Shown: piece after piece, positions 1-64,000 of the stretch | Numbering within the stretch: position 1 is the stretch's first letter | How the letters are laid out: each line of letters starts with the position of its first letter | Origin: Ensifer sp. LC11 | GTDB lineage: Bacteria > Pseudomonadota > Alphaproteobacteria > Rhizobiales > Rhizobiaceae | Assembly: GCF_001695835.1 (NCBI RefSeq) | Contig: NZ_MBSO01000023.1 | Coordinates: forward strand, 1 to 64,000 | Reading direction: 5' to 3' | DNA length: 64,000 nucleotides | Notes under the pieces: model-generated | The model's input: only the letters and a program-made list of their open reading frames with translations | The model's database searches: none | Told to the model about the DNA's origin: nothing | Program-made: the position numbers and the translations under genes

Positions 1-102
1 CGAATGAAGCACTTCCGACGCTTCGCCACCCGATACGACCGCAGAACAATCCACTTCGAAGGCTTCGTCTATCTCCTCGCCGCAATGATCTGGCTGCCGT
101 GA
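1..102 (+). mobile_element. C-terminal end of an IS5-family transposase, cut by the window edge
   Basis: The first 34 codons read in frame 1 to a TGA at 100-102. They end in a pattern seen at the C-terminus of IS5-type DDE transposases: an FRRFATRYDR segment followed by a hydrophobic FVYLLAAMIWL tail. Only this tail is inside the window, so it cannot be said whether the transposase is intact. No inverted terminal repeat was recognised before the next element at 116. Confidence 0.7.
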
Positions 103-115
103 ATGTCGATTCGTC

Positions 116-159
116 CTAGAGCATCCTTGGTGCGTTCATATGAACGCACGGCGCTCTAG
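116..159. repeat. Palindromic intergenic repeat, RIME-like, copy 1
   Basis: A perfect 20-base palindrome, GTGCGTTCATATGAACGCAC (130-149), lies inside a 7-base outer inverted repeat, CTAGAGC (116-122) and GCTCTAG (153-159). Read on the minus strand, the unit closely matches a second copy at 60336-60377. Small palindromic units of this kind are a known feature of Rhizobiaceae intergenic DNA (RIME-type elements). The TAG stop of the adjacent aminotransferase gene lies inside the outer arm. Confidence 0.8.
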
Positions 160-1022
160 ATCGCCGTTCGCCGCGCCTGTTCCAGATAGAGTTCGCGCAG
201 GCGTCTGACGATCGGGCCCGGCACGCCTGATCCGACAGGCTGGCCATCGATCCGGGTGATCGGGGCGACGAAGTTCGAGGCGCTGGTCAGGCAGGCCTCA
301 CGGGCGTCGATTGCTTCTTCAAGAGTGAAGGGCCGTTCTTCGAGCGTCAGCCCCTGTTCTCGCGCCAAGGCGAGTGCGGCAAGCCGGGTACAGCCCGGCA
401 GGGTTGCCTGGCTGTTGCCGCGCGTCACGATGCGATTGTCTGCAGTGATGATGTAGGCGGTGGAGGACGCTCCCTCGGTGACCAAGCCGTCTTCGATCAT
501 CCAGGCCTCGTCGCAGCCCTCGGCCTTGGCGATGCGCTTGGCGATCACCTGCGGCAGCAGACACACACTCTTGATGTCGCGCCGCGCCCAGCGCTGGTCG
601 GGAACGGAAACGACCGAAAGCCCCTTCTGCGCCGCAGCGACGTTCACCAGCGCCTTTGCCTGGGTGAAGAGCAGAAGCGTCGGCTTGATATCCTCCGAGA
701 ACAGGAAGTTCCGGTCTTCGGCTCCGCGGGTGAGCTGGAGATAGACGATGCCTTCGGCAAGGCCGTTCTCCTGCACCAGCCGCTTTTCGATGGCGACAAC
801 CTCCTCGATCGATACTGGCAGCGGCACGTTGATTTCGCGGGCCGAACGTTCCAGCCGCGCCATGTGTGGCGCGCTGTCGATCAGCCTGCCATCGAGCACG
901 GCCGTCACCTCATAGATGCCGTCGCCGAAGAGAAAACCGCGATCGAAGATCGAAAGCCGCGCTTCGTTCTCGGGCAGGAATGCGCCGTTGAGATAGACGG
1001 TGCGAATGGGGGACAGGGACAT
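156..1022 (-). CDS. dat: D-amino-acid aminotransferase (class IV PLP transaminase)
   Basis: This gene likely transfers the amino group from a D-amino acid such as D-alanine to a 2-oxoacid in the cytoplasm. The product is 288 residues, the usual size for fold-type IV transaminases. The sequence shows the N-terminal FDRGFLFGDGIYE signature, the PLP lysine in DIKS (about K151) and a TEGASST phosphate-binding segment. The start at 1022 was chosen over the ATG at 1070 because GGAG sits 7-8 bases upstream. It follows a DmpA-type peptidase gene by about 70 bases on the same strand, so the two are probably one operon. A branched-chain aminotransferase role is less likely given the family signature. 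Confidence 0.88.
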   Translation of the reverse strand: MSLSPIRTVYLNGAFLPENEARLSIFDRGFLFGDGIYEVTAVLDGRLIDSAPHMARLERSAREINVPLPVSIEEVVAIEKRLVQENGLAEGIVYLQLTRGAEDRNFLFSEDIKPTLLLFTQAKALVNVAAAQKGLSVVSVPDQRWARRDIKSVCLLPQVIAKRIAKAEGCDEAWMIEDGLVTEGASSTAYIITADNRIVTRGNSQATLPGCTRLAALALAREQGLTLEERPFTLEEAIDAREACLTSASNFVAPITRIDGQPVGSGVPGPIVRRLRELYLEQARRTAI

Positions 1023-1094
1023 GAAAACTCCAGGCGATTGGGTTTGGAAAGGGGCGGCGGATCGCAACACCAGGTGTGCTCCGCAGGCGTAAGG

Positions 1095-2153
1095 TCAGCG
1101 TTGGCTCATGGCGCGAAGCCGCTCGAGCGAAATCGCTTCGATCGTGCTCGGCTTGCCGCTCGCCGCGTTGAAGCCCTGTGTCGTCCGCGCCGTCGTCAGC
1201 GAATTGAGGATCGCTTCTTCCGTAGCTTCGATCACGGCTTCAAAGAGCGGCGACATCAGGTCGTTCGCAAGATCCGGGTACTGCACGATCGCTGCCCGCC
1301 GCGCCCTGGTGCGGCGGACCGTAGATGCTGTCGAGAAGGCAAGCGCGTAGTCGCCGGAACCGTTGCTGAGTGCCGCCCCCGTGCGGGCAAGACCGCCGAA
1401 GGCGCGCTCGGCAAGGCGCTTGAGATTGCGCGAAGAGAGCGGCGCATCGGTCGCGATCACGATGACGATCGAGCCGTCCCGGTCATGCGCTGCTGGCGCT
1501 TCGTAGGCGCGCCCGCAAACGGTGAGACGGCCACCATAATTCGATTGAACGAGCACGCCGAGCGTGAAAACCTCGCCCGCCGCCTTCACCCGCCGCGAAC
1601 TTGTGCCGATGCCGCCCTTGAGCCCGAAGGCCACCGTGCCGGTTCCGGCGCCGACAGCGCCCTCCTCGATAACACCAGTTTTCGCCGCAGCCAGGGCTGC
1701 GCCCATTTCGTCGATCGTCGGGCGGCCGGCGCGAATGTCGTTGAGGCGGGAATCGTTGGTTTCGCCGACAACCGCGTTCAGCGACACGACCTTCTCGTTG
1801 CCGGGCTGCGTCAGCGTCCAGCGGTTGATCGCCTCGATCGCTCGTCCGGTCGCAAGCGTATTGGTAAGAATGACGGGTGTCTCGAGCTCGCCGAGCTCCT
1901 CGATCTGGGTGGAACCGGCAAATTTGCCGAAACCGTTGAGCACCGCGAGCGCCGCCGGCACCTTGTCCTGAAAGAGGTTGCCGTCATGCGGCAGGATGGC
2001 GGTAGCACCTGTGCGGATGCGATCGCCGTCGATAACGGTGGCATGGCCGACTGCAACGCCTTCAACATCGGTGATCGCGTTCAGGGAACCGGTCTCGTAG
2101 ACGCCCGGCCGGATGCCGAGATCCCGAAGTCGCAAGTATTTGATATCTATCAT
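1095..2153 (-). CDS. P1-family (DmpA/BapA-like) aminopeptidase
   Basis: The product is 352 residues and belongs to the self-processing P1 peptidase family, whose members (DmpA, BapA) release N-terminal amino acids, including D- or beta-amino acids, from small peptides. The family nucleophile lies at a Gly-Ser autocleavage site; here this is the DGS of DGSIVIVIATDAPL, near S228. Another family landmark, LKGGIGTSSR, is present around residue 180. The ATG at 2153 is preferred; a GTG at 2189 would add 12 residues. The downstream D-amino-acid aminotransferase suggests a small route in which the peptidase frees D-amino acids and the transaminase deaminates them. That link is inference. Confidence 0.85.
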   Translation of the reverse strand: MIDIKYLRLRDLGIRPGVYETGSLNAITDVEGVAVGHATVIDGDRIRTGATAILPHDGNLFQDKVPAALAVLNGFGKFAGSTQIEELGELETPVILTNTLATGRAIEAINRWTLTQPGNEKVVSLNAVVGETNDSRLNDIRAGRPTIDEMGAALAAAKTGVIEEGAVGAGTGTVAFGLKGGIGTSSRRVKAAGEVFTLGVLVQSNYGGRLTVCGRAYEAPAAHDRDGSIVIVIATDAPLSSRNLKRLAERAFGGLARTGAALSNGSGDYALAFSTASTVRRTRARRAAIVQYPDLANDLMSPLFEAVIEATEEAILNSLTTARTTQGFNAASGKPSTIEAISLERLRAMSQR

Positions 2154-2442
2154 TTTTCTCGTCGTATTCCTGTCCGCTGATCCGACCACGAAGCAGACAT
2201 TTCGTCGCAGAGGACCCTACCTTCCTCCGCGGCAAAAGGGCATCTCAAAAATGGAATAGTTTCATGAGAAGCCTGCAACGCCAGCGATCGCGCCGCATCG
2301 GCTCCCCTTGAGGCAAAGTCGTTTCCCACCATCGCCAGCGCGCAGGGTGGAGCGACCGATAGTCGAGTAAAATAAAGCAGTTGCAACCATAAGAAACAGT
2401 TCATAAGTTCGCCTCGTCTTTGGCAAGGGAGCAACCCCATCC

Positions 2443-3825
2443 ATGACGAAGCCGCTTGATGCAACCACCGGCAGAAATCAGGGAATCGCGTCCGAAGTGG
2501 CAACACCGCCAAGCCTCGGCATCTGGGCCTGCTCGGCGCTCGTCGTCGGCAACATCATCGGTTCCGGCTTCTATCTGTCGCCCGCAGCCTTGGCGCCCTA
2601 TGGCGCCGCAGCGCTCGTCGGCTGGATCGGCATGGCGGTCGCCGCCATGTGCCTCGGCCTGGTCTTTGCCAGGCTTGCCAGCGTCCAGCCGGCGACGGGC
2701 GGTCCCTATGCCTATACGCGCATGGCCTTTGGGCGGTTTGCCGGCTTTATGGTCGCCTGGGCCTATTGGATCTCGATCTGGGCGTCGCTGCCGGCGATCG
2801 CCATGGCCTTTACCGGCTATCTCGGCGTGTTCTTCCCGAACCTTCAGAATGTGCCCGGCGGCTTCACTGCCGTTTCGCTCGCCGCCATGTGGCTGGTCGC
2901 CTTCGTCAACATGTTCGGCGTCAAGAGCGCCGGACGTTTTCAGGTCGCGACCGTTGGCCTGAAGCTCGTTCCGTTCATCGCCATTGCGCTTCTCGGCCTC
3001 TTCTGGGTCGAGCCGCAGAACCTGACGCCGGTCAATCCAAGTGGTCTCTCCTTCCTCGGCCTCATTTCCGCGACCGCGCCACTGACGATGTTCGCCTTCC
3101 TCGGCATCGAGTCGGCGACCGTGCCGGCCGGAGATGTCGACGATCCGAAGCGGACGATCCCGCGGGCGACGGTGCTCGGCACACTCTGCTGCGGATTGAT
3201 CTTCATACTCGGCACGCTGGTCGTCATGGGCACGGTGCCGCGCGAAACGCTGGCGCGCTCCGCCGCCCCCTTTTCCGATGCTGCCTTCATGATGTGGGGC
3301 TGGTGGGGAAGCAATCTGGTGGCAGGTGCCGTCGTGCTCTCCTCGATCGGCGCGCTCAACGGCTGGACGCTCCTGATGGCGCAGGTGCCGATGGCGGCGG
3401 CGCGCGACGGGCTGTTCCCGCCTGTCTTCGGCCGCCTCTCGCGCCGCGGCGTGCCGCAGCGGGGCATTATTATGTCGATGACGCTCGCCTCGGCCCTCCT
3501 CGTGCTGCAGACCTCCGGGGTCTCGGGGCTGATGGCCGTCTACCGCTTTGCCGTCGATCTTTCGACCACAGCGGCCATGGTTCCTTACGTCTTCTGCAGT
3601 CTCGTCGAAGGCGCGCTGTTCCTGGCGCTCACACGCCCTGGCGACGAGGAATGGGCCGGCGTCCGCGTCGGCCCCTACAGGCCCTATGCGCTGGTCGCCT
3701 TCGCATTCTCCCTTTGGACGGTCTACGGCAGCGGACCTCAGGCGGGCCTCTGGTGTCTGCTGCTGCTGCTCGTAGCACTGCCCGTTTACCTGTCGGTCGA
3801 GCGGAAGGAGCAATCCGCAAACTGA
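2443..3825 (+). CDS. APC-family amino acid/amine antiporter
   Basis: This 460-residue protein has about 12 membrane segments and is a member of the basic amino acid/polyamine antiporter group. The TM1 unwound motif GNIIGSGFYL and the conserved FLGIES and LNGWTLLMAQ motifs match the AdiC family. The tryptophan of the TM6 gate (AdiC W202, context LW-x-FIGVES) is replaced by phenylalanine (MFAFLGIES), while the TM8 tryptophan is kept. GGGAG precedes the ATG by about 10 bases. It lies 52 bases before the decarboxylase gene and may exchange the same or a related substrate. Its actual substrate (arginine, ornithine or lysine with its amine) cannot be read from the sequence. Confidence 0.8.
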   Translation: MTKPLDATTGRNQGIASEVATPPSLGIWACSALVVGNIIGSGFYLSPAALAPYGAAALVGWIGMAVAAMCLGLVFARLASVQPATGGPYAYTRMAFGRFAGFMVAWAYWISIWASLPAIAMAFTGYLGVFFPNLQNVPGGFTAVSLAAMWLVAFVNMFGVKSAGRFQVATVGLKLVPFIAIALLGLFWVEPQNLTPVNPSGLSFLGLISATAPLTMFAFLGIESATVPAGDVDDPKRTIPRATVLGTLCCGLIFILGTLVVMGTVPRETLARSAAPFSDAAFMMWGWWGSNLVAGAVVLSSIGALNGWTLLMAQVPMAAARDGLFPPVFGRLSRRGVPQRGIIMSMTLASALLVLQTSGVSGLMAVYRFAVDLSTTAAMVPYVFCSLVEGALFLALTRPGDEEWAGVRVGPYRPYALVAFAFSLWTVYGSGPQAGLWCLLLLLVALPVYLSVERKEQSAN

Positions 3826-3877
3826 CCGACAACGAACCCCACCTGCATCTAGCACCAAACTACGGAGACGATTGGAT

Positions 3878-6178
3878 ATGAGCACGTTGATCAGGGGTCA
3901 CCGCCGTCTTGGCATGAAAGCACTCGTTCTTGATGACGAGATCAGCGAGGAAAGTGCGGCAGGCCGCGCCGTACGGTCGCTGATCGCGGAACTGGAGCGC
4001 CGCCAGATCGAAGTGGTGACGGCGGAGAGCGCCGATGACGGCGTTGCCGTGATCAGGTCCGACCCAGCCCTCCAATGCGTGCTGGTCGATTGGGATCTCG
4101 GGCCGGAGGGTCACGAGCAGTCCGTCGGCGTTGTCGAGGCGCTGCGCAAGCGCAACGGCACCGTGCCGCTCTTCCTGCTCGCCGACCGCAGTGTCGCCTC
4201 CACCGTCCCCGCCGACATCATGGCAAAGGTCGATGACTTCGTCTGGATGCTCGAAGACACGATGGACTTCGTCGGCGGCCGCATCCAGGCGGCGATCGAG
4301 CGTTATCGCTCCACCGTGTTGCCGCCGATGTTCAAGGCGCTCGCCCAGTTTTCGCAGGTGCATGAATATTCCTGGCACACGCCGGGCCATACCGGCGGCA
4401 CCGGCTTCCTCAAATCGCCGCCCGGCCGCGCCTTCTTCGAGTTCTTTGGCGAGCCCTTGCTGCGCTCCGACCTCTCGATCTCGGTCGGCGAGCTCGGATC
4501 GCTGCTCGACCATTCCGGGCCGATCGGCGCCAGCGAAAAATACGCTGCCCGCGTCTTCGGCTCGCACCGCAGCTACCACGTCACCAATGGATCCTCGACC
4601 TCCAACCGCGTCATCCTGATGGCGAGCGTCAGCCGCGACCAGATCGCGCTTTGCGACCGCAATTGCCACAAGTCCGCCGAACACGCGATGACCATGTCGG
4701 GCGCAGTACCGACCTATCTCGTGCCGACCCGAAACCACTACGGCATCATCGGCCCGATCCCGCCGGAGCGCCTGACGGCGGCGGCCATCCGCAAGACGAT
4801 CGACGACAACCCGCTGGCGGCCGATCTCAAGGACCGCGAGCCGAAGCACGCGATCATCACCAACTCGACCTATGACGGCCTTTGCTACAACGTCGCCCGC
4901 GTCGAGGAACTTCTCGGCGCCAGCGTCGACCGGCTGCATTTCGACGAAGCCTGGTATGGCTACGCCCGCTTCAACCCGATCTATCGCGACCGCCATGCGA
5001 TGCATGGTGATCCGAAGGCGCATACCGCGGACAAGCCCACGGTCTTTGCCACCCAGTCGACGCACAAGCTGCTGGCGGCACTTTCGCAGGCCTCCTTCAT
5101 CCATGTGCGCGACGGCCGCAAGCCGATCCCGCATGGCATCTTCAACGAGACGTTCATGATGCACGCCTCGACCTCGCCGAACTACGCCATCATCGCCTCG
5201 AACGACGTTTCGGCGGCGATGATGGACGGGCCTGGCGGGGCAGCGATCACCAATGAATCGATCGAGGAAGCCGTCGCCTTCCGCCTGATGATGTCGCGGC
5301 TGGCAAACGATGCGGCCGAACGCGGCGACTGGTTCTTCGATTGCTGGCAACCCGACACCGTGCGCGACCCGAAGACCGGCCGCACCGGCCCGTTCCACGA
5401 AGCCTCGCCGGAAGCCCTGACGACGGACCCGTCCTGCTGGGTGCTGAAGCCCGGCGCAGCATGGCACGGCTTCGGCGAGATCGAGGACGGCTATTGCATG
5501 CTCGACCCGATCAAGGTGTCGATCGTCACGCCAGGCGTCGCGCCCGGCGGCGGGCTGATGCCGGTCGGCATTCCGGCAAGTCTCGTCACCGCCTATCTCG
5601 ATGCCCGCGGCATCGTGGTCGAAAAGACCACCGACTTCACCATCCTCTTCCTCTTTTCGCTCGGCATCACCAAGGGCAAATGGGGCTCGCTCGTCAGCGC
5701 GCTCTGCGACTTCAAGCGCGACTACGACGCCAATCTCACGCTCGAAGTGGCGATCCCGTCGCTCGCCGAGGACCATCCCGAACGTTACGCCGGCATGGGC
5801 CTCAAGGATCTCGCCGACACGATGTTTTCGGCGATGGACCAGCTGAAGACCACCGCCTCCATGGCGGCCGGTTTCTCGGTTCTGCCGCATCCGGACCTAA
5901 GCCCGGTGCGCGCCTATGAACGACTGGTGCGCGGCGAGGTGGAACAGGTCACCCTCGATGAGCTTGCCGACCGCACGGTCGCGACCGGCGTCGTGCCCTA
6001 CCCGCCGGGCATCCCGCTGTTGATGCCCGGCGAGAACGCCGGCCCGGCCGACGGCCCGGTTCTCGGCTACCTGAAGGCGCTCGAGGCCTACGACCTGCGG
6101 TTCCCGGGCTTCACCCACGACACGCACGGGGTGGAGGTCGAGAACGGCCTCTACCGCGTCTATGTCTTGACCCGTTGA
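3878..6178 (+). CDS. adiA: Orn/Lys/Arg decarboxylase, inducible type, probably arginine decarboxylase
   Basis: The product is a PLP-dependent fold-type I decarboxylase of 766 residues. It has an N-terminal CheY-like wing domain (about 5-130), the catalytic core (about 150-560, PLP lysine about K397 in QSTHKLLAAL) and a C-terminal domain. Wing-domain decarboxylases (AdiA, CadA/LdcI, SpeC) consume a proton per turnover and assemble into decamers. ATG 3878 was chosen because GGAG at 3864-3867 gives a 10-base spacing; a TTG at 3872 is too close. The AdiC-like antiporter 22 bases downstream points to arginine to agmatine plus CO2. Lysine or ornithine cannot be excluded from sequence alone. Confidence 0.85.
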   Translation: MSTLIRGHRRLGMKALVLDDEISEESAAGRAVRSLIAELERRQIEVVTAESADDGVAVIRSDPALQCVLVDWDLGPEGHEQSVGVVEALRKRNGTVPLFLLADRSVASTVPADIMAKVDDFVWMLEDTMDFVGGRIQAAIERYRSTVLPPMFKALAQFSQVHEYSWHTPGHTGGTGFLKSPPGRAFFEFFGEPLLRSDLSISVGELGSLLDHSGPIGASEKYAARVFGSHRSYHVTNGSSTSNRVILMASVSRDQIALCDRNCHKSAEHAMTMSGAVPTYLVPTRNHYGIIGPIPPERLTAAAIRKTIDDNPLAADLKDREPKHAIITNSTYDGLCYNVARVEELLGASVDRLHFDEAWYGYARFNPIYRDRHAMHGDPKAHTADKPTVFATQSTHKLLAALSQASFIHVRDGRKPIPHGIFNETFMMHASTSPNYAIIASNDVSAAMMDGPGGAAITNESIEEAVAFRLMMSRLANDAAERGDWFFDCWQPDTVRDPKTGRTGPFHEASPEALTTDPSCWVLKPGAAWHGFGEIEDGYCMLDPIKVSIVTPGVAPGGGLMPVGIPASLVTAYLDARGIVVEKTTDFTILFLFSLGITKGKWGSLVSALCDFKRDYDANLTLEVAIPSLAEDHPERYAGMGLKDLADTMFSAMDQLKTTASMAAGFSVLPHPDLSPVRAYERLVRGEVEQVTLDELADRTVATGVVPYPPGIPLLMPGENAGPADGPVLGYLKALEAYDLRFPGFTHDTHGVEVENGLYRVYVLTR

Positions 6179-6200
6179 ACCGGCTGCAGGAGCAACGAAC

Positions 6201-7766
6201 ATGGCTGCTGTCGATACCGCTTCCAAAGCCACATCCTCTGTTGTGGCGGACTCCGCCAAGATCGGCCTCGTTCCCGCGACCCTGATGGTCGCGGGCAACA
6301 TGATGGGCTCGGGCGTCTTCATGCTGCCGGCGAACCTCGCCGCAGTCGGGTCCATCGCCGTCTTCGGGTGGCTGATCACCATTGCCGGCGCGATCGCGCT
6401 GGCGCTGACCTTCGCGAAGCTCGCGGCGATCGATCCCGCCGCCGGCGGCCCCTACGCCTATACGCGCAAGGCCTTCGGCGACTACATGGGCTACCAGACC
6501 AACCTCATCTACTGGCTGGCAAATGTGGTGGGTAACGTCGGACTTGCGGTCGCCGGTCTCGGTTACCTCACGGCCTTCTTCCCGATGCTGCGCGATCCGC
6601 TGGTCTCCGCGCTCGCCCAGGTGGCGCTCATCTGGTTCTTTACCTACGCCAACATCCTCGGGCCGAATGTCGTCGGCCGGCTGCAATCCTTCACGACGTC
6701 CTTCGCGCTGGTGCCGATCCTCGGCATGGCGATCTTCGGCTGGTTCTGGTTCTCGCCGGCGACCTTCTCCGAAGGCTGGAACGTTTCCGGCAAGGACAGC
6801 TGGGCGGCGATCATGGCGACGCTCAACTTCACGCTCTGGGCCTTCATCGGCGTCGAAAGTGCGTCGGTCTCAGCCGGAGTCGTTCGCGATCCGCAACGCA
6901 ACGTGCCGATCGCGACCGTCGGCGGCGTCATTCTTGCCGCGGTTGCCTACATCCTGTCTTCGACAGTGATCATGGGCATGATCCCGAACAAGGAGCTGAT
7001 CGCCTCCTCCGCACCCTTTGCCGACGCCGCGCGGCTGGCGCTCGGCGACACGGCAGGCGCGGTCGTCGCGATCTGCGCCGCACTCGGCTGCCTCGGCTCG
7101 CTTGCCGGCTGGACGCTGCTCGTCGGGCAGACGGCAAAGGCCGCGGCCGATGACGGTCTCTTCGGCTCGATCTTCGCCAAGGTCAATTCCAAGGGCGTGC
7201 CCTCGGCGGGCCTTGCGATCGTCGCGGTCATCATGACGGTACAGGTTTTTGCGACGATGTCGCCGACCGCCAGCGAACAGTTCGGCAAGATCGCCTCGAT
7301 CGCGGTGATCATGACGCTGCTGCCCTACATCTACTCGGCGATCTCCATCAAGGTGCTCGGCTACAAGAAGATGCCGGCGAGCACGTACAACTGGTACGTG
7401 GTCATCGGCCTGGCGGCGGCGATCTACAGTCTCGTGGCGCTGATCGGTTCGGATGGCGAGCAGACGCGCTGGTCTCTGATCTTCGTGATCTCGACGATCG
7501 TGTTCTACTCGGCCGCCATCACCCGCAAGCGGGAGATCGACGAGAAGCACATCGATCCGGGCGGCCACGCACCGACCTGGATCCGCTACGTGACGGTGAC
7601 CGTGACGGTCGCAGCCCTCGTCGCGCTGTTCTGGGTTTCGGTCGGTCGCCACCGTGCCGAGACGCTGCGGACCCGCTCGCCGGTACCGCCGGCCGAAAGC
7701 ACCGTGCAACCCGCAGCCGGCTCGCCGGCCGCGGTGCTTCCCGCCGAGAGCCAACCGGCCCAATAA
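6201..7766 (+). CDS. adiC: AdiC-like arginine/agmatine antiporter
   Basis: This 521-residue membrane protein closely resembles enteric AdiC along its length. It has GNMMGSGVFMLP in TM1 (about 32-43), the gate tryptophan W213 (AdiC W202) followed by FIGVES with the conserved glutamate, and the LAGWTLLVGQTAKAAADDGLF segment carrying the equivalent of AdiC W293. In the AdiC family these residues bind arginine and agmatine. A proline/alanine-rich cytoplasmic tail of about 35 residues, absent in AdiC, follows the last membrane segment. It is 22 bases downstream of the decarboxylase, giving a decarboxylase-antiporter acid-resistance module, and ends before a strong terminator. Confidence 0.85.
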   Translation: MAAVDTASKATSSVVADSAKIGLVPATLMVAGNMMGSGVFMLPANLAAVGSIAVFGWLITIAGAIALALTFAKLAAIDPAAGGPYAYTRKAFGDYMGYQTNLIYWLANVVGNVGLAVAGLGYLTAFFPMLRDPLVSALAQVALIWFFTYANILGPNVVGRLQSFTTSFALVPILGMAIFGWFWFSPATFSEGWNVSGKDSWAAIMATLNFTLWAFIGVESASVSAGVVRDPQRNVPIATVGGVILAAVAYILSSTVIMGMIPNKELIASSAPFADAARLALGDTAGAVVAICAALGCLGSLAGWTLLVGQTAKAAADDGLFGSIFAKVNSKGVPSAGLAIVAVIMTVQVFATMSPTASEQFGKIASIAVIMTLLPYIYSAISIKVLGYKKMPASTYNWYVVIGLAAAIYSLVALIGSDGEQTRWSLIFVISTIVFYSAAITRKREIDEKHIDPGGHAPTWIRYVTVTVTVAALVALFWVSVGRHRAETLRTRSPVPPAESTVQPAAGSPAAVLPAESQPAQ

Positions 7767-7790
7767 TCTCGGCCCAGGCACCAAAGACCG

Positions 7791-7816
7791 GGGGCGGTGG
7801 GTGCATCCACCGCCCC
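7791..7816 (+). terminator. Intrinsic terminator of the decarboxylase-antiporter operon
   Basis: A perfect 10-base stem (GGGGCGGTGG with CCACCGCCCC) and a 6-base loop start 24 bases after the antiporter stop and are followed by TTCTTC. The T tract is short but the stem is very stable. Confidence 0.7.
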
Positions 7817-8033
7817 TTCTTCAGCACCGCTTGCAACCAGGCGCGCCCATTGCAAGGTTTGCTTCGTGTCTTCGCTGAGACTGCGCTTTGGAAAAGACCA
7901 CCAGCGACATGCTCCAGGAGGCAACGATCATCCCGAAGATCGTCGCGCATCGAACCAGAGCGACCTTGCCGGCGCCTTCGGCTGCCAAGCCGACCTGCTC
8001 GTCAAATTCTGAGGCTCCGGGGCCGCAGGAAGA

Positions 8034-9023
8034 TCAGGAGGCCCGTTGATCCGCAGGAGACGTCAGGCTCCGCGAATGGCTGGGCGGCGCGCCCATGATC
8101 TTGCGGAAGGCGCGGCTGAACGACGCCTCGGAATCGTAGCCGAGACGATTGGCGACATGGGCGACGCGCTTTCCTTCGCGCAGCCACTGATGCGCCTGGT
8201 GCATGCGCATGCGCGCCACGTAACGGGCCGGCGTCTCGCCGACCGTGTCGGCAAAGCGTTGGGCAAAGCCGGAACGGGACGCACCCATGAGCTTTGCCAG
8301 TTCCGGCACGGTCCAGTCCTTGGCCGGATCGAGGTGGATCGCGGCAAGGACGCGGCCGACCTCCGGATGGCGCACCGCCGCCAGCCAGCCGGTCGAGGTG
8401 CCACAGCCATGCTCCACCCACGTGCGGATGATTGTCGCGGTCAAGACGTCGGCAAGCCGCGCCAGGATGCCGCCCGCGCCGACGCGCTGCATCGCCGCTT
8501 CGCGGGTCATGGCGTCGAGCAGCGATGGGATCGACGGCTCGCTGGAGGCGAGATCGCTGGTGCGCATGACCGACGGCATCAGTTGCAGCAGCGGATGCAG
8601 CCGGTCGACGTTGAACTGCATCACCGCGAAAAACAGAAGATTCTGACTGTCCGAATTGGGGCATTGCACGTCGACGATGCCATCGCAAAGCTGCCGCTTC
8701 GGCAGATCGCGGATCGAGATGGCCGGCAGCCCCGGCTTGCTGGCCAGCACATGCGCATCGCCCCGCGGCAAGAGCACGGCATCTCCCGGCGCCAGTTCCG
8801 TCCACGCGCCATCAGGTGTCTGAAGATGGGCCGAACCTGAGGCCAGAAAATGAAATCGCGCGGGCTCTTGCGCGGGATAGGAGGTTGCCCATGGCGCGCA
8901 GGGCTGGCAGCGCCCATATTCAACGCCGTCGAGCCTCAGGCCGCGCAGGATCTCGGTCAGCGCATCGCTCATCTCGCATTCCATCTTTGGACAATCAGCA
9001 CAGTGTTTTGGATTTTCTAGCAT
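8034..9023 (-). CDS. AraC-family transcriptional regulator (cupin_6 + HTH)
   Basis: The N-terminal half (about 25-210) matches the AraC-binding cupin_6 domain (FHFLASGSAHL, LAPGDAVLLPRGDAHVL). The last 100 residues hold two helix-turn-helix motifs (LAKLMGASRSGFAQRF and VANRLGYDSEASFSRAFRK). The gene is divergent from a NepI-like exporter gene, which it probably controls. GGAG is 5 bases before the ATG at 9023; the ATG at 8972 (MSDALTEIL) is where family members usually begin, so the extra 17 residues, containing three cysteines (C8, C11, C16), may not be translated. Confidence 0.85.
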   Translation of the reverse strand: MLENPKHCADCPKMECEMSDALTEILRGLRLDGVEYGRCQPCAPWATSYPAQEPARFHFLASGSAHLQTPDGAWTELAPGDAVLLPRGDAHVLASKPGLPAISIRDLPKRQLCDGIVDVQCPNSDSQNLLFFAVMQFNVDRLHPLLQLMPSVMRTSDLASSEPSIPSLLDAMTREAAMQRVGAGGILARLADVLTATIIRTWVEHGCGTSTGWLAAVRHPEVGRVLAAIHLDPAKDWTVPELAKLMGASRSGFAQRFADTVGETPARYVARMRMHQAHQWLREGKRVAHVANRLGYDSEASFSRAFRKIMGAPPSHSRSLTSPADQRAS

Positions 9024-9080
9024 AGAAACTCCAAGGGGCCATGCATATTTTCACCACCACCTGCAATGGAGATGAAAATT

Positions 9081-10283
9081 ATGGATGGTATTATCGCCAA
9101 GCCCACGGGACAGGCGACTGAACGAGACAAGCCGCTGTGGGCTGCCGTCGTTTCGCTGTCGCTCGGGGTTTTCGGCCTGGTCACGGCGGAGTTTCTGCCG
9201 GCAAGTCTTCTGACGCCGATGTCGGCCGATCTCGGCGTGACCGTGGGTGCTGCGGGCCAGTCAGTCACGACCACGGCCGTCGTCGCGGCCATCGCCGGCC
9301 CAGCAATCGTCGTCTACACCGGGCGCTTCGATCGACGGAACGTCCTTCTGGCCCTGACCGCCCTTCTGGTCATATCGAGCCTGCTCGCCGGCTTTGCATC
9401 CAGCCTGCCGATGCTGCTTGCCGCGCGCTTCCTGCTCGGCATCGGATTGGGCGGGTTCTGGGCCCTGTCGCTGGCCCTCGCCATGCGGCTTGTTCCCAGC
9501 CGGCTGATGCCCCGGGCGATGGCGATCATCATGTCCGGCGTATCGATTGCAACGGTCTGTGCCGCCCCTGTCGGCGCCTGGATCGGCGCGACGCTCGGCT
9601 GGCGCTATGCCTTCCTGCTCGCCGCTGCCGTCGGCATCGTCACTTTCGTCGTCCAGGCGCTCACTGTTCCCCGCCTTCCGCCTGTCGGGACGACCGGCCT
9701 CGACACCATCCTCAACGTCTTGAAGCGTCCGGCGATCCGGCTGGGGCTTGCGACGATCCTGCTCGTCGTCACAGGCCACTTTGCCGGCTTTACCTATGTC
9801 CGGCCCTTCCTCGAACAGGTCCCGCAGTTCGGGGTCGAAGCGATCACCGCAATCCTGCTCGCCTTCGGCATTGGCGGCTTCTTCGGCAACATTGCCGGCG
9901 GCTTCCTCGCCGAGCGCAGCACGCGCCTTTCGATGATGTCGGCCGCAGCCGGCGTCGCCGCCACGACCTTGATCCTGGGGCTTGCAGGCGCATTGCCCGC
10001 TGTCGCCATCGTTACGACCGCCGCCTGGGGCTTCGCCTTCGGTGCGCTGCCGGTGAGCGTGCAATCCTTCCTCAGCCGCGCCGCCGGCGATGAGGCCGAG
10101 GGCGCCGGTGCTGCGACGCTCACCACCTTCCAGATCGCCATTTCCACCGGCGCGATCCTCGGCGGCGTTCTCGTCGAACTCCAGGGGCCGGCCGGAGTCT
10201 TCCTGTTCGCCGCTGTTGCGGCAATGCTCGGCACATCGCTCGTGTCGGTCTACCGTGAACGGGCGCTGCAGGCCGCCGAATAG
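9081..10283 (+). CDS. MFS exporter, NepI-like (purine ribonucleoside efflux type)
   Basis: This 400-residue DHA1-type major facilitator has about 12 membrane segments. It is strikingly similar to E. coli NepI near the N-terminus (EFLPxSLLTPM, DLG followed by GxAGQSVT) and in LGGFWAxSxxLxMRLVP, the region linking TM4 and TM5. NepI exports inosine and related purine nucleosides by proton antiport. Start 9081 was chosen because GGAG at 9068-9071 lies 9 bases upstream; the earlier in-frame ATGs at 9066 and 9072 lack such a site. It is divergent from the AraC-type gene. The substrate is inferred only from similarity. Confidence 0.8.
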   Translation: MDGIIAKPTGQATERDKPLWAAVVSLSLGVFGLVTAEFLPASLLTPMSADLGVTVGAAGQSVTTTAVVAAIAGPAIVVYTGRFDRRNVLLALTALLVISSLLAGFASSLPMLLAARFLLGIGLGGFWALSLALAMRLVPSRLMPRAMAIIMSGVSIATVCAAPVGAWIGATLGWRYAFLLAAAVGIVTFVVQALTVPRLPPVGTTGLDTILNVLKRPAIRLGLATILLVVTGHFAGFTYVRPFLEQVPQFGVEAITAILLAFGIGGFFGNIAGGFLAERSTRLSMMSAAAGVAATTLILGLAGALPAVAIVTTAAWGFAFGALPVSVQSFLSRAAGDEAEGAGAATLTTFQIAISTGAILGGVLVELQGPAGVFLFAAVAAMLGTSLVSVYRERALQAAE

Positions 10284-10322
10284 CAGATCCAAGTTCAGTG
10301 CGGGAGTGGCAACTCGCACTGC

Positions 10323-10352
10323 GCCTGCCGGACCCCGAAGGGTCCGGCAGGC
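10323..10352. terminator. Bidirectional hairpin between convergent genes
   Basis: A perfect 13-base stem (GCCTGCCGGACCC with GGGTCCGGCAGGC) and a CGAA tetraloop lie between the converging exporter and DUF930 genes. There is no long T tract on either side. The position and stability suggest a shared transcription end. Confidence 0.65.
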
Positions 10353-10476
10353 AAACATCTAGGCGCAGTGTGGCGACCGGTGACCTCTGGCGACAAGCGC
10401 GGCAAACAGCCGGCCGTCGTTGCGGAATGAGGTTTTGTCCACGACAAGGCATACGCCGCCATCCGTGTCGCAAGGA

Positions 10477-11589
10477 TCAATTCCCCGGAAGCCGCCGCTC
10501 CTTCCAGGCTGCTTTCGGCACTTCGCCGCCGATGGCGATGCTGAAGGAGGTCACTTCGGTCGCATCTTCATTGACGACGCAATTGAAGTCGACGTCGTAC
10601 CAATTCGATTTGTTCTGGTAGGCCCCACCGCTGGCGTCCATACCGTTTTTTGTGATGAAGCCGCCCTTCGGTCCGAAGGGCACCAATCCTTCGGGCGGGG
10701 TATCCGGCCGTTGACTGCGGATCTGTTCCAGCGCCTCGAGATTGCACAGTTGCAGGATCCGCCTCTTGACCGGCAGGTTGATCAGCGCCTGTTTCACCCG
10801 CGGGTCGGCAATCGACTTTGCCGAGTAAAGTTCTTTTGCTTCGGTCAGTTTGCTCGGAACGGGCTTGAGCTCGACCTTTGCCGCAGCATCGGCCGGCTTT
10901 GCCTTTGCCGCCCCCTCCTCCGATTTGACCGTCTGCGGCTTGGCGTCAGGCGTTTCTTTTGGTTCAGGCTTGGCATCGGCAACCATCGCCGCGGCCTTTT
11001 CGTCCGCCTTCTGTGTGGCGCGGTCAGGGGATTTCGCAGGCACGGCAAGCGTTGACGGGGGTTTCAGCTCCTTGACTGGCTCTTTTTTCTCGGTCGAGGA
11101 CGCCTTTGCCGGTTCATCCGCCGGCTTTGCCTTGTCGTCCACGGCCTTTGCCGGCTCGGAAGCCTCCGTCTTTTTCACCGTCTCGCGCGCAGCCGGCGGA
11201 AGCTCTGCCTCCTTGTTGTCCTGCTTGGTCTTGGCCATGGCCGAGGCGAAGGACTGCGGCAGTTGCTGCGCCGGTTTGGGTTGCGGCTTCGGGTCTGCCT
11301 TCGGCTGAGGCTTGGGCTTGGGTTGCGGCTTCGGTTGCTCGGCCTTCTTCTCTTCGCCTTTTTTCGGCCCCGCCTTCTTCTGCTCCGCCTGTTTCTGCTC
11401 GGCCTTCTTCTCCTCCTTCGCCTCCGGCGGAGGAACGAGCTCGACGTTGACCGTCTGCTCCTTCGGCGGCTTCGGCAGTTCCAGCGGCAGATCGAACAGC
11501 AGGAAGAAGGCAACGACGAGGTGCAGGGCGACCGACACCGGCGCGCCCCATCCTATCCGTTCCCGCCATTTTCCCGCAAAGAGCTGCAT
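10477..11589 (-). CDS. DUF930 domain protein with a TonB-like architecture
   Basis: The 370-residue product has one N-terminal membrane segment (about 14-34, VSVALHLVVAFFLLFDL). A long Pro/Lys/Glu/Ala-rich low-complexity stretch (about 35-240) follows. The C-terminal domain (about 245-370) contains the DUF930 features LCNLEALEQI and WYDVDFNCVVNEDATEVTSF with two cysteines. The layout resembles TonB/TolA proteins that span the periplasm, but the C-terminal domain is not a TonB domain. DUF930 is common in rhizobia and its function is unknown to me. ATG 11589 is preferred to a TTG two codons earlier; no strong ribosome-binding site is visible. Confidence 0.75.
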   Translation of the reverse strand: MQLFAGKWRERIGWGAPVSVALHLVVAFFLLFDLPLELPKPPKEQTVNVELVPPPEAKEEKKAEQKQAEQKKAGPKKGEEKKAEQPKPQPKPKPQPKADPKPQPKPAQQLPQSFASAMAKTKQDNKEAELPPAARETVKKTEASEPAKAVDDKAKPADEPAKASSTEKKEPVKELKPPSTLAVPAKSPDRATQKADEKAAAMVADAKPEPKETPDAKPQTVKSEEGAAKAKPADAAAKVELKPVPSKLTEAKELYSAKSIADPRVKQALINLPVKRRILQLCNLEALEQIRSQRPDTPPEGLVPFGPKGGFITKNGMDASGGAYQNKSNWYDVDFNCVVNEDATEVTSFSIAIGGEVPKAAWKERRLPGN

Positions 11590-11656
11590 CGCCAAGCAGA
11601 TAAACCAATCGACGGGCGGAACCTAGAAACTTCCGCCAATCTCAACAAGAGGCACA

Positions 11657-11696
11657 GCCTTGGACTGCAGCCGCAGGCCCGGCTGCAGTCCAAGGC
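11657..11696. repeat. Perfect 16-base inverted repeat in a divergent intergenic region
   Basis: GCCTTGGACTGCAGCC (11657-11672) and its exact complement (11681-11696) enclose an 8-base loop. The 336-base region 11590-11925 lies between two divergent genes, so this is not an ordinary terminator for either. The rest of the region holds an AT-rich stretch around 11826-11866 that could carry promoters for the Aap-like operon; no gene was seen in it. Confidence 0.7.
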
Positions 11697-11925
11697 GATC
11701 CATTGGGGCGGCATTCTCTTGCGAGGCAACCTTGCCGCGAACCGACAGTCCCTTGTCAAAAACGTTCCCGGCAAAAACGAGGCGGCGAAATCTGTTTCAC
11801 GTCGGAGCTCAAATTCGCACAAACGTACCTATTATATAATTTCTATAGATTTAATTATTTTTACACGCCTCGAACGGCTCTGCCGGTGACGCGCAATGAC
11901 ATTCTTTTTGGCTTGGGGGCCTTTC

Positions 11926-12969
11926 ATGCAGCGAAATTCCAATCACCGAAAACTTTTCACCAAAACCTTTGCCGCGACGGCAGCGTTGGCGGCTGGCCTC
12001 ATCGCCACCTCGGCGCTCGCGGGCGAAACGCTTGACAAGATCAAGGCACGCGGCGTGATCAAGGTCGGCGTCGGCACCACGCCGGGCTTCTTCTCGCCCG
12101 ATAGCAGCGGCCGCTGGCAGGGCTTCTTCGTCGATTTCGGTCGCGCCATCGCCATCACCGTTTTCAATGACGCAGAGAAGGTCGAGTTTACCAACTCCTC
12201 GCCGCAGCAGCGCCTGCCGGCGCTGCAATCGGGCGAATTCGACATCCTGCTTTCGGGCGTTACCCAGACGGTGAGCCGCGCCTTCAAGCTGGGTTTCCAT
12301 TTCGGTCCCGTCGTCTTCTACGATGGCCAGGGCCTGCTTGTGCGCAAGGACCTCGGCGTCGCCAAGGGCGAAGAACTCGACGGCGCGACGATCGGCGTTC
12401 AGAGCGGCACGACCGGCGAGCTCAACATCGCCGACTTCTTCCGCAAGACCGGCAAGGCCTTCACGCCGGTGACGATCGAAGAGACCGGCGAGTTCCTGAA
12501 GGCGCTTGACAGCGGTCGCGTCGATGCGCTCACGCAGGACGCGACCGACCTTGCCGCCAAGCGCACCCAGCTTTCCAAGCCCGACGACTACGTGCTTCTG
12601 CCGGAGCGCCTGTCGAAGGAGCCCTTAGCGCCGGCAATCCGGGCCGGTGACGACCAGTGGCTCGAAATCGTCAACTGGACGGTCTACGCGACGATCCAGG
12701 CCGAAGAATTCGGCATCACCAAGGACAATGTCGACACCTTCTTGAAGAGCGAAGATCCGGCGATCAAGCGCTTCCTCGGCGTCGACCCGTCGCTCGGTGA
12801 AGCCATCGGGCTTGATCCGAAGTTCGCCTACAACATCGTCAAGACGGTCGGCAATTACGGCGAGATCTTCGAGCGCAACGTCGGCAAGGGCACGGCGCTC
12901 AATTTCGAACGCGGGTACAACCAGCCCTGGACCGCAGGTGGCCTGCTTTATTCGCCGCCGTTCCGTTGA
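11926..12969 (+). CDS. Amino acid ABC transporter periplasmic binding protein (AapJ-like)
   Basis: The 347-residue protein has a signal peptide (about 1-38, ending ALAG) and the family 3 solute-binding fold. Landmarks are LDKIKARGVIKVGVGTTPGF, a GFFVDFGRAIA segment, and a long C-terminal lobe ending QPWTAGGLLYSPPFR, as in AapJ/BztA general amino acid binding proteins. Start 11926 was chosen from a GGGG stretch upstream and because the signal peptide then begins directly; an earlier ATG at 11896 adds 10 residues. Two Aap-type permeases follow. No ATPase gene is present in this operon. Confidence 0.88.
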   Translation: MQRNSNHRKLFTKTFAATAALAAGLIATSALAGETLDKIKARGVIKVGVGTTPGFFSPDSSGRWQGFFVDFGRAIAITVFNDAEKVEFTNSSPQQRLPALQSGEFDILLSGVTQTVSRAFKLGFHFGPVVFYDGQGLLVRKDLGVAKGEELDGATIGVQSGTTGELNIADFFRKTGKAFTPVTIEETGEFLKALDSGRVDALTQDATDLAAKRTQLSKPDDYVLLPERLSKEPLAPAIRAGDDQWLEIVNWTVYATIQAEEFGITKDNVDTFLKSEDPAIKRFLGVDPSLGEAIGLDPKFAYNIVKTVGNYGEIFERNVGKGTALNFERGYNQPWTAGGLLYSPPFR

Positions 12970-12988
12970 GCCGTTCGTGGACCTGGTC

Positions 12989-14176
12989 ATGACGCGCCAT
13001 ATCCAACCGGGCCCTTCGGGGCCCGGACTTGTCTCGCGCCTACGTTCATGGATCGGCCCTCTGCCGCTGCAGCAGAGCCTGGTCTTCATCGGCGTACTCC
13101 TGCTCTTTGCCTTTCTCGGGCAGAACACCGCCGACAGCATGCATCGGACGGGATTGACCCCTGGCTTCGCCTTCCTCTCCCATCAAGCGAATTTCGAGAT
13201 TGGGGAAAGCCTGCTGCCCTATTCCGCCGGCGACAGCTATGCCCGCGCGCTTGCCGCCGGTATCGCCAACACCGTCAAGGTGGCGATCTTCGGCTGCCTG
13301 CTCGCGACCGTACTTGGGGTCGCGCTCGGCATTGCACGGCTCTCGGGCAACCTGCTTTTGGCGAGCTTCGTCCATGCCTATGTCGAGCTTTTGCGCAACA
13401 CGCCGTTGCTGCTGCAACTCTTCCTGTGGAGTGCCATCATTCACGCCCTGCCGCCGCCGCGCGGCGCCTACACGTTCCTCGGCAGCGTCTACCTCAGCAA
13501 TCGCGGGGTCTACGTCCCGTCAATCTCCGTCGACGGCCTTTCCGTGGCGATCTGGTTGCCGTCCGTGGTGTTGGCGATATTTGCAGCGCTCGCCATCGCC
13601 CGTCGCCTGCTCGCCGGCTCCGCCCTCTACCTGCCGAAGGTTTTCGGCGCCGCTTTCGGCGCAGTCGTCTGCTGCCTCGCTCTTGCTGCGTTCGGCCTGA
13701 CCGCCTCCGTGGACGTGCCCGCCAAGGGCGGCTTCAACATCCGCGGCGGCCTGTCGCTGACACCCGAATTCGCAGCCCTGCTCATCGGCCTCGTCGTCAA
13801 TGCTTCGGCCTCGATATCGGAAATCGTGCGTAGCGGCATCCAGTCCGTCAAAGCAGGGCAATGGGAGGCGGCCCGAGCGCTCGGCCTGAAACCCGCTCAA
13901 ATCCTGCGCCTCGTCGTGCTGCCGCAGGCGCTGCGGGTGATCACGCCGCTGATGATCTCCAGCTTCCTGGATCTGACCAAGAACTCGAGCCTTGCGGTGG
14001 CGATCGGCTACCCCGACCTCGTCAGCGTCGCCAACACGACGGCCAACACCACGGGACAGGCGCTGGAGGCGATCATCATCATCGGCGCCGTCTACCTGAC
14101 GATCAGCCTTGCGGTCTCAGCCGTCATGAACCTCTACAATCGACGCGTGGTTCTGCGCGCAGAAAGCACAAGATGA
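12989..14176 (+). CDS. Amino acid ABC transporter permease (AapQ-like)
   Basis: The product is 395 residues, the large size of AapQ/BztB permeases rather than the roughly 220 residues of simple HisM types. It has an N-terminal membrane segment, a long insertion, and the binding-protein-dependent transport domain with the EAA loop (EAARALGLKPAQILRLVVLPQALRVITP). It begins 20 bases after the binding protein gene, and its TGA overlaps the ATG of the next permease by four bases. This suggests translational coupling. Confidence 0.87.
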   Translation: MTRHIQPGPSGPGLVSRLRSWIGPLPLQQSLVFIGVLLLFAFLGQNTADSMHRTGLTPGFAFLSHQANFEIGESLLPYSAGDSYARALAAGIANTVKVAIFGCLLATVLGVALGIARLSGNLLLASFVHAYVELLRNTPLLLQLFLWSAIIHALPPPRGAYTFLGSVYLSNRGVYVPSISVDGLSVAIWLPSVVLAIFAALAIARRLLAGSALYLPKVFGAAFGAVVCCLALAAFGLTASVDVPAKGGFNIRGGLSLTPEFAALLIGLVVNASASISEIVRSGIQSVKAGQWEAARALGLKPAQILRLVVLPQALRVITPLMISSFLDLTKNSSLAVAIGYPDLVSVANTTANTTGQALEAIIIIGAVYLTISLAVSAVMNLYNRRVVLRAESTR

Positions 14177-15246
14177 GCCAGATCGAACTTGCACCACCGG
14201 TCGCGCCCGACTGGCACCGCTGGCGCCAAGGGCTTTTCAGCGGTTGGGGCAATGGCCTCGTTACGCTCCTGAGCCTCGCCGCGATCCTCTGGCTCTTGCT
14301 TCCCTTCATCCGCTGGGCCGTCATCGATGCGGTCTGGACCGGCACCGCGGCCGATTGCGCAGCGGAAACCGCCGGCGCCTGTTGGGCGTTCGTCGGCGCC
14401 AAGCTTCGCTTCATGCTCTTCGCCTTCTTTCCGCCGCTGCTGCAATGGCGCCCTGCGTTGGTCGTGGCACTGACACTGGCGCTTCTCGTTATTTCTGCCA
14501 TCCCCCGCTTCTGGAGTTTCCGGCTCGTACCCCTTTGGGTGGCCGCGCTTGCCGGCGGCTGGGCGGTGATGGCCGGAACACTGGGCATGGCACCGGTCTC
14601 GACCAACCATTGGGGCGGGTTGCCGATCACGCTTGCAGTGTCCATCGCCGGCCTCGCCTTTGCCTTCCCGGTCGCGCTCCTGCTGGCGCTCGCCCGCCAG
14701 TCCGACATGGGTATCCTGCGGTCACTCGCCATCACCTTCATCGAAGTGCTGCGCGGTGTCCCGATGATCGCTGTCCTCTATGTGGCCATGCTGATCGTGC
14801 CGATGGCGCTGCCGAGCGGAGCTGCAATCGACAAGCTGCTGCGCGCGCAGATCGGTGTCACGCTGTTCTTCTCCGCCTATCTCGCCGAAGTCATTCGCGC
14901 TGGCCTGCAGGTGGTACCAGCCGGCCAACGGGAGGCGGCGCTGTCGCTGGGACTGAGCCGGATCCAGATGCTGCGGCTGGTCGTCCTGCCGCAGGCGCTG
15001 AGGGCCGTCATCCCGGCGATCGTCAATTTGTCGATCGGCATCGTGCTCAACACCTCGCTGCTTGCCGTCATCGGCATCTACGATCTGCTGAACGCCGCCA
15101 AGACCTCGGCGACCGACCCGAACTGGCTCGGCTTTTACAGCGAGGCCTATATCTTCGCCGCATTCGTCTATTTCACGATCTGCTTCACCGGCTCGCGTTA
15201 CAGCCTGTGGCTCGAAAGAAAGCTCAACGGCGCCGGCCGCGCCTGA
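14173..15246 (+). CDS. Amino acid ABC transporter permease (AapM-like)
   Basis: The second permease of the pair, 357 residues, has several membrane segments and the EAA loop REAALSLGLSRIQMLRLVVLPQALRAVIP near residue 255. Its start overlaps the stop of the AapQ-like gene (ATGA). An Aap or Bzt system normally ends with an AapP-type ATPase gene; here the next gene is a flavoprotein, so the ATPase must be supplied from elsewhere, probably from a complete Aap locus. Confidence 0.87.
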   Translation: MSQIELAPPVAPDWHRWRQGLFSGWGNGLVTLLSLAAILWLLLPFIRWAVIDAVWTGTAADCAAETAGACWAFVGAKLRFMLFAFFPPLLQWRPALVVALTLALLVISAIPRFWSFRLVPLWVAALAGGWAVMAGTLGMAPVSTNHWGGLPITLAVSIAGLAFAFPVALLLALARQSDMGILRSLAITFIEVLRGVPMIAVLYVAMLIVPMALPSGAAIDKLLRAQIGVTLFFSAYLAEVIRAGLQVVPAGQREAALSLGLSRIQMLRLVVLPQALRAVIPAIVNLSIGIVLNTSLLAVIGIYDLLNAAKTSATDPNWLGFYSEAYIFAAFVYFTICFTGSRYSLWLERKLNGAGRA

Positions 15247-15326
15247 TCGCAGCCTTTCCCGGGCTTGCACCTTCCGCCGCGGCGGGCGAAGAAGACCGGG
15301 ATTGGAATCGGGCACCGGGCAAGCGC

Positions 15327-16535
15327 ATGGAGAAGAAGCAGATCGCCATCGTTGGTGGCGGACCAAGCGGGCTGATGGCGGCCGAGGTTCTGGCGGAGCG
15401 CGGCCATGCCGTGACCGTCTATGACAGCATGCCGACCGTCGCGCGCAAGTTTCTGCTCGCCGGCAAGTCGGGCCTGAACATCACGCATTCCGAAGATTAT
15501 GCCACCTTCGCCGAACGCTTCGGCAGCGCCTCTCCACGGTTGCGCGCGGCGCTTGATGCCTTCACGCCCAACGATGTCAGGCAGTGGGCAGCGAGACTCG
15601 GGACCGAGACCTTCGTCGGCTCGTCCGGCCGCGTGTTCCCGACGACGATGAAGGCTTCGCCCCTGCTGCGCGCCTGGTTGAAGTCGCTGCAAAGCCGCGG
15701 GGTCGAAGTCCTGACGCGGCACCGCTGGATCGGTTTTGACGGCGACAAGCTCGTTTTCGAAACGCCGGATGGCGCAAAGCGCGTCCGTGCCGATGCCACC
15801 CTGCTTGCCCTCGGTGGCGCCAGCTACCCGCGCCTTGGATCGGACGCCGTCTGGCCGGCGTGGCTGCAGGCGAAGGGCGTCCGCCTTGCGGATTTTCGGC
15901 CAGCCAATTGCGGTTTCGACGTCACCTGGAGCGAAGCCTTCCGCGATCGTTTCGCCGGTGCTGCGCTCAAGGGCGTTACCGCAACCTCCGAGGCCGGGAC
16001 CGTGCCCGGTGAATTCGTCGTCAGCAAAAACGGCATCGAAGGCAGTCTCGTCTACGCCCACGCCGCCGTGCTCAGGGACCGCCTTCTGAAAGGGGAGGCC
16101 GCCAAGCTTCTGGTCGATCTTGCGCCGGGGCGAAGCGTTGCCAGACTGGAGAAAGACCTTGGTCGTTTCGACAGCAAAACCAGTTTTTCCAATCGGCTGC
16201 GCAAGGGCGCGGGGATCGAAGGCGTGAAGGCTGCCCTCTTGCGTGAACTTGCGGCCGAAGCCGGCCGCATGAGCCCGCCGGATCTGGCTGCCCTGATCAA
16301 GACCCTGCCGATCCCGCTCGTGCGACCCCGCCCGAGCGCCGAAGCGATCTCCTCGGCCGGTGGGCTGATGTGGGACGCGATCGATGACGGTTACATGCTG
16401 AAGGCGTTGCCGGGCACCTTCGTCGCTGGCGAGATGATCGACTGGGAAGCGCCGACCGGCGGCTATCTGCTGACCGCCTGTTTTGCAACCGGCCGGGCGG
16501 CGGCGCACGGCATCGAGCATTGGCTCAGCCGGTAG
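15327..16535 (+). CDS. BaiN/HI0933-family NAD(P)/FAD-dependent oxidoreductase
   Basis: The 402-residue flavoprotein has an N-terminal Rossmann FAD site (AIVGGGPSGLMAAEVLAERG followed by an acidic residue after the second strand). It also has the family motif GKSGLNITHSED, a middle LALGGASYPRLGSD segment, and a C-terminal FAD-contacting stretch AGEMIDWEAPTGGYLLTACFATGRAA. It fits the TIGR03862-type flavoprotein group within the HI0933/BaiN family. The substrate is unknown. The ATG at 15327 has only a weak ribosome-binding site. Confidence 0.85.
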   Translation: MEKKQIAIVGGGPSGLMAAEVLAERGHAVTVYDSMPTVARKFLLAGKSGLNITHSEDYATFAERFGSASPRLRAALDAFTPNDVRQWAARLGTETFVGSSGRVFPTTMKASPLLRAWLKSLQSRGVEVLTRHRWIGFDGDKLVFETPDGAKRVRADATLLALGGASYPRLGSDAVWPAWLQAKGVRLADFRPANCGFDVTWSEAFRDRFAGAALKGVTATSEAGTVPGEFVVSKNGIEGSLVYAHAAVLRDRLLKGEAAKLLVDLAPGRSVARLEKDLGRFDSKTSFSNRLRKGAGIEGVKAALLRELAAEAGRMSPPDLAALIKTLPIPLVRPRPSAEAISSAGGLMWDAIDDGYMLKALPGTFVAGEMIDWEAPTGGYLLTACFATGRAAAHGIEHWLSR

Positions 16536-16548
16536 GCGATGGATTTTC

Positions 16549-16572
16549 CGCCGCGCCTGGTGTGGCGCGGCG
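16549..16572. terminator. Hairpin between convergent flavoprotein and ABC exporter genes
   Basis: A 9-base stem (CGCCGCGCC with GGCGCGGCG) and a 6-base loop are flanked by TTTC and GAAA, which can extend the pairing. A short CTTTT follows on the plus strand. Confidence 0.6.
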
Positions 16573-16589
16573 AAAGGCTTTTAAAGACC

Positions 16590-18404
16590 CTATTGGTCGT
16601 TGAGCACCAGGCCCTTGGTCAGTTCCAGCGCCTGGCGCTCGAAGAGGCCGCGGTAGATGCCGCCGTCGAGGCGGATCAACGCGTCGTGCGTGCCTTCCTC
16701 GGCGATCCGGCCGTGATCGAAGACCAGCAACCGGTCGAGCGCCCTGACGGTCGAGAGGCGGTGCGCGATCACCAGCGTCGTGCGCCCGAGCATCAGCCGC
16801 TCCATCGCCTGCTGGATCAAGACCTCCGATTCCGAATCGAGGCTCGAGGTCGCCTCGTCGAGGATCAGGATCGGTGCGTCCGCCAGGAACGCACGCGCAA
16901 TGGCGATACGCTGGCGCTCCCCGCCCGAGAGCTTGACGCCGCGCTCACCCACCAGCGTGCCGTAACCTTTCGGCAGCGCCGTGATGAAGTCGTGCGCGCT
17001 TGCAAGCTTGGCCGCCTTCTCGATCTCGCTCTGCGTGGCGTCCGGCCGCGCATAGGCGATGTTCTCCGCCAGAGAGCGATGGAACAGGATCGGCTCCTGC
17101 TGGACGATCGCGATCTGCTGGCGCAGCGACGTCTGCGTCACCGAGGCGATATCCTGGCCGTCGATCCGGATCTGCCCGGACTTCAGGTCGTGCAGACGCT
17201 GGATCAGCTTGACGAAGGTCGTCTTGCCCGAACCGGAATGCCCGACGAGACCGACACGCTCGCCCTCCCGGATCGTCACCGAGAACCGGTCGTAGAGCGG
17301 CTTGCGGTGCGCGCCGTAGTGGAACGTCACCTCCTTGAACTCGATGCGGCCGTCGGTGATCCGGATCGGCTTCGCGTCGGCCCTGTCGTCGATGCCGAGC
17401 GACTGGCCATGGATGTCGACGAGTTCTTCCATGTCGTTGATCGAGCGCTGCAGGTTGCGGATGTGCTGCCCGACTTCACGCAGGTAACCCTGCAGGATGA
17501 AGAACGAGGTGAGCACGAAGGTGATGTCGCCTGCCGTCGCCTGACCGCGGGACCACAGAAACAGCGCAAAGCCGATCACTGCCGCGCGCAGGATGAGCAG
17601 CATGGCGCCCTGCGACGTGCCGTTGGTCGTGCCGCGGATCCAGGTGCGGCGCGTGCGGTCGCGCCACTTGGCGAGAACCTTGGCCAGGCGTGCGTCCTCG
17701 CGGCTTTCACCGCCGAAGCCCTTGACCACGATGTTGCAGCTCACCGCGTCTGCAAGCGCGCCGCCGAGCTTGGTGTCCCACCGGTTGGCAAGGCTCGCCA
17801 TCGGTGCAACATAGCCGAGCGACAGCACGACCGTCATCAGGATGAAGACGATCGACCCGATCCCGATGATGACGCCCATCATCGGCCAGTAGAACGACAT
17901 CAGAACGGTCGATCCGACCAGCATCACCACAGACGGGAACAGAGCGACCAGCAAGGTGTCGTTGAGAAGGTCGAGCGCCCACATGCCGCGCGTCACCTTG
18001 CGCACCGTCGAGCCGGCAAAGCTGTTGGCGTGCCAGTCCGTCGAGAAGCGCTGGATGCGGAAGAAGGCGGCGGACGCGATGTCCGTCATCATCTTCAGCG
18101 TCAGATCAGTGACCCCTAGGAAAGTGAAGTGCCTGAGAATGATCGCACCGAGAGAGAGCGCCATCAGCATCCAGAATGCCGCCATCGCCGCATCCCAGGC
18201 AAGCTGATCTGCTGCCGCCCCGGAAACGACGGCGTCGACGAGCCGACCCGAATAGAGCGGCGTCAGCACGTCGGCAAGCGTCGACAGCAGCACCATGCCG
18301 AGGATCACCGTGATCCGCAGCGGCTGCCCCTTCCAGTGAGCCCACGTAAAACCAAGAACGCTGCGGAACGCGCCGCCGCGCAAGTCCAAACGAGTAAAAG
18401 CCAT
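16590..18404 (-). CDS. ABC exporter, fused membrane and ATPase domains (MsbA/lipid-drug type)
   Basis: This 604-residue half transporter has six membrane helices (about 25-320) followed by a nucleotide-binding domain. The Walker A GHSGSGKTT is near 386, the signature LSGGERQR near 491, the Walker B ILILDEATSSLDSE near 511, and the H-loop AHRLS near 543. Such proteins work as dimers and export lipids, drugs or peptides across the inner membrane. ATG 18404 starts MAFTRLDLRGG; an upstream start at 18437 lacks support. The gene stands alone, and the substrate cannot be inferred. Confidence 0.87.
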   Translation of the reverse strand: MAFTRLDLRGGAFRSVLGFTWAHWKGQPLRITVILGMVLLSTLADVLTPLYSGRLVDAVVSGAAADQLAWDAAMAAFWMLMALSLGAIILRHFTFLGVTDLTLKMMTDIASAAFFRIQRFSTDWHANSFAGSTVRKVTRGMWALDLLNDTLLVALFPSVVMLVGSTVLMSFYWPMMGVIIGIGSIVFILMTVVLSLGYVAPMASLANRWDTKLGGALADAVSCNIVVKGFGGESREDARLAKVLAKWRDRTRRTWIRGTTNGTSQGAMLLILRAAVIGFALFLWSRGQATAGDITFVLTSFFILQGYLREVGQHIRNLQRSINDMEELVDIHGQSLGIDDRADAKPIRITDGRIEFKEVTFHYGAHRKPLYDRFSVTIREGERVGLVGHSGSGKTTFVKLIQRLHDLKSGQIRIDGQDIASVTQTSLRQQIAIVQQEPILFHRSLAENIAYARPDATQSEIEKAAKLASAHDFITALPKGYGTLVGERGVKLSGGERQRIAIARAFLADAPILILDEATSSLDSESEVLIQQAMERLMLGRTTLVIAHRLSTVRALDRLLVFDHGRIAEEGTHDALIRLDGGIYRGLFERQALELTKGLVLNDQ

Positions 18405-18917
18405 AACAATTGCCCGATGCGCGTGCACCGGCCTCAAATCGAATTCAGAATGAAATATGCCGTGAAAAGGAACCCAGCTTCCGATGCGGCATCATTGGCT
18501 TGGCCATGTCCCGCGGAGGGAAGAGGCCAAGGTCAGCGAAACAAAGTCTGACCCGGATGTGACGGAAAGGCGGAAGCGCCTTTCTCAGTCCAGATCAGAA
18601 CTGTACGCCGCCCCGTAGGGAGAAAGAAAAAGCTGGCATCTTTTGAAACCTCCCTGATTGGTTGCCGGAAGACCACCTATAGGCGAATCGGCAGCAACCG
18701 CCAAGTGCAGAAATCTTGCCATGGCGCCAATGGTCGCGGCTGCGGCCTGTTTGCAACAGTCGCCGGAGGTGTCCCTGGGGTTTACGACAGCACCGTCTTC
18801 GTAGAAAGTGGCGCCTCGATCACCGGCGGTGCCATGCCGCGAAACGGTGACGGCGTTGGGAGGGACCGCAGGAACCTGACCGACAACGATCGGCCGGTGA
18901 AATGCGGTGGGAGTGAA
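18405..18917. other. 513-base intergenic region without a recognised gene
   Basis: The region lies between the divergent ABC exporter and PgtC-like genes. It must hold the promoters for both. Open frames reaching into it, including an N-terminal extension of the downstream frame back to 18705, show no signal peptide or family similarity. No RNA or repeat was recognised. Confidence 0.5.
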
Positions 18918-20273
18918 TTGACCAGATTCCGGCTCGTTGTTGGCGCGGCCATTCTGCCGCTGATTTTGCTTGGCCTGACTGCACTGGCAGGCGCCGCCCG
19001 CGCGGTCGAAAAGCAGGATCTCGTCGTCGTCACCTCCTATCCGCCGTCATTTTTCGAACCGTACCGCGCGGCCTTCGAACGTGGTCATCCCGATATCCGC
19101 GTGTCGATCGTTCAACGCAATACGGCAAGCGCCAGCCGCTTCGTGATCGAGAAGACGGATGTTCCGGCCGATGTCTTCTGGGCGTCTGCGACCGACGCTT
19201 TCGAGCTCCTGAAGCGCAACGGCAGCCTGCGCCCGATCGCTCCTCGCAACACCGGCGCCCCGGAGCGGGTGTTCGGCTATCCGGTAAACGACCCTGGGGG
19301 CTACTACCTCGGTTTTGCGCTGTCCGGTTATGGCTTCGTCTATAATCCACCCCACCTCGCCCAGAACGGACTTCCCGTTCCTCGTGCCTGGCAGGATCTG
19401 CTGAACCCCGTCTATTCCGGCCAGATCGGCATCACCACACCGTCCCGTTCGGGCACGACGCATCTGATCGTCGAAGCACTGTTGCAAACCTATGGCTGGG
19501 AGGAAGGCTGGGCGATGCTGTCGCAGCTTGGCGGCAATCTCTCGACGGTTACCGCCCGCAGCTTCGGGGTGGCCTCCGGCGTTGCGCAGCGGCGCTTCAG
19601 CATCGGCATCACCATCGATTTTCTCGCCAGTTCGCCGGATTTCGCCGGCGCCGGCAACGTCTTCGTCCTGCCGCCCGATACGGTGTTCGTACCGGCAAGC
19701 ATCGCCATCCTGTCGAGGGCGCGCAACGTTCCAGCCGCAGAGCGCTTTGTCGATTTCGTGCTCTCGGAGCCGGGACAGAAGCTCCTGCTTTCGCCGACGA
19801 TTGCCCGCATTCCCGTCAACCCCACGCTCAGCAGCGGGCTGCTGCCACCCGAGGACGGCGCGCGCCTGTTGAAATCCGGCGGCTTCGACGCTGCCCTGTC
19901 GGCGCGCAGATACGGGCTCGTCAACCTCATGTTCGACGATTATATCGTGCGCCGCCGGGCGACGCTCGCCCGCCTGTGGAAGAGGACCGCGGACCTGAAG
20001 GCGATGGAGATCAAAGACGCGCAGCGGCTGAGCATGCTTGCGAGGGCCCAAGGCCTGTTGGCGACGCCGCCCCTTTCGACCAGGGAGGTCGAGAACGTTG
20101 CTTCGTCTCTGCAAGGCGAGTGGCCACGCGGCGTTGCGCGTTCCCCTGCACATACGGACCTGGCCAACAAGCTACGTGCACGAATCGAGCAGAATCTGGC
20201 GGAAGCAGAAGGACTACTCTCCGCGGCTGCCCGGCCGGGCGGCAATGTCAACTTCCGCCCGTGGCGGCAATGA
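18918..20273 (+). CDS. Periplasmic binding protein of a three-component sensor (PgtC-like)
   Basis: The product is about 451 residues with an N-terminal hydrophobic signal segment (VVGAAILPLILLGLTALAGAARA) and a ferric-type binding-protein fold. It shares with the transporter binding protein at 23673 the blocks DVFWAS-x-DAF, YPVNDP-GYY-GFA-SGYG, PSRSGTTH and GGNL-x-VT-RSFGV, so the two are paralogues. A helical C-terminal extension (about 350-450) follows. Its gene overlaps a sensor kinase gene by four bases. In Salmonella, PgtC acts with the kinase PgtB and regulator PgtA to induce phosphoglycerate uptake. The TTG start is inferred from GGGAG at 18909-18913 and the signal peptide; a GTG at 18897 is possible. 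Confidence 0.78.
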   Translation: MTRFRLVVGAAILPLILLGLTALAGAARAVEKQDLVVVTSYPPSFFEPYRAAFERGHPDIRVSIVQRNTASASRFVIEKTDVPADVFWASATDAFELLKRNGSLRPIAPRNTGAPERVFGYPVNDPGGYYLGFALSGYGFVYNPPHLAQNGLPVPRAWQDLLNPVYSGQIGITTPSRSGTTHLIVEALLQTYGWEEGWAMLSQLGGNLSTVTARSFGVASGVAQRRFSIGITIDFLASSPDFAGAGNVFVLPPDTVFVPASIAILSRARNVPAAERFVDFVLSEPGQKLLLSPTIARIPVNPTLSSGLLPPEDGARLLKSGGFDAALSARRYGLVNLMFDDYIVRRRATLARLWKRTADLKAMEIKDAQRLSMLARAQGLLATPPLSTREVENVASSLQGEWPRGVARSPAHTDLANKLRARIEQNLAEAEGLLSAAARPGGNVNFRPWRQ

Positions 20274-22177
20274 TGGAGGCGACGCTCCAAGCGACTGCGC
20301 CGCGTCCGCAATGGCGATTCGGCATCGGTGCCCGTCTTGTGCTCGCCTTCGTCGCAATCGTCGGCCTGGCCGTCGGAGCTTGTATTGTCGGCTGGCTATC
20401 CTACGAACGGCTTTCCGGCGAGTTGTCGCGCATGACTGACGAGCAGATGCCGCAGCTCGCCTTTGCGTCGCGCCTGTCGAAGGCCGGAGCCGATATCGGC
20501 TCGGTGACCTCAGTGCTTGCCGGCGCCGAGAGCCGCACGGAATACAACGAGGTTCGAAGCACGTACAGCATCCGTCTGGCCGCGCTCCGCGCATTGCTCG
20601 AAGAAAACGCAGCGCAATCCAGCACCGCTGCCCTTCTGCCGCTGGCCGAAGCAATCGGCGCGAACCTGAAGAAGATCGATCTGGCGGCCGGAAAACGTTT
20701 CACGCTGCGCGAGGCGATGCGGTCCGATATCGACGAGTTGCGCTGGGTGCAGACCGACCTTCTCGAAGAGGCCGATCCGCTCGTTGATGACATCCGCTTC
20801 AACATCGAGGCGGAGACGCGAAAAGGGCAGGGCTCGGCGGCCCTTGCCGAGCAGCAGAAAAGCGAAGCACTGCTGACAGTCGTTTCGCAGGCAAACCTTG
20901 CGACCGGGCTCATCGGCCGCCTCGTCAACGCCGCGACCGAGGAGGAAGTGCAGGAAACCAACGCTTTCCTCGGCGATAGTGCCGACGAACTGGCGAGCCG
21001 CATCGGCTCCCTGGAGGGTTGGCCCGACAGCATCACCGTGCGGCAACTCGCGCAGCGCATTCTCGACCAATCCGATGCCCTGACGGGCATCCCCAACCGC
21101 AAGCGCTCGGAAATGCTGCACGCAGCAACGCTTGCCGATCTCGCCAGCGAAAACGGTCGGCTCGTCGACGAGCTCGGACGCAAGATCGAGACGGAAGTGG
21201 TGGCGATCGAGGCCAGCGCCGGCGATGCCGCCCGCCGCGCCGCAGCCGCAATCGAGACCGGTCGCAGCTTGCTGCTTGCCATCGCCATCCTCTCTGTGCT
21301 TGTCGCGACCGCCATCGGTTTCTTTTACGTGCACCGCAATCTGCTCACCCGCATAAGGCTGCTCGCGAGCGCCGCAGGCGCCATTAGCGGCGGCCGGCCG
21401 GCCGCTCCTATCCCGCCCCCCGAGGCCGATGAACTCGGCGATCTCTCCCGCGCCCTCACCCTCTTTCGCCAGACCCGCGACGAGTTGGTCCAGTCGGCAA
21501 AGCTTGCGGCCCTCGGCCAGATGGCGGCCGGGATCGGCCACGAGCTCAACCAGCCGCTTGCAGCCCTTCGCGCCCACATTCACAGCGCGGGGACCTTGAT
21601 CGGCCGTGGCAAGGGCGAGCAGGCCGTCACCAACCTCGACAAGATGAAGGGGCTGACGGCCCGCATGGCCGACCAGATCAGCCATATCAGGCGCTTCGCC
21701 CGGCGCCCGGACGCGCAACTGCGGCCGGTCGATCTGGCTGCCGCTGTGCGTGACGCGCTGAGCCTGCTCGAACACCGGTTCGAGGAGGAGGCCGTGATGC
21801 TTGACCTTTCGCTGCCGCAGGGGCGCTCGGTCATGGTCATGGCCGAGCCGGTGCGCCTCGAACAGGTCGCAGTCAACCTCGTCGGCAACGCGCTCGACGC
21901 CGTCACCGACCGACCCGAGCGTCGTGTCAGCGTTGCGATCGAAGCGGCCGACGGCAACGCGCGGCTGATCGTCGGCGACACAGGGCACGGCATCGCGTCG
22001 GAAAACCTGAGCAGCGTGTTTGATCCCTTCTTCACGACCAAGCCGGTGGGTTCGGGGCTCGGTCTCGGCCTGTCGATCTCCTACAACATCGTCAAGGATT
22101 TCGGCGGCGACATTGCGATCCTCGACACCGGCCCAAGCGGCACGCAATTCCTCGTATCCCTGAAAGGACCGGAATGA
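20270..22177 (+). CDS. Sensor histidine kinase (PgtB/DctB type)
   Basis: The 635-residue kinase has membrane segments at about 16-40 and 334-355 around a large, mostly helical periplasmic domain, then a HAMP-like linker. The dimerisation helix carries H424 (GIGHELNQPLAALRAH), and the ATPase domain has NLVGNALDAV, DTGHGI and GSGLGLGLSIS. DctB/PgtB-type kinases pair with NtrC-class regulators, as here. The gene overlaps its neighbours on both sides by four bases, so binding protein, kinase and regulator are made from one transcript. Confidence 0.88.
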   Translation: MMEATLQATAPRPQWRFGIGARLVLAFVAIVGLAVGACIVGWLSYERLSGELSRMTDEQMPQLAFASRLSKAGADIGSVTSVLAGAESRTEYNEVRSTYSIRLAALRALLEENAAQSSTAALLPLAEAIGANLKKIDLAAGKRFTLREAMRSDIDELRWVQTDLLEEADPLVDDIRFNIEAETRKGQGSAALAEQQKSEALLTVVSQANLATGLIGRLVNAATEEEVQETNAFLGDSADELASRIGSLEGWPDSITVRQLAQRILDQSDALTGIPNRKRSEMLHAATLADLASENGRLVDELGRKIETEVVAIEASAGDAARRAAAAIETGRSLLLAIAILSVLVATAIGFFYVHRNLLTRIRLLASAAGAISGGRPAAPIPPPEADELGDLSRALTLFRQTRDELVQSAKLAALGQMAAGIGHELNQPLAALRAHIHSAGTLIGRGKGEQAVTNLDKMKGLTARMADQISHIRRFARRPDAQLRPVDLAAAVRDALSLLEHRFEEEAVMLDLSLPQGRSVMVMAEPVRLEQVAVNLVGNALDAVTDRPERRVSVAIEAADGNARLIVGDTGHGIASENLSSVFDPFFTTKPVGSGLGLGLSISYNIVKDFGGDIAILDTGPSGTQFLVSLKGPE

Positions 22178-23514
22178 GACCGGAAGCCGACATCATCCTG
22201 ATCGACGACGACGCCAGCGTTCTTGAGGCCTGCTGCCAGGTCCTGGAGCTCGAAGACTTCAGCGTCGCGCCGCACGGTTCCGTCGTCTCCGCACTCGCGG
22301 GCCTGCGTGCCGATAGCCAGACCGTGATCGTCTCGGATGTTCGCATGCCCGGCCACGACGGTTTCGATCTGGTCGCGGCCGTGCGCAAGATCGATCCTGA
22401 TATCCCGATCGTCCTGATGTCCGGGCACGGTGACATCCCGATGGCGCTGCGCGCCATGCGCGAAGGCGCCTGGGATTTCCTAGAAAAGCCGGCAGAGCCG
22501 GTGCATCTGATCGAGACGGTGCGGCGAGCCCGCGACCACAGGCGCCTGCTGCTCGAAAACCGCCGGCTGCGTCTATCCGTCGACAAGGACGGCTGGGAGA
22601 CGCGGCTGATCGGGCACTCGGCGCCGATGGTGGCGCTGCGTGAAAAGCTGCAGCGCATCGCCGCCGCCGCCGCCGATGTGCTGATCATCGGCGACACCGG
22701 CACCGGCAAGGAGGTGACGGCGAGAGCCATCCACGATTTCAGCGGCCGCAAGGGACGGTTCGTCGCCGTCAACTGCGGCGCCATCCCCGAAACGATGCTC
22801 GAATCCGAACTCTTCGGCCACGAGGCCGGCGCGTTTACCGGCGCGCGGGAAAAACGCATCGGCAAAATAGAATATGCCGATGGCGGCACGCTGTTTCTCG
22901 ACGAGATCGAGTCGATGCCGCTCGCCGCACAGGTCAGGCTGCTGCGCGTCCTGCAGGAGCGCGTCATCGAACGGCTCGGCTCGAACGTGGAATTGCCGGT
23001 CAACATCTGCGTGGTGGCGGCGACGAAGGCTGATCTGCACGACGCCGCGCGTCGCGGAGAGTTTCGCGAAGACCTCGCCTACCGCCTCGATATCGCCCGC
23101 GTCGAACTGCCGCCGCTCGCGCGCCGCAAGGGTGATGTCGGCCTGCTTTTCCAGCATTTCCTCAGCCTTGCCGCCAAGCGACAGGGGCGCACGCCGCCTC
23201 CGGTCGATGCGGATCTCCTGGCCGACCTCAACGCCCGGCCCTGGCCCGGCAACGTGCGCGAACTGCGCAATGTCGCCGAGCGTTTCGTCCTCGGGCTCGA
23301 AGATCGCCCGGGCCCGGACACCGCTGCGGCAAGCAACGAGACCCTGGAGGCGCAGCTCGATCGGCTGGAACGCACCATCCTGCTCAACAGCCTTGCCAGG
23401 CACGACGGTCGAGTGGGGGCGACGGCCGACGCGCTCGGCATTTCCCGCAAGACGCTCTATCTGAAGATGCGCAAGTACAACATCGACGCCCGGGGCGATG
23501 GCGACGAAGGGTGA
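22174..23514 (+). CDS. NtrC-family sigma-54-dependent response regulator (PgtA/DctD type)
   Basis: The 446-residue protein has a receiver domain (phospho-acceptor about D55 in VSDVRMPG). Next comes an AAA+ domain with Walker A GDTGTGKE near 173-180 and the GAFTGA loop near 219-224 that contacts sigma-54. A C-terminal Fis-type helix-turn-helix follows (GATADALGISRKTLYLKMRKY). GAFTGA shows that it activates sigma-54 promoters; a near-perfect one lies 92 bases downstream, before the importer operon. It overlaps the kinase gene by four bases. Confidence 0.92.
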   Translation: MRPEADIILIDDDASVLEACCQVLELEDFSVAPHGSVVSALAGLRADSQTVIVSDVRMPGHDGFDLVAAVRKIDPDIPIVLMSGHGDIPMALRAMREGAWDFLEKPAEPVHLIETVRRARDHRRLLLENRRLRLSVDKDGWETRLIGHSAPMVALREKLQRIAAAAADVLIIGDTGTGKEVTARAIHDFSGRKGRFVAVNCGAIPETMLESELFGHEAGAFTGAREKRIGKIEYADGGTLFLDEIESMPLAAQVRLLRVLQERVIERLGSNVELPVNICVVAATKADLHDAARRGEFREDLAYRLDIARVELPPLARRKGDVGLLFQHFLSLAAKRQGRTPPPVDADLLADLNARPWPGNVRELRNVAERFVLGLEDRPGPDTAAASNETLEAQLDRLERTILLNSLARHDGRVGATADALGISRKTLYLKMRKYNIDARGDGDEG

Positions 23515-23560
23515 TGTTACCCTTTTGACCCCGCCTTGCGGGCCCCGATGTTACCTTTCT
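23513..23560 (+). promoter_or_regulatory. Candidate upstream activator sites for the NtrC-type regulator
   Basis: GATGTTACCCTTTT (23513-23526) and GATGTTACCTTTCT (23547-23560) form a direct repeat 34 bases apart, 46-93 bases upstream of the -24 element. This is the expected position for activator binding. A separate inverted repeat, CCCGGA-TT-TCCGGG (23583-23596), lies closer to the promoter. Assignment to the regulator is inference. Confidence 0.5.
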
Positions 23561-23605
23561 TACCCATCTTGATGTGGAAGTGCCCGGATTTCCGGGATTT
23601 TCGAT

Positions 23606-23622
23606 CTGGCACGGCCCTTGCT
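23606..23622 (+). promoter_or_regulatory. Sigma-54 (-24/-12) promoter of the importer operon
   Basis: CTGGCACGGCCCTTGCT matches the sigma-54 consensus (TGGCACG, four bases, TTGCW) at every conserved position. It sits 51 bases before the start codon of the binding protein gene and directly downstream of a gene for a GAFTGA-bearing activator. Confidence 0.9.
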
Positions 23623-23672
23623 CTCAATAGGACAGCCGCCAAGCACTGGCGGCCTATTGGGAGGAGATACCT

Positions 23673-24992
23673 ATGTTGAAAACCATCGCGGCAGCGATGC
23701 TGATGTCGGCTGCGTTCATCGTGACGGCCCATGCGCAGGACGGCGGCAAGGTGACGATCGTCACCTCGTTCTCTAAGGACGTGACCGATCCGTTCAAGGC
23801 CGGCTTCGAGGCCGCCAATCCCGGCTTCACCCTTGATGTCCAGAACAAGAGCACCAGCTCGGGCGTGAAGTATATCGACGAGACCAAGGTCAACAACCAG
23901 GTCGACCTGTTCTGGGCGTCGGCACCCGACGCCTTCGACAGCCTGAAGAGTAAGGAGCTGCTCACCAAATTCACCCCGTCGGTGACCGGCCTTCCGGAAA
24001 AGGTCGGCTCCTATCCGGTGAACGATCCGGACGGCTACTATTTCGGCTTTGCCGCGTCCGGCTACGGCATCATGTCGAACGACCGTTATCTCGAGGCCAA
24101 CAACTTGGCCAAGCCGGCCGAGTGGAGCGACCTCGCCAAGCCTGATTATTACGACCATGTCGCCATCGCTGCGCCGTCGCGATCCGGCACGACGCATCTG
24201 ACGATCGAGACGATCCTGCAGGGCGAAGGCTGGGACAAGGGTTGGGGCACGCTGAAGGGCATCGGCGGCAATCTTCAGCAGGTGACCGAGCGCTCCTTCG
24301 GCGTTCCGGATGCGGTCAATTCCGGCCAGACCGGGATCGGCATCGTGATCGACTTCTTCGCCTTCTCGGCCCAGGCAAGCGGCTTCCCGGTCAGCTTCGC
24401 CTATCCTTCGGTCACCACGGTCGTGCCGGCCAATATCGGCATCGTTGCCAACGCCCCAAACCAGGCGGGTGCCGAAGCCTTCGTCAACTATCTGCTGTCG
24501 GAAAAGGGCCAGGCCGTCCTGCTCGAGCCGGCGATCCGCCGCCTGCCAATCAATCCCGCGCTCTACGCCAAGGCGCCCGAGGGCTTCCCGAACCCCTTCA
24601 AGGATCCGCGCTTCCAGTCGATGATCACGTTCGATTCCGACGTCTCGAAGAAGCGCACCGACGTTGTCGACACGCTGTTCGACCAGCTCATTTCCTTCCA
24701 GCTCGAAAACCTCAAGGGCGCCACCAAGGCAATCCATGAGGCGGAAAAGGCGCTTGCGGCAAACGAACAGCCGGTCGCTCGCAGCCTTCTCGATGAAGCC
24801 AAGGCGCTGATTGCTGCCATGCCGATCACCGCCGAGGAAGCGGCGAGCAAGGAGACCCGCGACGCCTTTACCGGCGGCGAGGAGAAGACCGCACGTCAGG
24901 CGGAACTGGAACAGAAGTGGGCGGCTTTCGCGACGGAGAAATACGCTGCCGCCAAGGCCAAGGCTGAAGAAGCCCTGAACCTCGTCGACTAA
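23673..24992 (+). CDS. ABC importer periplasmic binding protein (paralogue of the PgtC-like sensor)
   Basis: The 439-residue protein begins with a clear signal peptide (MLKTIAAAMLMSAAFIVTAHA). It has the same ligand-lobe blocks as the sensor protein at 18918, including APSRSGTTHLTIE. About 110 C-terminal residues are Ala/Glu/Lys-rich and helical, beyond the usual fold length. GGGAGGAG precedes the ATG. It is transcribed from the sigma-54 promoter and followed by permease and ATPase genes, so it is the transport binding protein. A phosphorylated or otherwise anionic substrate is likely from the Pgt-like setting; a ferric ion is the alternative suggested by the permease family. Confidence 0.85.
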   Translation: MLKTIAAAMLMSAAFIVTAHAQDGGKVTIVTSFSKDVTDPFKAGFEAANPGFTLDVQNKSTSSGVKYIDETKVNNQVDLFWASAPDAFDSLKSKELLTKFTPSVTGLPEKVGSYPVNDPDGYYFGFAASGYGIMSNDRYLEANNLAKPAEWSDLAKPDYYDHVAIAAPSRSGTTHLTIETILQGEGWDKGWGTLKGIGGNLQQVTERSFGVPDAVNSGQTGIGIVIDFFAFSAQASGFPVSFAYPSVTTVVPANIGIVANAPNQAGAEAFVNYLLSEKGQAVLLEPAIRRLPINPALYAKAPEGFPNPFKDPRFQSMITFDSDVSKKRTDVVDTLFDQLISFQLENLKGATKAIHEAEKALAANEQPVARSLLDEAKALIAAMPITAEEAASKETRDAFTGGEEKTARQAELEQKWAAFATEKYAAAKAKAEEALNLVD

Positions 24993-25003
24993 CCGACGAC
25001 AGC

Positions 25004-25031
25004 GACCGCCTGCCCGCACCGGCGGGCGGTC
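25004..25031 (+). terminator. GC-rich hairpin between binding protein and permease genes
   Basis: GACC and GCCCGC pair with GCGGGC and GGTC around an ACCG loop, with a small left-side bulge. No T tract follows. Hairpins after a binding protein gene commonly cause partial termination or protect its mRNA, so that binding protein outnumbers permease. Confidence 0.5.
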
Positions 25032-25114
25032 ATGCTCCCACAACATCACAGCTTCGCCGACCCTGGCGCGTGAACGCGCGCCGGGCTGGCTGAACTCACT
25101 CCGGAGTCTGCCCC

Positions 25115-26824
25115 ATGGCACTCGTCGCTTCCATTCCCATCAGGCCAGCCGCGGCCAAACCTGGCCAGATCCTGGCCGTCTCGGTGATCGCCCTGTTCCT
25201 GGCGATCTTCCTGGTCGTTCCCGCCGGCACGGTGATCTACACCGCCTTCACCGAGAAAGGCACCGGTGCGCTCACCATCGTCAACTTCGTCGACTTCTTC
25301 AACACCGACCTCTTCCGGCGGTCCTTCTTCAACTCGGTCTACGTGTCCGGCATGTCGGTCGTCTGGGCGAGCGCCATTGCGCTGCCGCTCGCGGTGCTGA
25401 CGACCCGCTTCGATTTCCGCGGCTCGCTTGTCATCCAGACGCTCGGCTTCGTGCCCTTGATCATGCCGCCCTTCGTCGGCGCCGTCGCCATGCAGCTCCT
25501 CTTCGGTCGCAATGGCACCGTAAACCTATTGCTCAACGAGTGGTTCGGCATCCGCATCCCCTTCATGGAGGGGCTCAACGGCGTCATTTTCGTGCAATCG
25601 TTGCACTACTTTCCCTTCATCCTCATCAACCTGTCGACCAGCTTGCGCAACATCGACCGGTCGATGGAGGAAGCGGCACAGAACCTCGGCTCCTCCGGCT
25701 TCCGCCTGTTCCGCCGCATCGTCTTTCCGCTCGCCATGCCCGGCTATCTCGCCGGTGCGTCGCTGGTCTTCGTCAAGGTCTTCGACGATCTGGCGACACC
25801 GCTGCTTCTCAACGTCAAGGACATGCTGGCGCCGCAGGCCTATCTGCGTGTCACCTCGGTCGGCCTTACCGACCCGATGGGCTATGTCATTTCGGTCATC
25901 CTGATCGCCGTCTCGATCTTTGCCATGTGGCTGTCGGCGGTCGCGATGCGCGGCAAGGATTACTCGACGGTGCAGCGTGGCGGCGGCGGCCTCTCGAGGC
26001 GCAAGCTCAGCCGTGGCGAGAGCGTGATTGCCTATGGCGTCGTCGCGCTAATCCTGCTGCTCGTGCTGTCGCCGCATATCGGCCTGCTGCTGCTTTCCTT
26101 CGCAACCGTCTGGTCGTTCAGCCCGCTGCCTGACGCCTATACCGTCGCGCATTACGGCCGCGTCTTCGGCGAAAGCTCGCTCTACATCAAGAACACGTTG
26201 ATCTATGCGAGCCTCGCCGGCCTGATCGACGTGGTCATCGGCGGCGCCATCGCCTATCTGGTACTGCGCACCAAGGTCATCGGCCGTCGCTGGCTCGACT
26301 GGGCGGCAACGGCAGCGCTCGCCATCCCCGGCGTCGTCCTCGGTATCGGCTATCTCCGTACCTTCTACGGCATCACGCTGCCTGATGGTACGCCGCTCGC
26401 AACACTCTGGGTCATGGTGGTGCTGGCGCTCGCCATCCGCCGCCTGCCCTATGCGCTGCGCGCTTGCTACGCAGCCCTGCAGCAGGTGTCGGAATCGCTG
26501 GAAGAAGCGGCGGAGAACCTCGGCGCGACCAAGCAGCGGACCATCCGCCGCATCGTTCTGCCCTTGATGACGGGCGGCCTGCTGGCCGGTTTCGTCACCA
26601 GCTTTTCGACCGCTGCGGTCGAATTGTCGGCAACGCTGATGCTGATCCAGAGCAATTCGGACGCGCCGATCGCCTACGGGCTCTACGTCTTCATGCAATC
26701 GCCGGCCGGTCGCGGCCCAGGCGCAGCGCTTGGCGTCATCGCCGTGATCCTGGTCGCGCTCTGCACGCTCTTGTCCCACTACGTCATCGAACGCCGCCAA
26801 AAGGCGCTCGGGACGGCGAAATAA
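25115..26824 (+). CDS. ABC importer permease, two fused transport domains (FbpB-like)
   Basis: The 569-residue protein has about 12 membrane helices and two EAA loops, EEAAQNLGSSGFRLFRRIVFPLAMPG (about 185-210) and EEAAENLGATKQRTIRRIVLPLMTGG (about 462-488). Such fused double permeases occur with ferric, phosphonate and sugar-phosphate importers (FbpB, PhnU/V, AfuB families). It forms an operon with the binding protein before it and the ATPase 14 bases after it. Confidence 0.87.
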   Translation: MALVASIPIRPAAAKPGQILAVSVIALFLAIFLVVPAGTVIYTAFTEKGTGALTIVNFVDFFNTDLFRRSFFNSVYVSGMSVVWASAIALPLAVLTTRFDFRGSLVIQTLGFVPLIMPPFVGAVAMQLLFGRNGTVNLLLNEWFGIRIPFMEGLNGVIFVQSLHYFPFILINLSTSLRNIDRSMEEAAQNLGSSGFRLFRRIVFPLAMPGYLAGASLVFVKVFDDLATPLLLNVKDMLAPQAYLRVTSVGLTDPMGYVISVILIAVSIFAMWLSAVAMRGKDYSTVQRGGGGLSRRKLSRGESVIAYGVVALILLLVLSPHIGLLLLSFATVWSFSPLPDAYTVAHYGRVFGESSLYIKNTLIYASLAGLIDVVIGGAIAYLVLRTKVIGRRWLDWAATAALAIPGVVLGIGYLRTFYGITLPDGTPLATLWVMVVLALAIRRLPYALRACYAALQQVSESLEEAAENLGATKQRTIRRIVLPLMTGGLLAGFVTSFSTAAVELSATLMLIQSNSDAPIAYGLYVFMQSPAGRGPGAALGVIAVILVALCTLLSHYVIERRQKALGTAK

Positions 26825-26838
26825 CTCGGGAGGAATAA

Positions 26839-27939
26839 ATGACAATGAATATCAACAGCGCGGCTCTCGCCGCCGGCCCCGCCAAGGCGATCAGCATCCG
26901 CGACGTCAATCTCTACTACGGCGCGCTGCACGTGCTGAAGGACATCAACCTCGAAATCCAGCCGGGCGAATTCTTCGCCTTCCTCGGTCCGTCCGGCTGC
27001 GGCAAGACCACACTTCTAAGGCTGATCGCCGGTTTCAATAATGCCCGAAAGGGCAAGGTCGTCATCGGCGGAGAGGACGTGCTCGACATGCCGCCGTGGA
27101 AGCGCGACATCGGCATGGTGTTCCAGTCCTACGCGCTCTGGCCGCACATGACGGTCGCTGCCAACGTCGCCTTCGGCCTGGAAGAACGTCGCCTGCCGCG
27201 CGCCGAGATTGAGCGCCGGGTCCAGGCGGCTCTCGAACTTGTCGGTCTCAAGCATCTCGCCGACCGCCGGCCGTCGCAACTCTCGGGCGGCCAGCAGCAG
27301 CGCGTCGCGCTTGCCCGCACCATCGCCATCGAGCCGAAGGTGCTCTTGCTCGACGAGCCGCTTTCCAACCTCGACGCCAAGATGCGCGTCGAAGTCAGAC
27401 GTGAGCTGCGCGAGCTGCAGCAGCGGTTGCAGCTGACGACGATTTTCGTCACCCACGACCAGGAAGAGGCCAACACCGTCTGCGACCGGATCGCCGTCTT
27501 CAACGAGGGCAGCATCCAGCAGGTGGGAACACCGATGGGGCTCTATGAAAAACCCGCCAACCTGTTCGTTGCCAACTTCCTGGGCACCGCCAACATCCTC
27601 GACGGCAAGGTGGCGGGCAGCGGTGCCAACAGGAACTTCGAGGTCGTGGGTGGCGGCTCCATTCCGATCCCGGCGGGGACCGAGGTGCCCAGCGGCGCCA
27701 AGCTCGTCTTCCGTCCGCAATATGCAACGATCGGGAGCCTCGAGCCCGGCGCCGTCGCCCTCGAAGGCATCATCGCCCATCGCGAATTCCTGGGGGCAAC
27801 CGTGCGCTACGGTGTGCGGATCGGGGCTGCGACCGTGTTGATCGATGCGCCCTTCCACTCCGGCGACGCTTTGCTCGAGCCCGGAGCTGCGACGACGCTC
27901 GGCCTCAAGCCGTCATCGGCACAATGGCTCGCCAACTAA
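26839..27939 (+). CDS. ABC importer ATP-binding protein
   Basis: The 366-residue ATPase has Walker A GPSGCGKTT (about 54-62), Q-loop MVFQSYALWPH, signature LSGGQQQR, Walker B VLLLDEPLSNLDAK and the H-loop TIFVTHDQ. A C-terminal TOBE-like domain (about 260-366) is typical of the MalK/FbpC/PotA group. GGGAGGA lies before the ATG at 26839. It powers the fused permease encoded upstream. Confidence 0.9.
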   Translation: MTMNINSAALAAGPAKAISIRDVNLYYGALHVLKDINLEIQPGEFFAFLGPSGCGKTTLLRLIAGFNNARKGKVVIGGEDVLDMPPWKRDIGMVFQSYALWPHMTVAANVAFGLEERRLPRAEIERRVQAALELVGLKHLADRRPSQLSGGQQQRVALARTIAIEPKVLLLDEPLSNLDAKMRVEVRRELRELQQRLQLTTIFVTHDQEEANTVCDRIAVFNEGSIQQVGTPMGLYEKPANLFVANFLGTANILDGKVAGSGANRNFEVVGGGSIPIPAGTEVPSGAKLVFRPQYATIGSLEPGAVALEGIIAHREFLGATVRYGVRIGAATVLIDAPFHSGDALLEPGAATTLGLKPSSAQWLAN

Positions 27940-27951
27940 AGAACACGACGC

Positions 27952-27979
27952 GCGTCCGCCGGTTTTGGCCGGCGGACGC
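27952..27979 (+). terminator. Hairpin after the ATPase gene
   Basis: An 11-base perfect stem (GCGTCCGCCGG with CCGGCGGACGC) and loop TTTTGG lie between the ATPase and histidine phosphatase genes. A C-rich tract rather than a T tract follows, so full termination is uncertain. Confidence 0.5.
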
Positions 27980-28028
27980 CACCCCTCCCGTTCCAGCCAT
28001 CGCCAGATCGCTGCCTCCCGAGTTCCGC

Positions 28029-28688
28029 ATGACCAAAGATCTTCCAAGCCTCATCCTCATCCGCCATGGCGAAACGCAATGGAACGTCGCCGGCCGCCTG
28101 CAGGGCCGCAAGGATACGCCGCTTACCGCCAATGGCGTGCGCCAGGCGCTCGCCGTCGGCCTCAGGCTCGCCGAACGGATTGCCGAAGGCGAATCCCTTG
28201 ACTTCTGGGTGAGCCCGCTCGGCCGGGCCCGCCAGACCGCATCGATCCTCGCCGACACCTGGTCGATCCCGTTCGATCGCTTTGTCGAGGCGCCCGCGCT
28301 TGCGGAACGCTCCTATGGCGCATGGGAGGGCCTTGCCCATGACGAGATCGAACGCGATCTTGCCGATCAGTATGATGCGCACAGCGCGGACCCCTTCGAC
28401 TATTCGATGCCCGGCGGCGAAAGCCGGACCGCGCTTGCAGCGCGCCTTAAAGCCTGGCTCGACACGCTCGACCGCGGCCGGCACCACGTCGTCGTCACCC
28501 ATAGCGGCTGCCTGCGGGCGCTGCGCGGCATCTATACCGCTGCCTCGCGCGACGAGATCCTCGCCTACCGCGAACCGCAGACGGCGTCGTTCCTGCTGGC
28601 ATCAGGCCGCGAGACCATGCTCGACATTCCAGCCAGCGTCCTGCGCGCGCTTGGCTGCGACGGCGCCGGCCGGACGGTCTGGATCTGA
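28029..28688 (+). CDS. Histidine phosphatase superfamily protein (phosphoglycerate mutase-like)
   Basis: The 219-residue protein has the LIRHGETQWN catalytic motif at residues 9-18, an ERSYGAWEGL segment with the acid residue, and the second histidine in VTHSGCLRALRG. Members remove phosphate from small phosphorylated metabolites or move it between positions; no signal peptide is present, so it is cytoplasmic. It follows the importer ATPase gene on the same strand, which fits processing of a phosphorylated substrate after uptake. ATG 28029 was chosen because the frame's upstream extension has no family similarity. Confidence 0.85.
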   Translation: MTKDLPSLILIRHGETQWNVAGRLQGRKDTPLTANGVRQALAVGLRLAERIAEGESLDFWVSPLGRARQTASILADTWSIPFDRFVEAPALAERSYGAWEGLAHDEIERDLADQYDAHSADPFDYSMPGGESRTALAARLKAWLDTLDRGRHHVVVTHSGCLRALRGIYTAASRDEILAYREPQTASFLLASGRETMLDIPASVLRALGCDGAGRTVWI

Positions 28689-28720
28689 TCGGCCAAACGG
28701 GAACAAGACCGCTCTTAAGA

Positions 28721-28752
28721 AACGCCGCGCGTGAAAAGCCACGCGCGGCGTT
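28721..28752. terminator. Intrinsic terminator between convergent units
   Basis: A perfect 13-base stem (AACGCCGCGCGTG with CACGCGCGGCGTT) and a 6-base loop lie between the histidine phosphatase gene and the convergent autotransporter gene. Confidence 0.7.
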
Positions 28753-28807
28753 CGACGTTTCGGGCAAAGGGCGTTGGCGCCCCCTGCAATGGTTCCCAGA
28801 CGCGCCC

Positions 28808-31800
28808 TTAGAAGCTCACCTTCAGCTTGGCGTTGACGCCGTGGTCGGAGACGCCCGAGGCGATCTGCCCGGTGTAGTTGACACCGAAGGTCGCAGCCGG
28901 GGCGATCTTGAAGTCGATGCCCGCCTCCACGAGCGCCGCGTCTCTGGCGATCGGCGCGCCGCCGACCGTGAAGCCCTGGCCGCCGGCAAAGGCAAGCGTG
29001 GAGGTCGGAACGACATCGCCGAAAGCATGGCGCCAGCCGACCGTGCCGCTCAGAACCGCCGCCGTTTCACCGAAGGAAACGTCGGTCGACGTGCGCACGC
29101 CGATCGTCGTGAATGTCGTGTCGGTGTTGTCCGAGCGGCCTGAAAGCGCCGCTGCCCCGCCCTTTTCGCGGAAATCGTCCGTGTCGAGGTTGAGATAAGC
29201 GAGGTTGGCGAAGCCCTCGAACTCGAAACGTCCGGCACTCGCGGCATAGCTCGCCTCGCCGAAGATCTGGGCGGTGCGGGCATCGTAGGCTGCCGACAGG
29301 CTCTCGTCGAAGCCTGGGAACGCGACACTTCGCGTCGTCTCGATGCGGTGCCAGCTGTAGGTCGCGCCCGCCGTCAGCGACAGCGCCCCGAACCCGCCGC
29401 CAGCATAGCCACCGACGTGATAGTTGTTGCTGTCGCCGGACGAGCGACGATCGACAACATCGAAGGACGAGCGGCTATAGCCACCGAACAGACCGACGCG
29501 CCAGTTGTCCCCAACCAGACCATCGCCGCCCATGAGGAAGCCGCCAACGTTGCGCTGGAAGGCGGCCGCATTGCCGTCGCCGTCCGTATCGCTCCAGGTG
29601 CCGAAGGCCTGGCTCCAGAAGGCGAAGCGATCCGTGTCGGCCGCAACGCTTTCAATGCCACCCTCGCCATAGGCAAGCACCGGCGTCGCCTTGGTGCTGT
29701 CGTCGCCGAAAGCGGCGCGGATGCGGTTCGTGGCAGCCGTGTTCAACAGTAGGCCATCCTGCAGCAGCATGCCCTTGGTCGAGGCATGGATTTCGCCCGA
29801 GAGCTGGTCGAAGGCGAAACGCGCCTGGTCGCGATCGAGGTTGGTGAGGGCGGTATAGGCCGGATTGGAGAAGCCGAGGCTTTCTGCCTCGACCGCTGCC
29901 GCCTGCTGGTTGGCCGTTGCTGCGACATCGGCAAAGCGGATATCGTTGCGGCTCAGCGTCAGCGTGACAGTGTTGGCGTCGTAGCCAAGCATCGGATCAA
30001 GAAAGACGAGGCTGGATGCGACATCGGCAAAAGTGCCGGTCACGCCGCCCGCTGCCGTCAGGATCGTATAGAGGGTCTGCGGCGCGTAGCTGCCGTTGGC
30101 GGCGAGCGCCAGGACCGAACCACCGTTCAGCGTTGCCCTGCCGGTGGCGACGATCTTGTCGCTTTCGCCCTTGGCATTGGCCTCGACCTCATAGGTCGAG
30201 CCAGCCGCAAAGCCGATGTCGCCAGCAATGTTGAGTGTACCGATCGAGTTGCCGGGCGCAATCACGCCGCCGTCGGCAATCGTGATGCTGCCGAACGTGC
30301 CGATGCCGCCGATCGCACCATCCTTTTCAATGATCAGCCCCGAAGACGAGGCGATCGACCCCTGGACCGAAAGCAGACCGGACTTGACGACGGTCGCGCC
30401 GGTATAGGTGTTCAGCCCGTTGAGAACCAGGGCACCCGCGCCAAGCTTGGTCAGGCCGCCGGCGCCGCTGATCGCTTTGTTGACGGCGACGACGTTTGCC
30501 GCGTCGGCGACGTCGAGCGCGCCGCCGGCACCTTCAAGAACGATATCGCGGTTGATCTGGTGCATGTCGCGACCGGCAATCCGGAGCGCGCCACCGTCGA
30601 GCCTGAGCTTGGCCGAAGCGCTGCCGAGCGCGGCATCCTCCTCGACCACCACGGTACCGCCATCGGTCACCAGCGTCTCGCCGATGAACGAGTGATCGTC
30701 GACGCAATAATCGCGGATCGCCTGCTGGAAGCGAGCGTCGGTGCTCTTGCAGTCGAGCAGCGTCTTCTTCTCGGCATCTGTTAGGCCTGCAAGGATCGGC
30801 AGGCCGTTCTCGTCGGCAATCTGGCCGAGATAGACGTCGTTGCGCATGTTATTGCGGCTGAGGTTGAACACCTTGCCCTTTTCCGCGAAGGTCGATGCCT
30901 CATCCCCCCAGACGATCCGGGTCTTGGCTGCGGAGGTCGCAGGATCGGTATAGTTCTGCAGCACCGGGCCGACCCAGCGCACGGTGTGGGCGACCGGTTC
31001 GTGGTCCGAAAGCGGCGTCTTCGATCCATCCGGATTGGTCACGTAACTGACATCGGTGATGACGCCCGAATAGGGATCCTTCGGATCGTCATTGAGCGTC
31101 CACCATTTGCCGAAGGGGCGCGACGCCAGGAAATGGTCGATCTTCACCCGGTGCCAGCTCGCCCAGGTGTTTGTGGCGTCTTCGCCGTGCGACGGCCAGG
31201 TAACGCTGCCATCGTTGAGCGCGTGCGGCGAAAACTGTTCGCGCTCGTTCGGAAGCTGCAGCAGCTGAAACTGCTTCTTCAGGATGTTCATCGTCTGCGG
31301 CAGGTTGCCGGCAACCGGATACATTTCATCGGCAAACAGACCCGAAGGCACCGTCGAGGCGTTGATCGCCGCGGCACTTTTGCCCTTCCACTCGGCGATA
31401 TAGGCATCGAGCTTCTGGTGGTCCTTGGCGTAGTCGCGCAGCAGGCTAAGATAGAAGCTGTTGCTGGGGCTCTTGACGTAGGTCTTCAAGAGCAGTTCCT
31501 GCTGGCTCACCGAATGCAGGCCGCGCTCGGAGACGTCGCCGGCGTTGAAGTCGCCGGTCAAGATGATCGGACGCGTCTCGGACTTGGCCCATTGATTGAT
31601 GCCCTTGGCCTCGTTGATGCGGGTCGTTGGCGGGTCGTAATAGTTGAGGTGGGTGGTGCCGACGACCACCTGCGGCTTGCTGGCGGTCGGATCGACAACC
31701 GTATAGCTCACGATGTCGCCGAGCGTGCTGGCGCCGTAGGTGCCGGGCAGGCGCGAAAACACACCCGTATCGCCGTCCTGGCGTGTGGCGTAGGTGCCGA

Positions 31801-32107
31801 GGCCTGCATTCTTCAGGATGCCCGGGATGTCCCGCGCGTAGGTGCTGTTGGCGCGGAACTCCTGGAAGGTCAGGATGTCGTAGTTCCCCTTGATGAAGAA
31901 GTCCGACATGACGCTCGGGTTGGCCTTGAAGCGGTCGAGCCAGGTGTTGAGCGTCAGGATCTTCATGCTGTCATCGGCGGCGCGCGCCTCGGCCGCCGAA
32001 AGCGTCAGGCTCGTTCCGCACAGGAGGATCGCCGTTACCAGGCGAAGCGGTTGGGCAAGGCGCGCAAGTGTCCGCACCCCGCGGAGGTCGTGTCCACGTT
32101 GTCTCAT
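28808..32107 (-). CDS. Autotransporter with an endonuclease/exonuclease/phosphatase passenger
   Basis: The 1099-residue protein has a signal peptide (about 1-44), then an EEP-fold domain (about 46-385). Its metal-dependent phosphodiesterase residues are visible: LNTW near 48, FQE near 81, GDFNAGD near 185 and SDHEP near 366. Next come beta-strand repeats of the autotransporter-associated type (GGLTKLGAGALVLNGLNTYTGAT near 550). A C-terminal barrel (about 825-1099) ends in KVSF with the terminal phenylalanine expected of outer membrane proteins. The EEP domain resembles sphingomyelinase C/DNase I-type enzymes; lipid head group or nucleic acid substrates are both possible. ATG 32107 was chosen from GGAG 7 bases upstream. 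Confidence 0.88.
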   Translation of the reverse strand: MRQRGHDLRGVRTLARLAQPLRLVTAILLCGTSLTLSAAEARAADDSMKILTLNTWLDRFKANPSVMSDFFIKGNYDILTFQEFRANSTYARDIPGILKNAGLGTYATRQDGDTGVFSRLPGTYGASTLGDIVSYTVVDPTASKPQVVVGTTHLNYYDPPTTRINEAKGINQWAKSETRPIILTGDFNAGDVSERGLHSVSQQELLLKTYVKSPSNSFYLSLLRDYAKDHQKLDAYIAEWKGKSAAAINASTVPSGLFADEMYPVAGNLPQTMNILKKQFQLLQLPNEREQFSPHALNDGSVTWPSHGEDATNTWASWHRVKIDHFLASRPFGKWWTLNDDPKDPYSGVITDVSYVTNPDGSKTPLSDHEPVAHTVRWVGPVLQNYTDPATSAAKTRIVWGDEASTFAEKGKVFNLSRNNMRNDVYLGQIADENGLPILAGLTDAEKKTLLDCKSTDARFQQAIRDYCVDDHSFIGETLVTDGGTVVVEEDAALGSASAKLRLDGGALRIAGRDMHQINRDIVLEGAGGALDVADAANVVAVNKAISGAGGLTKLGAGALVLNGLNTYTGATVVKSGLLSVQGSIASSSGLIIEKDGAIGGIGTFGSITIADGGVIAPGNSIGTLNIAGDIGFAAGSTYEVEANAKGESDKIVATGRATLNGGSVLALAANGSYAPQTLYTILTAAGGVTGTFADVASSLVFLDPMLGYDANTVTLTLSRNDIRFADVAATANQQAAAVEAESLGFSNPAYTALTNLDRDQARFAFDQLSGEIHASTKGMLLQDGLLLNTAATNRIRAAFGDDSTKATPVLAYGEGGIESVAADTDRFAFWSQAFGTWSDTDGDGNAAAFQRNVGGFLMGGDGLVGDNWRVGLFGGYSRSSFDVVDRRSSGDSNNYHVGGYAGGGFGALSLTAGATYSWHRIETTRSVAFPGFDESLSAAYDARTAQIFGEASYAASAGRFEFEGFANLAYLNLDTDDFREKGGAAALSGRSDNTDTTFTTIGVRTSTDVSFGETAAVLSGTVGWRHAFGDVVPTSTLAFAGGQGFTVGGAPIARDAALVEAGIDFKIAPAATFGVNYTGQIASGVSDHGVNAKLKVSF

Positions 32108-32182
32108 TTTGCTGCTCCAATGTCGCGATGCGAACACGGTTCGTCACAAGACCTTCATAGCGATGGTGTTGATGAGCGGAAG

Positions 32183-32252
32183 TGTTCGATGAAATGTACG
32201 ATTTCAGACATTAGGCGAGTCAAATGTCAGTTTTACAACATTTGATCGAACA
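32183..32252. promoter_or_regulatory. Candidate DeoR/GlpR-type operator half sites
   Basis: TGTTCGAT (32183-32190) and its complement ATCGAACA (32245-32252) lie in the divergent region between the autotransporter and DeoR-type genes, with CAAATG/CATTTG (32221-32244) between them. E. coli GlpR operators are built from ATGTTCGAT-like half sites. Assignment to the adjacent regulator is inference. Confidence 0.5.
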
Positions 32253-32345
32253 TCATAAAATTTCACGCGGCGGATAGGCGCTCCGGCGATTTCCTTGGAG
32301 ATTGGTCGAAGCCCTATGTTAGCAAGGCGTGCCTGGGGGAACGAG

Positions 32346-33140
32346 ATGAGGGCCATGGACGACGATCGGGATGCTGTGACGGGAGACAAGAAGACACGCC
32401 GGCAGGCCCAGCTTCTCCGGCATCTCCGAGAGAAACACTATATCTCGATCGAAGAGATCACCGAGATGTTCGGCGTGACGACCCAGACCGCGCGCCGCGA
32501 CATCATGGCGCTTGAGCAGGAAGGCAAGGTTCGCCGTCTGCATGGCGGCGCGACCATCGCGACCCCCGTGGATCCCAATATCTACCGCCAGCGACGCATC
32601 GACAACGCCGCGCTGAAGGAGCGCATCGGGCAGCTGACGGCTGATCTCGTGGCCGATGGCGCCGCCGTCTTCCTCGACACCGGAACCACGTGCGAGGCCG
32701 TCGCGCGGGGCCTGTTGAAACGCCGTGACCTGCGCGTCGTCACCTACAGCCTGCGCGTCGCCACCACGCTGAGCGAAAGCAGCAACTTTGCCGTCGCCGT
32801 GCCCGGAGGGTTCGTGCGGCAGGTGGATGCCGGCGTGTTCCGCGAGGAGACCGCCGACTACATCCGGAAGTTCAAGTTCGACGTCGCCATCATCTCCGTC
32901 AGCGGTGTCGACCAGGACGGCGACATCGGCGACGACGACCATGCCGAAGTCGCCGCGGTGTCGGCGGCGATGCACCAGGCCGAACGCGTGATCCTCGCGG
33001 TCGACAGCAGCAAATTCGGCCGGCGGGCGCTCGTGCGCCTTGCGTCGCTTGCCGATATCGATGCCCTTGTCACCGATCAGCTGCCGGACGAGCAGATCGT
33101 CGCGATGCTGAATGCGCACGGCGTCGGCATCCATTGCTAA
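32346..33140 (+). CDS. DeoR/GlpR-family transcriptional repressor
   Basis: The 264-residue protein has an N-terminal winged helix-turn-helix (ISIEEITEMFGVTTQTARRDIMALEQEGKVRRLHGGA). The DeoR sugar-phosphate sensor domain (about 90-250) contains the D-x-GTT phosphate-binding loop (FLDTGTTCEAVA) and the VDSSKFGR motif. Family members release DNA on binding a phosphorylated ligand, often glycerol-3-phosphate or a sugar phosphate. It is divergent from the autotransporter enzyme and likely controls it. ATG 32346 has GGGGA 6 bases upstream; earlier starts at 32295 and 32316 are possible. Confidence 0.87.
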   Translation: MRAMDDDRDAVTGDKKTRRQAQLLRHLREKHYISIEEITEMFGVTTQTARRDIMALEQEGKVRRLHGGATIATPVDPNIYRQRRIDNAALKERIGQLTADLVADGAAVFLDTGTTCEAVARGLLKRRDLRVVTYSLRVATTLSESSNFAVAVPGGFVRQVDAGVFREETADYIRKFKFDVAIISVSGVDQDGDIGDDDHAEVAAVSAAMHQAERVILAVDSSKFGRRALVRLASLADIDALVTDQLPDEQIVAMLNAHGVGIHC

Positions 33141-33332
33141 GGCAGATCTGAAAGGACACCGGGGCGAACGGTTGGTCGATTTTCGGCCGAGGGCTTGAAA
33201 CCCTGCATCCGGCACCACACATAGGCGTCAACGGATTGCCCGTGGAGCCCGAGGGATAACCGAAGGCTCCGGGCACGGCTCGCGCGAAAACCCTGACCAC
33301 GGATGTACTGGCAGTGTGACGCAGCGAACGGG

Positions 33333-33360
33333 AAAAAGGTCGGCATTGCCGGCCTTTTTT
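33333..33360 (+). terminator. Intrinsic terminator, possibly of a small RNA
   Basis: An A-rich left arm with GGTCGGC pairs with GCCGGCC and a run of six T. This is a textbook rho-independent terminator, 190 bases after the DeoR-type gene. A second hairpin (33238-33274, stem GCCC-GGAGCC with GGCTCC-GGGC and a two-base bulge) lies just before it. The stretch 33150-33360 either is a structured 3' UTR or encodes a separate small RNA. Confidence 0.75.
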
Positions 33361-33406
33361 GTTTTCTCGCCACCGCTTCAGCCCGATCAGTGGCTGGTGT
33401 GCGCCC

Positions 33407-34045
33407 CTACCAGCGGACAGCCCAACGGGCGCCGAAGGCTCCGAGCAGTGTCAGGCCGAGAACCGCGATCGTGTACCAGGTCGCGACGAAGAGCGGTGAA
33501 TCGTCGGGGCAGTGCGCCGCATAGAAGGTCGCCGCGATGCCGCCGGCGGCAAGCCCCGCCAGCGCACCGGAAAGCGCCGGGCGGGATGGTGCGCCGTGGC
33601 GCAATGCCAGCAGGAAGAGCATGAGCGGCGCCAGCCCGATCAACGGAATGAAAGTCAGGCAACGCAAGCTGTTGGTGCCGATTAGCTTTGCAGACCAGGC
33701 ATCAGACGGCAGGGCGACGAGTTCCAGTACGACACCAACGAGCACCAGCAGCGGCGCAATGCAGAGATAGGGTAGCAGCTTGCGCAACTCGGCTTCCGGC
33801 CAGGCGGCGACCCGCATCGCCGCAAAAGCCGCGGCCGCCAGCGCAATGGTGACCACGAACTTGAACAGGAAGCGCAGCGTCTCGACGGCAGCGGCGATAT
33901 CCGGCCTCGGCCCGAGCATTATAAAGAAGACGAGCCCGGCGAGCGCGAGCGCCCCGCTTGCGGCGCCCAGCCAGGCGGCATTCATCGACAATCCGGGCCG
34001 CCGGGTGTCCGCTGCAAGAGCCTTGATCAGGTCGTTCGTATCCAT
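33407..34045 (-). CDS. nrsF: NrsF-type membrane anti-sigma factor (DUF1109)
   Basis: The 212-residue protein has a short cytoplasmic N-terminus (MDTNDLIKALAADTRRP) and six predicted membrane segments, the DUF1109/NrsF layout. Three cysteines are seen at 95, 129 and 179. Two of them lie where Caulobacter NrsF is, to my recollection, reported to have metal-responsive cysteines. NrsF binds its ECF sigma factor until a signal is sensed. The ATG at 34045 is one base from the sigma factor stop, with GGGA in the end of that gene, so the pair is translationally coupled. Confidence 0.87.
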   Translation of the reverse strand: MDTNDLIKALAADTRRPGLSMNAAWLGAASGALALAGLVFFIMLGPRPDIAAAVETLRFLFKFVVTIALAAAAFAAMRVAAWPEAELRKLLPYLCIAPLLVLVGVVLELVALPSDAWSAKLIGTNSLRCLTFIPLIGLAPLMLFLLALRHGAPSRPALSGALAGLAAGGIAATFYAAHCPDDSPLFVATWYTIAVLGLTLLGAFGARWAVRW

Positions 34046-34046
34046 A

Positions 34047-34583
34047 TCAGTCCCGTCCAAACCGGCGGGCGATTGCCGCCAGGCCGCGATGAAGCGCCAC
34101 GCGAACCGCCGTCTCGTTCATGTCCAGCCGCTTTGCCGTCTCGGCGACCGAGCAGCCGTCGACCGAGATCGCGTTGACGACCGAGCGTTGCCCCGGGGCG
34201 AGCCCCTCCAACGCACGGCCGATCTCCCAATCGCAGGCCCTTTCCGTCTCAGCGCTTGCAAGCGTCTCTTCAAACTTCGCGATGCCAACAGTCGGGCGGC
34301 GAGCCTGTCGCCGCACGGCGTCGACGAATTTGTGCCGGGCGATCGCATGGAGCCAGGGGATAACAGGCGCATCGTCCCGCCAAGTGTGGCGCTTGATATG
34401 TACGGCCAGCAGCGCCTCCTGGACGATATCTTCCGCATCGACACCGCCGCCCACGGTCCATCGCCGTGCCCAGCCGCGAATCACAAGTGCTGCGTCGCGC
34501 AGGAAGTCGCCATAGGCCTTCTCGTCGCCGGCCACGGCCCCGCGAAGAAGACTTGCGAGATGTTCGTCGTCCGCGCCGCTCAC
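34047..34583 (-). CDS. sigF: ECF sigma factor, SigF (ECF16-like)
   Basis: The 178-residue product has sigma region 2 (GDEKAYGDFLRD to DAEDIVQEALLAVHIKRHTW, with the -10-reading part around 45-80) and region 4 (LAPGQRSVVNAISVDGCSVAETAKRLDMNETAVRVALHRGLAAI). It forms a pair with nrsF downstream. The GTG start has GGAGG about 11 bases upstream. It is divergent from the bufferin operon, and matching candidate promoters lie before both transcription units. Confidence 0.87.
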   Translation of the reverse strand: MSGADDEHLASLLRGAVAGDEKAYGDFLRDAALVIRGWARRWTVGGGVDAEDIVQEALLAVHIKRHTWRDDAPVIPWLHAIARHKFVDAVRRQARRPTVGIAKFEETLASAETERACDWEIGRALEGLAPGQRSVVNAISVDGCSVAETAKRLDMNETAVRVALHRGLAAIARRFGRD

Positions 34584-34601
34584 CCGCGCCTTTCCTCCCC
34601 A

Positions 34602-34626
34602 TTCGCCGATTCCGGGCGTTTGTTAC
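34602..34626 (-). promoter_or_regulatory. Candidate SigF promoter before sigF-nrsF
   Basis: On the minus strand GTAACA and CGAA are separated by 15 bases, one less than in the copy before the bufferin operon. The position, 19 bases upstream of the GTG start, suggests weak autoregulation. Confidence 0.45.
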
Positions 34627-34718
34627 ACGTTCATCCCAAAAAACCCACCGGCTGTCAGCCGGCTGACATGATCGTGACCGCTCGCGAACACATCACGAAA
34701 GCGTGTTGCCAACGTTAT

Positions 34719-34744
34719 GTAACGCCACCTGTCTCCGCGACGAA
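34719..34744 (+). promoter_or_regulatory. Candidate SigF promoter of the bufferin operon
   Basis: GTAACG (34719-34724), 16 bases, then CGAA (34741-34744) agrees with the GTAACC-N16-CGAA type reported for Caulobacter SigF (from memory). It lies 59 bases before the bufA start codon and faces away from sigF. Confidence 0.7.
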
Positions 34745-34803
34745 AGACCCAATGTGCGCCTGAGACAGGACGCACGGGATGAGTTCAACACGGAGATACT
34801 ACA

Positions 34804-35127
34804 ATGTCGATGAAGTCCACGATCAGCAGCGCAATGCTGGCAAGCGCCGTCGCTGCCGCCCTGTCGACGTTCGCGACCGCAGCACCGCTCACGGAAGCGC
34901 AGGTCAAAAGCGCGATGGATGCGGGCAAGGAAAAATGCTTCGGCGTCGCCCTCAAGGGCCAGAACGATTGCGCAGCCGGACCCGGCACGACCTGCCAGGC
35001 GACGTCCACGGTCGACTATCAGGGCAACGCCTGGAAGTTCGTCGATGGCGGCACCTGCACGACGATGGAACTGCCTGACGGTCGTAAGGGCTCGCCGGAG
35101 CCGCTGACCCGCGACATGCCGTCCTGA
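34804..35127 (+). CDS. bufA: Bufferin precursor (DUF2282), copper-binding RiPP
   Basis: The 107-residue protein has a signal peptide (about 1-27, ending TAA) and four cysteines, C45 (EKCFG), C56 (NDCAAG), C64 (TTCQA) and C85 (GTCTT). This is the pattern of DUF2282 bufferins. In Caulobacter, bufferins are ribosomally made peptides whose cysteines are partly converted to thiooxazole rings by a DUF692 enzyme and which bind copper in the periplasm. GGAG is 8 bases before the ATG. Genes for the DUF692 enzyme, its partner and a DoxX protein follow. Confidence 0.87.
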
Positions 35128-35244
35128 TCCACCACAGCGCGGAGCGGGGCAAACGCCAACCGGTCCGCAAGCAAGTCTCCTGAAACGGTGGCGGGCCGAG
35201 GACGTTCGCCACCGAACACGACAAGAATGGGAACGGGATGGGCA

Positions 35245-36171
35245 ATGAGCGTTTCAACGGATAACGGCAGTCGGCTTGCATTGGTGAACCAACGGTTCCC
35301 GAACCACGCAATCGCCGGGCTGGCGGGCACCAGCTTCAAGCACCAGCATCTGCCGGCGATCCTCGCCGACGACGCGCCCGGCGGCTTCTTCGAGGTTCAT
35401 GCGGAAAACTACATGGGCGCCGGCGGCCCGCCACATGCGGCGCTTGCACGGATCCGCGAGGATTTCCCGATATCGCTGCACGGTGTCTGCATGTCGATCG
35501 GCGGGCCGCAAGCATTGGACAAGACCCATTTGACTCGGTTCAAGGATCTGGTCGAGCGCTACGAACCTGCCCTTGTCTCGGAGCATCTCGCCTGGTCGAC
35601 CCACGAAACCACCTTCTACAACGATCTCCTGCCACTGCCCTACACCGAGGCGACGGTGACGCGCGTTGCCGAGCATATCGATGAGGTTCAGGAGACCATC
35701 GGCCGCCGGCTTCTGCTCGAGAACCCGTCGACCTACGTCACCTTCACCGAATCGACGATGAGCGAAACGGCGTTCATCCGCGACCTGGTGCAGCGCACCG
35801 GCTGCGGGCTGCTGCTCGATATCAACAATGTCTTCGTCTCGGCCACCAACCAGGGCTATTCCGCGCTCGACTATCTCGGTGACTTTCCGCTGGAACATGT
35901 CGGAGAAATCCATCTTGCCGGACATACGGAGCAGCAGGACGACGAAGGCGAACTGCTCTTGATCGACAGCCATGACGGACCGGTCGCCGATGCGGTCTGG
36001 AAACTCTATGAGCTGGTCATCGCCCGGAGTGGCCCTATCCCGACGCTGATCGAATGGGACAGCGCCATTCCCGACTGGCCGGTGCTGAAGCGCGAGGCAA
36101 CGGCGGCGCAACGGATCCTCGACCGCCACGCACGGGCGCCGTCACGGGAGAAGATCCGTGCAAGCGCCTGA
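35245..36171 (+). CDS. bufB: DUF692 multinuclear iron oxidase (MNIO), bufferin maturation enzyme
   Basis: The 308-residue TIM-barrel protein has the metal-ligand motifs of the MNIO family: [54 protein letters not shown] and [13 protein letters not shown] enzymes (MbnB, BufB) oxidise cysteines in precursor peptides. ATG 35245 is chosen from GGGA at 35235-35238; an in-frame ATG at 35227 is possible. The end overlaps the next gene by 14 bases, as in most MNIO-partner pairs. Confidence 0.92.
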
Positions 36172-36961
36172 CAAAATGTCGATCGCACCGAACGATGCTG
36201 GCAGCGGCTACGCGGCCGGTTTCGTGCAACCGCTTCTCGATCCGGAGCGCCGGACGCCGATGCTCGTCTCCGGCCCGAACGGCAAGGCGGCGGTGAAGCG
36301 CTTCAACGTCTACCGCAACAACGTCACCGTCAGCCTGATCGAGGCGCTGGCGGCGACCTTTCCGGCGACAGAGCGCATCACCGGCGAGTCCTTCTTTCGC
36401 GCCATGGCGCGTTTTCATGTGCGCGAAACGCCCCCGACCTCGCCGCTGCTTTTCGAATACGGTCGGGACTTTCCCGATTTCATCGCTCGCTACGACTACG
36501 CGCAATCCATGCCCTGGCTTGCCGATGTGGCGCGGATCGAACGCGCCTGGCTCGACGCCTATCATGCAGCAGATGCGCCGGCTTTGACGCCCGATGCCCT
36601 CGCCGCCATTCCCGCCGACCGGCTTGGCGCGGCCGTATTCACGGGCCATCCGGCGACCCGGATTGTCCGCTCCGCCTATCCGGCCGTGACGATCTTTGCC
36701 GCCAATCGGACAAGTGCGCCCGTCGGCCGGATCGAGACGTCGGCACCGGAAAGCGCACTGATCACCCGCCCCGAATTGGAGGTGGCTGTCCGCCACCTCG
36801 CACCGGGCGCCGACATTCTGCTCGACCGGCTTTTGTCAGGTGTTCCGCTCGCGGCCGCGGCAACCGAAGCAACAAACCACTGCCCAACGCTCGACCTCGC
36901 CAGCGTCATCGCAACGGCGCTCAAGGCCGGCGCCTTCTCGGCCATTCATCACGGAGGATGA
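36158..36961 (+). CDS. bufC: MNIO partner protein (DUF2063), bufferin precursor recognition
   Basis: The 267-residue product has the N-terminal DUF2063 putative DNA-binding-type domain ([41 protein letters not shown]). A C-terminal domain of about 100 residues with weak conservation follows. In MbnBC and BufBC, the partner binds the precursor peptide and presents it to the MNIO enzyme. The GTG start at 36158 has GGGAGAAG just upstream inside bufB; an ATG at 36176 is the alternative. Confidence 0.85.
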
Positions 36962-36965
36962 AATC

Positions 36966-37481
36966 ATGATGTCCGCATCCAGCTCCCCGCGCAGCGTCAA
37001 CGCCACTGAGTTGTCGCACTGGATCCGTCGCGCCAACCGGGCGGTGGCAGCACTCGCCCCTCTCTGGCTTGCTCAGCTCGTCCTCCGCTTCGGCCTTGCC
37101 GTGCCGTTCTTCCGGTCCGGCATGAGCAAGTGGGACGGGTTCTTGCAATTGAACGACGTCGCGGTGCTGCTTTTCAGCTCAGAGTTCCAGCTGCATCTTC
37201 CCGGCGGCCCCTACCCCTACCCTGCCCCGACCGTAATGGCCTTTGCTGCCGGCTCAGCCGAGATCCTTCTACCCATCTTGCTGGTGTTCGGTCTGGCAAC
37301 GCGTTTTGCCGCGTTCGGCCTTCTGGCGATGACAGCCGTCGTGCAGCTGACCGTGCCGGACGGCTGGCCCATCCACATCACCTGGGCGGCGATGGCACTC
37401 GGCCTCATGGCCTCCGGCCCCGGCAGGCTGTCGCTTGACCATGTGCTGTGCGCCTGGCGCGGCGGCCCGCACAAGGCCTGA
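36966..37481 (+). CDS. bufD: DoxX-family membrane protein of the bufferin operon
   Basis: The 171-residue protein has four membrane segments and the DoxX motif FFRSGMSKWDGF (about 48-60). DoxX proteins accompany many bufferin operons and are proposed to have redox roles; the exact role is unknown. GGAGG lies 8 bases upstream, and the start is 5 bases after bufC, so it is part of the operon. Confidence 0.85.
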   Translation: MMSASSSPRSVNATELSHWIRRANRAVAALAPLWLAQLVLRFGLAVPFFRSGMSKWDGFLQLNDVAVLLFSSEFQLHLPGGPYPYPAPTVMAFAAGSAEILLPILLVFGLATRFAAFGLLAMTAVVQLTVPDGWPIHITWAAMALGLMASGPGRLSLDHVLCAWRGGPHKA

Positions 37482-37547
37482 GGCCAGTGCCGTTGCCCAG
37501 TTCCGACGCCCAGTCCCGACCGTTGCAACCCTTGCCGGTACGGGCCA

Positions 37548-38651
37548 TCAATTCGGCCGCAACCGCACCGGCGTGTTGACGATCAGGTTCGTCCAATCGT
37601 CGATGAACCGGGAGCGCTGCAGCCGGTCCTGCGCAGCGAGCAGCGCCGGGCCGATGCGGATCGGCCGGCCGATGCCGGATTCGACCAGTTTCGCCGGTCC
37701 GTCGACCTCGGCGGGCACGGCGCCATCGCGCGAGAAGAAGAAGGCCTTCTGTCGCGCCACGCCCTGCCCCCTTTCAGACAGCAGGTAATCGAGGAAACGA
37801 CCGGCAAGATTCCCACGTTTTGCGCCAACTGGGATGAGCGCGCCGCGGCTGAGGATCAGCGTGTAGTCGCGCGGCAGCACGATCCGGAGCTTGTCGTTGC
37901 GGCGCGAGGCGGCATAGGCGTAGGAGCCGAGGATGTTGTAGCCGATATAGACATTGCCGCTATCAAGCTCCGACAGCACGGCATTGTTGCAGCAACGCAG
38001 CACGGCTTCCGCGCGACTGAGGCTTTCGAGCAGCCGGCCGTATGTGGTCGACGCCTGTTGCGCGTCGAGGAAGGCAAGCAGGTAGCCGATGCCGGACTGG
38101 CGCAGATCATAGGTGCCGATGCGGCCGCGGTAATAATCCGGCTTGAAACGCAGGAGGTCGGTCAGTTCGCCATGGGTGTGCGGCACGTCTTCCGGCGGGA
38201 CGAAATCCTTGTGGTAGACCATGACCGAGGGTTCGAAGGTGAAGCCGAAAACCTCGTCGCGCCAGTTCGCCCAGGCCGGGACGTCGCGGGTTTCCTCCGA
38301 GACATGCGCCTGGGCGCAGCCGTCGTTTGCGAGCTTCACGAGCTGGTCGACGGAAGACGAGAGCAGAATGTCGCCGAAGGGCTGCCGCAGGCGGCAGGCG
38401 ATATCGGCATCCCGATAGAGATCATTGGTCACATAGTCGGTGTAGTCGATGGCGACATCCCGGGCCGTCTCCTGGAAATCGCGGATCAGAGGCTCCATCG
38501 CCTCGATGTCCGTTGCCCCGTTGATGACGAGCCGGCCGCGCTCCGCATCGAGCGCGGGAAAGACGTTGCGCGTGCCCTCGACGGCACCAGCCGTCGGGGC
38601 AAGCACAAGAACCGCGGTGATTGCGAGCGGCACCGCCTTTAGCCAAGCCAT
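37548..38651 (-). CDS. Periplasmic binding protein linked to a TctED-type sensor
   Basis: The 367-residue protein has a signal peptide (MAWLKAVPLAITAVLVLAPTAGAV) and a ferric/AfuA-type binding fold. Visible landmarks are LVINGATDIEAMEPLIRDF, DILLSSSVDQLVKL, FEPSVMVYHKDFV and LDYLLSERGQGVARQKAFF. Its start overlaps the sensor kinase stop by 13 bases, so it is co-translated with the kinase and not with any permease. It probably senses the ligand for the kinase or delivers it to TctE. It is a different subfamily from the Pgt-like proteins at 18918 and 23673. Confidence 0.8.
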   Translation of the reverse strand: MAWLKAVPLAITAVLVLAPTAGAVEGTRNVFPALDAERGRLVINGATDIEAMEPLIRDFQETARDVAIDYTDYVTNDLYRDADIACRLRQPFGDILLSSSVDQLVKLANDGCAQAHVSEETRDVPAWANWRDEVFGFTFEPSVMVYHKDFVPPEDVPHTHGELTDLLRFKPDYYRGRIGTYDLRQSGIGYLLAFLDAQQASTTYGRLLESLSRAEAVLRCCNNAVLSELDSGNVYIGYNILGSYAYAASRRNDKLRIVLPRDYTLILSRGALIPVGAKRGNLAGRFLDYLLSERGQGVARQKAFFFSRDGAVPAEVDGPAKLVESGIGRPIRIGPALLAAQDRLQRSRFIDDWTNLIVNTPVRLRPN

Positions 38652-40036
38652 GACGCGCCCTCCTTGCCGAGGGGAAGATCGAGGATAACGGCAAAGTCAT
38701 GCTCGCCTTTTTCGCGAAACCGGATGGTGCCGCCATGCGCCACCGCCACCTCAGCCGCAATTGCAAAGCCGAGCCCCATGCTTCCCTCCCCCGTCTTCGA
38801 ACTGACGAACCGCGCCGTGACCCGTGACCATTCGCCGGCGGGAATGCCGGGGCCGTCGTCGGCAACCTCCACCAGCACTCGCCCATCTCCACGCCCGACG
38901 CGGACAGCCAGGCGTTGAACGGTTCCATGCTGCAGGGCATTGTCGATGATGTTGACGATCGCCTCGCGCAGGCTCAACGCATCGCCAAGCACGACCACCG
39001 GTTCCGTGCACCCTTCGAACGAAACGACGACGTCCGGATCAACGGTGACCGGGATCGCCGAGCGAAAGGCCTTGCGGGCAATGTCGCCGAGATCGACCGG
39101 CTTGAACCGCACGGAATCGGAGCGATGGATGACCATGGCGTGGCTCAGCAGCTGGTTGGTGAGCCGCGCCAACTGACCGACGCGGTCGCGCACCCGCTCG
39201 AGATGGCGCTTGCGATCGGCGTCGAGGTCTTCGTCGTCGAGCATGTCGACCTGTGCTGAAAGTGCTGTCAGCGGCGTGCGGATCTGGTGGGCGGCGTCGG
39301 CGATGAAGCGCTGCAGCAGGGTGACACGCTCATCGAGACGGCCCATGAAATGATTGATGGATCCGACGAAAGGCTTGAGTTCGCGCGGCATGTCGACGTC
39401 AACCGGTGTGAGGTCCTGCGGGTCCCTGGCGCGCAAGGTGGAGGCGAGCTTGCCGACGGGCAAGAGCGAATAGCGGATGGCAAGCACGGTGCCAGCGAGC
39501 GCCAAGAGGCTCATGATGCCGACAAGGATCATGGCGCGCGTCGTCAGTTCGCTCGCAAGCGCGCGCCGCGCCTCGGTGGTCTGCGCCATCACCACATAGG
39601 CCCAACCGGAAAAGGAGGGATCCGACAGCGCCCGCGACACGATCGCGATGCGAACCGGCGCATTGCGATACTCAGCCGACCGAAACACAGGCGCTGCCCG
39701 TGCGGACGTCAGGTCGATACCAGCGTCGAGATCGTCGTAGCCCGTCAGCGTTTTCCCGTCGGGCCCGACCACCCGGTAGAAGATGCGATCACGTTCGGCG
39801 AGCCCAAGCAGTTCGAAGGCCGAGGACGGTAGTGTCACCCCCAGGTTGCCTGCATCGACGGTCATGTTCGCCGTGATCTGGATCGCCGCTCCGAGCAGCA
39901 GCCGGTCATAGGCATCATCTGCTGCGGCGCGGGCATAGTACCAGGCGGCAGTGGCCAGAAGTGCTGCGCCGCCGCAAAGCACCAGCGCCACGCGCAGCAC
40001 GAGGCGCGAGAAGAGTGACGTTTCACGCCGCATCAT
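38639..40036 (-). CDS. tctE: Sensor histidine kinase (TctE-like)
   Basis: The 465-residue kinase has two membrane segments (about 10-33 and 165-190) around a TctE_N-type sensor domain. A HAMP region and the dimerisation helix with DAAHQIRTPLTALSAQVDML (histidine near 250) follow, then an ATPase domain with NIIDNALQHG, DDGPGI and GSMGLGFAIA. It overlaps the regulator gene by 14 bases and the binding protein gene by 13. TctE kinases respond to tricarboxylates and control tctCBA, which is divergent here. Confidence 0.87.
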   Translation of the reverse strand: MMRRETSLFSRLVLRVALVLCGGAALLATAAWYYARAAADDAYDRLLLGAAIQITANMTVDAGNLGVTLPSSAFELLGLAERDRIFYRVVGPDGKTLTGYDDLDAGIDLTSARAAPVFRSAEYRNAPVRIAIVSRALSDPSFSGWAYVVMAQTTEARRALASELTTRAMILVGIMSLLALAGTVLAIRYSLLPVGKLASTLRARDPQDLTPVDVDMPRELKPFVGSINHFMGRLDERVTLLQRFIADAAHQIRTPLTALSAQVDMLDDEDLDADRKRHLERVRDRVGQLARLTNQLLSHAMVIHRSDSVRFKPVDLGDIARKAFRSAIPVTVDPDVVVSFEGCTEPVVVLGDALSLREAIVNIIDNALQHGTVQRLAVRVGRGDGRVLVEVADDGPGIPAGEWSRVTARFVSSKTGEGSMGLGFAIAAEVAVAHGGTIRFREKGEHDFAVILDLPLGKEGASWLG

Positions 40037-40697
40037 CAGTCACCAGCTGATAGCCGAGGCCACGGATCGTGACGATGCGCACCGTTGAGCCCTCGATCTT
40101 CTTGCGCAGCCGGCCAACATAGAGCTCGACCGCGTTCTGGTTGGCGCCTTCGTCGAAGCCGAAGAGGCGGTCGAGCAGTTCGTCCTTGCTGAAGACCCGC
40201 CCCGGCCGCGCGGCCAGCACTTCGAGAAGCGTGATCTCGCGCCGCTTCAGCTGCACCTCGCGGCTGCCGATCCGCACGGAGCGGCTGTTGCGGTCGAGAA
40301 CCAGATCGCCGCATTGAATGAGATTGGTCGGATCGCCTTGCCGGCGGCGCAAAAGCACGCGCGTGCGGGCCTCCAGTTCACGGAAATCGAACGGCTTGAC
40401 CAGATAGTCGTCGGCGCCGAGGTCGAGCGCGCCGACGCGGTCCTCGATCTCCGAACGCGCCGTCAGCACCAGGACCGGCGTCGTCTTCCGCCGGGCGCGC
40501 AGATGCCGCAGGATCTCGAACCCGTCGAGCCCCGGCAACATCACGTCGAGGATCACGAGATCATAGTCGGTAAATTCGAGTATGTCGGCGGCGGCTTGCC
40601 CGTCCGTTTGCCAATCGACGGTGTGCCCGACCTTTTCCAGTCGCCGGCTGATTGCCTCCCCGACATCCCTCGTGTCCTCCACCAGAAAGATGCGCAT
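40023..40697 (-). CDS. tctD: OmpR-family response regulator (TctD-like)
   Basis: The 224-residue regulator has a receiver domain (acid pocket ED at 7-8, phospho-acceptor D51 in ILDVMLPG, K near 100 in LVKPFDF). The winged-helix domain is C-terminal (LKRREITLLEVL to VRIVTIRGLGYQL). ATG 40697 begins MRIFLVEDT; the longer frame to 40871 is a non-conserved extension. It is divergent from tctC and likely binds the direct repeats between them. Confidence 0.9.
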   Translation of the reverse strand: MRIFLVEDTRDVGEAISRRLEKVGHTVDWQTDGQAAADILEFTDYDLVILDVMLPGLDGFEILRHLRARRKTTPVLVLTARSEIEDRVGALDLGADDYLVKPFDFRELEARTRVLLRRRQGDPTNLIQCGDLVLDRNSRSVRIGSREVQLKRREITLLEVLAARPGRVFSKDELLDRLFGFDEGANQNAVELYVGRLRKKIEGSTVRIVTIRGLGYQLVTDDAA

Positions 40698-40706
40698 GGG
40701 GAAGCA

Positions 40707-40772
40707 GTGACACGGAAGATTTGGGCGATCAACCCGGTGGATCTGACTGCGACCGTGACAGCATGGTGACAG
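40707..40772. promoter_or_regulatory. Direct repeats, candidate TctD operator
   Basis: GTGACAG occurs at 40755-40761 and 40766-40772, an 11-base spacing typical of OmpR-family sites. A third GTGACA lies at 40707-40712. They sit between the divergent tctD and tctC genes. Confidence 0.55.
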
Positions 40773-40979
40773 GTTCGCAGAGGAAAGAGGGCAGCCTGAC
40801 CGCGACAACGGGAGATGCGGCCAGGATCTGGAGGACAACCATCGTTGAGGCATTGTCGGGTGGTCGCGCATGCGGTCCAGCGATGTTCTTCGGCGTGCTC
40901 CTGATCCTGGATGTTCGGTCGGCTCAAGGCGGCGTCAACAGCGTCGCAACACGAAATCATGGACGATGGGAGAGAGACC

Positions 40980-41951
40980 ATGACCCGAAGCTTTCTGAAG
41001 ACCCTTCTTGCGGCTGGCTGCCTGGCCGCTGTCGCATCGCCCGCCGGGGCGGAACCGTCGAAGCCCGAGTGCTTGGCCGGCGCCAAACCCGGTGGCGGCT
41101 TCGACCTCACCTGCCGGCTCGCCGCCAATGCGCTGCTCGAAGCCAAGCTGATCGGCAAGCCGATGGCCGTCACCTATATGGAGGGCGGCGTCGGTGCCGT
41201 TGCCTACAACCACGTCGTGGGTAAGCGCGGCGGCGACGGCAACCTGATCACCGCGGCATCATCGGGCTCGGCGCTTCTGATCGCCCAGGGCAAGTTCGGG
41301 CAATATGACGAAACCGCGGTGCGCTGGCTCGGCGCGCTCGGCGCCGATTACGGCGTGCTCGTCGTTGCCGCGGACTCGCCCTACAAGAGCCTCGGCGAAC
41401 TGATCGCGGCCTATAAGGCGAGCCCGACCGAGTTCTCGGTCGCCGGCGGCGGCGCCGTTGGCTCGCAGGACTGGATGAAGGGCTCACTCTTGGCGAAAGC
41501 CGCGGGTCAGGAGCCGAAGCAGATGCGCTATGTCGCGCTCGAGGGCGGCGGCGCGGTACTGACGGCACTCGAAGGCGGGCACGTCAAGGTGGGCGCCGGC
41601 GATGCCGCCGAAATGTCCAAGCACCATGCGGCCGGCAAGGTCCGCGTGCTTGCGGTCATGGCGCCGGCGCGCCTGCCGGGCGAACTCGCCGAAGTCCCGA
41701 CCGCCAAGGAACAGGGCGTCGACATCGAGTGGCCGGTCTGGCGCGGCTATTATGTCGGCAAGGATGTCTCCGATGCCGACTACAAATGGTGGGCCGACGC
41801 CTTCACCAAACTCGTCGCGACACCGGAGTTCGTGAAGGAGCGCGAAGCGCGCGGCCTCTACGAATACACCCAGGTCGGCGAGGCCTTCGACCAGCAGGTC
41901 AAGTCAGACGTGGCACGCTTCAAGATCATCGCCAAGGAAGCCGGCATGTAG
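40980..41951 (+). CDS. tctC: Tripartite tricarboxylate transporter binding protein TctC
   Basis: The 323-residue Bug-family protein has a signal peptide (MTRSFLKTLLAAGCLAAVASPAGA) and the family GGGFDLTCRLAANAL segment where carboxylates bind, followed by LDG-like and hinge motifs. It delivers a carboxylate to the TctAB membrane unit. GGGAGAG precedes the ATG at 40980. The substrate is not determined by sequence; citrate-like acids are usual for the family. Confidence 0.88.
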   Translation: MTRSFLKTLLAAGCLAAVASPAGAEPSKPECLAGAKPGGGFDLTCRLAANALLEAKLIGKPMAVTYMEGGVGAVAYNHVVGKRGGDGNLITAASSGSALLIAQGKFGQYDETAVRWLGALGADYGVLVVAADSPYKSLGELIAAYKASPTEFSVAGGGAVGSQDWMKGSLLAKAAGQEPKQMRYVALEGGGAVLTALEGGHVKVGAGDAAEMSKHHAAGKVRVLAVMAPARLPGELAEVPTAKEQGVDIEWPVWRGYYVGKDVSDADYKWWADAFTKLVATPEFVKEREARGLYEYTQVGEAFDQQVKSDVARFKIIAKEAGM

Positions 41952-41961
41952 GACCGGAGCG

Positions 41962-41987
41962 CGGAGCGGGGCGCTCGTCCCGCTCCG
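41962..41987 (+). terminator. Hairpin between tctC and tctB
   Basis: A perfect 9-base stem (CGGAGCGGG with CCCGCTCCG) and an 8-base loop lie 10 bases after the tctC stop, without a T tract. It probably lowers tctBA expression relative to the binding protein. Confidence 0.5.
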
Positions 41988-42087
41988 ACAGGCTCGCCAC
42001 CATCTTGCGGGCTCGCCACGCCTTTCGCTTGATCGGCCGGGTCGAAAGCCCGTTCCCTCCGACGACGAGATCATCGGGAACAGAACC

Positions 42088-42549
42088 ATGTCAGACACCA
42101 CATCCTCCTCCTCCACCCTCATCGGCAGGATCGGCGGGCTCTCCATGCTCGCGCTCGCGATTGCCTACGGCATCGGCGGCAGCCGGATCGAATACGCCTT
42201 TGCCTCGGACCCGCTCGGACCGCGCGTCGTGCCGGTGCTTTTGGCAATCATCCTCACGGTGCTCTGCCTCTTCTATCTGAAAAGCCCCGGAACGGCCGAA
42301 GCCTTCCCGAGGGGACAGCTTCTTGTGCGGATCGTGGCAGTTCCGCTCCTGCTCCTCGCATCGGCATTGCTTTTGGAGCCGGCCGGCTTCGCGGCCTCGA
42401 TCTTCCTTTTGACCGCAGGCGTCGGCTGGATCTTCGGCGCACCGCTGCGTCTTGCGCTGATCGGCGCGGCCGGACAGGCGCTCCTCTGGTGGTCCGTCTT
42501 TTCCTACCTGCTCGACGTCTATCTGCCCGCCGGCCGTCTATTCGGCTGA
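42088..42549 (+). CDS. tctB: Tripartite tricarboxylate transporter small membrane subunit TctB
   Basis: The 153-residue protein has four membrane segments and the TctB-type DPLGPRVVPVLLAI motif near 48-61. It is the small subunit of the TctAB permease. GGGAACAG lies before the ATG, and tctA follows 24 bases later. Confidence 0.88.
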   Translation: MSDTTSSSSTLIGRIGGLSMLALAIAYGIGGSRIEYAFASDPLGPRVVPVLLAIILTVLCLFYLKSPGTAEAFPRGQLLVRIVAVPLLLLASALLLEPAGFAASIFLLTAGVGWIFGAPLRLALIGAAGQALLWWSVFSYLLDVYLPAGRLFG

Positions 42550-42573
42550 TCCGCCGGTTATGGAGTGATATCA

Positions 42574-44082
42574 ATGAATCTCGATTATCTCTGGAACGGT
42601 TTTACCGTCGCCCTCACCATGCAGAACCTGCTGATCGGTCTCGCCGGCTGCTTCATCGGCACCCTGGTCGGCGCTCTGCCGGCGATCGGGCCGATCAACG
42701 GCATCGCACTTCTCATCCCGATCGCCTATACGATGGGACTGCCGGCCGAAAGCACGATGATCCTGCTCGCCGCCGTCTATTGCGGCGCCGAGTATGGCGG
42801 CCGCATTTCCTCGATCCTCTTGAACGTTCCCGGTGACGCCGGCGCGGTCATGACCGCCCTCGACGGCAACCCGATGGCCCGCCAGGGTCGCGCCGGCGAG
42901 GCGCTGATGCTCTCCGGGCTCTCCTCCTTTGTCGGCGGCGTCTTCGGCGCGGTCGGGCTGGCGCTGTTTGCGCCGCTGCTTGCGGGCCTTGCGATCGGCT
43001 TCGGGCCAGCGGAATACTTCGTGCTGATGGTCTTTGCCTTCGCCACGCTCGGCTCGATGGTCGGCAGCCAGCCGGTGAAGACGCTGATCGGCTGCACCCT
43101 CGGGCTGATGCTCGCAACAGTCGGTCTCGACGCGACATCGGGCGCCTATCGCTTCACCTTCAACGAGCCGGAACTCGGCGACGGCATCGAATTCGTCGTG
43201 CTGGTCATCGGCCTGTTCTCGGTCTCCGAGGCGCTGCTGATCCTTGAACACCAGGCAAGCGGCGTCAGTGTCATTCGCGAACTCGGCCGCATGACCGCCC
43301 GCCTCGACGACATCCGCAAATCGGTGGGCGCGACGCTGCGCGGTTCGGTCATCGGCTTCATCGTCGGCGTGCTGCCGGGCACCGGTGCTTCCGTTTCGAG
43401 TGCGGTTTCCTACACCACGGAAAAGCGCATCTCCGACACCGAAGGCACCTTCGGCAAGGGCGACGTGCGCGGTCTTGCAGCACCGGAAGCGGCCAACAAC
43501 GCGACGGCCTGCGGCGCCTTCGTCCCGATGCTGACGCTCGGCGTGCCCGGTTCCGGCACGACCGCCGTCATGCTCGGCGCGCTGATGCTCTACAACATTC
43601 AGCCGGGTCCGATGCTGATCACCGAACGTCCGGAAGTGGTCGGCGGCCTCGTCGCCTCGCTGTTTGTCGGCAATATCCTGCTGCTTCTGCTCAACCTGCC
43701 GCTGGTCAACATCTTCGCCCGGGTGTTGACGGTACCGAACTGGCTGCTGGTTCCGGGCATCCTCGTGCTCTCGATCGTCGGCGTCTACTCGACCCACGCC
43801 TCGGTGTTCTCGATCCTGTTGATGCTCGGCATCGGCATGATCGGCTGGCTGCTGCGAAAGGCCGGCTTCGACATGGCGCCGATCATCCTTGGCTTCGTGC
43901 TCGGCCATGTCATGGAGGTCAACCTGCGCAATGCGCTGGCGATCAGCGGCGGCGACATCTCGATCCTGTTCCAGAGCAAGATCTCGATCATCCTGTGGAT
44001 CCTCGCCGGCGCCATGGCGTTCATGCCGCTGATCCTCGGGTGGAGACGGACAAGAGCAGCGAAAGCCGTCCAAGCAAGCTGA
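42574..44082 (+). CDS. tctA: Tripartite tricarboxylate transporter large membrane subunit TctA
   Basis: The 502-residue protein has about 12 membrane segments and the TctA hallmarks GALPAIGPINGIALLIP and EYGGRISSILLNVPGDAGAVMTALDGNPMARQGRAGEAL. A second internal repeat has GVLPGTGASVSSAVSYTTEKR and LGVPGSGTTAVMLGAL. TGGAG is 8 bases before the ATG at 42574; a GTG three codons earlier is inside that site. It is the translocating subunit with TctB. Confidence 0.92.
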   Translation: MNLDYLWNGFTVALTMQNLLIGLAGCFIGTLVGALPAIGPINGIALLIPIAYTMGLPAESTMILLAAVYCGAEYGGRISSILLNVPGDAGAVMTALDGNPMARQGRAGEALMLSGLSSFVGGVFGAVGLALFAPLLAGLAIGFGPAEYFVLMVFAFATLGSMVGSQPVKTLIGCTLGLMLATVGLDATSGAYRFTFNEPELGDGIEFVVLVIGLFSVSEALLILEHQASGVSVIRELGRMTARLDDIRKSVGATLRGSVIGFIVGVLPGTGASVSSAVSYTTEKRISDTEGTFGKGDVRGLAAPEAANNATACGAFVPMLTLGVPGSGTTAVMLGALMLYNIQPGPMLITERPEVVGGLVASLFVGNILLLLLNLPLVNIFARVLTVPNWLLVPGILVLSIVGVYSTHASVFSILLMLGIGMIGWLLRKAGFDMAPIILGFVLGHVMEVNLRNALAISGGDISILFQSKISIILWILAGAMAFMPLILGWRRTRAAKAVQAS

Positions 44083-44111
44083 TCCCACTCCTCCCTGACG
44101 GCAGCTTCAGC

Positions 44112-44140
44112 AGCGGCGTGCGGCATCATCGCACGCCGCT
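44112..44140 (+). terminator. Intrinsic terminator of tctCBA
   Basis: A perfect 11-base stem (AGCGGCGTGCG with CGCACGCCGCT), a 7-base loop, then GTTGCTTTTA begin 29 bases after the tctA stop. Confidence 0.8.
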
Positions 44141-44235
44141 GTTGCTTTTACTTGGCGAATGTAGACAATAAATCCAACGTGGACATTTGCGTCTACGCAT
44201 GCTTTAAAGCTTGCCAACCAAACAAAGGGAAGGCC

Positions 44236-44844
44236 GTGAAACCCGAACTCCGCCCGCACGTGCTTGTCTGCGACGCGATCGCCTTGCTGTTCCAGCCCTA
44301 TGCCGAGGTCGTGCTGCATGACCTCGCGACCGAAACCGTCGTCCACATCGCCGGCAATTTCTCCAAGCGCGAGATCGGCGAGCCTTCGCTGCTCAGCGAA
44401 ATCGGTTTCAGGGAAGCGGACGGGGTCATCGGTCCCTATGAGAAGGTCAACTGGGACGGGCGCTCGATCAAGTCGATCAGCGCGGTGCTGCGCGAAACGA
44501 CCGGCAAGGCGATCGGTGTGCTCTGCATCAACGCCGATGTCTCGGACTTTCACGCGGCGCTGCGCACGCTCAATGCGCTTGTCCGCGTGTCGGTCAGCGA
44601 CAAGCCCGAGAGCCTGTTCAAGGAGGACTGGCACGAGCGCGTCAACGAATATGTGCAGCAATGGACGGCGGCGCGCGGGCTGACAATCTCGACGATGAGC
44701 CGGAGCGACAAGCAGGCGCTGGTGATCGCGCTCTCCTCAAATGGCGCCTTCGGCGGCAAGAACGCCGCCTCCTACATCTCCCGCATCCTCGGCATGGGCC
44801 GGGCGACCGTCTACAAATATCTGAGCGAAGGCAGCGCGCCATGA
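44236..44844 (+). CDS. YheO/DauR-type transcriptional regulator (PAS-like + HTH)
   Basis: The 202-residue regulator has the N-terminal YheO domain (PYAEVVLHDLATETVVHIAGNFSKREIGEPS) and a C-terminal HTH (MGRATVYKYL). DauR, a family member in Pseudomonas, controls D-arginine catabolism next to an ornithine-cyclodeaminase homologue, as seen here. The GTG at 44236 is preceded by GGGAAGG; a TTG at 44152 would add 28 residues. An inverted repeat GTAGAC (44161-44166) and GTCTAC (44191-44196) upstream may be an operator. It overlaps the next gene by four bases. Confidence 0.8.
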   Translation: MKPELRPHVLVCDAIALLFQPYAEVVLHDLATETVVHIAGNFSKREIGEPSLLSEIGFREADGVIGPYEKVNWDGRSIKSISAVLRETTGKAIGVLCINADVSDFHAALRTLNALVRVSVSDKPESLFKEDWHERVNEYVQQWTAARGLTISTMSRSDKQALVIALSSNGAFGGKNAASYISRILGMGRATVYKYLSEGSAP

Positions 44845-45818
44845 TCGTCATCGACCGCGAAAAACTTGCGCGCCTGTCCCTACTGACGCTTGCGGCCCCG
44901 GCGATCCGCGACGCCTATATCGCCGTCACCGACGGCCGCGCCAACCTGCCGCCGGTCGGCTATCTGCCGCTTCACGGCCGCAATGCCGATTGCCACATCA
45001 AGTACGGCTACATCGAAGGCGATCCGATCTTCGTTGTGAAGATCGCCTCCGGCTTCTACGACAACCCGGCCAAGGGACTACCTTCGAGCAACGGCATGAT
45101 GCTTGCTGTCTCCGCCGAGACCGGCGATGTGGCCGCCGTTCTCGACGACAAGGGGTTGCTGACCGATCTGCGCACCGGCATCGGCGGCGCCATCGCAACC
45201 ATGGCCTTGTGGCGCGACGACGCCCGAAGGATCGGAATCGTCGGAACCGGGACGCAGGCCCGCATCCAGATCCGGGCGCTCGCGGCACTCTCGGATCGCC
45301 CGCTGAACTTCACGGTGTGGGGACGGTCGCTAGACCGCGCCGAAGCCGTACTCGGAGATCTCACGGACCTTGACCTTGCCATCGAGGCGACGGCCGACCT
45401 CGAAACGCTGTGCCGCCGTTCCGACGTGATCGTGACGACGACCCCATCGAAAGAGCCGCTGATCCGATCAGCGTGGATCGGACCCGGCGCGCATATCACC
45501 GCCATGGGCGCGGATGCGCCAGGCAAGCAGGAACTCGATGTCGAACTCATCACCCGCGCGGACCGTCTTTTCGTCGATCTCGCCGAGCAATGCCTGGACC
45601 ACGGCGAAGTCTCCGCTGCGGCCCAGGCTGGCCTGATCGACGAAGGCCGCTGCGTGGCGCTCGGCGCGGTTCTTTCCGGCACAGCACAAGGCCGACACGC
45701 GCAGCAGGACATCACCATCGCTGACCTGACGGGGATTGCGACGCAGGACATCGCTATCGCCCGTACCGCGCTTAAGGCGCTCGGTCTGCTTGGGCGCGCG
45801 GAAGGAGCAAGATCATGA
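44841..45818 (+). CDS. Ornithine cyclodeaminase/mu-crystallin family dehydrogenase
   Basis: The 325-residue protein has the family's substrate-lobe segment DCHIKYGYIEGDPIFVVKIASGFYDNP and a Rossmann site GIVGTGTQA near residue 133. It contains HITAMGADAPGKQELD, where a key acid residue of the family lies. Family members act as cyclodeaminases or as imino-acid reductases, for example iminosuccinate reductase BhcD or EutC. The four-base overlaps with the YheO-type regulator and with the dehydratase make a tightly coupled trio. Confidence 0.82.
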   Translation: MIVIDREKLARLSLLTLAAPAIRDAYIAVTDGRANLPPVGYLPLHGRNADCHIKYGYIEGDPIFVVKIASGFYDNPAKGLPSSNGMMLAVSAETGDVAAVLDDKGLLTDLRTGIGGAIATMALWRDDARRIGIVGTGTQARIQIRALAALSDRPLNFTVWGRSLDRAEAVLGDLTDLDLAIEATADLETLCRRSDVIVTTTPSKEPLIRSAWIGPGAHITAMGADAPGKQELDVELITRADRLFVDLAEQCLDHGEVSAAAQAGLIDEGRCVALGAVLSGTAQGRHAQQDITIADLTGIATQDIAIARTALKALGLLGRAEGARS

Positions 45819-46837
45819 ACAAGGACATCTTCGAGACCGCCGCAAGCGCCGTCAGGGCGCGTCAGCGTATCCGCCCTTTCATCTATGAGACGCCGCTGAT
45901 CCCCTCGCGCGCAATCGGGCGGCAAACATCCTCGACGGTGTTGTTCAAGGCGGAGAACCTGCAGTTGACCGGTTCCTTCAAGATCCGAGGCGCTGCCAGC
46001 AAGATGACATCGCTGCCGCGGGATCAGCGGGTCATCACCGCGTCGTCCGGCAACCACGGCATCGGCGCTGCCCATGCGGCAAGCACGATTGGCCAAAAAC
46101 TGACCGTCGTGCTGCCCGAGATCGTCAAGGCGGCGAAGCTCGAACGCATCCGCACCTATGGAGTCGATGTCATTCTCCATGGCGCGGAAACCGGGCTTGC
46201 CGAGCAGCATGCGCAACGGCTCGCAGCGACGGAGAAGCTCGTCTATGTCTCACCGTACAACGACCCGGACATCATCGCCGGACAGGGCACCATCGCGCTC
46301 GAATTGCTGGAACAGGCGACCCGCATCGACAACATCTTCGTCGCCATGGGTGGTGGCGGGCTGATCAGCGGCATCGGTTCGGTGCTGAAGAGTTTCAGAC
46401 CGCACACCCGTGTCATCGGCGTTTCGGCGGCGAATTCGGCAGCACTCGCGGCCTCGATGCGGGCCGGCCGCGTCGTCGAAACCGATCATTTCGACACGCT
46501 CGCGGAGGCGGTCGCCGGTGGTCTCGATGAAGACAGCCTGACGCTCGGGCTGTCGATGGCCGTGATCGATGAGGTCGTGACCTGCACGGAAGCGGAAATC
46601 GAAGCGTCGATGCGCGACCTGCTTCTGGATGAGCACATGCTGGTCGAAGGGGCTGCAGCACTCGCGCTCGCCGGTTTCCGGAAGGTCGCGCAAAAGTGTG
46701 CCGGCCAGACCAATGTCGTCCTGCTCTGCGGTGGCAATGTCGACGGCGCCAGCGTGTTGCCTGCGTTGCTAGGTTGTCAGCAGCCCCCGGACAGAAGTGG
46801 CTCCAAGCGGCACCACGTAGAGCGCGTTAAAGGCTGA
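45815..46837 (+). CDS. Threonine dehydratase-like PLP enzyme (possible hydroxyaspartate dehydratase)
   Basis: The 340-residue fold-type II enzyme has the PLP lysine in TGSFKIRGA (near 57), the substrate loop ASSGNHGIGAA, and the phosphate-binding GGGGLISG near 180. It lacks the C-terminal ACT regulatory domain of biosynthetic IlvA. Enzymes of this type next to an OCD homologue include BhcB (beta-hydroxyaspartate dehydratase) and EutB of ectoine degradation. The end of the gene overlaps the convergent LysR gene by 11 bases. Confidence 0.82.
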   Translation: MNKDIFETAASAVRARQRIRPFIYETPLIPSRAIGRQTSSTVLFKAENLQLTGSFKIRGAASKMTSLPRDQRVITASSGNHGIGAAHAASTIGQKLTVVLPEIVKAAKLERIRTYGVDVILHGAETGLAEQHAQRLAATEKLVYVSPYNDPDIIAGQGTIALELLEQATRIDNIFVAMGGGGLISGIGSVLKSFRPHTRVIGVSAANSAALAASMRAGRVVETDHFDTLAEAVAGGLDEDSLTLGLSMAVIDEVVTCTEAEIEASMRDLLLDEHMLVEGAAALALAGFRKVAQKCAGQTNVVLLCGGNVDGASVLPALLGCQQPPDRSGSKRHHVERVKG

Positions 46838-47768
46838 CCCGCTCGACATAGTAGCGCGGGATCTTCACCCGATCCCGGTCGCGATAGAAGTCGATGCAGA
46901 AATCGACGAAGGCCTTGAAGCGCTTCGACACGTGCCGACGGCGCGAATAGATCAAATTGATCGCCGTCTGCGGTGACCGCCAGTCTGATAGCACCGGCTC
47001 CAGCAGACCGGCCTGCCGCTCGGTCTCGACGAAGAAGTCAGGCAGATAGGCGATGCCCTCGCCGGCGACCGCAAAATACTTGATCGTCCAGTAGTCGTTG
47101 GTGGTGCAGGTCGCCGCCGGCAGCAGGTCCACCTCGTCTTCGCCGGCCTGCGTCAAGTACCAGGACTGCAGCCGCGTCGGCTGGCGGAAAACGAGACCGC
47201 GGTGGCCGGAAAGTTGATCCGGGTTTTCCGGCTGGCCGTGGCGAGCGATGTATTGCGGGCTTGCAAACAGCCCGTAGGATGAGACCGAAAGCCGGCGACT
47301 GATGTAGTCCACATCCGATGGCTCGCCCCAGTGAAAGATGCCGTCGAGCGCCTGCTCCGTGACATCGGAAAAAGGTTGGCGCGAGGAGAGAAAGACGACG
47401 TCGAGATTGACCTGCGGATATTGCTGGCGAAAGGCGTAAAGCAGCTCCGAGGTGATCGTCGTGCCGAATTCGCCTGTTGAACCCACCCTCAGCGTGCCCG
47501 CCACCTCCTGGCGCATCTCCGCCATTGCGGTCGCCGCATCGTCGCAGTTTGACTGGATGAGCCGCGCGTAGCGCAGGAATTCCGCACCCGCATCGGTCAC
47601 GTGCAGTTGGTGCCCTTCGCGCACGAAGAGCTCGATGCCGAACTCGTCCTCCAATTGCCGGATCTTGTGGCTGAGCGTCGACTTTGGCAGCCGATGCCGC
47701 CTGGAAGCCGCTGAAATCGAACGGGAATCCGCAACTTTCACAAAGCAGTCTATGAGTGACAGGTCCAT
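46827..47768 (-). CDS. LysR-family transcriptional regulator
   Basis: The 313-residue protein has the N-terminal HTH (SISAASRRHRLPKSTLSHKIRQLEDEFGIELFVR) and a LysR substrate-binding domain (about 90-300). It is divergent from the adenine deaminase-like gene at 47880, separated by 111 bases, and so is the likely controller of the purine locus. The ATG at 47768 has GGACG upstream; longer frames back to 48554 are antisense to the deaminase gene. Confidence 0.88.
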   Translation of the reverse strand: MDLSLIDCFVKVADSRSISAASRRHRLPKSTLSHKIRQLEDEFGIELFVREGHQLHVTDAGAEFLRYARLIQSNCDDAATAMAEMRQEVAGTLRVGSTGEFGTTITSELLYAFRQQYPQVNLDVVFLSSRQPFSDVTEQALDGIFHWGEPSDVDYISRRLSVSSYGLFASPQYIARHGQPENPDQLSGHRGLVFRQPTRLQSWYLTQAGEDEVDLLPAATCTTNDYWTIKYFAVAGEGIAYLPDFFVETERQAGLLEPVLSDWRSPQTAINLIYSRRRHVSKRFKAFVDFCIDFYRDRDRVKIPRYYVERVSL

Positions 47769-47879
47769 ATTTCGTCCAAAATCTTGGATGATATGTTCGT
47801 AAATTAGAGCATTTCGGCCCATTGTGCAAACGATTGGGAATTGGGAATAATCACTGGAGCTAAGGGAGAAGAGGTTCCA

Positions 47880-49679
47880 GTGAGCGATATCAGAGAATTC
47901 ATTCGCGCCGCATCGGGCACCGGCGGCAAGGCAACGCTGGCGATCCGGGGTGGCCGCCTGGTCAACGTCGTTTCGGAAGAAATTTATCAGGCCGACGTCG
48001 CCATCTATGGCGAGCGCATCATCGCCGTCGGCGACATCTCCGACTATATCGGCCCTGAGACCAGGATCGTCGACGCGACCGGCAAGTACCTCGCACCCGG
48101 AATGATCGACGGGCATCTGCATGTCGAGTGCTCGAAGATGTCGCTGACGAGCTTCGCCAAGGCCGTCGTTCCGCTCGGCACGACCTCGATCGTCACCGGC
48201 CTCGACCAGATCATCGTCGTCGGCGGCCCGGCTGCGGCGCGCGAGTTCCTCGACGAAGCCAAGCAGACACCTTTGAAAGTCTTCTGGGGCGCGCCCTGCA
48301 AGACGCCCTACACCATGCCGCGCTCGACGGTCGGCCACTATTTCAGCCCGGCCGACCACCAGGCGACGCACCACTGGCCGGAATGCGTCGGCATATGGGA
48401 GACCGTGCGCGAATTCATCCAGGAGGAGGATGCCGACGTGCTGGCGGCGCTGGAGCTTGCCGAAAAGAGCCGGCTGCCGGTGCTCGGCTGCTGCCCGATG
48501 ACCCGCGGCGCGCGGCTTGCCGGCTACCAGCAGTCCGGTGTGCGCGCCGACCATGAGAGCTACACGCCCGAGGAAATGCTAGAAAAGCTGCGCGCCGGCA
48601 TGCATGTCGTGGTGCGTGAATCCTCGATCTCGCACTTCCTTTCCGAAAATCTGCGCATCGTCACCGAAATGGGCGCCAAGGCGCTTCGGCGCATCAGCTT
48701 CTGCACCGATGACGTGGTGGCGAGCGACATTCTGAAGCGCGGCCATCTCGACAACATGGTGCGCATGGCGATCGCCATGGGCATCTCGCCGATGGCCGCG
48801 ATCCAGATGGCGACGATCAACGGCGCCGACGCGCTTCGGATCGACGACAAGGTCGGCTCGATCTCGCCCGGCCGCGCCGCCGACATTCTGCTCGTCAACG
48901 ACCTTCGCAACTTCAACATCGAAACGGTCGTCGCCAAGGGCGAAGTGGTAGCCCGCGCCGGCAAGATGGCAATCGAGCTGACGCCGCCCGAACGCAGCGT
49001 CGCCCTGCTCAACTCGGTCAAGGTCGCACCGCTTCAGCCTGGCGACCTGAAGGTTGCCTATGACGGCGTCGGCGACACGGCGGAAGCGATGGCGATCGCC
49101 GTAACCCCGGAGAAGATCTTCGTGCGCACCCGTCGCGACGTGACGCTTGCGGTCAAGGACGGTCAGGTGTTCGCCGATCCGGCCAGGGACGTGCAGTACG
49201 TGACGGTCGTCGAGCGCTACGGCAAGACGAACAACCGCCCGGTCGCCTTTGCCTCCGGCTTCGGCTTGCGCGAGGGCGCGATCGCCAGCTCGACCGCCCC
49301 AGACGACAACAACATCATCTGCATCGGCGCCGATCTTGAGGACATGCGCATCGCCATCAACCACCTGATTGCCAACAATGGCGGCCAGGTGGTGGTCCGC
49401 AACGGCAAGGTCGAAGCCTTCCTGCACCTGCCGATCGGCGGCATCGTCTCCGACATCGAACCGGCCGAAATGGCGGCGCTGGAAGACCAGCTCGACGATG
49501 CGGCCCGCGCGCTCGGCTGCCGGCTGCCCTGGCCCTTCATGTACATGTTCGTGCTGCAGATCACGGCGATCCCGGAATATGCGATCACCGACCTTGGCGT
49601 CGTCGATTGCGTCGGGCTCAAGGTGATCTCGCCGTTTGCACCCGCCGGTGGGGACGAGCGCGCCGAAGCCGCGGAATGA
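47880..49679 (+). CDS. Divergent adenine deaminase homologue, altered metal site
   Basis: The 599-residue amidohydrolase aligns end to end with the adenine deaminase at 51199. It keeps the first metal motif DGHLHVE (near 77), the ADHES and FCTDD motifs and the C-terminal domain. It differs at two usual metal-site segments: DPHEI is replaced by GLDQI (near 107), and the GHY/GHAP histidine becomes GCCP (near 202). It may therefore be inactive, use another metal arrangement or act on another substrate. The GTG start at 47880 has GAAGAGG upstream. It leads a likely operon with the permease. Confidence 0.8.
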   Translation: MSDIREFIRAASGTGGKATLAIRGGRLVNVVSEEIYQADVAIYGERIIAVGDISDYIGPETRIVDATGKYLAPGMIDGHLHVECSKMSLTSFAKAVVPLGTTSIVTGLDQIIVVGGPAAAREFLDEAKQTPLKVFWGAPCKTPYTMPRSTVGHYFSPADHQATHHWPECVGIWETVREFIQEEDADVLAALELAEKSRLPVLGCCPMTRGARLAGYQQSGVRADHESYTPEEMLEKLRAGMHVVVRESSISHFLSENLRIVTEMGAKALRRISFCTDDVVASDILKRGHLDNMVRMAIAMGISPMAAIQMATINGADALRIDDKVGSISPGRAADILLVNDLRNFNIETVVAKGEVVARAGKMAIELTPPERSVALLNSVKVAPLQPGDLKVAYDGVGDTAEAMAIAVTPEKIFVRTRRDVTLAVKDGQVFADPARDVQYVTVVERYGKTNNRPVAFASGFGLREGAIASSTAPDDNNIICIGADLEDMRIAINHLIANNGGQVVVRNGKVEAFLHLPIGGIVSDIEPAEMAALEDQLDDAARALGCRLPWPFMYMFVLQITAIPEYAITDLGVVDCVGLKVISPFAPAGGDERAEAAE

Positions 49680-49687
49680 TAGCTGGA

Positions 49688-49710
49688 GGGGGTCGGTCAT
49701 GCCGGCCCCC
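49688..49710 (+). terminator. Hairpin after the divergent deaminase gene
   Basis: A 9-base stem (GGGGGTCGG with CCGGCCCCC, one T-G pair) is followed by TTCTTCGTTT. It may partly end transcription before the permease gene. Confidence 0.65.
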
Positions 49711-49736
49711 TTCTTCGTTTAAAAAAGGGGAACAAA

Positions 49737-51137
49737 ATGAACTATCAGAACAAGACCGTGGAGGCGGCCCCAGGCCCGGAGACATCCTGGCTCGGCGCAC
49801 TCCTTGACCGCTATTTCCAGATCTCGCAGTTCGGCTCGACCGTCCGCACCGAGATCCTCGCGGGCCTCACCACCTTTCTCGCCGCCTCCTACGTCATCGT
49901 CGTCAATCCATCGATCCTGGCGCATGCCGGCATTCCGTTTTCGGCAGGGGTGACCGCGACGGTGCTCGTCAGCTTCATCGGCAGCTGCGCCATGGGGCTT
50001 TATGCGCGCAGCCCCATCCTGGTGGCGCCCGGCATGGGCATCAACGCGCTCTTTGCCTACACCATGGTCGTCGGCGCCAAGGTGCCGCTTGAAATCGCGC
50101 TCGGCTGCGTCTTCTGGGCCGGCGTGCTCTTCACCGTCATGGCCTTCTTCAACCTGCGCCAGACGATCATCGAGTCGATCCCGGTTGATCTGCGTTATGG
50201 CATCGCCTGCGGCATCGGCCTTTTCATCGCGCTGATCGGTCTGGAAAACGCCAAGTTCATCGTCGCCAACCCCGATACGATCGTCGGCCTGACGCAGTTC
50301 AACCCGGTGACGCTCACCTTCATCGCCGGTTTCGTGCTGACGGTGGCGTTGGTGGTGCGCAAGGTGCCCGGCGCGATGATGGCCGGCATGATCCTCACCA
50401 CCATCCTGTCGATCCCGATCGGCCGCTGGTGGGGCGACGGCGCCGCGTTCTGGCCGGAGACACCAGACGTGCACACACTCGTCAATTGGAGCGGTTTCTC
50501 GGCGGCACCGGATTTCAGCTTCGTCGGCCAGATCGACCTCATCGGTGCGCTCAACCTGATCTACCTGCCCTTCATCTTCGTCTTCCTGTTCACCAACTTC
50601 ATCGAGGCTCTGTCGACCTTCCTCGGCCTTGCCGAAGCGGCCGACCTCAAGGATGAAACCGGCATGCCGCGCAATATCCGCGAATCGATGCATGTCGACG
50701 CGATCGCCGCGCTGATCTCGGCCCCGCTCGGCACCAGCCCGGCAACCGTCTACCTCGAATCCGGCGCCGGCATCGCCCAAGGCGGACGCACAGGCCTCGT
50801 CGCACTCGTCGCCGGCCTTCTCTTCGTGCCCTTCCTGTTCCTGTCGCCGCTATTGTCGCTGGTGCCGGCGGTTGCGACCGCGCCGGTGCTGATCCTCACC
50901 GGCCTCTTCATGTCCGAGCCGATCAGCAATATCCGCTGGAACACACTCGACGAGGCGATCCCGGCATTCCTCGCGATCGTGTTGATCCCGCTCACCTTCT
51001 CGATCACGCTCGGCCTGTCGCTCGCGATCATCGCCTATGTGCTGATCAAGCTGGTCTGCGGCCGGGCCGGCGATGTAAAACCGGTCATGTGGTTCGTCGC
51101 GCTGCTTGCCGCAGCACTCGTCGCCCAGACCCAGTAG
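49737..51137 (+). CDS. NCS2/AzgA-family purine permease
   Basis: The 466-residue permease has about 13 membrane segments and the AzgA-like landmarks EILAGLTTFLAASYVIVVNPSIL and LVAPGMGINALFAYT, plus FTNFIEALSTFLGLAEAADL and the loop LGTSPATVYLESGAGIAQGGRTG. Members take up adenine, guanine or hypoxanthine with protons. AAGGGGAAC precedes the ATG. It sits between two adenine deaminase homologues, which fits salvage or use of adenine. Confidence 0.88.
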   Translation: MNYQNKTVEAAPGPETSWLGALLDRYFQISQFGSTVRTEILAGLTTFLAASYVIVVNPSILAHAGIPFSAGVTATVLVSFIGSCAMGLYARSPILVAPGMGINALFAYTMVVGAKVPLEIALGCVFWAGVLFTVMAFFNLRQTIIESIPVDLRYGIACGIGLFIALIGLENAKFIVANPDTIVGLTQFNPVTLTFIAGFVLTVALVVRKVPGAMMAGMILTTILSIPIGRWWGDGAAFWPETPDVHTLVNWSGFSAAPDFSFVGQIDLIGALNLIYLPFIFVFLFTNFIEALSTFLGLAEAADLKDETGMPRNIRESMHVDAIAALISAPLGTSPATVYLESGAGIAQGGRTGLVALVAGLLFVPFLFLSPLLSLVPAVATAPVLILTGLFMSEPISNIRWNTLDEAIPAFLAIVLIPLTFSITLGLSLAIIAYVLIKLVCGRAGDVKPVMWFVALLAAALVAQTQ

Positions 51138-51143
51138 TCCCTT

Positions 51144-51172
51144 CGGCGTCCTCTCTTGATAAGAGGACGCCG
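51144..51172 (+). terminator. Hairpin between permease and adenine deaminase genes
   Basis: A perfect 11-base stem (CGGCGTCCTCT with AGAGGACGCCG) and a 7-base loop start 6 bases after the permease stop. No T tract follows; partial termination is likely. Confidence 0.55.
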
Positions 51173-51198
51173 ACATCGCCCATCCGAAGGAAACCATC

Positions 51199-52995
51199 AT
51201 GCTTCAATCCTGGTCGAGAACCGCACCCGAACTGGTCGACGTCGCCATGGGCCGCAAGCCGGCCGATCTCGTGATCCGCAATGGCAAGTGGGTCAACGTC
51301 TATTCCGGCGAGATCATTCCCGGGACCGACATCGCCGTCAAAGCCGGCCGCTTCGCCTATGTCGGGCCGGACGCCAGCCACACCATCGGCGAAGGCACCA
51401 AGGTCCTGGACGCCGTCGGCCGCTATCTCGTGCCCGGCCTTTGCGACGCGCACATGCATGTGGAAAGCGGTCTCGTCACCGTCACCGAATTTGCCCGCGC
51501 GGTCATCCCGCACGGCACGACCACCATGTTCATCGATCCGCACGAGATCGCCAACGTGCTCGGCCTTGCCGGCGTCCGGCTGATGAACGAGGAGGCTGAG
51601 AGCCTGCCGGTCAACGTGCTCGTCCAGGTGCCGAGCTGCGTGCCGAGCGCGCCGGGCCTTGAAACCGCCGGCGCCGAGCTTTCAGCGCAAGATGTCGCGG
51701 AGGCGCTCGCCTGGCCGAACGTCATCGGCCTTGGCGAGATGATGAATTTTCCCGGCGTTGCCGGCAATGATCCGAAGATGATGGCCGAGATCGCAGCCAC
51801 CCAGGATGCCCGCCTCACGGTCGGCGGCCACTACGCCTCGCCGCACCTCGGCCGCGAGTTCCACGCCTATGCCGCCGGCGGACCGGCTGATGACCATGAG
51901 GGCACGACGGTTGACGACGCCATCGCCCGTGTGCGCCAGGGCATGCGCGCCATGCTGCGCCTCGGTTCCGCCTGGTACGACGTCGCTGCACAGATAAAAG
52001 CGGTGACCGAATCCGGTCTCGACCCGCGCAATTTCCTGCTTTGCACCGACGACAGCCATTCCGGCACGCTCGTTCATGACGGCCACATGAACCGGGTCGT
52101 GCGCCACGCCATCGCCCAAGGGCTGAAGCCGGTCACCGCCATCCAGATGGCGACGCTCAACACCGCCCAGCATTTCGGTCTCGAACGTGAACTCGGCTCC
52201 ATCGCGCCCGGCCGCCGCGCCGACCTGATCGTCACCTCGGACCTTGCCGCCCTTCCGATCGAGATGGTCTTTGCCCGCGGCGAACTCTTGGCCGAAGGCG
52301 GTGCGCTGGTGCGCGACATCCCGGCTTACGTCTATCCGGAAAGCGCCCGCAACACGGTTCATCTCGGCCGAACGCTGGCGGCCGGCGACTTCGACATCCC
52401 GTCCAATGCACGCGCGACACGGGCGCGGGTGAACGTGATCGGCGTTGTCGAGAACCAGGCGCCGACCCGCGCGCTTGAGGCCGAGGTCGCGATCGAAAAC
52501 GGGCTCGTTCAGATGGATCGCAAGAATGACATCTGCCAGATCGCGCTGGTCGAACGGCACCGCGGCACCGGCGATGTCGTCAATGCCTTCGTTTCCGGCT
52601 TCGGCTACGACAGCGATTGCGCCATTGCCAGCACGGTCGCCCATGACAGTCATCACATGATCGTCGTCGGCACGAACAAGGCCGACATGGCGATGGCCGC
52701 CAACCGGCTGCAGGAGGTCGGCGGCGGCATCGTCGTGATCAAAGGCGGTCGTGAACTGGCCTTGGTCGAACTTCCCGTGGCCGGCCTGATGTCGGATCAG
52801 CGGGCGGAAGTGGTTGCCGAGAAGGCTGCAGCGATCGTCGAGGCGATGCGCGCCTGCGGCTGCCGGCTCAACAACGCCTATATGCAGCACTCGCTGCTGG
52901 CGCTCGTCGTCATTCCAGAGCTTCGGATCTCGGACAAGGGCCTGATCGACGTGCGCACGTTCCAGAAAACCGACGTCGTTTTGAGCACGCGTTAA
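51199..52995 (+). CDS. ade: Adenine deaminase
   Basis: The 598-residue amidohydrolase converts adenine to hypoxanthine and ammonia. All family metal and catalytic motifs are present: DAHMHVES (near 83), DPHEIANVLG (near 113), GLGEMMNFPGV (near 176), GGHYASPH (near 209), DDHEGTT and CTDDSHSG. The C-terminal domain ends ALVVIPELRISDKGLIDV. AAGGAAA lies before the ATG at 51199. It follows the AzgA-like permease and is the active counterpart of the divergent homologue at 47880. Confidence 0.92.
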   Translation: MLQSWSRTAPELVDVAMGRKPADLVIRNGKWVNVYSGEIIPGTDIAVKAGRFAYVGPDASHTIGEGTKVLDAVGRYLVPGLCDAHMHVESGLVTVTEFARAVIPHGTTTMFIDPHEIANVLGLAGVRLMNEEAESLPVNVLVQVPSCVPSAPGLETAGAELSAQDVAEALAWPNVIGLGEMMNFPGVAGNDPKMMAEIAATQDARLTVGGHYASPHLGREFHAYAAGGPADDHEGTTVDDAIARVRQGMRAMLRLGSAWYDVAAQIKAVTESGLDPRNFLLCTDDSHSGTLVHDGHMNRVVRHAIAQGLKPVTAIQMATLNTAQHFGLERELGSIAPGRRADLIVTSDLAALPIEMVFARGELLAEGGALVRDIPAYVYPESARNTVHLGRTLAAGDFDIPSNARATRARVNVIGVVENQAPTRALEAEVAIENGLVQMDRKNDICQIALVERHRGTGDVVNAFVSGFGYDSDCAIASTVAHDSHHMIVVGTNKADMAMAANRLQEVGGGIVVIKGGRELALVELPVAGLMSDQRAEVVAEKAAAIVEAMRACGCRLNNAYMQHSLLALVVIPELRISDKGLIDVRTFQKTDVVLSTR

Positions 52996-53452
52996 AACGA
53001 ATCGGCCGCCGGCAGCGGTGGCCGATCCCTTTCGCTCCGCTCCACCTTCCCGTTGATACGTCGGGTCGCAGAGCGACGGTCAGTCCCGCCCAATCCCCCG
53101 GAATCTTCCCTTATGGTTAATCAATGCCTAAACGGAAACAATCGCCCCGATTGCCCGGTCGGATTGTCCTCCTGCTCGCCCTTTCCGAAACGCAGTTGAC
53201 GTCAGGATCCCACCGCAGCCATCGTCCCACAATGGGACAGGGCCGCCGATCGCCCCGCCGCGCCCCAATCAATCCTGCTCCAAATTGCATGCAATGATGG
53301 CAAATGGTACAAGGAGGAGCTTATATACAACCGTGTAGGGCAAAAGGTCTCGCGCTACGCGCACATGTTTGGCAACGAGGTTTCCACAGGCAACATCCAG
53401 CGCTTGGCAACAGCATTGACCCGGACAAGCTGTGCGGTAGCTTTGGAGAGGA
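52996..53452. other. 457-base intergenic region
   Basis: No gene was recognised between adenine deaminase and the GGDEF-EAL gene. A small hairpin (GTCCCA-CAA-TGGGAC, 53225-53239) is the only structure noted. The promoter of the signalling cluster should lie in its second half. Confidence 0.5.
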
Positions 53453-55207
53453 ATGAGCCAAACCGGAGCGCCGCTGAGCGAGCGCTTGCATTCCACGGGA
53501 CGCGTTCGAAAAAGAAAGGCAAAGGCACGCATGCCGGATACTGATGCAACCTTGTCTGCTTCAGCTTCAGTGCAAGACCCCGTCACGGCCCGTCCGGACG
53601 AAGTTCTTTCGTTCTATGATGAGGCCTTTCACCTGACCAGTGCTTCGTCGGCACTCCAGGAAACCTATGAGGTCGGCACGCTGGTTGATGCGACCCTGTG
53701 GCATCTCTATCCCGAACTGCTTGCGCCCGCATCCAAGGCAACGGTCGAGACCGTGATCGCGAGCGGGGTGCCGCGGAGCGTCGAAGTCATCGACGCCGCC
53801 ACCAGGTCGCGACGCACACTTCTCGTTTTCCGCGCCATGCGCGGCATCGGTGTGCTCGAAACCAGTGGCCGGTCGACCCGCCGCGAGGTCGGCAGCCACG
53901 GCGAGAGCGAACGGGCGCTGCTTCTGCACCAGGCAACCCACGACGTTTTGACGGGACTGCCCAACCGGCGGCAATTCAGCGACGATCTGCAGAGCATCCT
54001 GCCGACGCCCGGCGAAAAGCTGGCGCTGATGCAGATCGACCTCGACGACTTCAAGCCCGTCAACGATACGCTCGGTCACGGCGCCGGTGACGCTGTTTTG
54101 AAGATGGCGGCCGAACGCATAAGGGGGGCGCTCCGTGACGGTGAGATCGCCTATCGTCTAGCCGGTGACGAGTTTGCCGTCATCCAGCGGCACAGCGACC
54201 AGCCGGCGGACGCCGAATATCTCGCCGAGGCCCTGATCGAGGCGTTCAGCGAACCTTTCACCATCGACGGCATCTCCGTCTTCGTCGGCGCAAGCATCGG
54301 CATTGCCATTGCGCCGAATGACGGAAACGACATTGAGCAGCTGATGAAGGCTGCGGACATTGCGCTTTATGCCGCCAAGAAGGACGGACGGGGCCGGGCA
54401 AAGACCTTCAGCCGTTCCATGCTGATCGTGCTGGAACAGCGCGAGATGTTGCGCCGCAGTCTGCGCACCGCCCTTCAGGACAACCAGTTTTCGATCGAGT
54501 ACCAGCCGCTGGTCGAGCCGCCATTTTCGATCGTCGGCTTCGAGGCACTGGTGCGCTGGCACCACCCGCTGGTCGGCACGATCCCGCCCAACGTCTTCAT
54601 CCCGATGGCGGAATCCGACGGCCTGATGAACGAGATCGGCCAATGGGTGCTGGAGGAGGCCTGCCGGCAGGCCGCAACCTGGCCATCGCATTTCACCGTC
54701 GCCGTCAACCTGTCGCCGGCGGAATTCCTCAGAGAGGGCCTGACGGACCGGATCGCCCAGGCAATCGACATGGCTGGCCTGCGCGCCGACCGGCTTGAGC
54801 TCGAAGTCACCGAATCGGTGCTGCTCGAGCGCACGACCAACAATCTCGACACGCTGAACACACTGAATGTCCTGGGCATTCAGATTTCGCTCGACGATTT
54901 TGGTACTTTCTATTCCTCGCTCAGCTATCTCAAGAACTTCCCCTTCGATACGATCAAGATCGACCGCTACTTCATCAAGGATCTGGAGAACGACGAAAAA
55001 AGCCAGACGATCGTTCGATCGATCATCGGGCTCGCGCATGGCCTCGGAATGCGCGTGACTGCCGAAGGCGTCGAAACGGTCGGGCAGGCCGTCTGGCTTC
55101 GCAAAGAGGGATGCGACCGGCTGCAGGGCTATTTCCTCGGCATGCCGATGCCGGCGGAAGCCATCGGCGCCTACCTTCGACGGTCGTCGGCAATGGCGAC
55201 ACTGTAA
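53453..55207 (+). CDS. GGDEF-EAL cyclic di-GMP protein
   Basis: The 584-residue cytoplasmic protein has an N-terminal PAS-like region (about 40-140), a GGDEF domain (about 155-315; active-site RLAGDEF near 240) and an EAL domain (about 330-575). EAL motifs visible are FEALVRW, NLSP, EVTES, DDFGT, KID and AEGVET. Both domains keep their catalytic residues, so it may make or break c-di-GMP. The usual GTGYSS of EAL loop 6 reads GTFYSS. It is upstream of a partner-switching cluster on the same strand, reminiscent of siaD near siaABC. The start may instead be the ATG at 53531. Confidence 0.88.
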   Translation: MSQTGAPLSERLHSTGRVRKRKAKARMPDTDATLSASASVQDPVTARPDEVLSFYDEAFHLTSASSALQETYEVGTLVDATLWHLYPELLAPASKATVETVIASGVPRSVEVIDAATRSRRTLLVFRAMRGIGVLETSGRSTRREVGSHGESERALLLHQATHDVLTGLPNRRQFSDDLQSILPTPGEKLALMQIDLDDFKPVNDTLGHGAGDAVLKMAAERIRGALRDGEIAYRLAGDEFAVIQRHSDQPADAEYLAEALIEAFSEPFTIDGISVFVGASIGIAIAPNDGNDIEQLMKAADIALYAAKKDGRGRAKTFSRSMLIVLEQREMLRRSLRTALQDNQFSIEYQPLVEPPFSIVGFEALVRWHHPLVGTIPPNVFIPMAESDGLMNEIGQWVLEEACRQAATWPSHFTVAVNLSPAEFLREGLTDRIAQAIDMAGLRADRLELEVTESVLLERTTNNLDTLNTLNVLGIQISLDDFGTFYSSLSYLKNFPFDTIKIDRYFIKDLENDEKSQTIVRSIIGLAHGLGMRVTAEGVETVGQAVWLRKEGCDRLQGYFLGMPMPAEAIGAYLRRSSAMATL

Positions 55208-55353
55208 TCGCGCATCTGTGCGTTGCGCAGCATGCGGCACCACGCAAAGTCTGGGTTGTTTTGGTGCAAAATCACGGGGTTGGGTCGTTAGAAATCATTA
55301 TAGAAAGTGCTTTATGGCCGTGGCAGAGTTCGGCACGCGGAGGACATTGCGGC

Positions 55354-55872
55354 ATGGGTGCTAGTGTCAACAAGACCACGGAAACGGCTTTCGAGCCCTT
55401 GCTTCAGTTCGATATGGAGATGGAAGACTTCCTCTCGGACTGGCACCATTGCGATCATGTCTCGACCTACCTCGCCCGGATGATCAGCCACAACAGGACC
55501 GATCCGGTACGGCATTCGAACTTCTTTTCGTCCGCCCTCAACGAGCTCCTGGAGGTCTCGTTTCGCGGCGGCACCACCGACGGCAAGATCGGCCTGGCAA
55601 TCTATCGCCAGGGCGCCACGGAGCGGGTACAGCTGAGCTTTCCCTGCCCGCCGGGGCAGGCGCGCTTCTATCGCGAGGCGGTCTCGAAAACCCGTGAGAG
55701 CGATGCCCAGGCCCGCTATCTCGACGCCATTTCCAACGACCTTGCTCCCAGCCGGGAATCGGTGCTTCTGGACCTCGCTGTCAACTATGACGCCCGCCTC
55801 CGGCTTGACGAGGATGCGGCTCCGGCCATCACCCTGATCGTGGATCTTCCTCTTGAAGGAATGGTGAGTTGA
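55354..55872 (+). CDS. SiaB/Slr1658-like protein, degenerate kinase-like domain
   Basis: The 172-residue protein has a block NFFSSALNELLEVSFRGG that parallels the N-box region of the protein at 59406 ([10 protein letters not shown]), but the asparagine of the ATP-binding N-box is missing. No G-boxes were seen. It is likely a non-catalytic relative of the SiaB/Slr1658 regulators that act on STAS proteins. GGAGG is 10 bases before the ATG. The next gene starts inside its stop codon region, so the two are coupled. I do not recognise a closer function. Confidence 0.6.
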   Translation: MGASVNKTTETAFEPLLQFDMEMEDFLSDWHHCDHVSTYLARMISHNRTDPVRHSNFFSSALNELLEVSFRGGTTDGKIGLAIYRQGATERVQLSFPCPPGQARFYREAVSKTRESDAQARYLDAISNDLAPSRESVLLDLAVNYDARLRLDEDAAPAITLIVDLPLEGMVS

Positions 55873-57044
55873 TCGCGGCGAGCCTTCCTCAGCGTTTCAA
55901 GGTCGACTTCGATCCCAACAGCCAGATCTTCTCGCTTGCCGGAACGATCCGGCCGCGATCGATCGACGAAATCGCCGAGAGTATCCAAGCGCTCAGGGAA
56001 GCGATCGATACGGTGCGCGGCGTCCTCTACATCGATGTGAAGCGCCTCATCCAGATGAACAACACGGCCTTCCAGGCCTTCATTCGGGTGGCCCTCGACG
56101 CCTGCCGGGAGCGGTCCGACCTGCGCCTGATCGTCGTCACGTCAAGCGTCGTCAGCTGGACGACGCGCATGTTCCGGCACTTGAGCACGATCGAGCCGCA
56201 GATCTCCGTCGAGGTCTATGACTCGATGTTCTATCCCGGCCAGGACTACTTCGAGGACACGAGCTTCATTCCCATCCTGCGCGCCCAGACGAAATTGACC
56301 TGGCGCCACGAGCGCACCATCCTGCCGCGCCACGGCATGCGGCCCGGGATCGCCGTGGCCGACATCTGCTGCGGCATCGGCGATTTCGCCGTGCTCGCGC
56401 AGAAGGAGTTCCAGCCGTCGCGGATCGTCGCGCTCGACCACTCGAAGCCGAGCCTCGCCTATGCCCGCAAGGTGGCCGCCGAGTTCGGCGTGACGGGTAT
56501 CGAATACACCTACGGCGATGCGTCGGAGATGCTGCTTGAGGACAACCAGTTCGACTTCGTGAGCTGCCGCCACTCGCTACAGGTCTTCAATCAGCCGGAG
56601 CTGCTTCTCAAGGAACTCTATCGGATCGTGAAGCCGGGCGGCCGCGTCTACATCACCAACGAGAAGAACTCGCACTGTCTCGGCGAGCCGCGGGCGCAAA
56701 GCATCCAATGGACCTACAATGAGCTCGCGCGGCTTTTGACAAATTTCGAAATAGATGTGGAGTTCGGGCCGAAGAGCCGGCGCTATCTTACCGACACGGG
56801 CTTCGACGACATCCTGGTCGAATCCTTCATGGTCACCAATCTGGACGGGGACCCACAGGATTTCGCCGACATCATCGCCGGCTGGGAGAAGATGTTTGCG
56901 GACATGGCGGTGAGAAACGGCGAAGCACCCGAATTCATAGAGCGGTTCCGCCAGGGCTTCCGGGATCACATCTTCGCTGCACTGCATCCGAAGGGCTATG
57001 CGGGCTGGCCTATCTGGGCAGCGTCCGGGCGCAAACCATTATGA
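55869..57044 (+). CDS. STAS-like domain fused to a SAM-dependent methyltransferase
   Basis: The 391-residue protein begins with an Slr1659/STAS-like domain (about 1-125; IDVKRLIQMNNTAFQAFIRVALDA, with a threonine where STAS proteins carry the phospho-acceptor). It continues as a class I methyltransferase (about 150-385) with motif I VADICCGIGDFAVLA near 168, motif II around VALDHSKPS and a KPGGRVYI post-motif. The TTG start overlaps the previous stop, with GAAGGAA upstream. It lies between a kinase-like and a phosphatase gene, so its STAS part is probably switched by phosphorylation. The methyl acceptor is unknown. Confidence 0.75.
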   Translation: MIAASLPQRFKVDFDPNSQIFSLAGTIRPRSIDEIAESIQALREAIDTVRGVLYIDVKRLIQMNNTAFQAFIRVALDACRERSDLRLIVVTSSVVSWTTRMFRHLSTIEPQISVEVYDSMFYPGQDYFEDTSFIPILRAQTKLTWRHERTILPRHGMRPGIAVADICCGIGDFAVLAQKEFQPSRIVALDHSKPSLAYARKVAAEFGVTGIEYTYGDASEMLLEDNQFDFVSCRHSLQVFNQPELLLKELYRIVKPGGRVYITNEKNSHCLGEPRAQSIQWTYNELARLLTNFEIDVEFGPKSRRYLTDTGFDDILVESFMVTNLDGDPQDFADIIAGWEKMFADMAVRNGEAPEFIERFRQGFRDHIFAALHPKGYAGWPIWAASGRKPL

Positions 57045-59401
57045 ACGCGAGCAATATCCAACGCCCCCGGTTCGGTTTGAGATCCTTTCGAGCCAAATTC
57101 GTGCTGGTCGTCGGCAGCGCCGTGCTCTTCGACCTCTTGCTGACAGGCGGTCTGGCACTCTGGAACGTTCAAAGACTGTCGCGCGACGCGACGACGGAGG
57201 TCGGGCAGGGCCTGCAGAACGCCAACGAAGATTACATGCTCACCTACGCGGAATCGACGGCCGCGCGGGTTAATCTTCTGCTGGGCCAGGTTCACGCCGA
57301 CGTCGCCACGCTCGCGGGCGTGCTCCAGGCGCAGATCGACCGCCCCGTGCGCCGGTCCGACGTCGGTGAGGCACTTGCGCGGCACGCACCGGAATCCGTT
57401 ACCGTCACTTACGATGCCAAAGGTGGGTGGGCGCAGAACCTTCCGGGACCGCTCTCGAGCGTAAGCGTATGGAGTTATCTCCTTGACCCCGACCACCGGC
57501 CACTACCCGAGGTGCAGACCGACATCGAGAACAGCGCCGTTCTCGATCTGGTTGCGCCAGCCCTGCTTGCGCACGGCCGCTCCAAACTGCAGATGTACTA
57601 CGTCGGACCAAAGGAGCGGCCGATCTTGCGGATGGCGCCCTATGCCGATCAGGCGCAGACGTTCGACCGTCTCTACCCCGGTCACAACGAGGCCAACTTC
57701 TGGAACTTCTTCTTCCCCGGCCTCTACGAGTCCTGGGAGGAATGGGCGAAGTCTCCGAGCCTCAGGCCCGTTGCAGCCGATACCACGCAAACGGCACCTT
57801 ATACGGATGCCGCCTCGGGCAAACTAATCGTCAGCTTCTTCCAACCGCTCTGGACGCCCGACCGCAAAGGTGTCGCCGGAGCGACCGGAACCGACATCAC
57901 GCTCGACCAGCTGGCCGAGGTTGTCGAAAGCGTCAAGGTCGGCGACAGCGGCTTTGGCTTCCTGGCGATGTCCGACGGCAACGTGCTTGCGATCAACCCG
58001 GTCGGCGAGAAGGTGATCGGCCTGCAGCGCTCGAGCGACACCGGCGGTCAGGGCGTCACCGGCCTCGAGCGTTCGCTGCGCCGCAGCGTACAGCCCGCAA
58101 TTGCAGAGCTGTCGCTTGGCACCGATGGCGCCATTCAGCGGGTGCTGCTCGACGAGGCTGGTGAAAAGGTCCCCTATCTCATCCTGCTGAAGCAGCTCGA
58201 GCCAGAAAACCTCTGGGTGTCCGGTCCGGTGCGCCGTGAGACCATGTCGATCGGCATCGTGGTGCCGGAGCGGGAAATCTATGCCTCGCTGTTTGCGGCA
58301 CAGGCGAGTATCTCCGAAGCGACGAATCGTATCCTCATCTACCAGATCCTGGCCCTGCTCGCCTCGCTGCTGTTCGTCACGCTTGCCGTGTTCGGCATAT
58401 CCAAGCGCGTGACCCGCAGCATCAGCGCGCTCGCGGGTGCTGCGACGCGCATCGAAGCCAAGGACTATTCGGTCCGCGTGCCGATTACGACGCGTGATGA
58501 GGTCGGTGAAGCGGGCATCGCCTTCAACCGGATGGCGGAAGAAATCAGCTACCACACCGAGAACCTCGAAAACCTGGTTACCGAACGCACCAAACAGCTC
58601 GAGGACGCCAACCACCAGATTTCGACGCTGAACACGCAGCTGCGCAGCGAGAACTTGCGGCTTGGCGCCGAACTCGCGGTCGCCAAGCAGATCCAGATGA
58701 TGGTGCTGCCCAAGGCCGGCGAACTCGCCGAAATCGCCGACCTCGAAATCGCCGCCTATATGCGGCCGGCCGACGAGGTGGGTGGCGACTACTACGATGT
58801 GCTTCGCGATGGCGAGCGGCTGAAGATCGGCATCGGCGACGTGACCGGCCATGGGCTGGAAAGCGGCGTGCTGATGCTGATGGTGCAATCCGTCGCACGC
58901 GCCCTGCAGGAGGCCGGCGACATGGACCCGCAGGAATTCCTCAATCGCCTCAACCGCGCCATCTACAAGAACATCGTGCGGACCAATACCGACAAGCACC
59001 TGTCCCTGGCATTCCTCGACTATGAAGGCGACCGTTTGACGCTGTCGGGACAGCATGAGGAACTCATCGTCGTGCGCAAGGGTGCCGAAGTGGAGCGGAT
59101 CGACACGCTCGACCTCGGCCTGCCGATCGGCCTCGAATCCGACATTTCGCGCTTTGTCGCAACCCGTGAGATCGCTTTCAGCCGGGGCGACATGATCGTG
59201 CTGCACACCGATGGCGTAACCGAAGCGGTGAACGCCAAGGGCGAACTGTTCGGCATTGAACGGCTATGCGCGAGCGCCGGGAAGTTCTACGGACAGAGCG
59301 CCGAGGACGTCAAATCAGGAATTCTCGAAGACCTGATGACGCATATCGGCAAGCAGAAGATATATGACGACATCACGCTCGTCGTCATGAGACACAGGTG
59401 A
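57041..59401 (+). CDS. Membrane SpoIIE/PP2C-type phosphatase with HAMP domain (SiaA/RsbU-like)
   Basis: The 786-residue protein has a membrane segment (about 14-38), a long periplasmic double-Cache-like sensor (about 40-425), a second membrane segment (about 427-448) and HAMP (about 450-500). A coiled coil leads to a PP2C domain (about 570-786) with the metal residues in VGGDYYDV, GDVTGHG, HTDGVTE and YDDITLVV. SiaA and RsbU dephosphorylate STAS-domain proteins. Its start overlaps the methyltransferase stop by four bases, and the candidate STAS substrate is encoded downstream. Confidence 0.9.
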   Translation: MNASNIQRPRFGLRSFRAKFVLVVGSAVLFDLLLTGGLALWNVQRLSRDATTEVGQGLQNANEDYMLTYAESTAARVNLLLGQVHADVATLAGVLQAQIDRPVRRSDVGEALARHAPESVTVTYDAKGGWAQNLPGPLSSVSVWSYLLDPDHRPLPEVQTDIENSAVLDLVAPALLAHGRSKLQMYYVGPKERPILRMAPYADQAQTFDRLYPGHNEANFWNFFFPGLYESWEEWAKSPSLRPVAADTTQTAPYTDAASGKLIVSFFQPLWTPDRKGVAGATGTDITLDQLAEVVESVKVGDSGFGFLAMSDGNVLAINPVGEKVIGLQRSSDTGGQGVTGLERSLRRSVQPAIAELSLGTDGAIQRVLLDEAGEKVPYLILLKQLEPENLWVSGPVRRETMSIGIVVPEREIYASLFAAQASISEATNRILIYQILALLASLLFVTLAVFGISKRVTRSISALAGAATRIEAKDYSVRVPITTRDEVGEAGIAFNRMAEEISYHTENLENLVTERTKQLEDANHQISTLNTQLRSENLRLGAELAVAKQIQMMVLPKAGELAEIADLEIAAYMRPADEVGGDYYDVLRDGERLKIGIGDVTGHGLESGVLMLMVQSVARALQEAGDMDPQEFLNRLNRAIYKNIVRTNTDKHLSLAFLDYEGDRLTLSGQHEELIVVRKGAEVERIDTLDLGLPIGLESDISRFVATREIAFSRGDMIVLHTDGVTEAVNAKGELFGIERLCASAGKFYGQSAEDVKSGILEDLMTHIGKQKIYDDITLVVMRHR

Positions 59402-59405
59402 TCAG

Positions 59406-59966
59406 ATGACCACGCTCTACGGATTGGCGGACCTGACGATCGGTGCCCATCAAAGAATGACGCGGCTGCGCCTCTATGACGGGCCGCTCGATTTGAGCTG
59501 GAAGCACTGCGCGATGGCCTCGGACTTTGTTGCTGAACTTGCAGCATTGCGTTACCGCGCCTCGCGTAACACCTATCGCGAAGTGCGACACAACATCGGC
59601 TATCTGACTAACGAGCTGGTCGAGAACGCGGTAAAGTTCCGCGCCTCCGGCGCCGTCATGGTCGAAGCCGCGCTCGAGGCCAACAGCTTCCGCACGAAAG
59701 TGTCGAATGTCATCGACAATGAAGCGGCGGCCCGCTTCCAGGAGCTGCTTTCCGAGATCGCCGACGGCGATCCCGGTGACCTGCTCATCGAGCGCATCGA
59801 AGCCAACGCAATCGGGCTCGGCAAGACCGGGTCAGGGCTTGGTCTTTTGACGCTGATGAGCGATTATGGTGTTCGTTTCGCTTGGGTTTTTGGTGCCCAG
59901 GGAGACGACGGAGAAACGTCGCTGGAGACCTATGCCTCCATTGCGGTCCCAGACCTCTCGAACTGA
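59406..59966 (+). CDS. SiaB/Slr1658-like GHKL-type kinase (DUF6272-like)
   Basis: The 186-residue protein carries an N-box ([10 protein letters not shown] near 66) and a glycine-rich G2 box ([13 protein letters not shown] near 145), as in GHKL ATP-binding folds. The family includes SiaB, which phosphorylates the STAS-like SiaC. It starts 5 bases after the phosphatase stop and ends 7 bases before the STAS gene. It is the likely kinase opposing the phosphatase. Confidence 0.8.
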
Positions 59967-59973
59967 TGAGCCG

Positions 59974-60321
59974 ATGAATATGGAAAACAAGGACGAAGAA
60001 GAGTATCGCGTTTGGTCCGAGGGCAACGATATCCATTTCGAAGGCACCATGCGGCTGCCGGGCACGGAAGCCTATGCTCCCATCTTCTCGACCGTCATGG
60101 GCGTGCTCGACACCGAGCCTGACCACGTGACGATCGATCTGACCGAATTGCAGTTCCTGAATTCGTCGGGGATCAACCTGCTTGCCAAGCTCACCATCGA
60201 AGCGCGCAACCGGCCGAACGTGCAATTGACGGTGCGCGGAACCTCCGAGATTCCGTGGCAATCGAAATCCCTGCCGAACCTCAAGAAGCTGCATCCGGGC
60301 CTCGACCTCAGGCTTAACTGA
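59974..60321 (+). CDS. STAS-domain protein (Slr1659/SiaC-like anti-anti-sigma type)
   Basis: The 115-residue protein has the STAS core strand [26 protein letters not shown], with the usual phosphorylatable serine in NSSGI (about S60-61), and IRGTS-like [14 protein letters not shown]. It is the probable substrate of the kinase and phosphatase encoded just upstream. The output partner is not evident; the cluster has no sigma factor, and the GGDEF-EAL protein or methyltransferase are candidates. Confidence 0.83.
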
Positions 60322-60335
60322 GGTCGGCCTCGGGC

Positions 60336-60438
60336 CAGAGCGCCGTGCGTTCAACTGAACGCACCAGGACGCACTAGCACTTTGATTCGAGAGCATCTTT
60401 CCGCCCCCAGTGGCTCCACTTGAAAGCGGGATGCTCTA
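60336..60438 (+). repeat. Palindromic intergenic repeat, RIME-like, copy 2 with a second stem
   Basis: The first part (60336-60377) matches copy 1 at 116-159: the palindrome GTGCGTTCA-AC-TGAACGCAC (60345-60364) has the same flanks. It continues with CACTTTGATTCG and a second stem in which AGAGCATC (60390-60397) pairs with GATGCTCT (60430-60437). The two-module structure resembles mosaic rhizobial repeats. It lies just after the STAS gene and could end its transcript. Confidence 0.8.
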
Positions 60439-60624
60439 AGAGAAAAGCCTGTCGTCTGAAGTGCTGACCAAGTTCCGCGACGCCGGCGCGCCGGTTCGCC
60501 TTGGTGCCTGCTCGAAGCCACCCGCCAATCAAGACCTGAAACCGGGAGCGCGACTTCCGGTGCCGGGATCGCGCGTCCACGCCGATCCACACGCTTGACT
60601 CCGCCGGCAAGCGCGCCTAACAGT

Positions 60625-60643
60625 CAAATCATCAGATGACTTG
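60625..60643. promoter_or_regulatory. Candidate operator of the FadR-type regulator
   Basis: CAAATCATC-A-GATGACTTG is a 19-base near-perfect inverted repeat (one mismatch), 9 bases before the regulator gene. Its core TCATCAGATGA is a perfect odd palindrome. The position suggests autorepression. Confidence 0.65.
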
Positions 60644-60651
60644 ATGAGCGG

Positions 60652-61332
60652 ATGATGCAGCCAGTCAATCGTACCAACCTGACCGAGAGCGCGGCCGAAA
60701 GCCTGCGCGCAGAGATCCTGAGCGGTCGCTGGGCAATCGGAGAGCGCATTCCCAACGAAACGGCGCTCACCGAACTGCTCGCCGTCAGCCGTGGCACCGT
60801 GCGCGAAGCTGTTCGGGTTCTGATTTCGAAGGGTCTACTCGACGCCCGCCAGGGCTCCGGCACCTACGTCCGCTCAACGGTCGATACGTCAGGCGCCCTC
60901 GACCGGGTCAAGCGAACCGGTCTGCGTGACCAGTGGGAAGCACGAGCAGCGCTCGACGTCGAAGCGGCGCGCCTTGCAGCACTCCGTCATACGCCTCAAG
61001 ACCTCGAACGGATGCTCACGCTGCTCAAGGCCCGCGGCACGGTGGCGGACGGTGGACGTGACGCCTTCAGTGCACGGGACATCGCCTTTCACCGATCAAT
61101 CGTCGAGGCGTCGGGCAACCGCGCAATCGTCGAGCTCTATGATTTCTTCACCTCGGCCATCCTCGAAACCATCCACTCGACGCTCAATGGCGACCTGCCC
61201 GAACCGGATGACCGGGCACATGCGGCAATCGTCGAGGCGATTGCAACCGCCGATCCGGACCGGGCCGCGAGCGCCGTCCGGGCATTCATGGCCCCCGTCC
61301 TCGATGAACTAAAACGGCTTCTTGCGCAATGA
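60652..61332 (+). CDS. GntR/FadR-family transcriptional regulator
   Basis: The 226-residue protein has the GntR winged helix (SAAESLRAEILSGRWAIGERIPNETALTELLAVSRGTVREAVRVLISKGLL) and an FCD ligand domain (about 85-220) with the D-x3-H metal motif (ARDIAFHRSIVEASGN). It overlaps the CynX-type transporter gene by four bases and probably controls it through the inverted repeat at 60625-60643. The start may be 60652 or the adjacent ATG at 60655. Confidence 0.88.
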   Translation: MMQPVNRTNLTESAAESLRAEILSGRWAIGERIPNETALTELLAVSRGTVREAVRVLISKGLLDARQGSGTYVRSTVDTSGALDRVKRTGLRDQWEARAALDVEAARLAALRHTPQDLERMLTLLKARGTVADGGRDAFSARDIAFHRSIVEASGNRAIVELYDFFTSAILETIHSTLNGDLPEPDDRAHAAIVEAIATADPDRAASAVRAFMAPVLDELKRLLAQ

Positions 61333-62636
61333 ACCAGGCGTTTCGGGACCCCCATCAGCTTGAGACCGGCGAACGGCTGGAGCTCGAAGACCAGCTCATC
61401 GACGCGGAGGCCGACAGCCTGCCGGCGCCGCAACCGCCTGTCTTGAGCCGCCGCGCCCGCATCCTTCTCGGTGCCAGTCTCGTGCTCATCGCCTTCAATT
61501 TGCGGCCGCTGTTTTCAAGCCTGTCGGTGTTGTTGCCCGAAGTGATGCAGGCAACCGGCTTGTCGACCGCCAGCGCCAGCGTGCTGACCACTCTGCCGGT
61601 GCTCTGCCTCGGGGTGTTTGCGCCGCTCGCGCCAAAGCTCGCCCAGCGCTTCGGCGCCGAGCGCACCCTGCTTGGCGTCCTCTTGCTCCTGACGCTGGGC
61701 ACCGCCCTTCGCGGTGTTCAGTCCGTGCCGCTGCTCTTCCTCGCAACCTTTGCCGCGGGCGCTGCGATCGCGATCGGCAACGTTTTGCTTCCCGGTCTCG
61801 TCAAGCGTGACTTTCCCGACCGGGCGGCGATGATGACCGGGCTCTACACCATGGCGCTTTGCGCAGGTGCTGCAAGTGCTGCCGGCCTGACGCTCTCGAT
61901 CGAACACCATCTCGCCGGTTCCTGGTCCGGCGCGCTCGCCGCCTGGGCAATGCCCGCGCTCATCGTTCTATTGATCTGGGCGCCGCAGGCCTTGCGCGGC
62001 AAGGCGCAGGCGCGCCACAGCGGTTTCCGCGTCGTCGGACTCTGGCGCGACCGGCTCGCCTGGCAGGTCACGCTGTTCATGGGATTGCAATCGGCACTCG
62101 CCTATTGTGTCTTCGGCTGGATGGCACCGATCCTTCGCGAGCGCGGGCTTGACGCGGCGACGGCCGGCGCCGTCGTCTCGGCCTCGATCATGATGCAGGT
62201 CGTCACCTGCCTGCTCGTGCCGTCCTTCGCCATCCAGCGCCGTGACCAGCGCGCGGTCTGCGTCGCTCTGGCGACGGCTGCCGTCACCGCTCTCATCGGC
62301 CTCCTCTTCGCGCCGCTTTCGACCGTGCTCATCTGGGCCGTACTGCAGGGCATCGGACAGGGCGGCCTGATCGCGGCGGCGATGACCCTCATCGTGCTGC
62401 GCTCGCCCGACTCCCATGTCGCAGCGCACCTCTCCGGCATGGCCCAGGGCGTAGGCTACGTGCTCGCTGCCATCGGCCCGCTGCTCGTCGGTTTCATCCG
62501 CGGCTGGACCGGCAGCTTCGCCGCAAGCTCTATCCTTTTCCTTGCCCTCGGCGTTGGCGTGGCAATCATGGGCATGGGCGCCGGCCGGGCGCTGCAAGTC
62601 GGCGCACGGACCATCAAGATCGACGGCGGCCGATAG
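61329..62636 (+). CDS. CynX/NimT-family MFS transporter
   Basis: The 435-residue protein has about 12 membrane segments after a soluble N-terminus of some 45 residues. Family landmarks are FNLRPLFSSLSVLLPE and GAAIAIGNVLLPGLVKRDFP. CynX (cyanate) and NimT (nitroimidazole) are named members; the real substrate is unknown. It is translationally coupled to the FadR-type regulator. Confidence 0.85.
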   Translation: MNQAFRDPHQLETGERLELEDQLIDAEADSLPAPQPPVLSRRARILLGASLVLIAFNLRPLFSSLSVLLPEVMQATGLSTASASVLTTLPVLCLGVFAPLAPKLAQRFGAERTLLGVLLLLTLGTALRGVQSVPLLFLATFAAGAAIAIGNVLLPGLVKRDFPDRAAMMTGLYTMALCAGAASAAGLTLSIEHHLAGSWSGALAAWAMPALIVLLIWAPQALRGKAQARHSGFRVVGLWRDRLAWQVTLFMGLQSALAYCVFGWMAPILRERGLDAATAGAVVSASIMMQVVTCLLVPSFAIQRRDQRAVCVALATAAVTALIGLLFAPLSTVLIWAVLQGIGQGGLIAAAMTLIVLRSPDSHVAAHLSGMAQGVGYVLAAIGPLLVGFIRGWTGSFAASSILFLALGVGVAIMGMGAGRALQVGARTIKIDGGR

Positions 62637-62658
62637 GCGGCCGCCGAGCGATCGGTTC

Positions 62659-62683
62659 GGGCTCCGCCTCCTGGGCCGAGCCC
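62659..62683. terminator. Hairpin between convergent transporter genes
   Basis: GGGCTC pairs with GAGCCC around a 13-base GC-rich loop, followed by TTTCTC on the plus strand. It lies between the ends of the CynX-type gene and the convergent MFS gene. Confidence 0.45.
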
Positions 62684-62704
62684 TTTCTCATCCGGCAAAG
62701 CGTA

Positions 62705-63919
62705 TCACGCCGCAGCAACGGCCGGCTGATACCTCGGCGCCGGCCTGAACATCAGCGCGATCAGGAACGCCCCGAGACCGATGCCCCAGGATCCGACATA
62801 GAGCCAGGTATAGCTCGCCAGCGCATCGTAGATCATGCCACCGGCCAACGGTCCCGTCGCCATGCCCAGACTGCCGGCCATGGCCGTCCCGCCGATGACG
62901 GTCCCCATCATCCTGAGCGGGAAGTTTTCGCGGGCAAGCACCGCATAGAGCGGCATGACGCCGGCATAGATGAAGCCGAAGAGGGCCGCGACCGCATAGA
63001 ACGAGCCGATCCCCTGGGCAAAGACGTAGGCGAGCGCCCCAAAGGCCTGGGCGAGCAGCCCGAGAACCAGGATGCGCTTGGCACCGAAGCGATCGCCGAG
63101 GAGGCCGAAGACGACGCGTCCGCCCATTCCGGCAAGGCCCTCGACGCTATAGATCGACACGGCCGCCATCACCGGAATGCCGCAGGTAATGGCATAGCTC
63201 ACCGTATGGAAGATCGGACCCGAATGGGTGGCGCAGCAGAAGAAGTTCGTCATGAGCAGGATGATGAACAGCGGCGATTTCAGCACCTGGCTCGTCGTCA
63301 TCGACGATTGAACCTCGTCCTGCGAAATCGCCGCGGCAGCGCCAGCGGCAAGTGCCGGCGCCTGACGAACGAGAAGCGACACCGGTATCATCACGACCGC
63401 CACGACGACAGCGATGATCTGTAGCGCGGTTCTCCAGTCGTAGGCGGACACCAGCCACGCGGCGAAAGGCGACATCGTCATCGGCGCCATGCCCATGCCG
63501 GCCGAGACGAGCGATACGGCAAGGCTTCGATGCGTGTCGAACCAGCCGGTGACACAGGCCATCATCGGCGCGAAGATCGCTGCCGTCGCGGTACCGACAA
63601 CGACACCAAAGATGATTTGAAACGCGATGAGCGAGGTCGACCAGCTTGCCGCCGCCAGGCTCGCAGCCAGAAGCACCGAACCGATGAGGACGATCGGCCG
63701 CGCACCCCAGCGGTCGGAGAGGCTGCCCCAGGTGATGCTGGCAAAGGCCATGGCCAGGAAGCCGATGGTCATGGCGCTGGAAACGCCGGTGACCGACCAG
63801 CCGGTGCCGCGCGAGATCGGCAGCAGGAACACCGGAAGCGAGAACATGGCGCCGATCGCGAGACAGCCAAGCAGACCGCCTGCCGCCACGATCACCCAAC
63901 GATACTGCGAATTGCTCAT
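62705..63919 (-). CDS. MFS transporter, OFA/monocarboxylate-like
   Basis: The 404-residue protein has about 12 membrane segments. It shows the between-helix motif GSLSDRWGARP near 65, its second-half counterpart GLLGDRFGAKR near 275, and the mid-protein VTGWFDTHRSLAVSLVSAGMG typical of the oxalate/formate and monocarboxylate group. ATG 63919 has GGGAG 7 bases upstream; the frame extends to 63985 without support. It is convergent with the CynX-type gene and no regulator is adjacent inside the window. Confidence 0.83.
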   Translation of the reverse strand: MSNSQYRWVIVAAGGLLGCLAIGAMFSLPVFLLPISRGTGWSVTGVSSAMTIGFLAMAFASITWGSLSDRWGARPIVLIGSVLLAASLAAASWSTSLIAFQIIFGVVVGTATAAIFAPMMACVTGWFDTHRSLAVSLVSAGMGMAPMTMSPFAAWLVSAYDWRTALQIIAVVVAVVMIPVSLLVRQAPALAAGAAAAISQDEVQSSMTTSQVLKSPLFIILLMTNFFCCATHSGPIFHTVSYAITCGIPVMAAVSIYSVEGLAGMGGRVVFGLLGDRFGAKRILVLGLLAQAFGALAYVFAQGIGSFYAVAALFGFIYAGVMPLYAVLARENFPLRMMGTVIGGTAMAGSLGMATGPLAGGMIYDALASYTWLYVGSWGIGLGAFLIALMFRPAPRYQPAVAAA

Positions 63920-64000
63920 TGCAATCTCCCTGGTGGCGTCCGGACAGTCTGCCGGCAACGCCGAAATCGTACAAACGGATCGCACGGGAAGCCGAGGCGC

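Follow-up and report, generated by a model that had tools for sequence, protein, structure and literature searches.

Partner switches are known mainly as controllers of sigma factors, cyclases and repressors. Among the described systems closest to the locus reported here, SiaABCD of Pseudomonas aeruginosa relies on SiaA and SiaB to keep SiaC phosphorylation at T68 in balance (PMC7647112), and disruption of slr1658, from the Slr1658/Slr1659 superfamily, is reported to diminish the recovery of Synechocystis from iron limitation (PMC7555055). The window under study, the whole stretch of 64,000 nucleotides of Ensifer sp. LC11 DNA that was analysed, holds a five-gene cassette in which an intact kinase/STAS pair of the Slr1658/Slr1659 type is accompanied by a PP2C-type phosphatase and by a second, degenerate pair whose STAS domain is joined to a methyltransferase. 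An initial annotation of the window had read these genes as methylation under the control of a phosphorylation switch and knew of no described example; a description of a STAS-methyltransferase fusion in a partner switch was likewise not found in searches of open-licence papers.

Organization of the Locus

The open reading frames of the initial annotation, namely five genes at 55354-60321 and a GGDEF-EAL gene, were all recovered at their coordinates on the + strand, together with the tight coupling of the five by overlaps or gaps of a few bases. The first gene, S58a (55354..55872, 172 aa), encodes a Slr1658/SiaB-like protein lacking kinase motifs and is overlapped by 4 bases by the gene of the STAS-methyltransferase fusion, hereafter SMT (55869..57044, 391 aa, TTG start), which is overlapped in turn by 4 bases by the gene of a PP2C-type (SpoIIE) phosphatase carrying HAMP and a dCache-like sensor (57041..59401, 786 aa). 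A gap of 4 bases leads to S58b, an intact GHKL kinase of the Slr1658 family (59406..59966, 186 aa), and one of 7 bases to a standalone STAS protein of the Slr1659 superfamily (STASb; 59974..60321, 115 aa), for which the longest open reading frame runs from 59866 and the conserved protein start lies at approximately 59974. The GGDEF-EAL gene (53453..55207, 584 aa; Pfam GGDEF 3.2e-44, EAL 4.4e-72) stops 146 bases ahead of S58a.

The Set with Intact Catalytic Motifs

Three of the proteins carry the features expected of a working switch, and their initial designations as a PP2C phosphatase, a SiaB-like kinase and a STAS protein were borne out. The phosphatase matches the Pfam families SpoIIE (4.2e-38) and HAMP (5.3e-12), as well as dCache_1 (4.7e-07, below the cut-off of that family), and its core motifs GGDYYD and GDVTGHG are kept in 100/100 sequences. 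S58b scores 165.9 bits against the NCBIfam Slr1658 superfamily model NF047703 and the standalone STAS 131.2 bits against the Slr1659 model NF047705, each with a cut-off of 100, so that both belong to the Slr1658/Slr1659 superfamily by curated rule. (The Pfam family PF19788 gave zero matches in this genome, its 14 controls were equally silent, and the NCBIfam models were used instead.) The N-box Glu-Asn of S58b is present in 99/99 sequences and its glycine-box pattern in 97/99, while the motif NSSGIN of the standalone STAS, including both serines (S64-S65, 60163-60168), is found in 95/95, as expected of a phosphorylatable STAS protein of the SpoIIAA/RsbV kind with a conserved Ser/Thr acceptor. 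This pair, with its Ser-Ser-Gly sequence and a sensor-bearing PP2C phosphatase beside it, keeps its catalytic motifs.

The Degenerate Pair and Its Methyltransferase

S58a is the degenerate SiaB-like protein that had been proposed. It is related by comparison to S58b and retains the GHKL/SiaB fold, shared with SpoIIAB and RsbW, but the motifs of a GHKL kinase are gone: the N-box Asn after NELxE occurs in 0/100 sequences and the glycine-box pattern in 1/100. Its match to NF047703 (38.7 bits, E = 6.5e-10) falls below the cut-off of 100 and recurs in 29/29 members scanned (28 relatives plus that of the window).

The neighboring SMT was confirmed as a fusion of a STAS domain and a methyltransferase. 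Residues 9-117 (55893..56219) match NF047705 with 37.5 bits (E = 2.4e-9, below the cut-off of 100), and this match is found at the N-terminus in 29/29 members scanned (again the window's own and 28 relatives); hhalign pairs the segment with the standalone STAS (94.7%, E 6.1e-8), and the AF2 model displays a STAS-type order of strands and helices. Pfam STAS_2, taken alone, matches at E 0.075, under its cut-off. The structure search of the fusion covered model residues 120-391, hence gives no independent match for the STAS fold, and returned methyltransferases in all rows; the five fusion models are uneven, with mean pLDDT values from 78 to 54 and values <50 for residues 117-131. Residues 9-117 form a Slr1659-type STAS domain, and S58a and the fused STAS are divergent relatives of the Slr1658/Slr1659 superfamily, not members by the curated rule.

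The fused STAS differs from its standalone counterpart in the phosphorylation site. Residues N65-T66 (56061..56066) align with S64-S65 of the standalone STAS, and Thr or Ser occupies one or both of these positions in 65/100 distinct sequences, including that of the window, which has Thr at one of them, as do 63/100. The remaining 35/100 have Ser/Thr at neither position, the residue there being Ala in 22 loci (those named are Mesorhizobium or filed beside it), Val in all 10 loci of two families, f23 and f41, Leu in 2 loci and Met in 1. A conserved acceptor of the SpoIIAA/RsbV kind is therefore lacking in the fused STAS. Other Ser/Thr residues are conserved, namely T91 (99/100), S92 (100/100) and S93 (100/100), and could serve as unorthodox phospho-acceptors.

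The C-terminal domain (residues 157-391, 56337..57041) has the class I SAM-dependent methyltransferase fold with SAM-binding residues and is a predicted enzyme; the residues that we take to bind SAM are invariant across the sequences. In fold and SAM motifs it resembles 3mgg, GtmA/TmtA, OxaG and UbiE-like class I enzymes, from which it differs in being joined to a STAS domain. The linker between the two domains (residues 118-156, 56220..56336) is likewise conserved, with ≥95% identity in 54% of its columns, compared with 19% for the STAS domain and 58% for the methyltransferase; because this approaches the conservation of the catalytic domain, coupling between STAS domain and methyltransferase is suggested. 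The second pair is accordingly degenerate in both its kinase-like and STAS members, with its STAS carried on a methyltransferase whose predicted SAM site is intact.

Conservation and Distribution

In a neighborhood survey of 102 loci, the five genes were found in one order and on one strand in 102/102, a constancy by which a chance arrangement is excluded. The survey comprised the best 80 of 272 candidate loci, 18 loci of relatives, the Sinorhizobium meliloti locus, the window and 18 loci from a sample of the order, minus 16 same-genus loci (L020-L035, all with the five genes); all save the window and the S. meliloti locus were chosen for holding the fusion, and a few genomes enter twice via different collections, leaving 100 distinct fusion sequences. 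All five genes had been found in 100/100 loci of the first set and in the 18 further order-sample loci, and they are inherited as one unit. The best 80 of the 272 loci belong to Sinorhizobium/Ensifer, Rhizobium, Neorhizobium, Pararhizobium, Aminobacter, Phyllobacterium and Mesorhizobium. Among them are Ensifer adhaerens, E. sesbaniae and an Ensifer sp., whose SMT proteins are closest to that of the window (91-97% identity); with the order sample, the fusion extends to three more families.

Counts taken across genomes give the same picture. The fusion is present in 19/101 genomes of the relatives search (own included), and the whole fusion was matched in 120 plasmid records. A search of the order sample (n=397) for Slr1658, which did not take SMT as its starting point, returned 21 genomes, the identical list to the 21 (own included) in which SMT was found at E 1e-40, and each of these holds a Slr1658 member over the NF047703 cut-off. 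In a sample of the phylum (n=398), SMT was found in 6 genomes, own included, all from the host's family. Slr1659 exceeded its cut-off in 7 genomes of a phylum sample of 299, these being the 6 with SMT and one other, G503; 26 genomes of this sample match Slr1659 at E 0.001, 19 of them weakly and under the cut-off (best 2.3e-6). On its 16-kb contig, G503 carries genes for a GGDEF protein, Slr1658, Slr1659, a solute-binding protein and a SpoIIE phosphatase, in that order, and the methyltransferase fusion was not found on this contig. The methyltransferase domain matched 276 plasmid records, 120 of them at ≥60% identity, equal to the count for the whole fusion; among the 50 of the 276 that were listed, 22 match at ≥73.8% identity (Ensifer, Sinorhizobium, Aminobacter, Rhizobium) and 28 lie outside the fused family at ≤37.4% identity over part of the domain, and no free-standing close relative of the domain is among these 50. 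Across the samples covered, SMT is seen in this order alone and is not found without the switch, so that it represents a distinct element added to a switch of an older kind. A methyltransferase usually found apart from the switch genes would have spoken against a functional link between the two; this link is stronger than the initial annotation could know.

All five genes are also present on pSymB of S. meliloti 1021, and the fusion in S. fredii NGR234. The likely locus tags in S. meliloti 1021 are SMb20447-SMb20452, of which no mention was found in the open-licence papers searched. For these genes, the annotation of S. meliloti RCAM1750 has only the labels methyltransferase, SpoIIE phosphatase, ATP-binding protein, hypothetical protein and 'UbiE', the last of which is contradicted by the evidence presented here.

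The GGDEF-EAL gene behaves differently. Its motifs are well kept in the distinct sequences (AGDEF in 89/89, FEAL in 88/89), and it lies upstream of the cassette on the same strand in 90/102 loci. A GGDEF-EAL match is absent from the stretches examined at 11/102 loci, namely all 10 of families f23 and f41 and one further locus (L037), and at 1/102 (L055) the sole match is on the opposite strand; the fusion is present in each. Since the gene is missing or on the opposite strand in 12/102 loci, and is set off by its 146-base gap here, it is an associated, accessory gene outside the invariant five-gene core. The initial annotation was correct in placing it ahead of the five genes in the window, and its link to them is reduced to that of an accessory.

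Distance Correlations between Cassette Parts

Partial correlations of evolutionary distances between cassette parts were calculated in three runs, with 68 representatives in the full set. The highest value over all representatives is that of S58a with the fused STAS (0.47); the pairs of S58b with the fused STAS and S58a with the standalone STAS give 0.38 and 0.37, and each run yields positive values for these three switch pairs. Without outgroups, the value for S58a and the fused STAS is 0.31 and several other pairs are higher, among them the methyltransferase with the phosphatase sensor, which rises to 0.50. The presumed kinase and substrate, S58b and the standalone STAS, have a partial correlation of ~0. 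As for controls within one polypeptide, the fused STAS is uncorrelated with the linker (-0.11) and with the methyltransferase (0.07), and the correlation between the sensor and catalytic parts of the phosphatase goes from 0.47 to 0.06 without outgroups. The positive values may weakly hint at contacts across the two pairs, but the test fails its controls.

Proposed Mechanism and Alternatives

The arrangement is best accommodated by a partner-switching cassette of two kinase/STAS pairs with an enzyme as output. The methyltransferase is probably the regulated output. Whether control runs through competition for binding, in place of phosphorylation of the fused STAS, is evenly balanced in our estimation, and the competition account taken as a whole has about the same prospects of being right as of being wrong. 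In outline, the live tier (S58b, the standalone STAS and the phosphatase with its dCache-like/HAMP sensor) would set the phosphorylation state of the standalone STAS, and a dead tier, S58a plus the fused STAS, would act as a docking interface that holds the methyltransferase. Through its STAS domain, the fusion would be held by S58a and/or S58b in one state of activity. Upon binding of a ligand at the sensor, the phosphatase would become active and dephosphorylate the standalone STAS, which would then compete for the SiaB-like partner(s), such that the fusion is released or re-docked; this would switch a methyltransferase of the small-molecule type, with the docked form being either off or on, until S58b, by restoring the phosphate on the standalone STAS, returns the system to its starting state. 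The binding steps and the direction of control are those that we infer. In its most specific form, with a pseudokinase and a phosphorylation-free STAS holding a small-molecule-type methyltransferase whose release is decided by a live kinase/STAS/phosphatase copy through competition, the proposal is offered tentatively, as somewhat more apt to fail than to hold.

The model originally proposed has S58b phosphorylating the two STAS domains and the phosphatase dephosphorylating both, with the phosphorylation of the fused STAS gating the methyltransferase. It draws on kinase and phosphatase motifs that are intact in the operon, on the Thr/Ser residues at one or both aligned positions in 65/100 fusions, the window's included, and on the precedent of SiaC, whose phosphorylation on threonine is described as balanced by SiaA and SiaB (PMC7647112). 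The adjoining S58a is motif-dead, however, and because Ser/Thr is absent from both positions in 35/100 distinct sequences, the aligned site cannot be the conserved mechanism. Phosphorylation could operate in lineages with Thr at the aligned position, that of the window among them, and as a general account this model is unlikely. What endures of the original proposal is the link between methyltransferase and switch, seen in 102/102 loci; what is given up is phosphorylation of the fused STAS as its conserved mechanism.

Two further readings assign the methyltransferase or its partner a lesser part. If, as in SiaABCD, c-di-GMP were the output, the GGDEF-EAL protein would be under the control of the standalone STAS, and the fusion with S58a would either branch off from the switch or inhibit it. 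The frequent position of an intact GGDEF-EAL gene upstream of the cassette accords with this, as do the GGDEF gene ahead of Slr1658-Slr1659 in G503, in a stretch without the methyltransferase fusion, and the reported activation of the cyclase SiaD by SiaC (PMC8457831); the 12 loci that hold the fusion with no GGDEF-EAL match in the stretch examined, or with one on the opposite strand, weigh against it (the loci having been chosen for the fusion), and we regard this output as quite unlikely. It is very unlikely that the degenerate pair is a scaffold only, in which S58a serves the fusion as its own chaperone or as a constitutive subunit, and the active trio acts on something else. The overlap of the S58a and fusion genes in the window and their top partial correlation over all representatives would suit such a role, but S58b likewise correlates with the fused STAS, and exceptionless co-inheritance with the active trio makes an unrelated trio improbable.

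Should the competition account prove true, partner switching would gate methylation directly, with no sigma factor, cyclase or DNA-binding output. The apparent control of a methyltransferase by the cassette would extend the logic of partner switches to a metabolic-type enzyme, and the live and dead kinase/STAS copies, side by side, offer a natural case for asking what role a pseudokinase plays. As the genes are held by S. meliloti 1021 and the fusion by S. fredii NGR234, these ideas are testable in laboratory symbionts.

Comparison with Known Partner Switches

With SiaABCD, the cassette shares a sensor-HAMP-PP2C phosphatase, a SiaB-like GHKL kinase, a phosphorylatable switch protein and a nearby c-di-GMP gene, as well as the SiaB-like fold of S58a; it differs in having a Slr1659-type STAS instead of SiaC and two kinase/STAS pairs, one of which bears a methyltransferase. 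Membership in SiaABCD itself was rejected on the curated cut-offs, with SiaA at 134.1 of 700 bits, SiaB at 17.6 of 85 and SiaD at 103 of 290. The SpoIIAB/SpoIIAA/SpoIIE and RsbW/RsbV/RsbU systems likewise combine a GHKL kinase, a STAS protein and a SpoIIE-type phosphatase, whereas the presumed target in the cassette bears a STAS domain of its own, and no sigma factor was found among the five cassette genes by domain and profile search. CapK/CapS, as described in PMC13373217, resembles the cassette in that its kinase is anti-sigma-factor-like and its STAS-like protein is at the same time the effector; CapS is there a DNA-binding repressor phosphorylated by CapK, in contrast to the effector STAS of the cassette, which is devoid of a conserved acceptor and carries a methyltransferase. 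The likeness to the Slr1658/Slr1659 superfamily of Synechocystis lies in S58b and the standalone STAS, which exceed both curated cut-offs. Kovacikia and G503 each have one such pair, the fusion being absent from the stretches examined, and it is in the extra, degenerate pair, fused to a methyltransferase, that the rhizobial cassette departs from them.

Genomic Surroundings of the Cassette

At two of the compared loci, L150 and L037, the five-gene cassette is adjoined by a second, divergently transcribed SpoIIE-type phosphatase gene in addition to its own (6323-7207, Pfam 1.5e-38, and 11146-12126, Pfam 5.2e-38, respectively); approximately 1.1 kb beyond the one in L150 stands an ImpA/VasJ gene of type VI secretion (8353-10065). 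Weak phosphatase matches (23-42 bits) are found on the opposite strand in three further loci (L149, L151, and L154). Ensifer aridi LMR001 carries two copies of the cassette in one genome, on separate scaffolds (L053 and L055), and the sole GGDEF-EAL match of the L055 copy is on the opposite strand. In S. meliloti RCAM1750 (L188), a stretch approximately 3.3 kb downstream of the cassette (18201-25703) encodes a regulator of the AraC type together with an SDR/GalE/glycosyltransferase cluster, and may resemble the c-di-GMP-controlled CuxR/uxs1 region.

In RCAM1750 (L188 9946-10464, from CP050512.1) and at a further locus (L189 7955-8461, from NZ_CP032686.1), the Slr1658/SiaB-like protein S58a bears the annotation "ubiquinone biosynthesis methyltransferase UbiE", an identity contradicted by profile and fold results.

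Comparison with Other Slr1658-Slr1659 Loci

Downstream of the cyanobacterial Slr1658-Slr1659 pair on plasmid pA of Kovacikia minuta (L220, 5216-11202) come a gene of the sulfate permease family and one for a STAS/cyclic-nucleotide-binding protein; a permease-STAS-cNMP protein also precedes the pair on the other strand. In genome G503 (L187), a gene for a periplasmic-type solute-binding protein (6354-7229; PBP_like_2, 2.4e-24) is situated between Slr1659 and the phosphatase, an arrangement that suggests a ligand-sensing input at this locus, which differs from the cassette in having no methyltransferase in the stretch examined.
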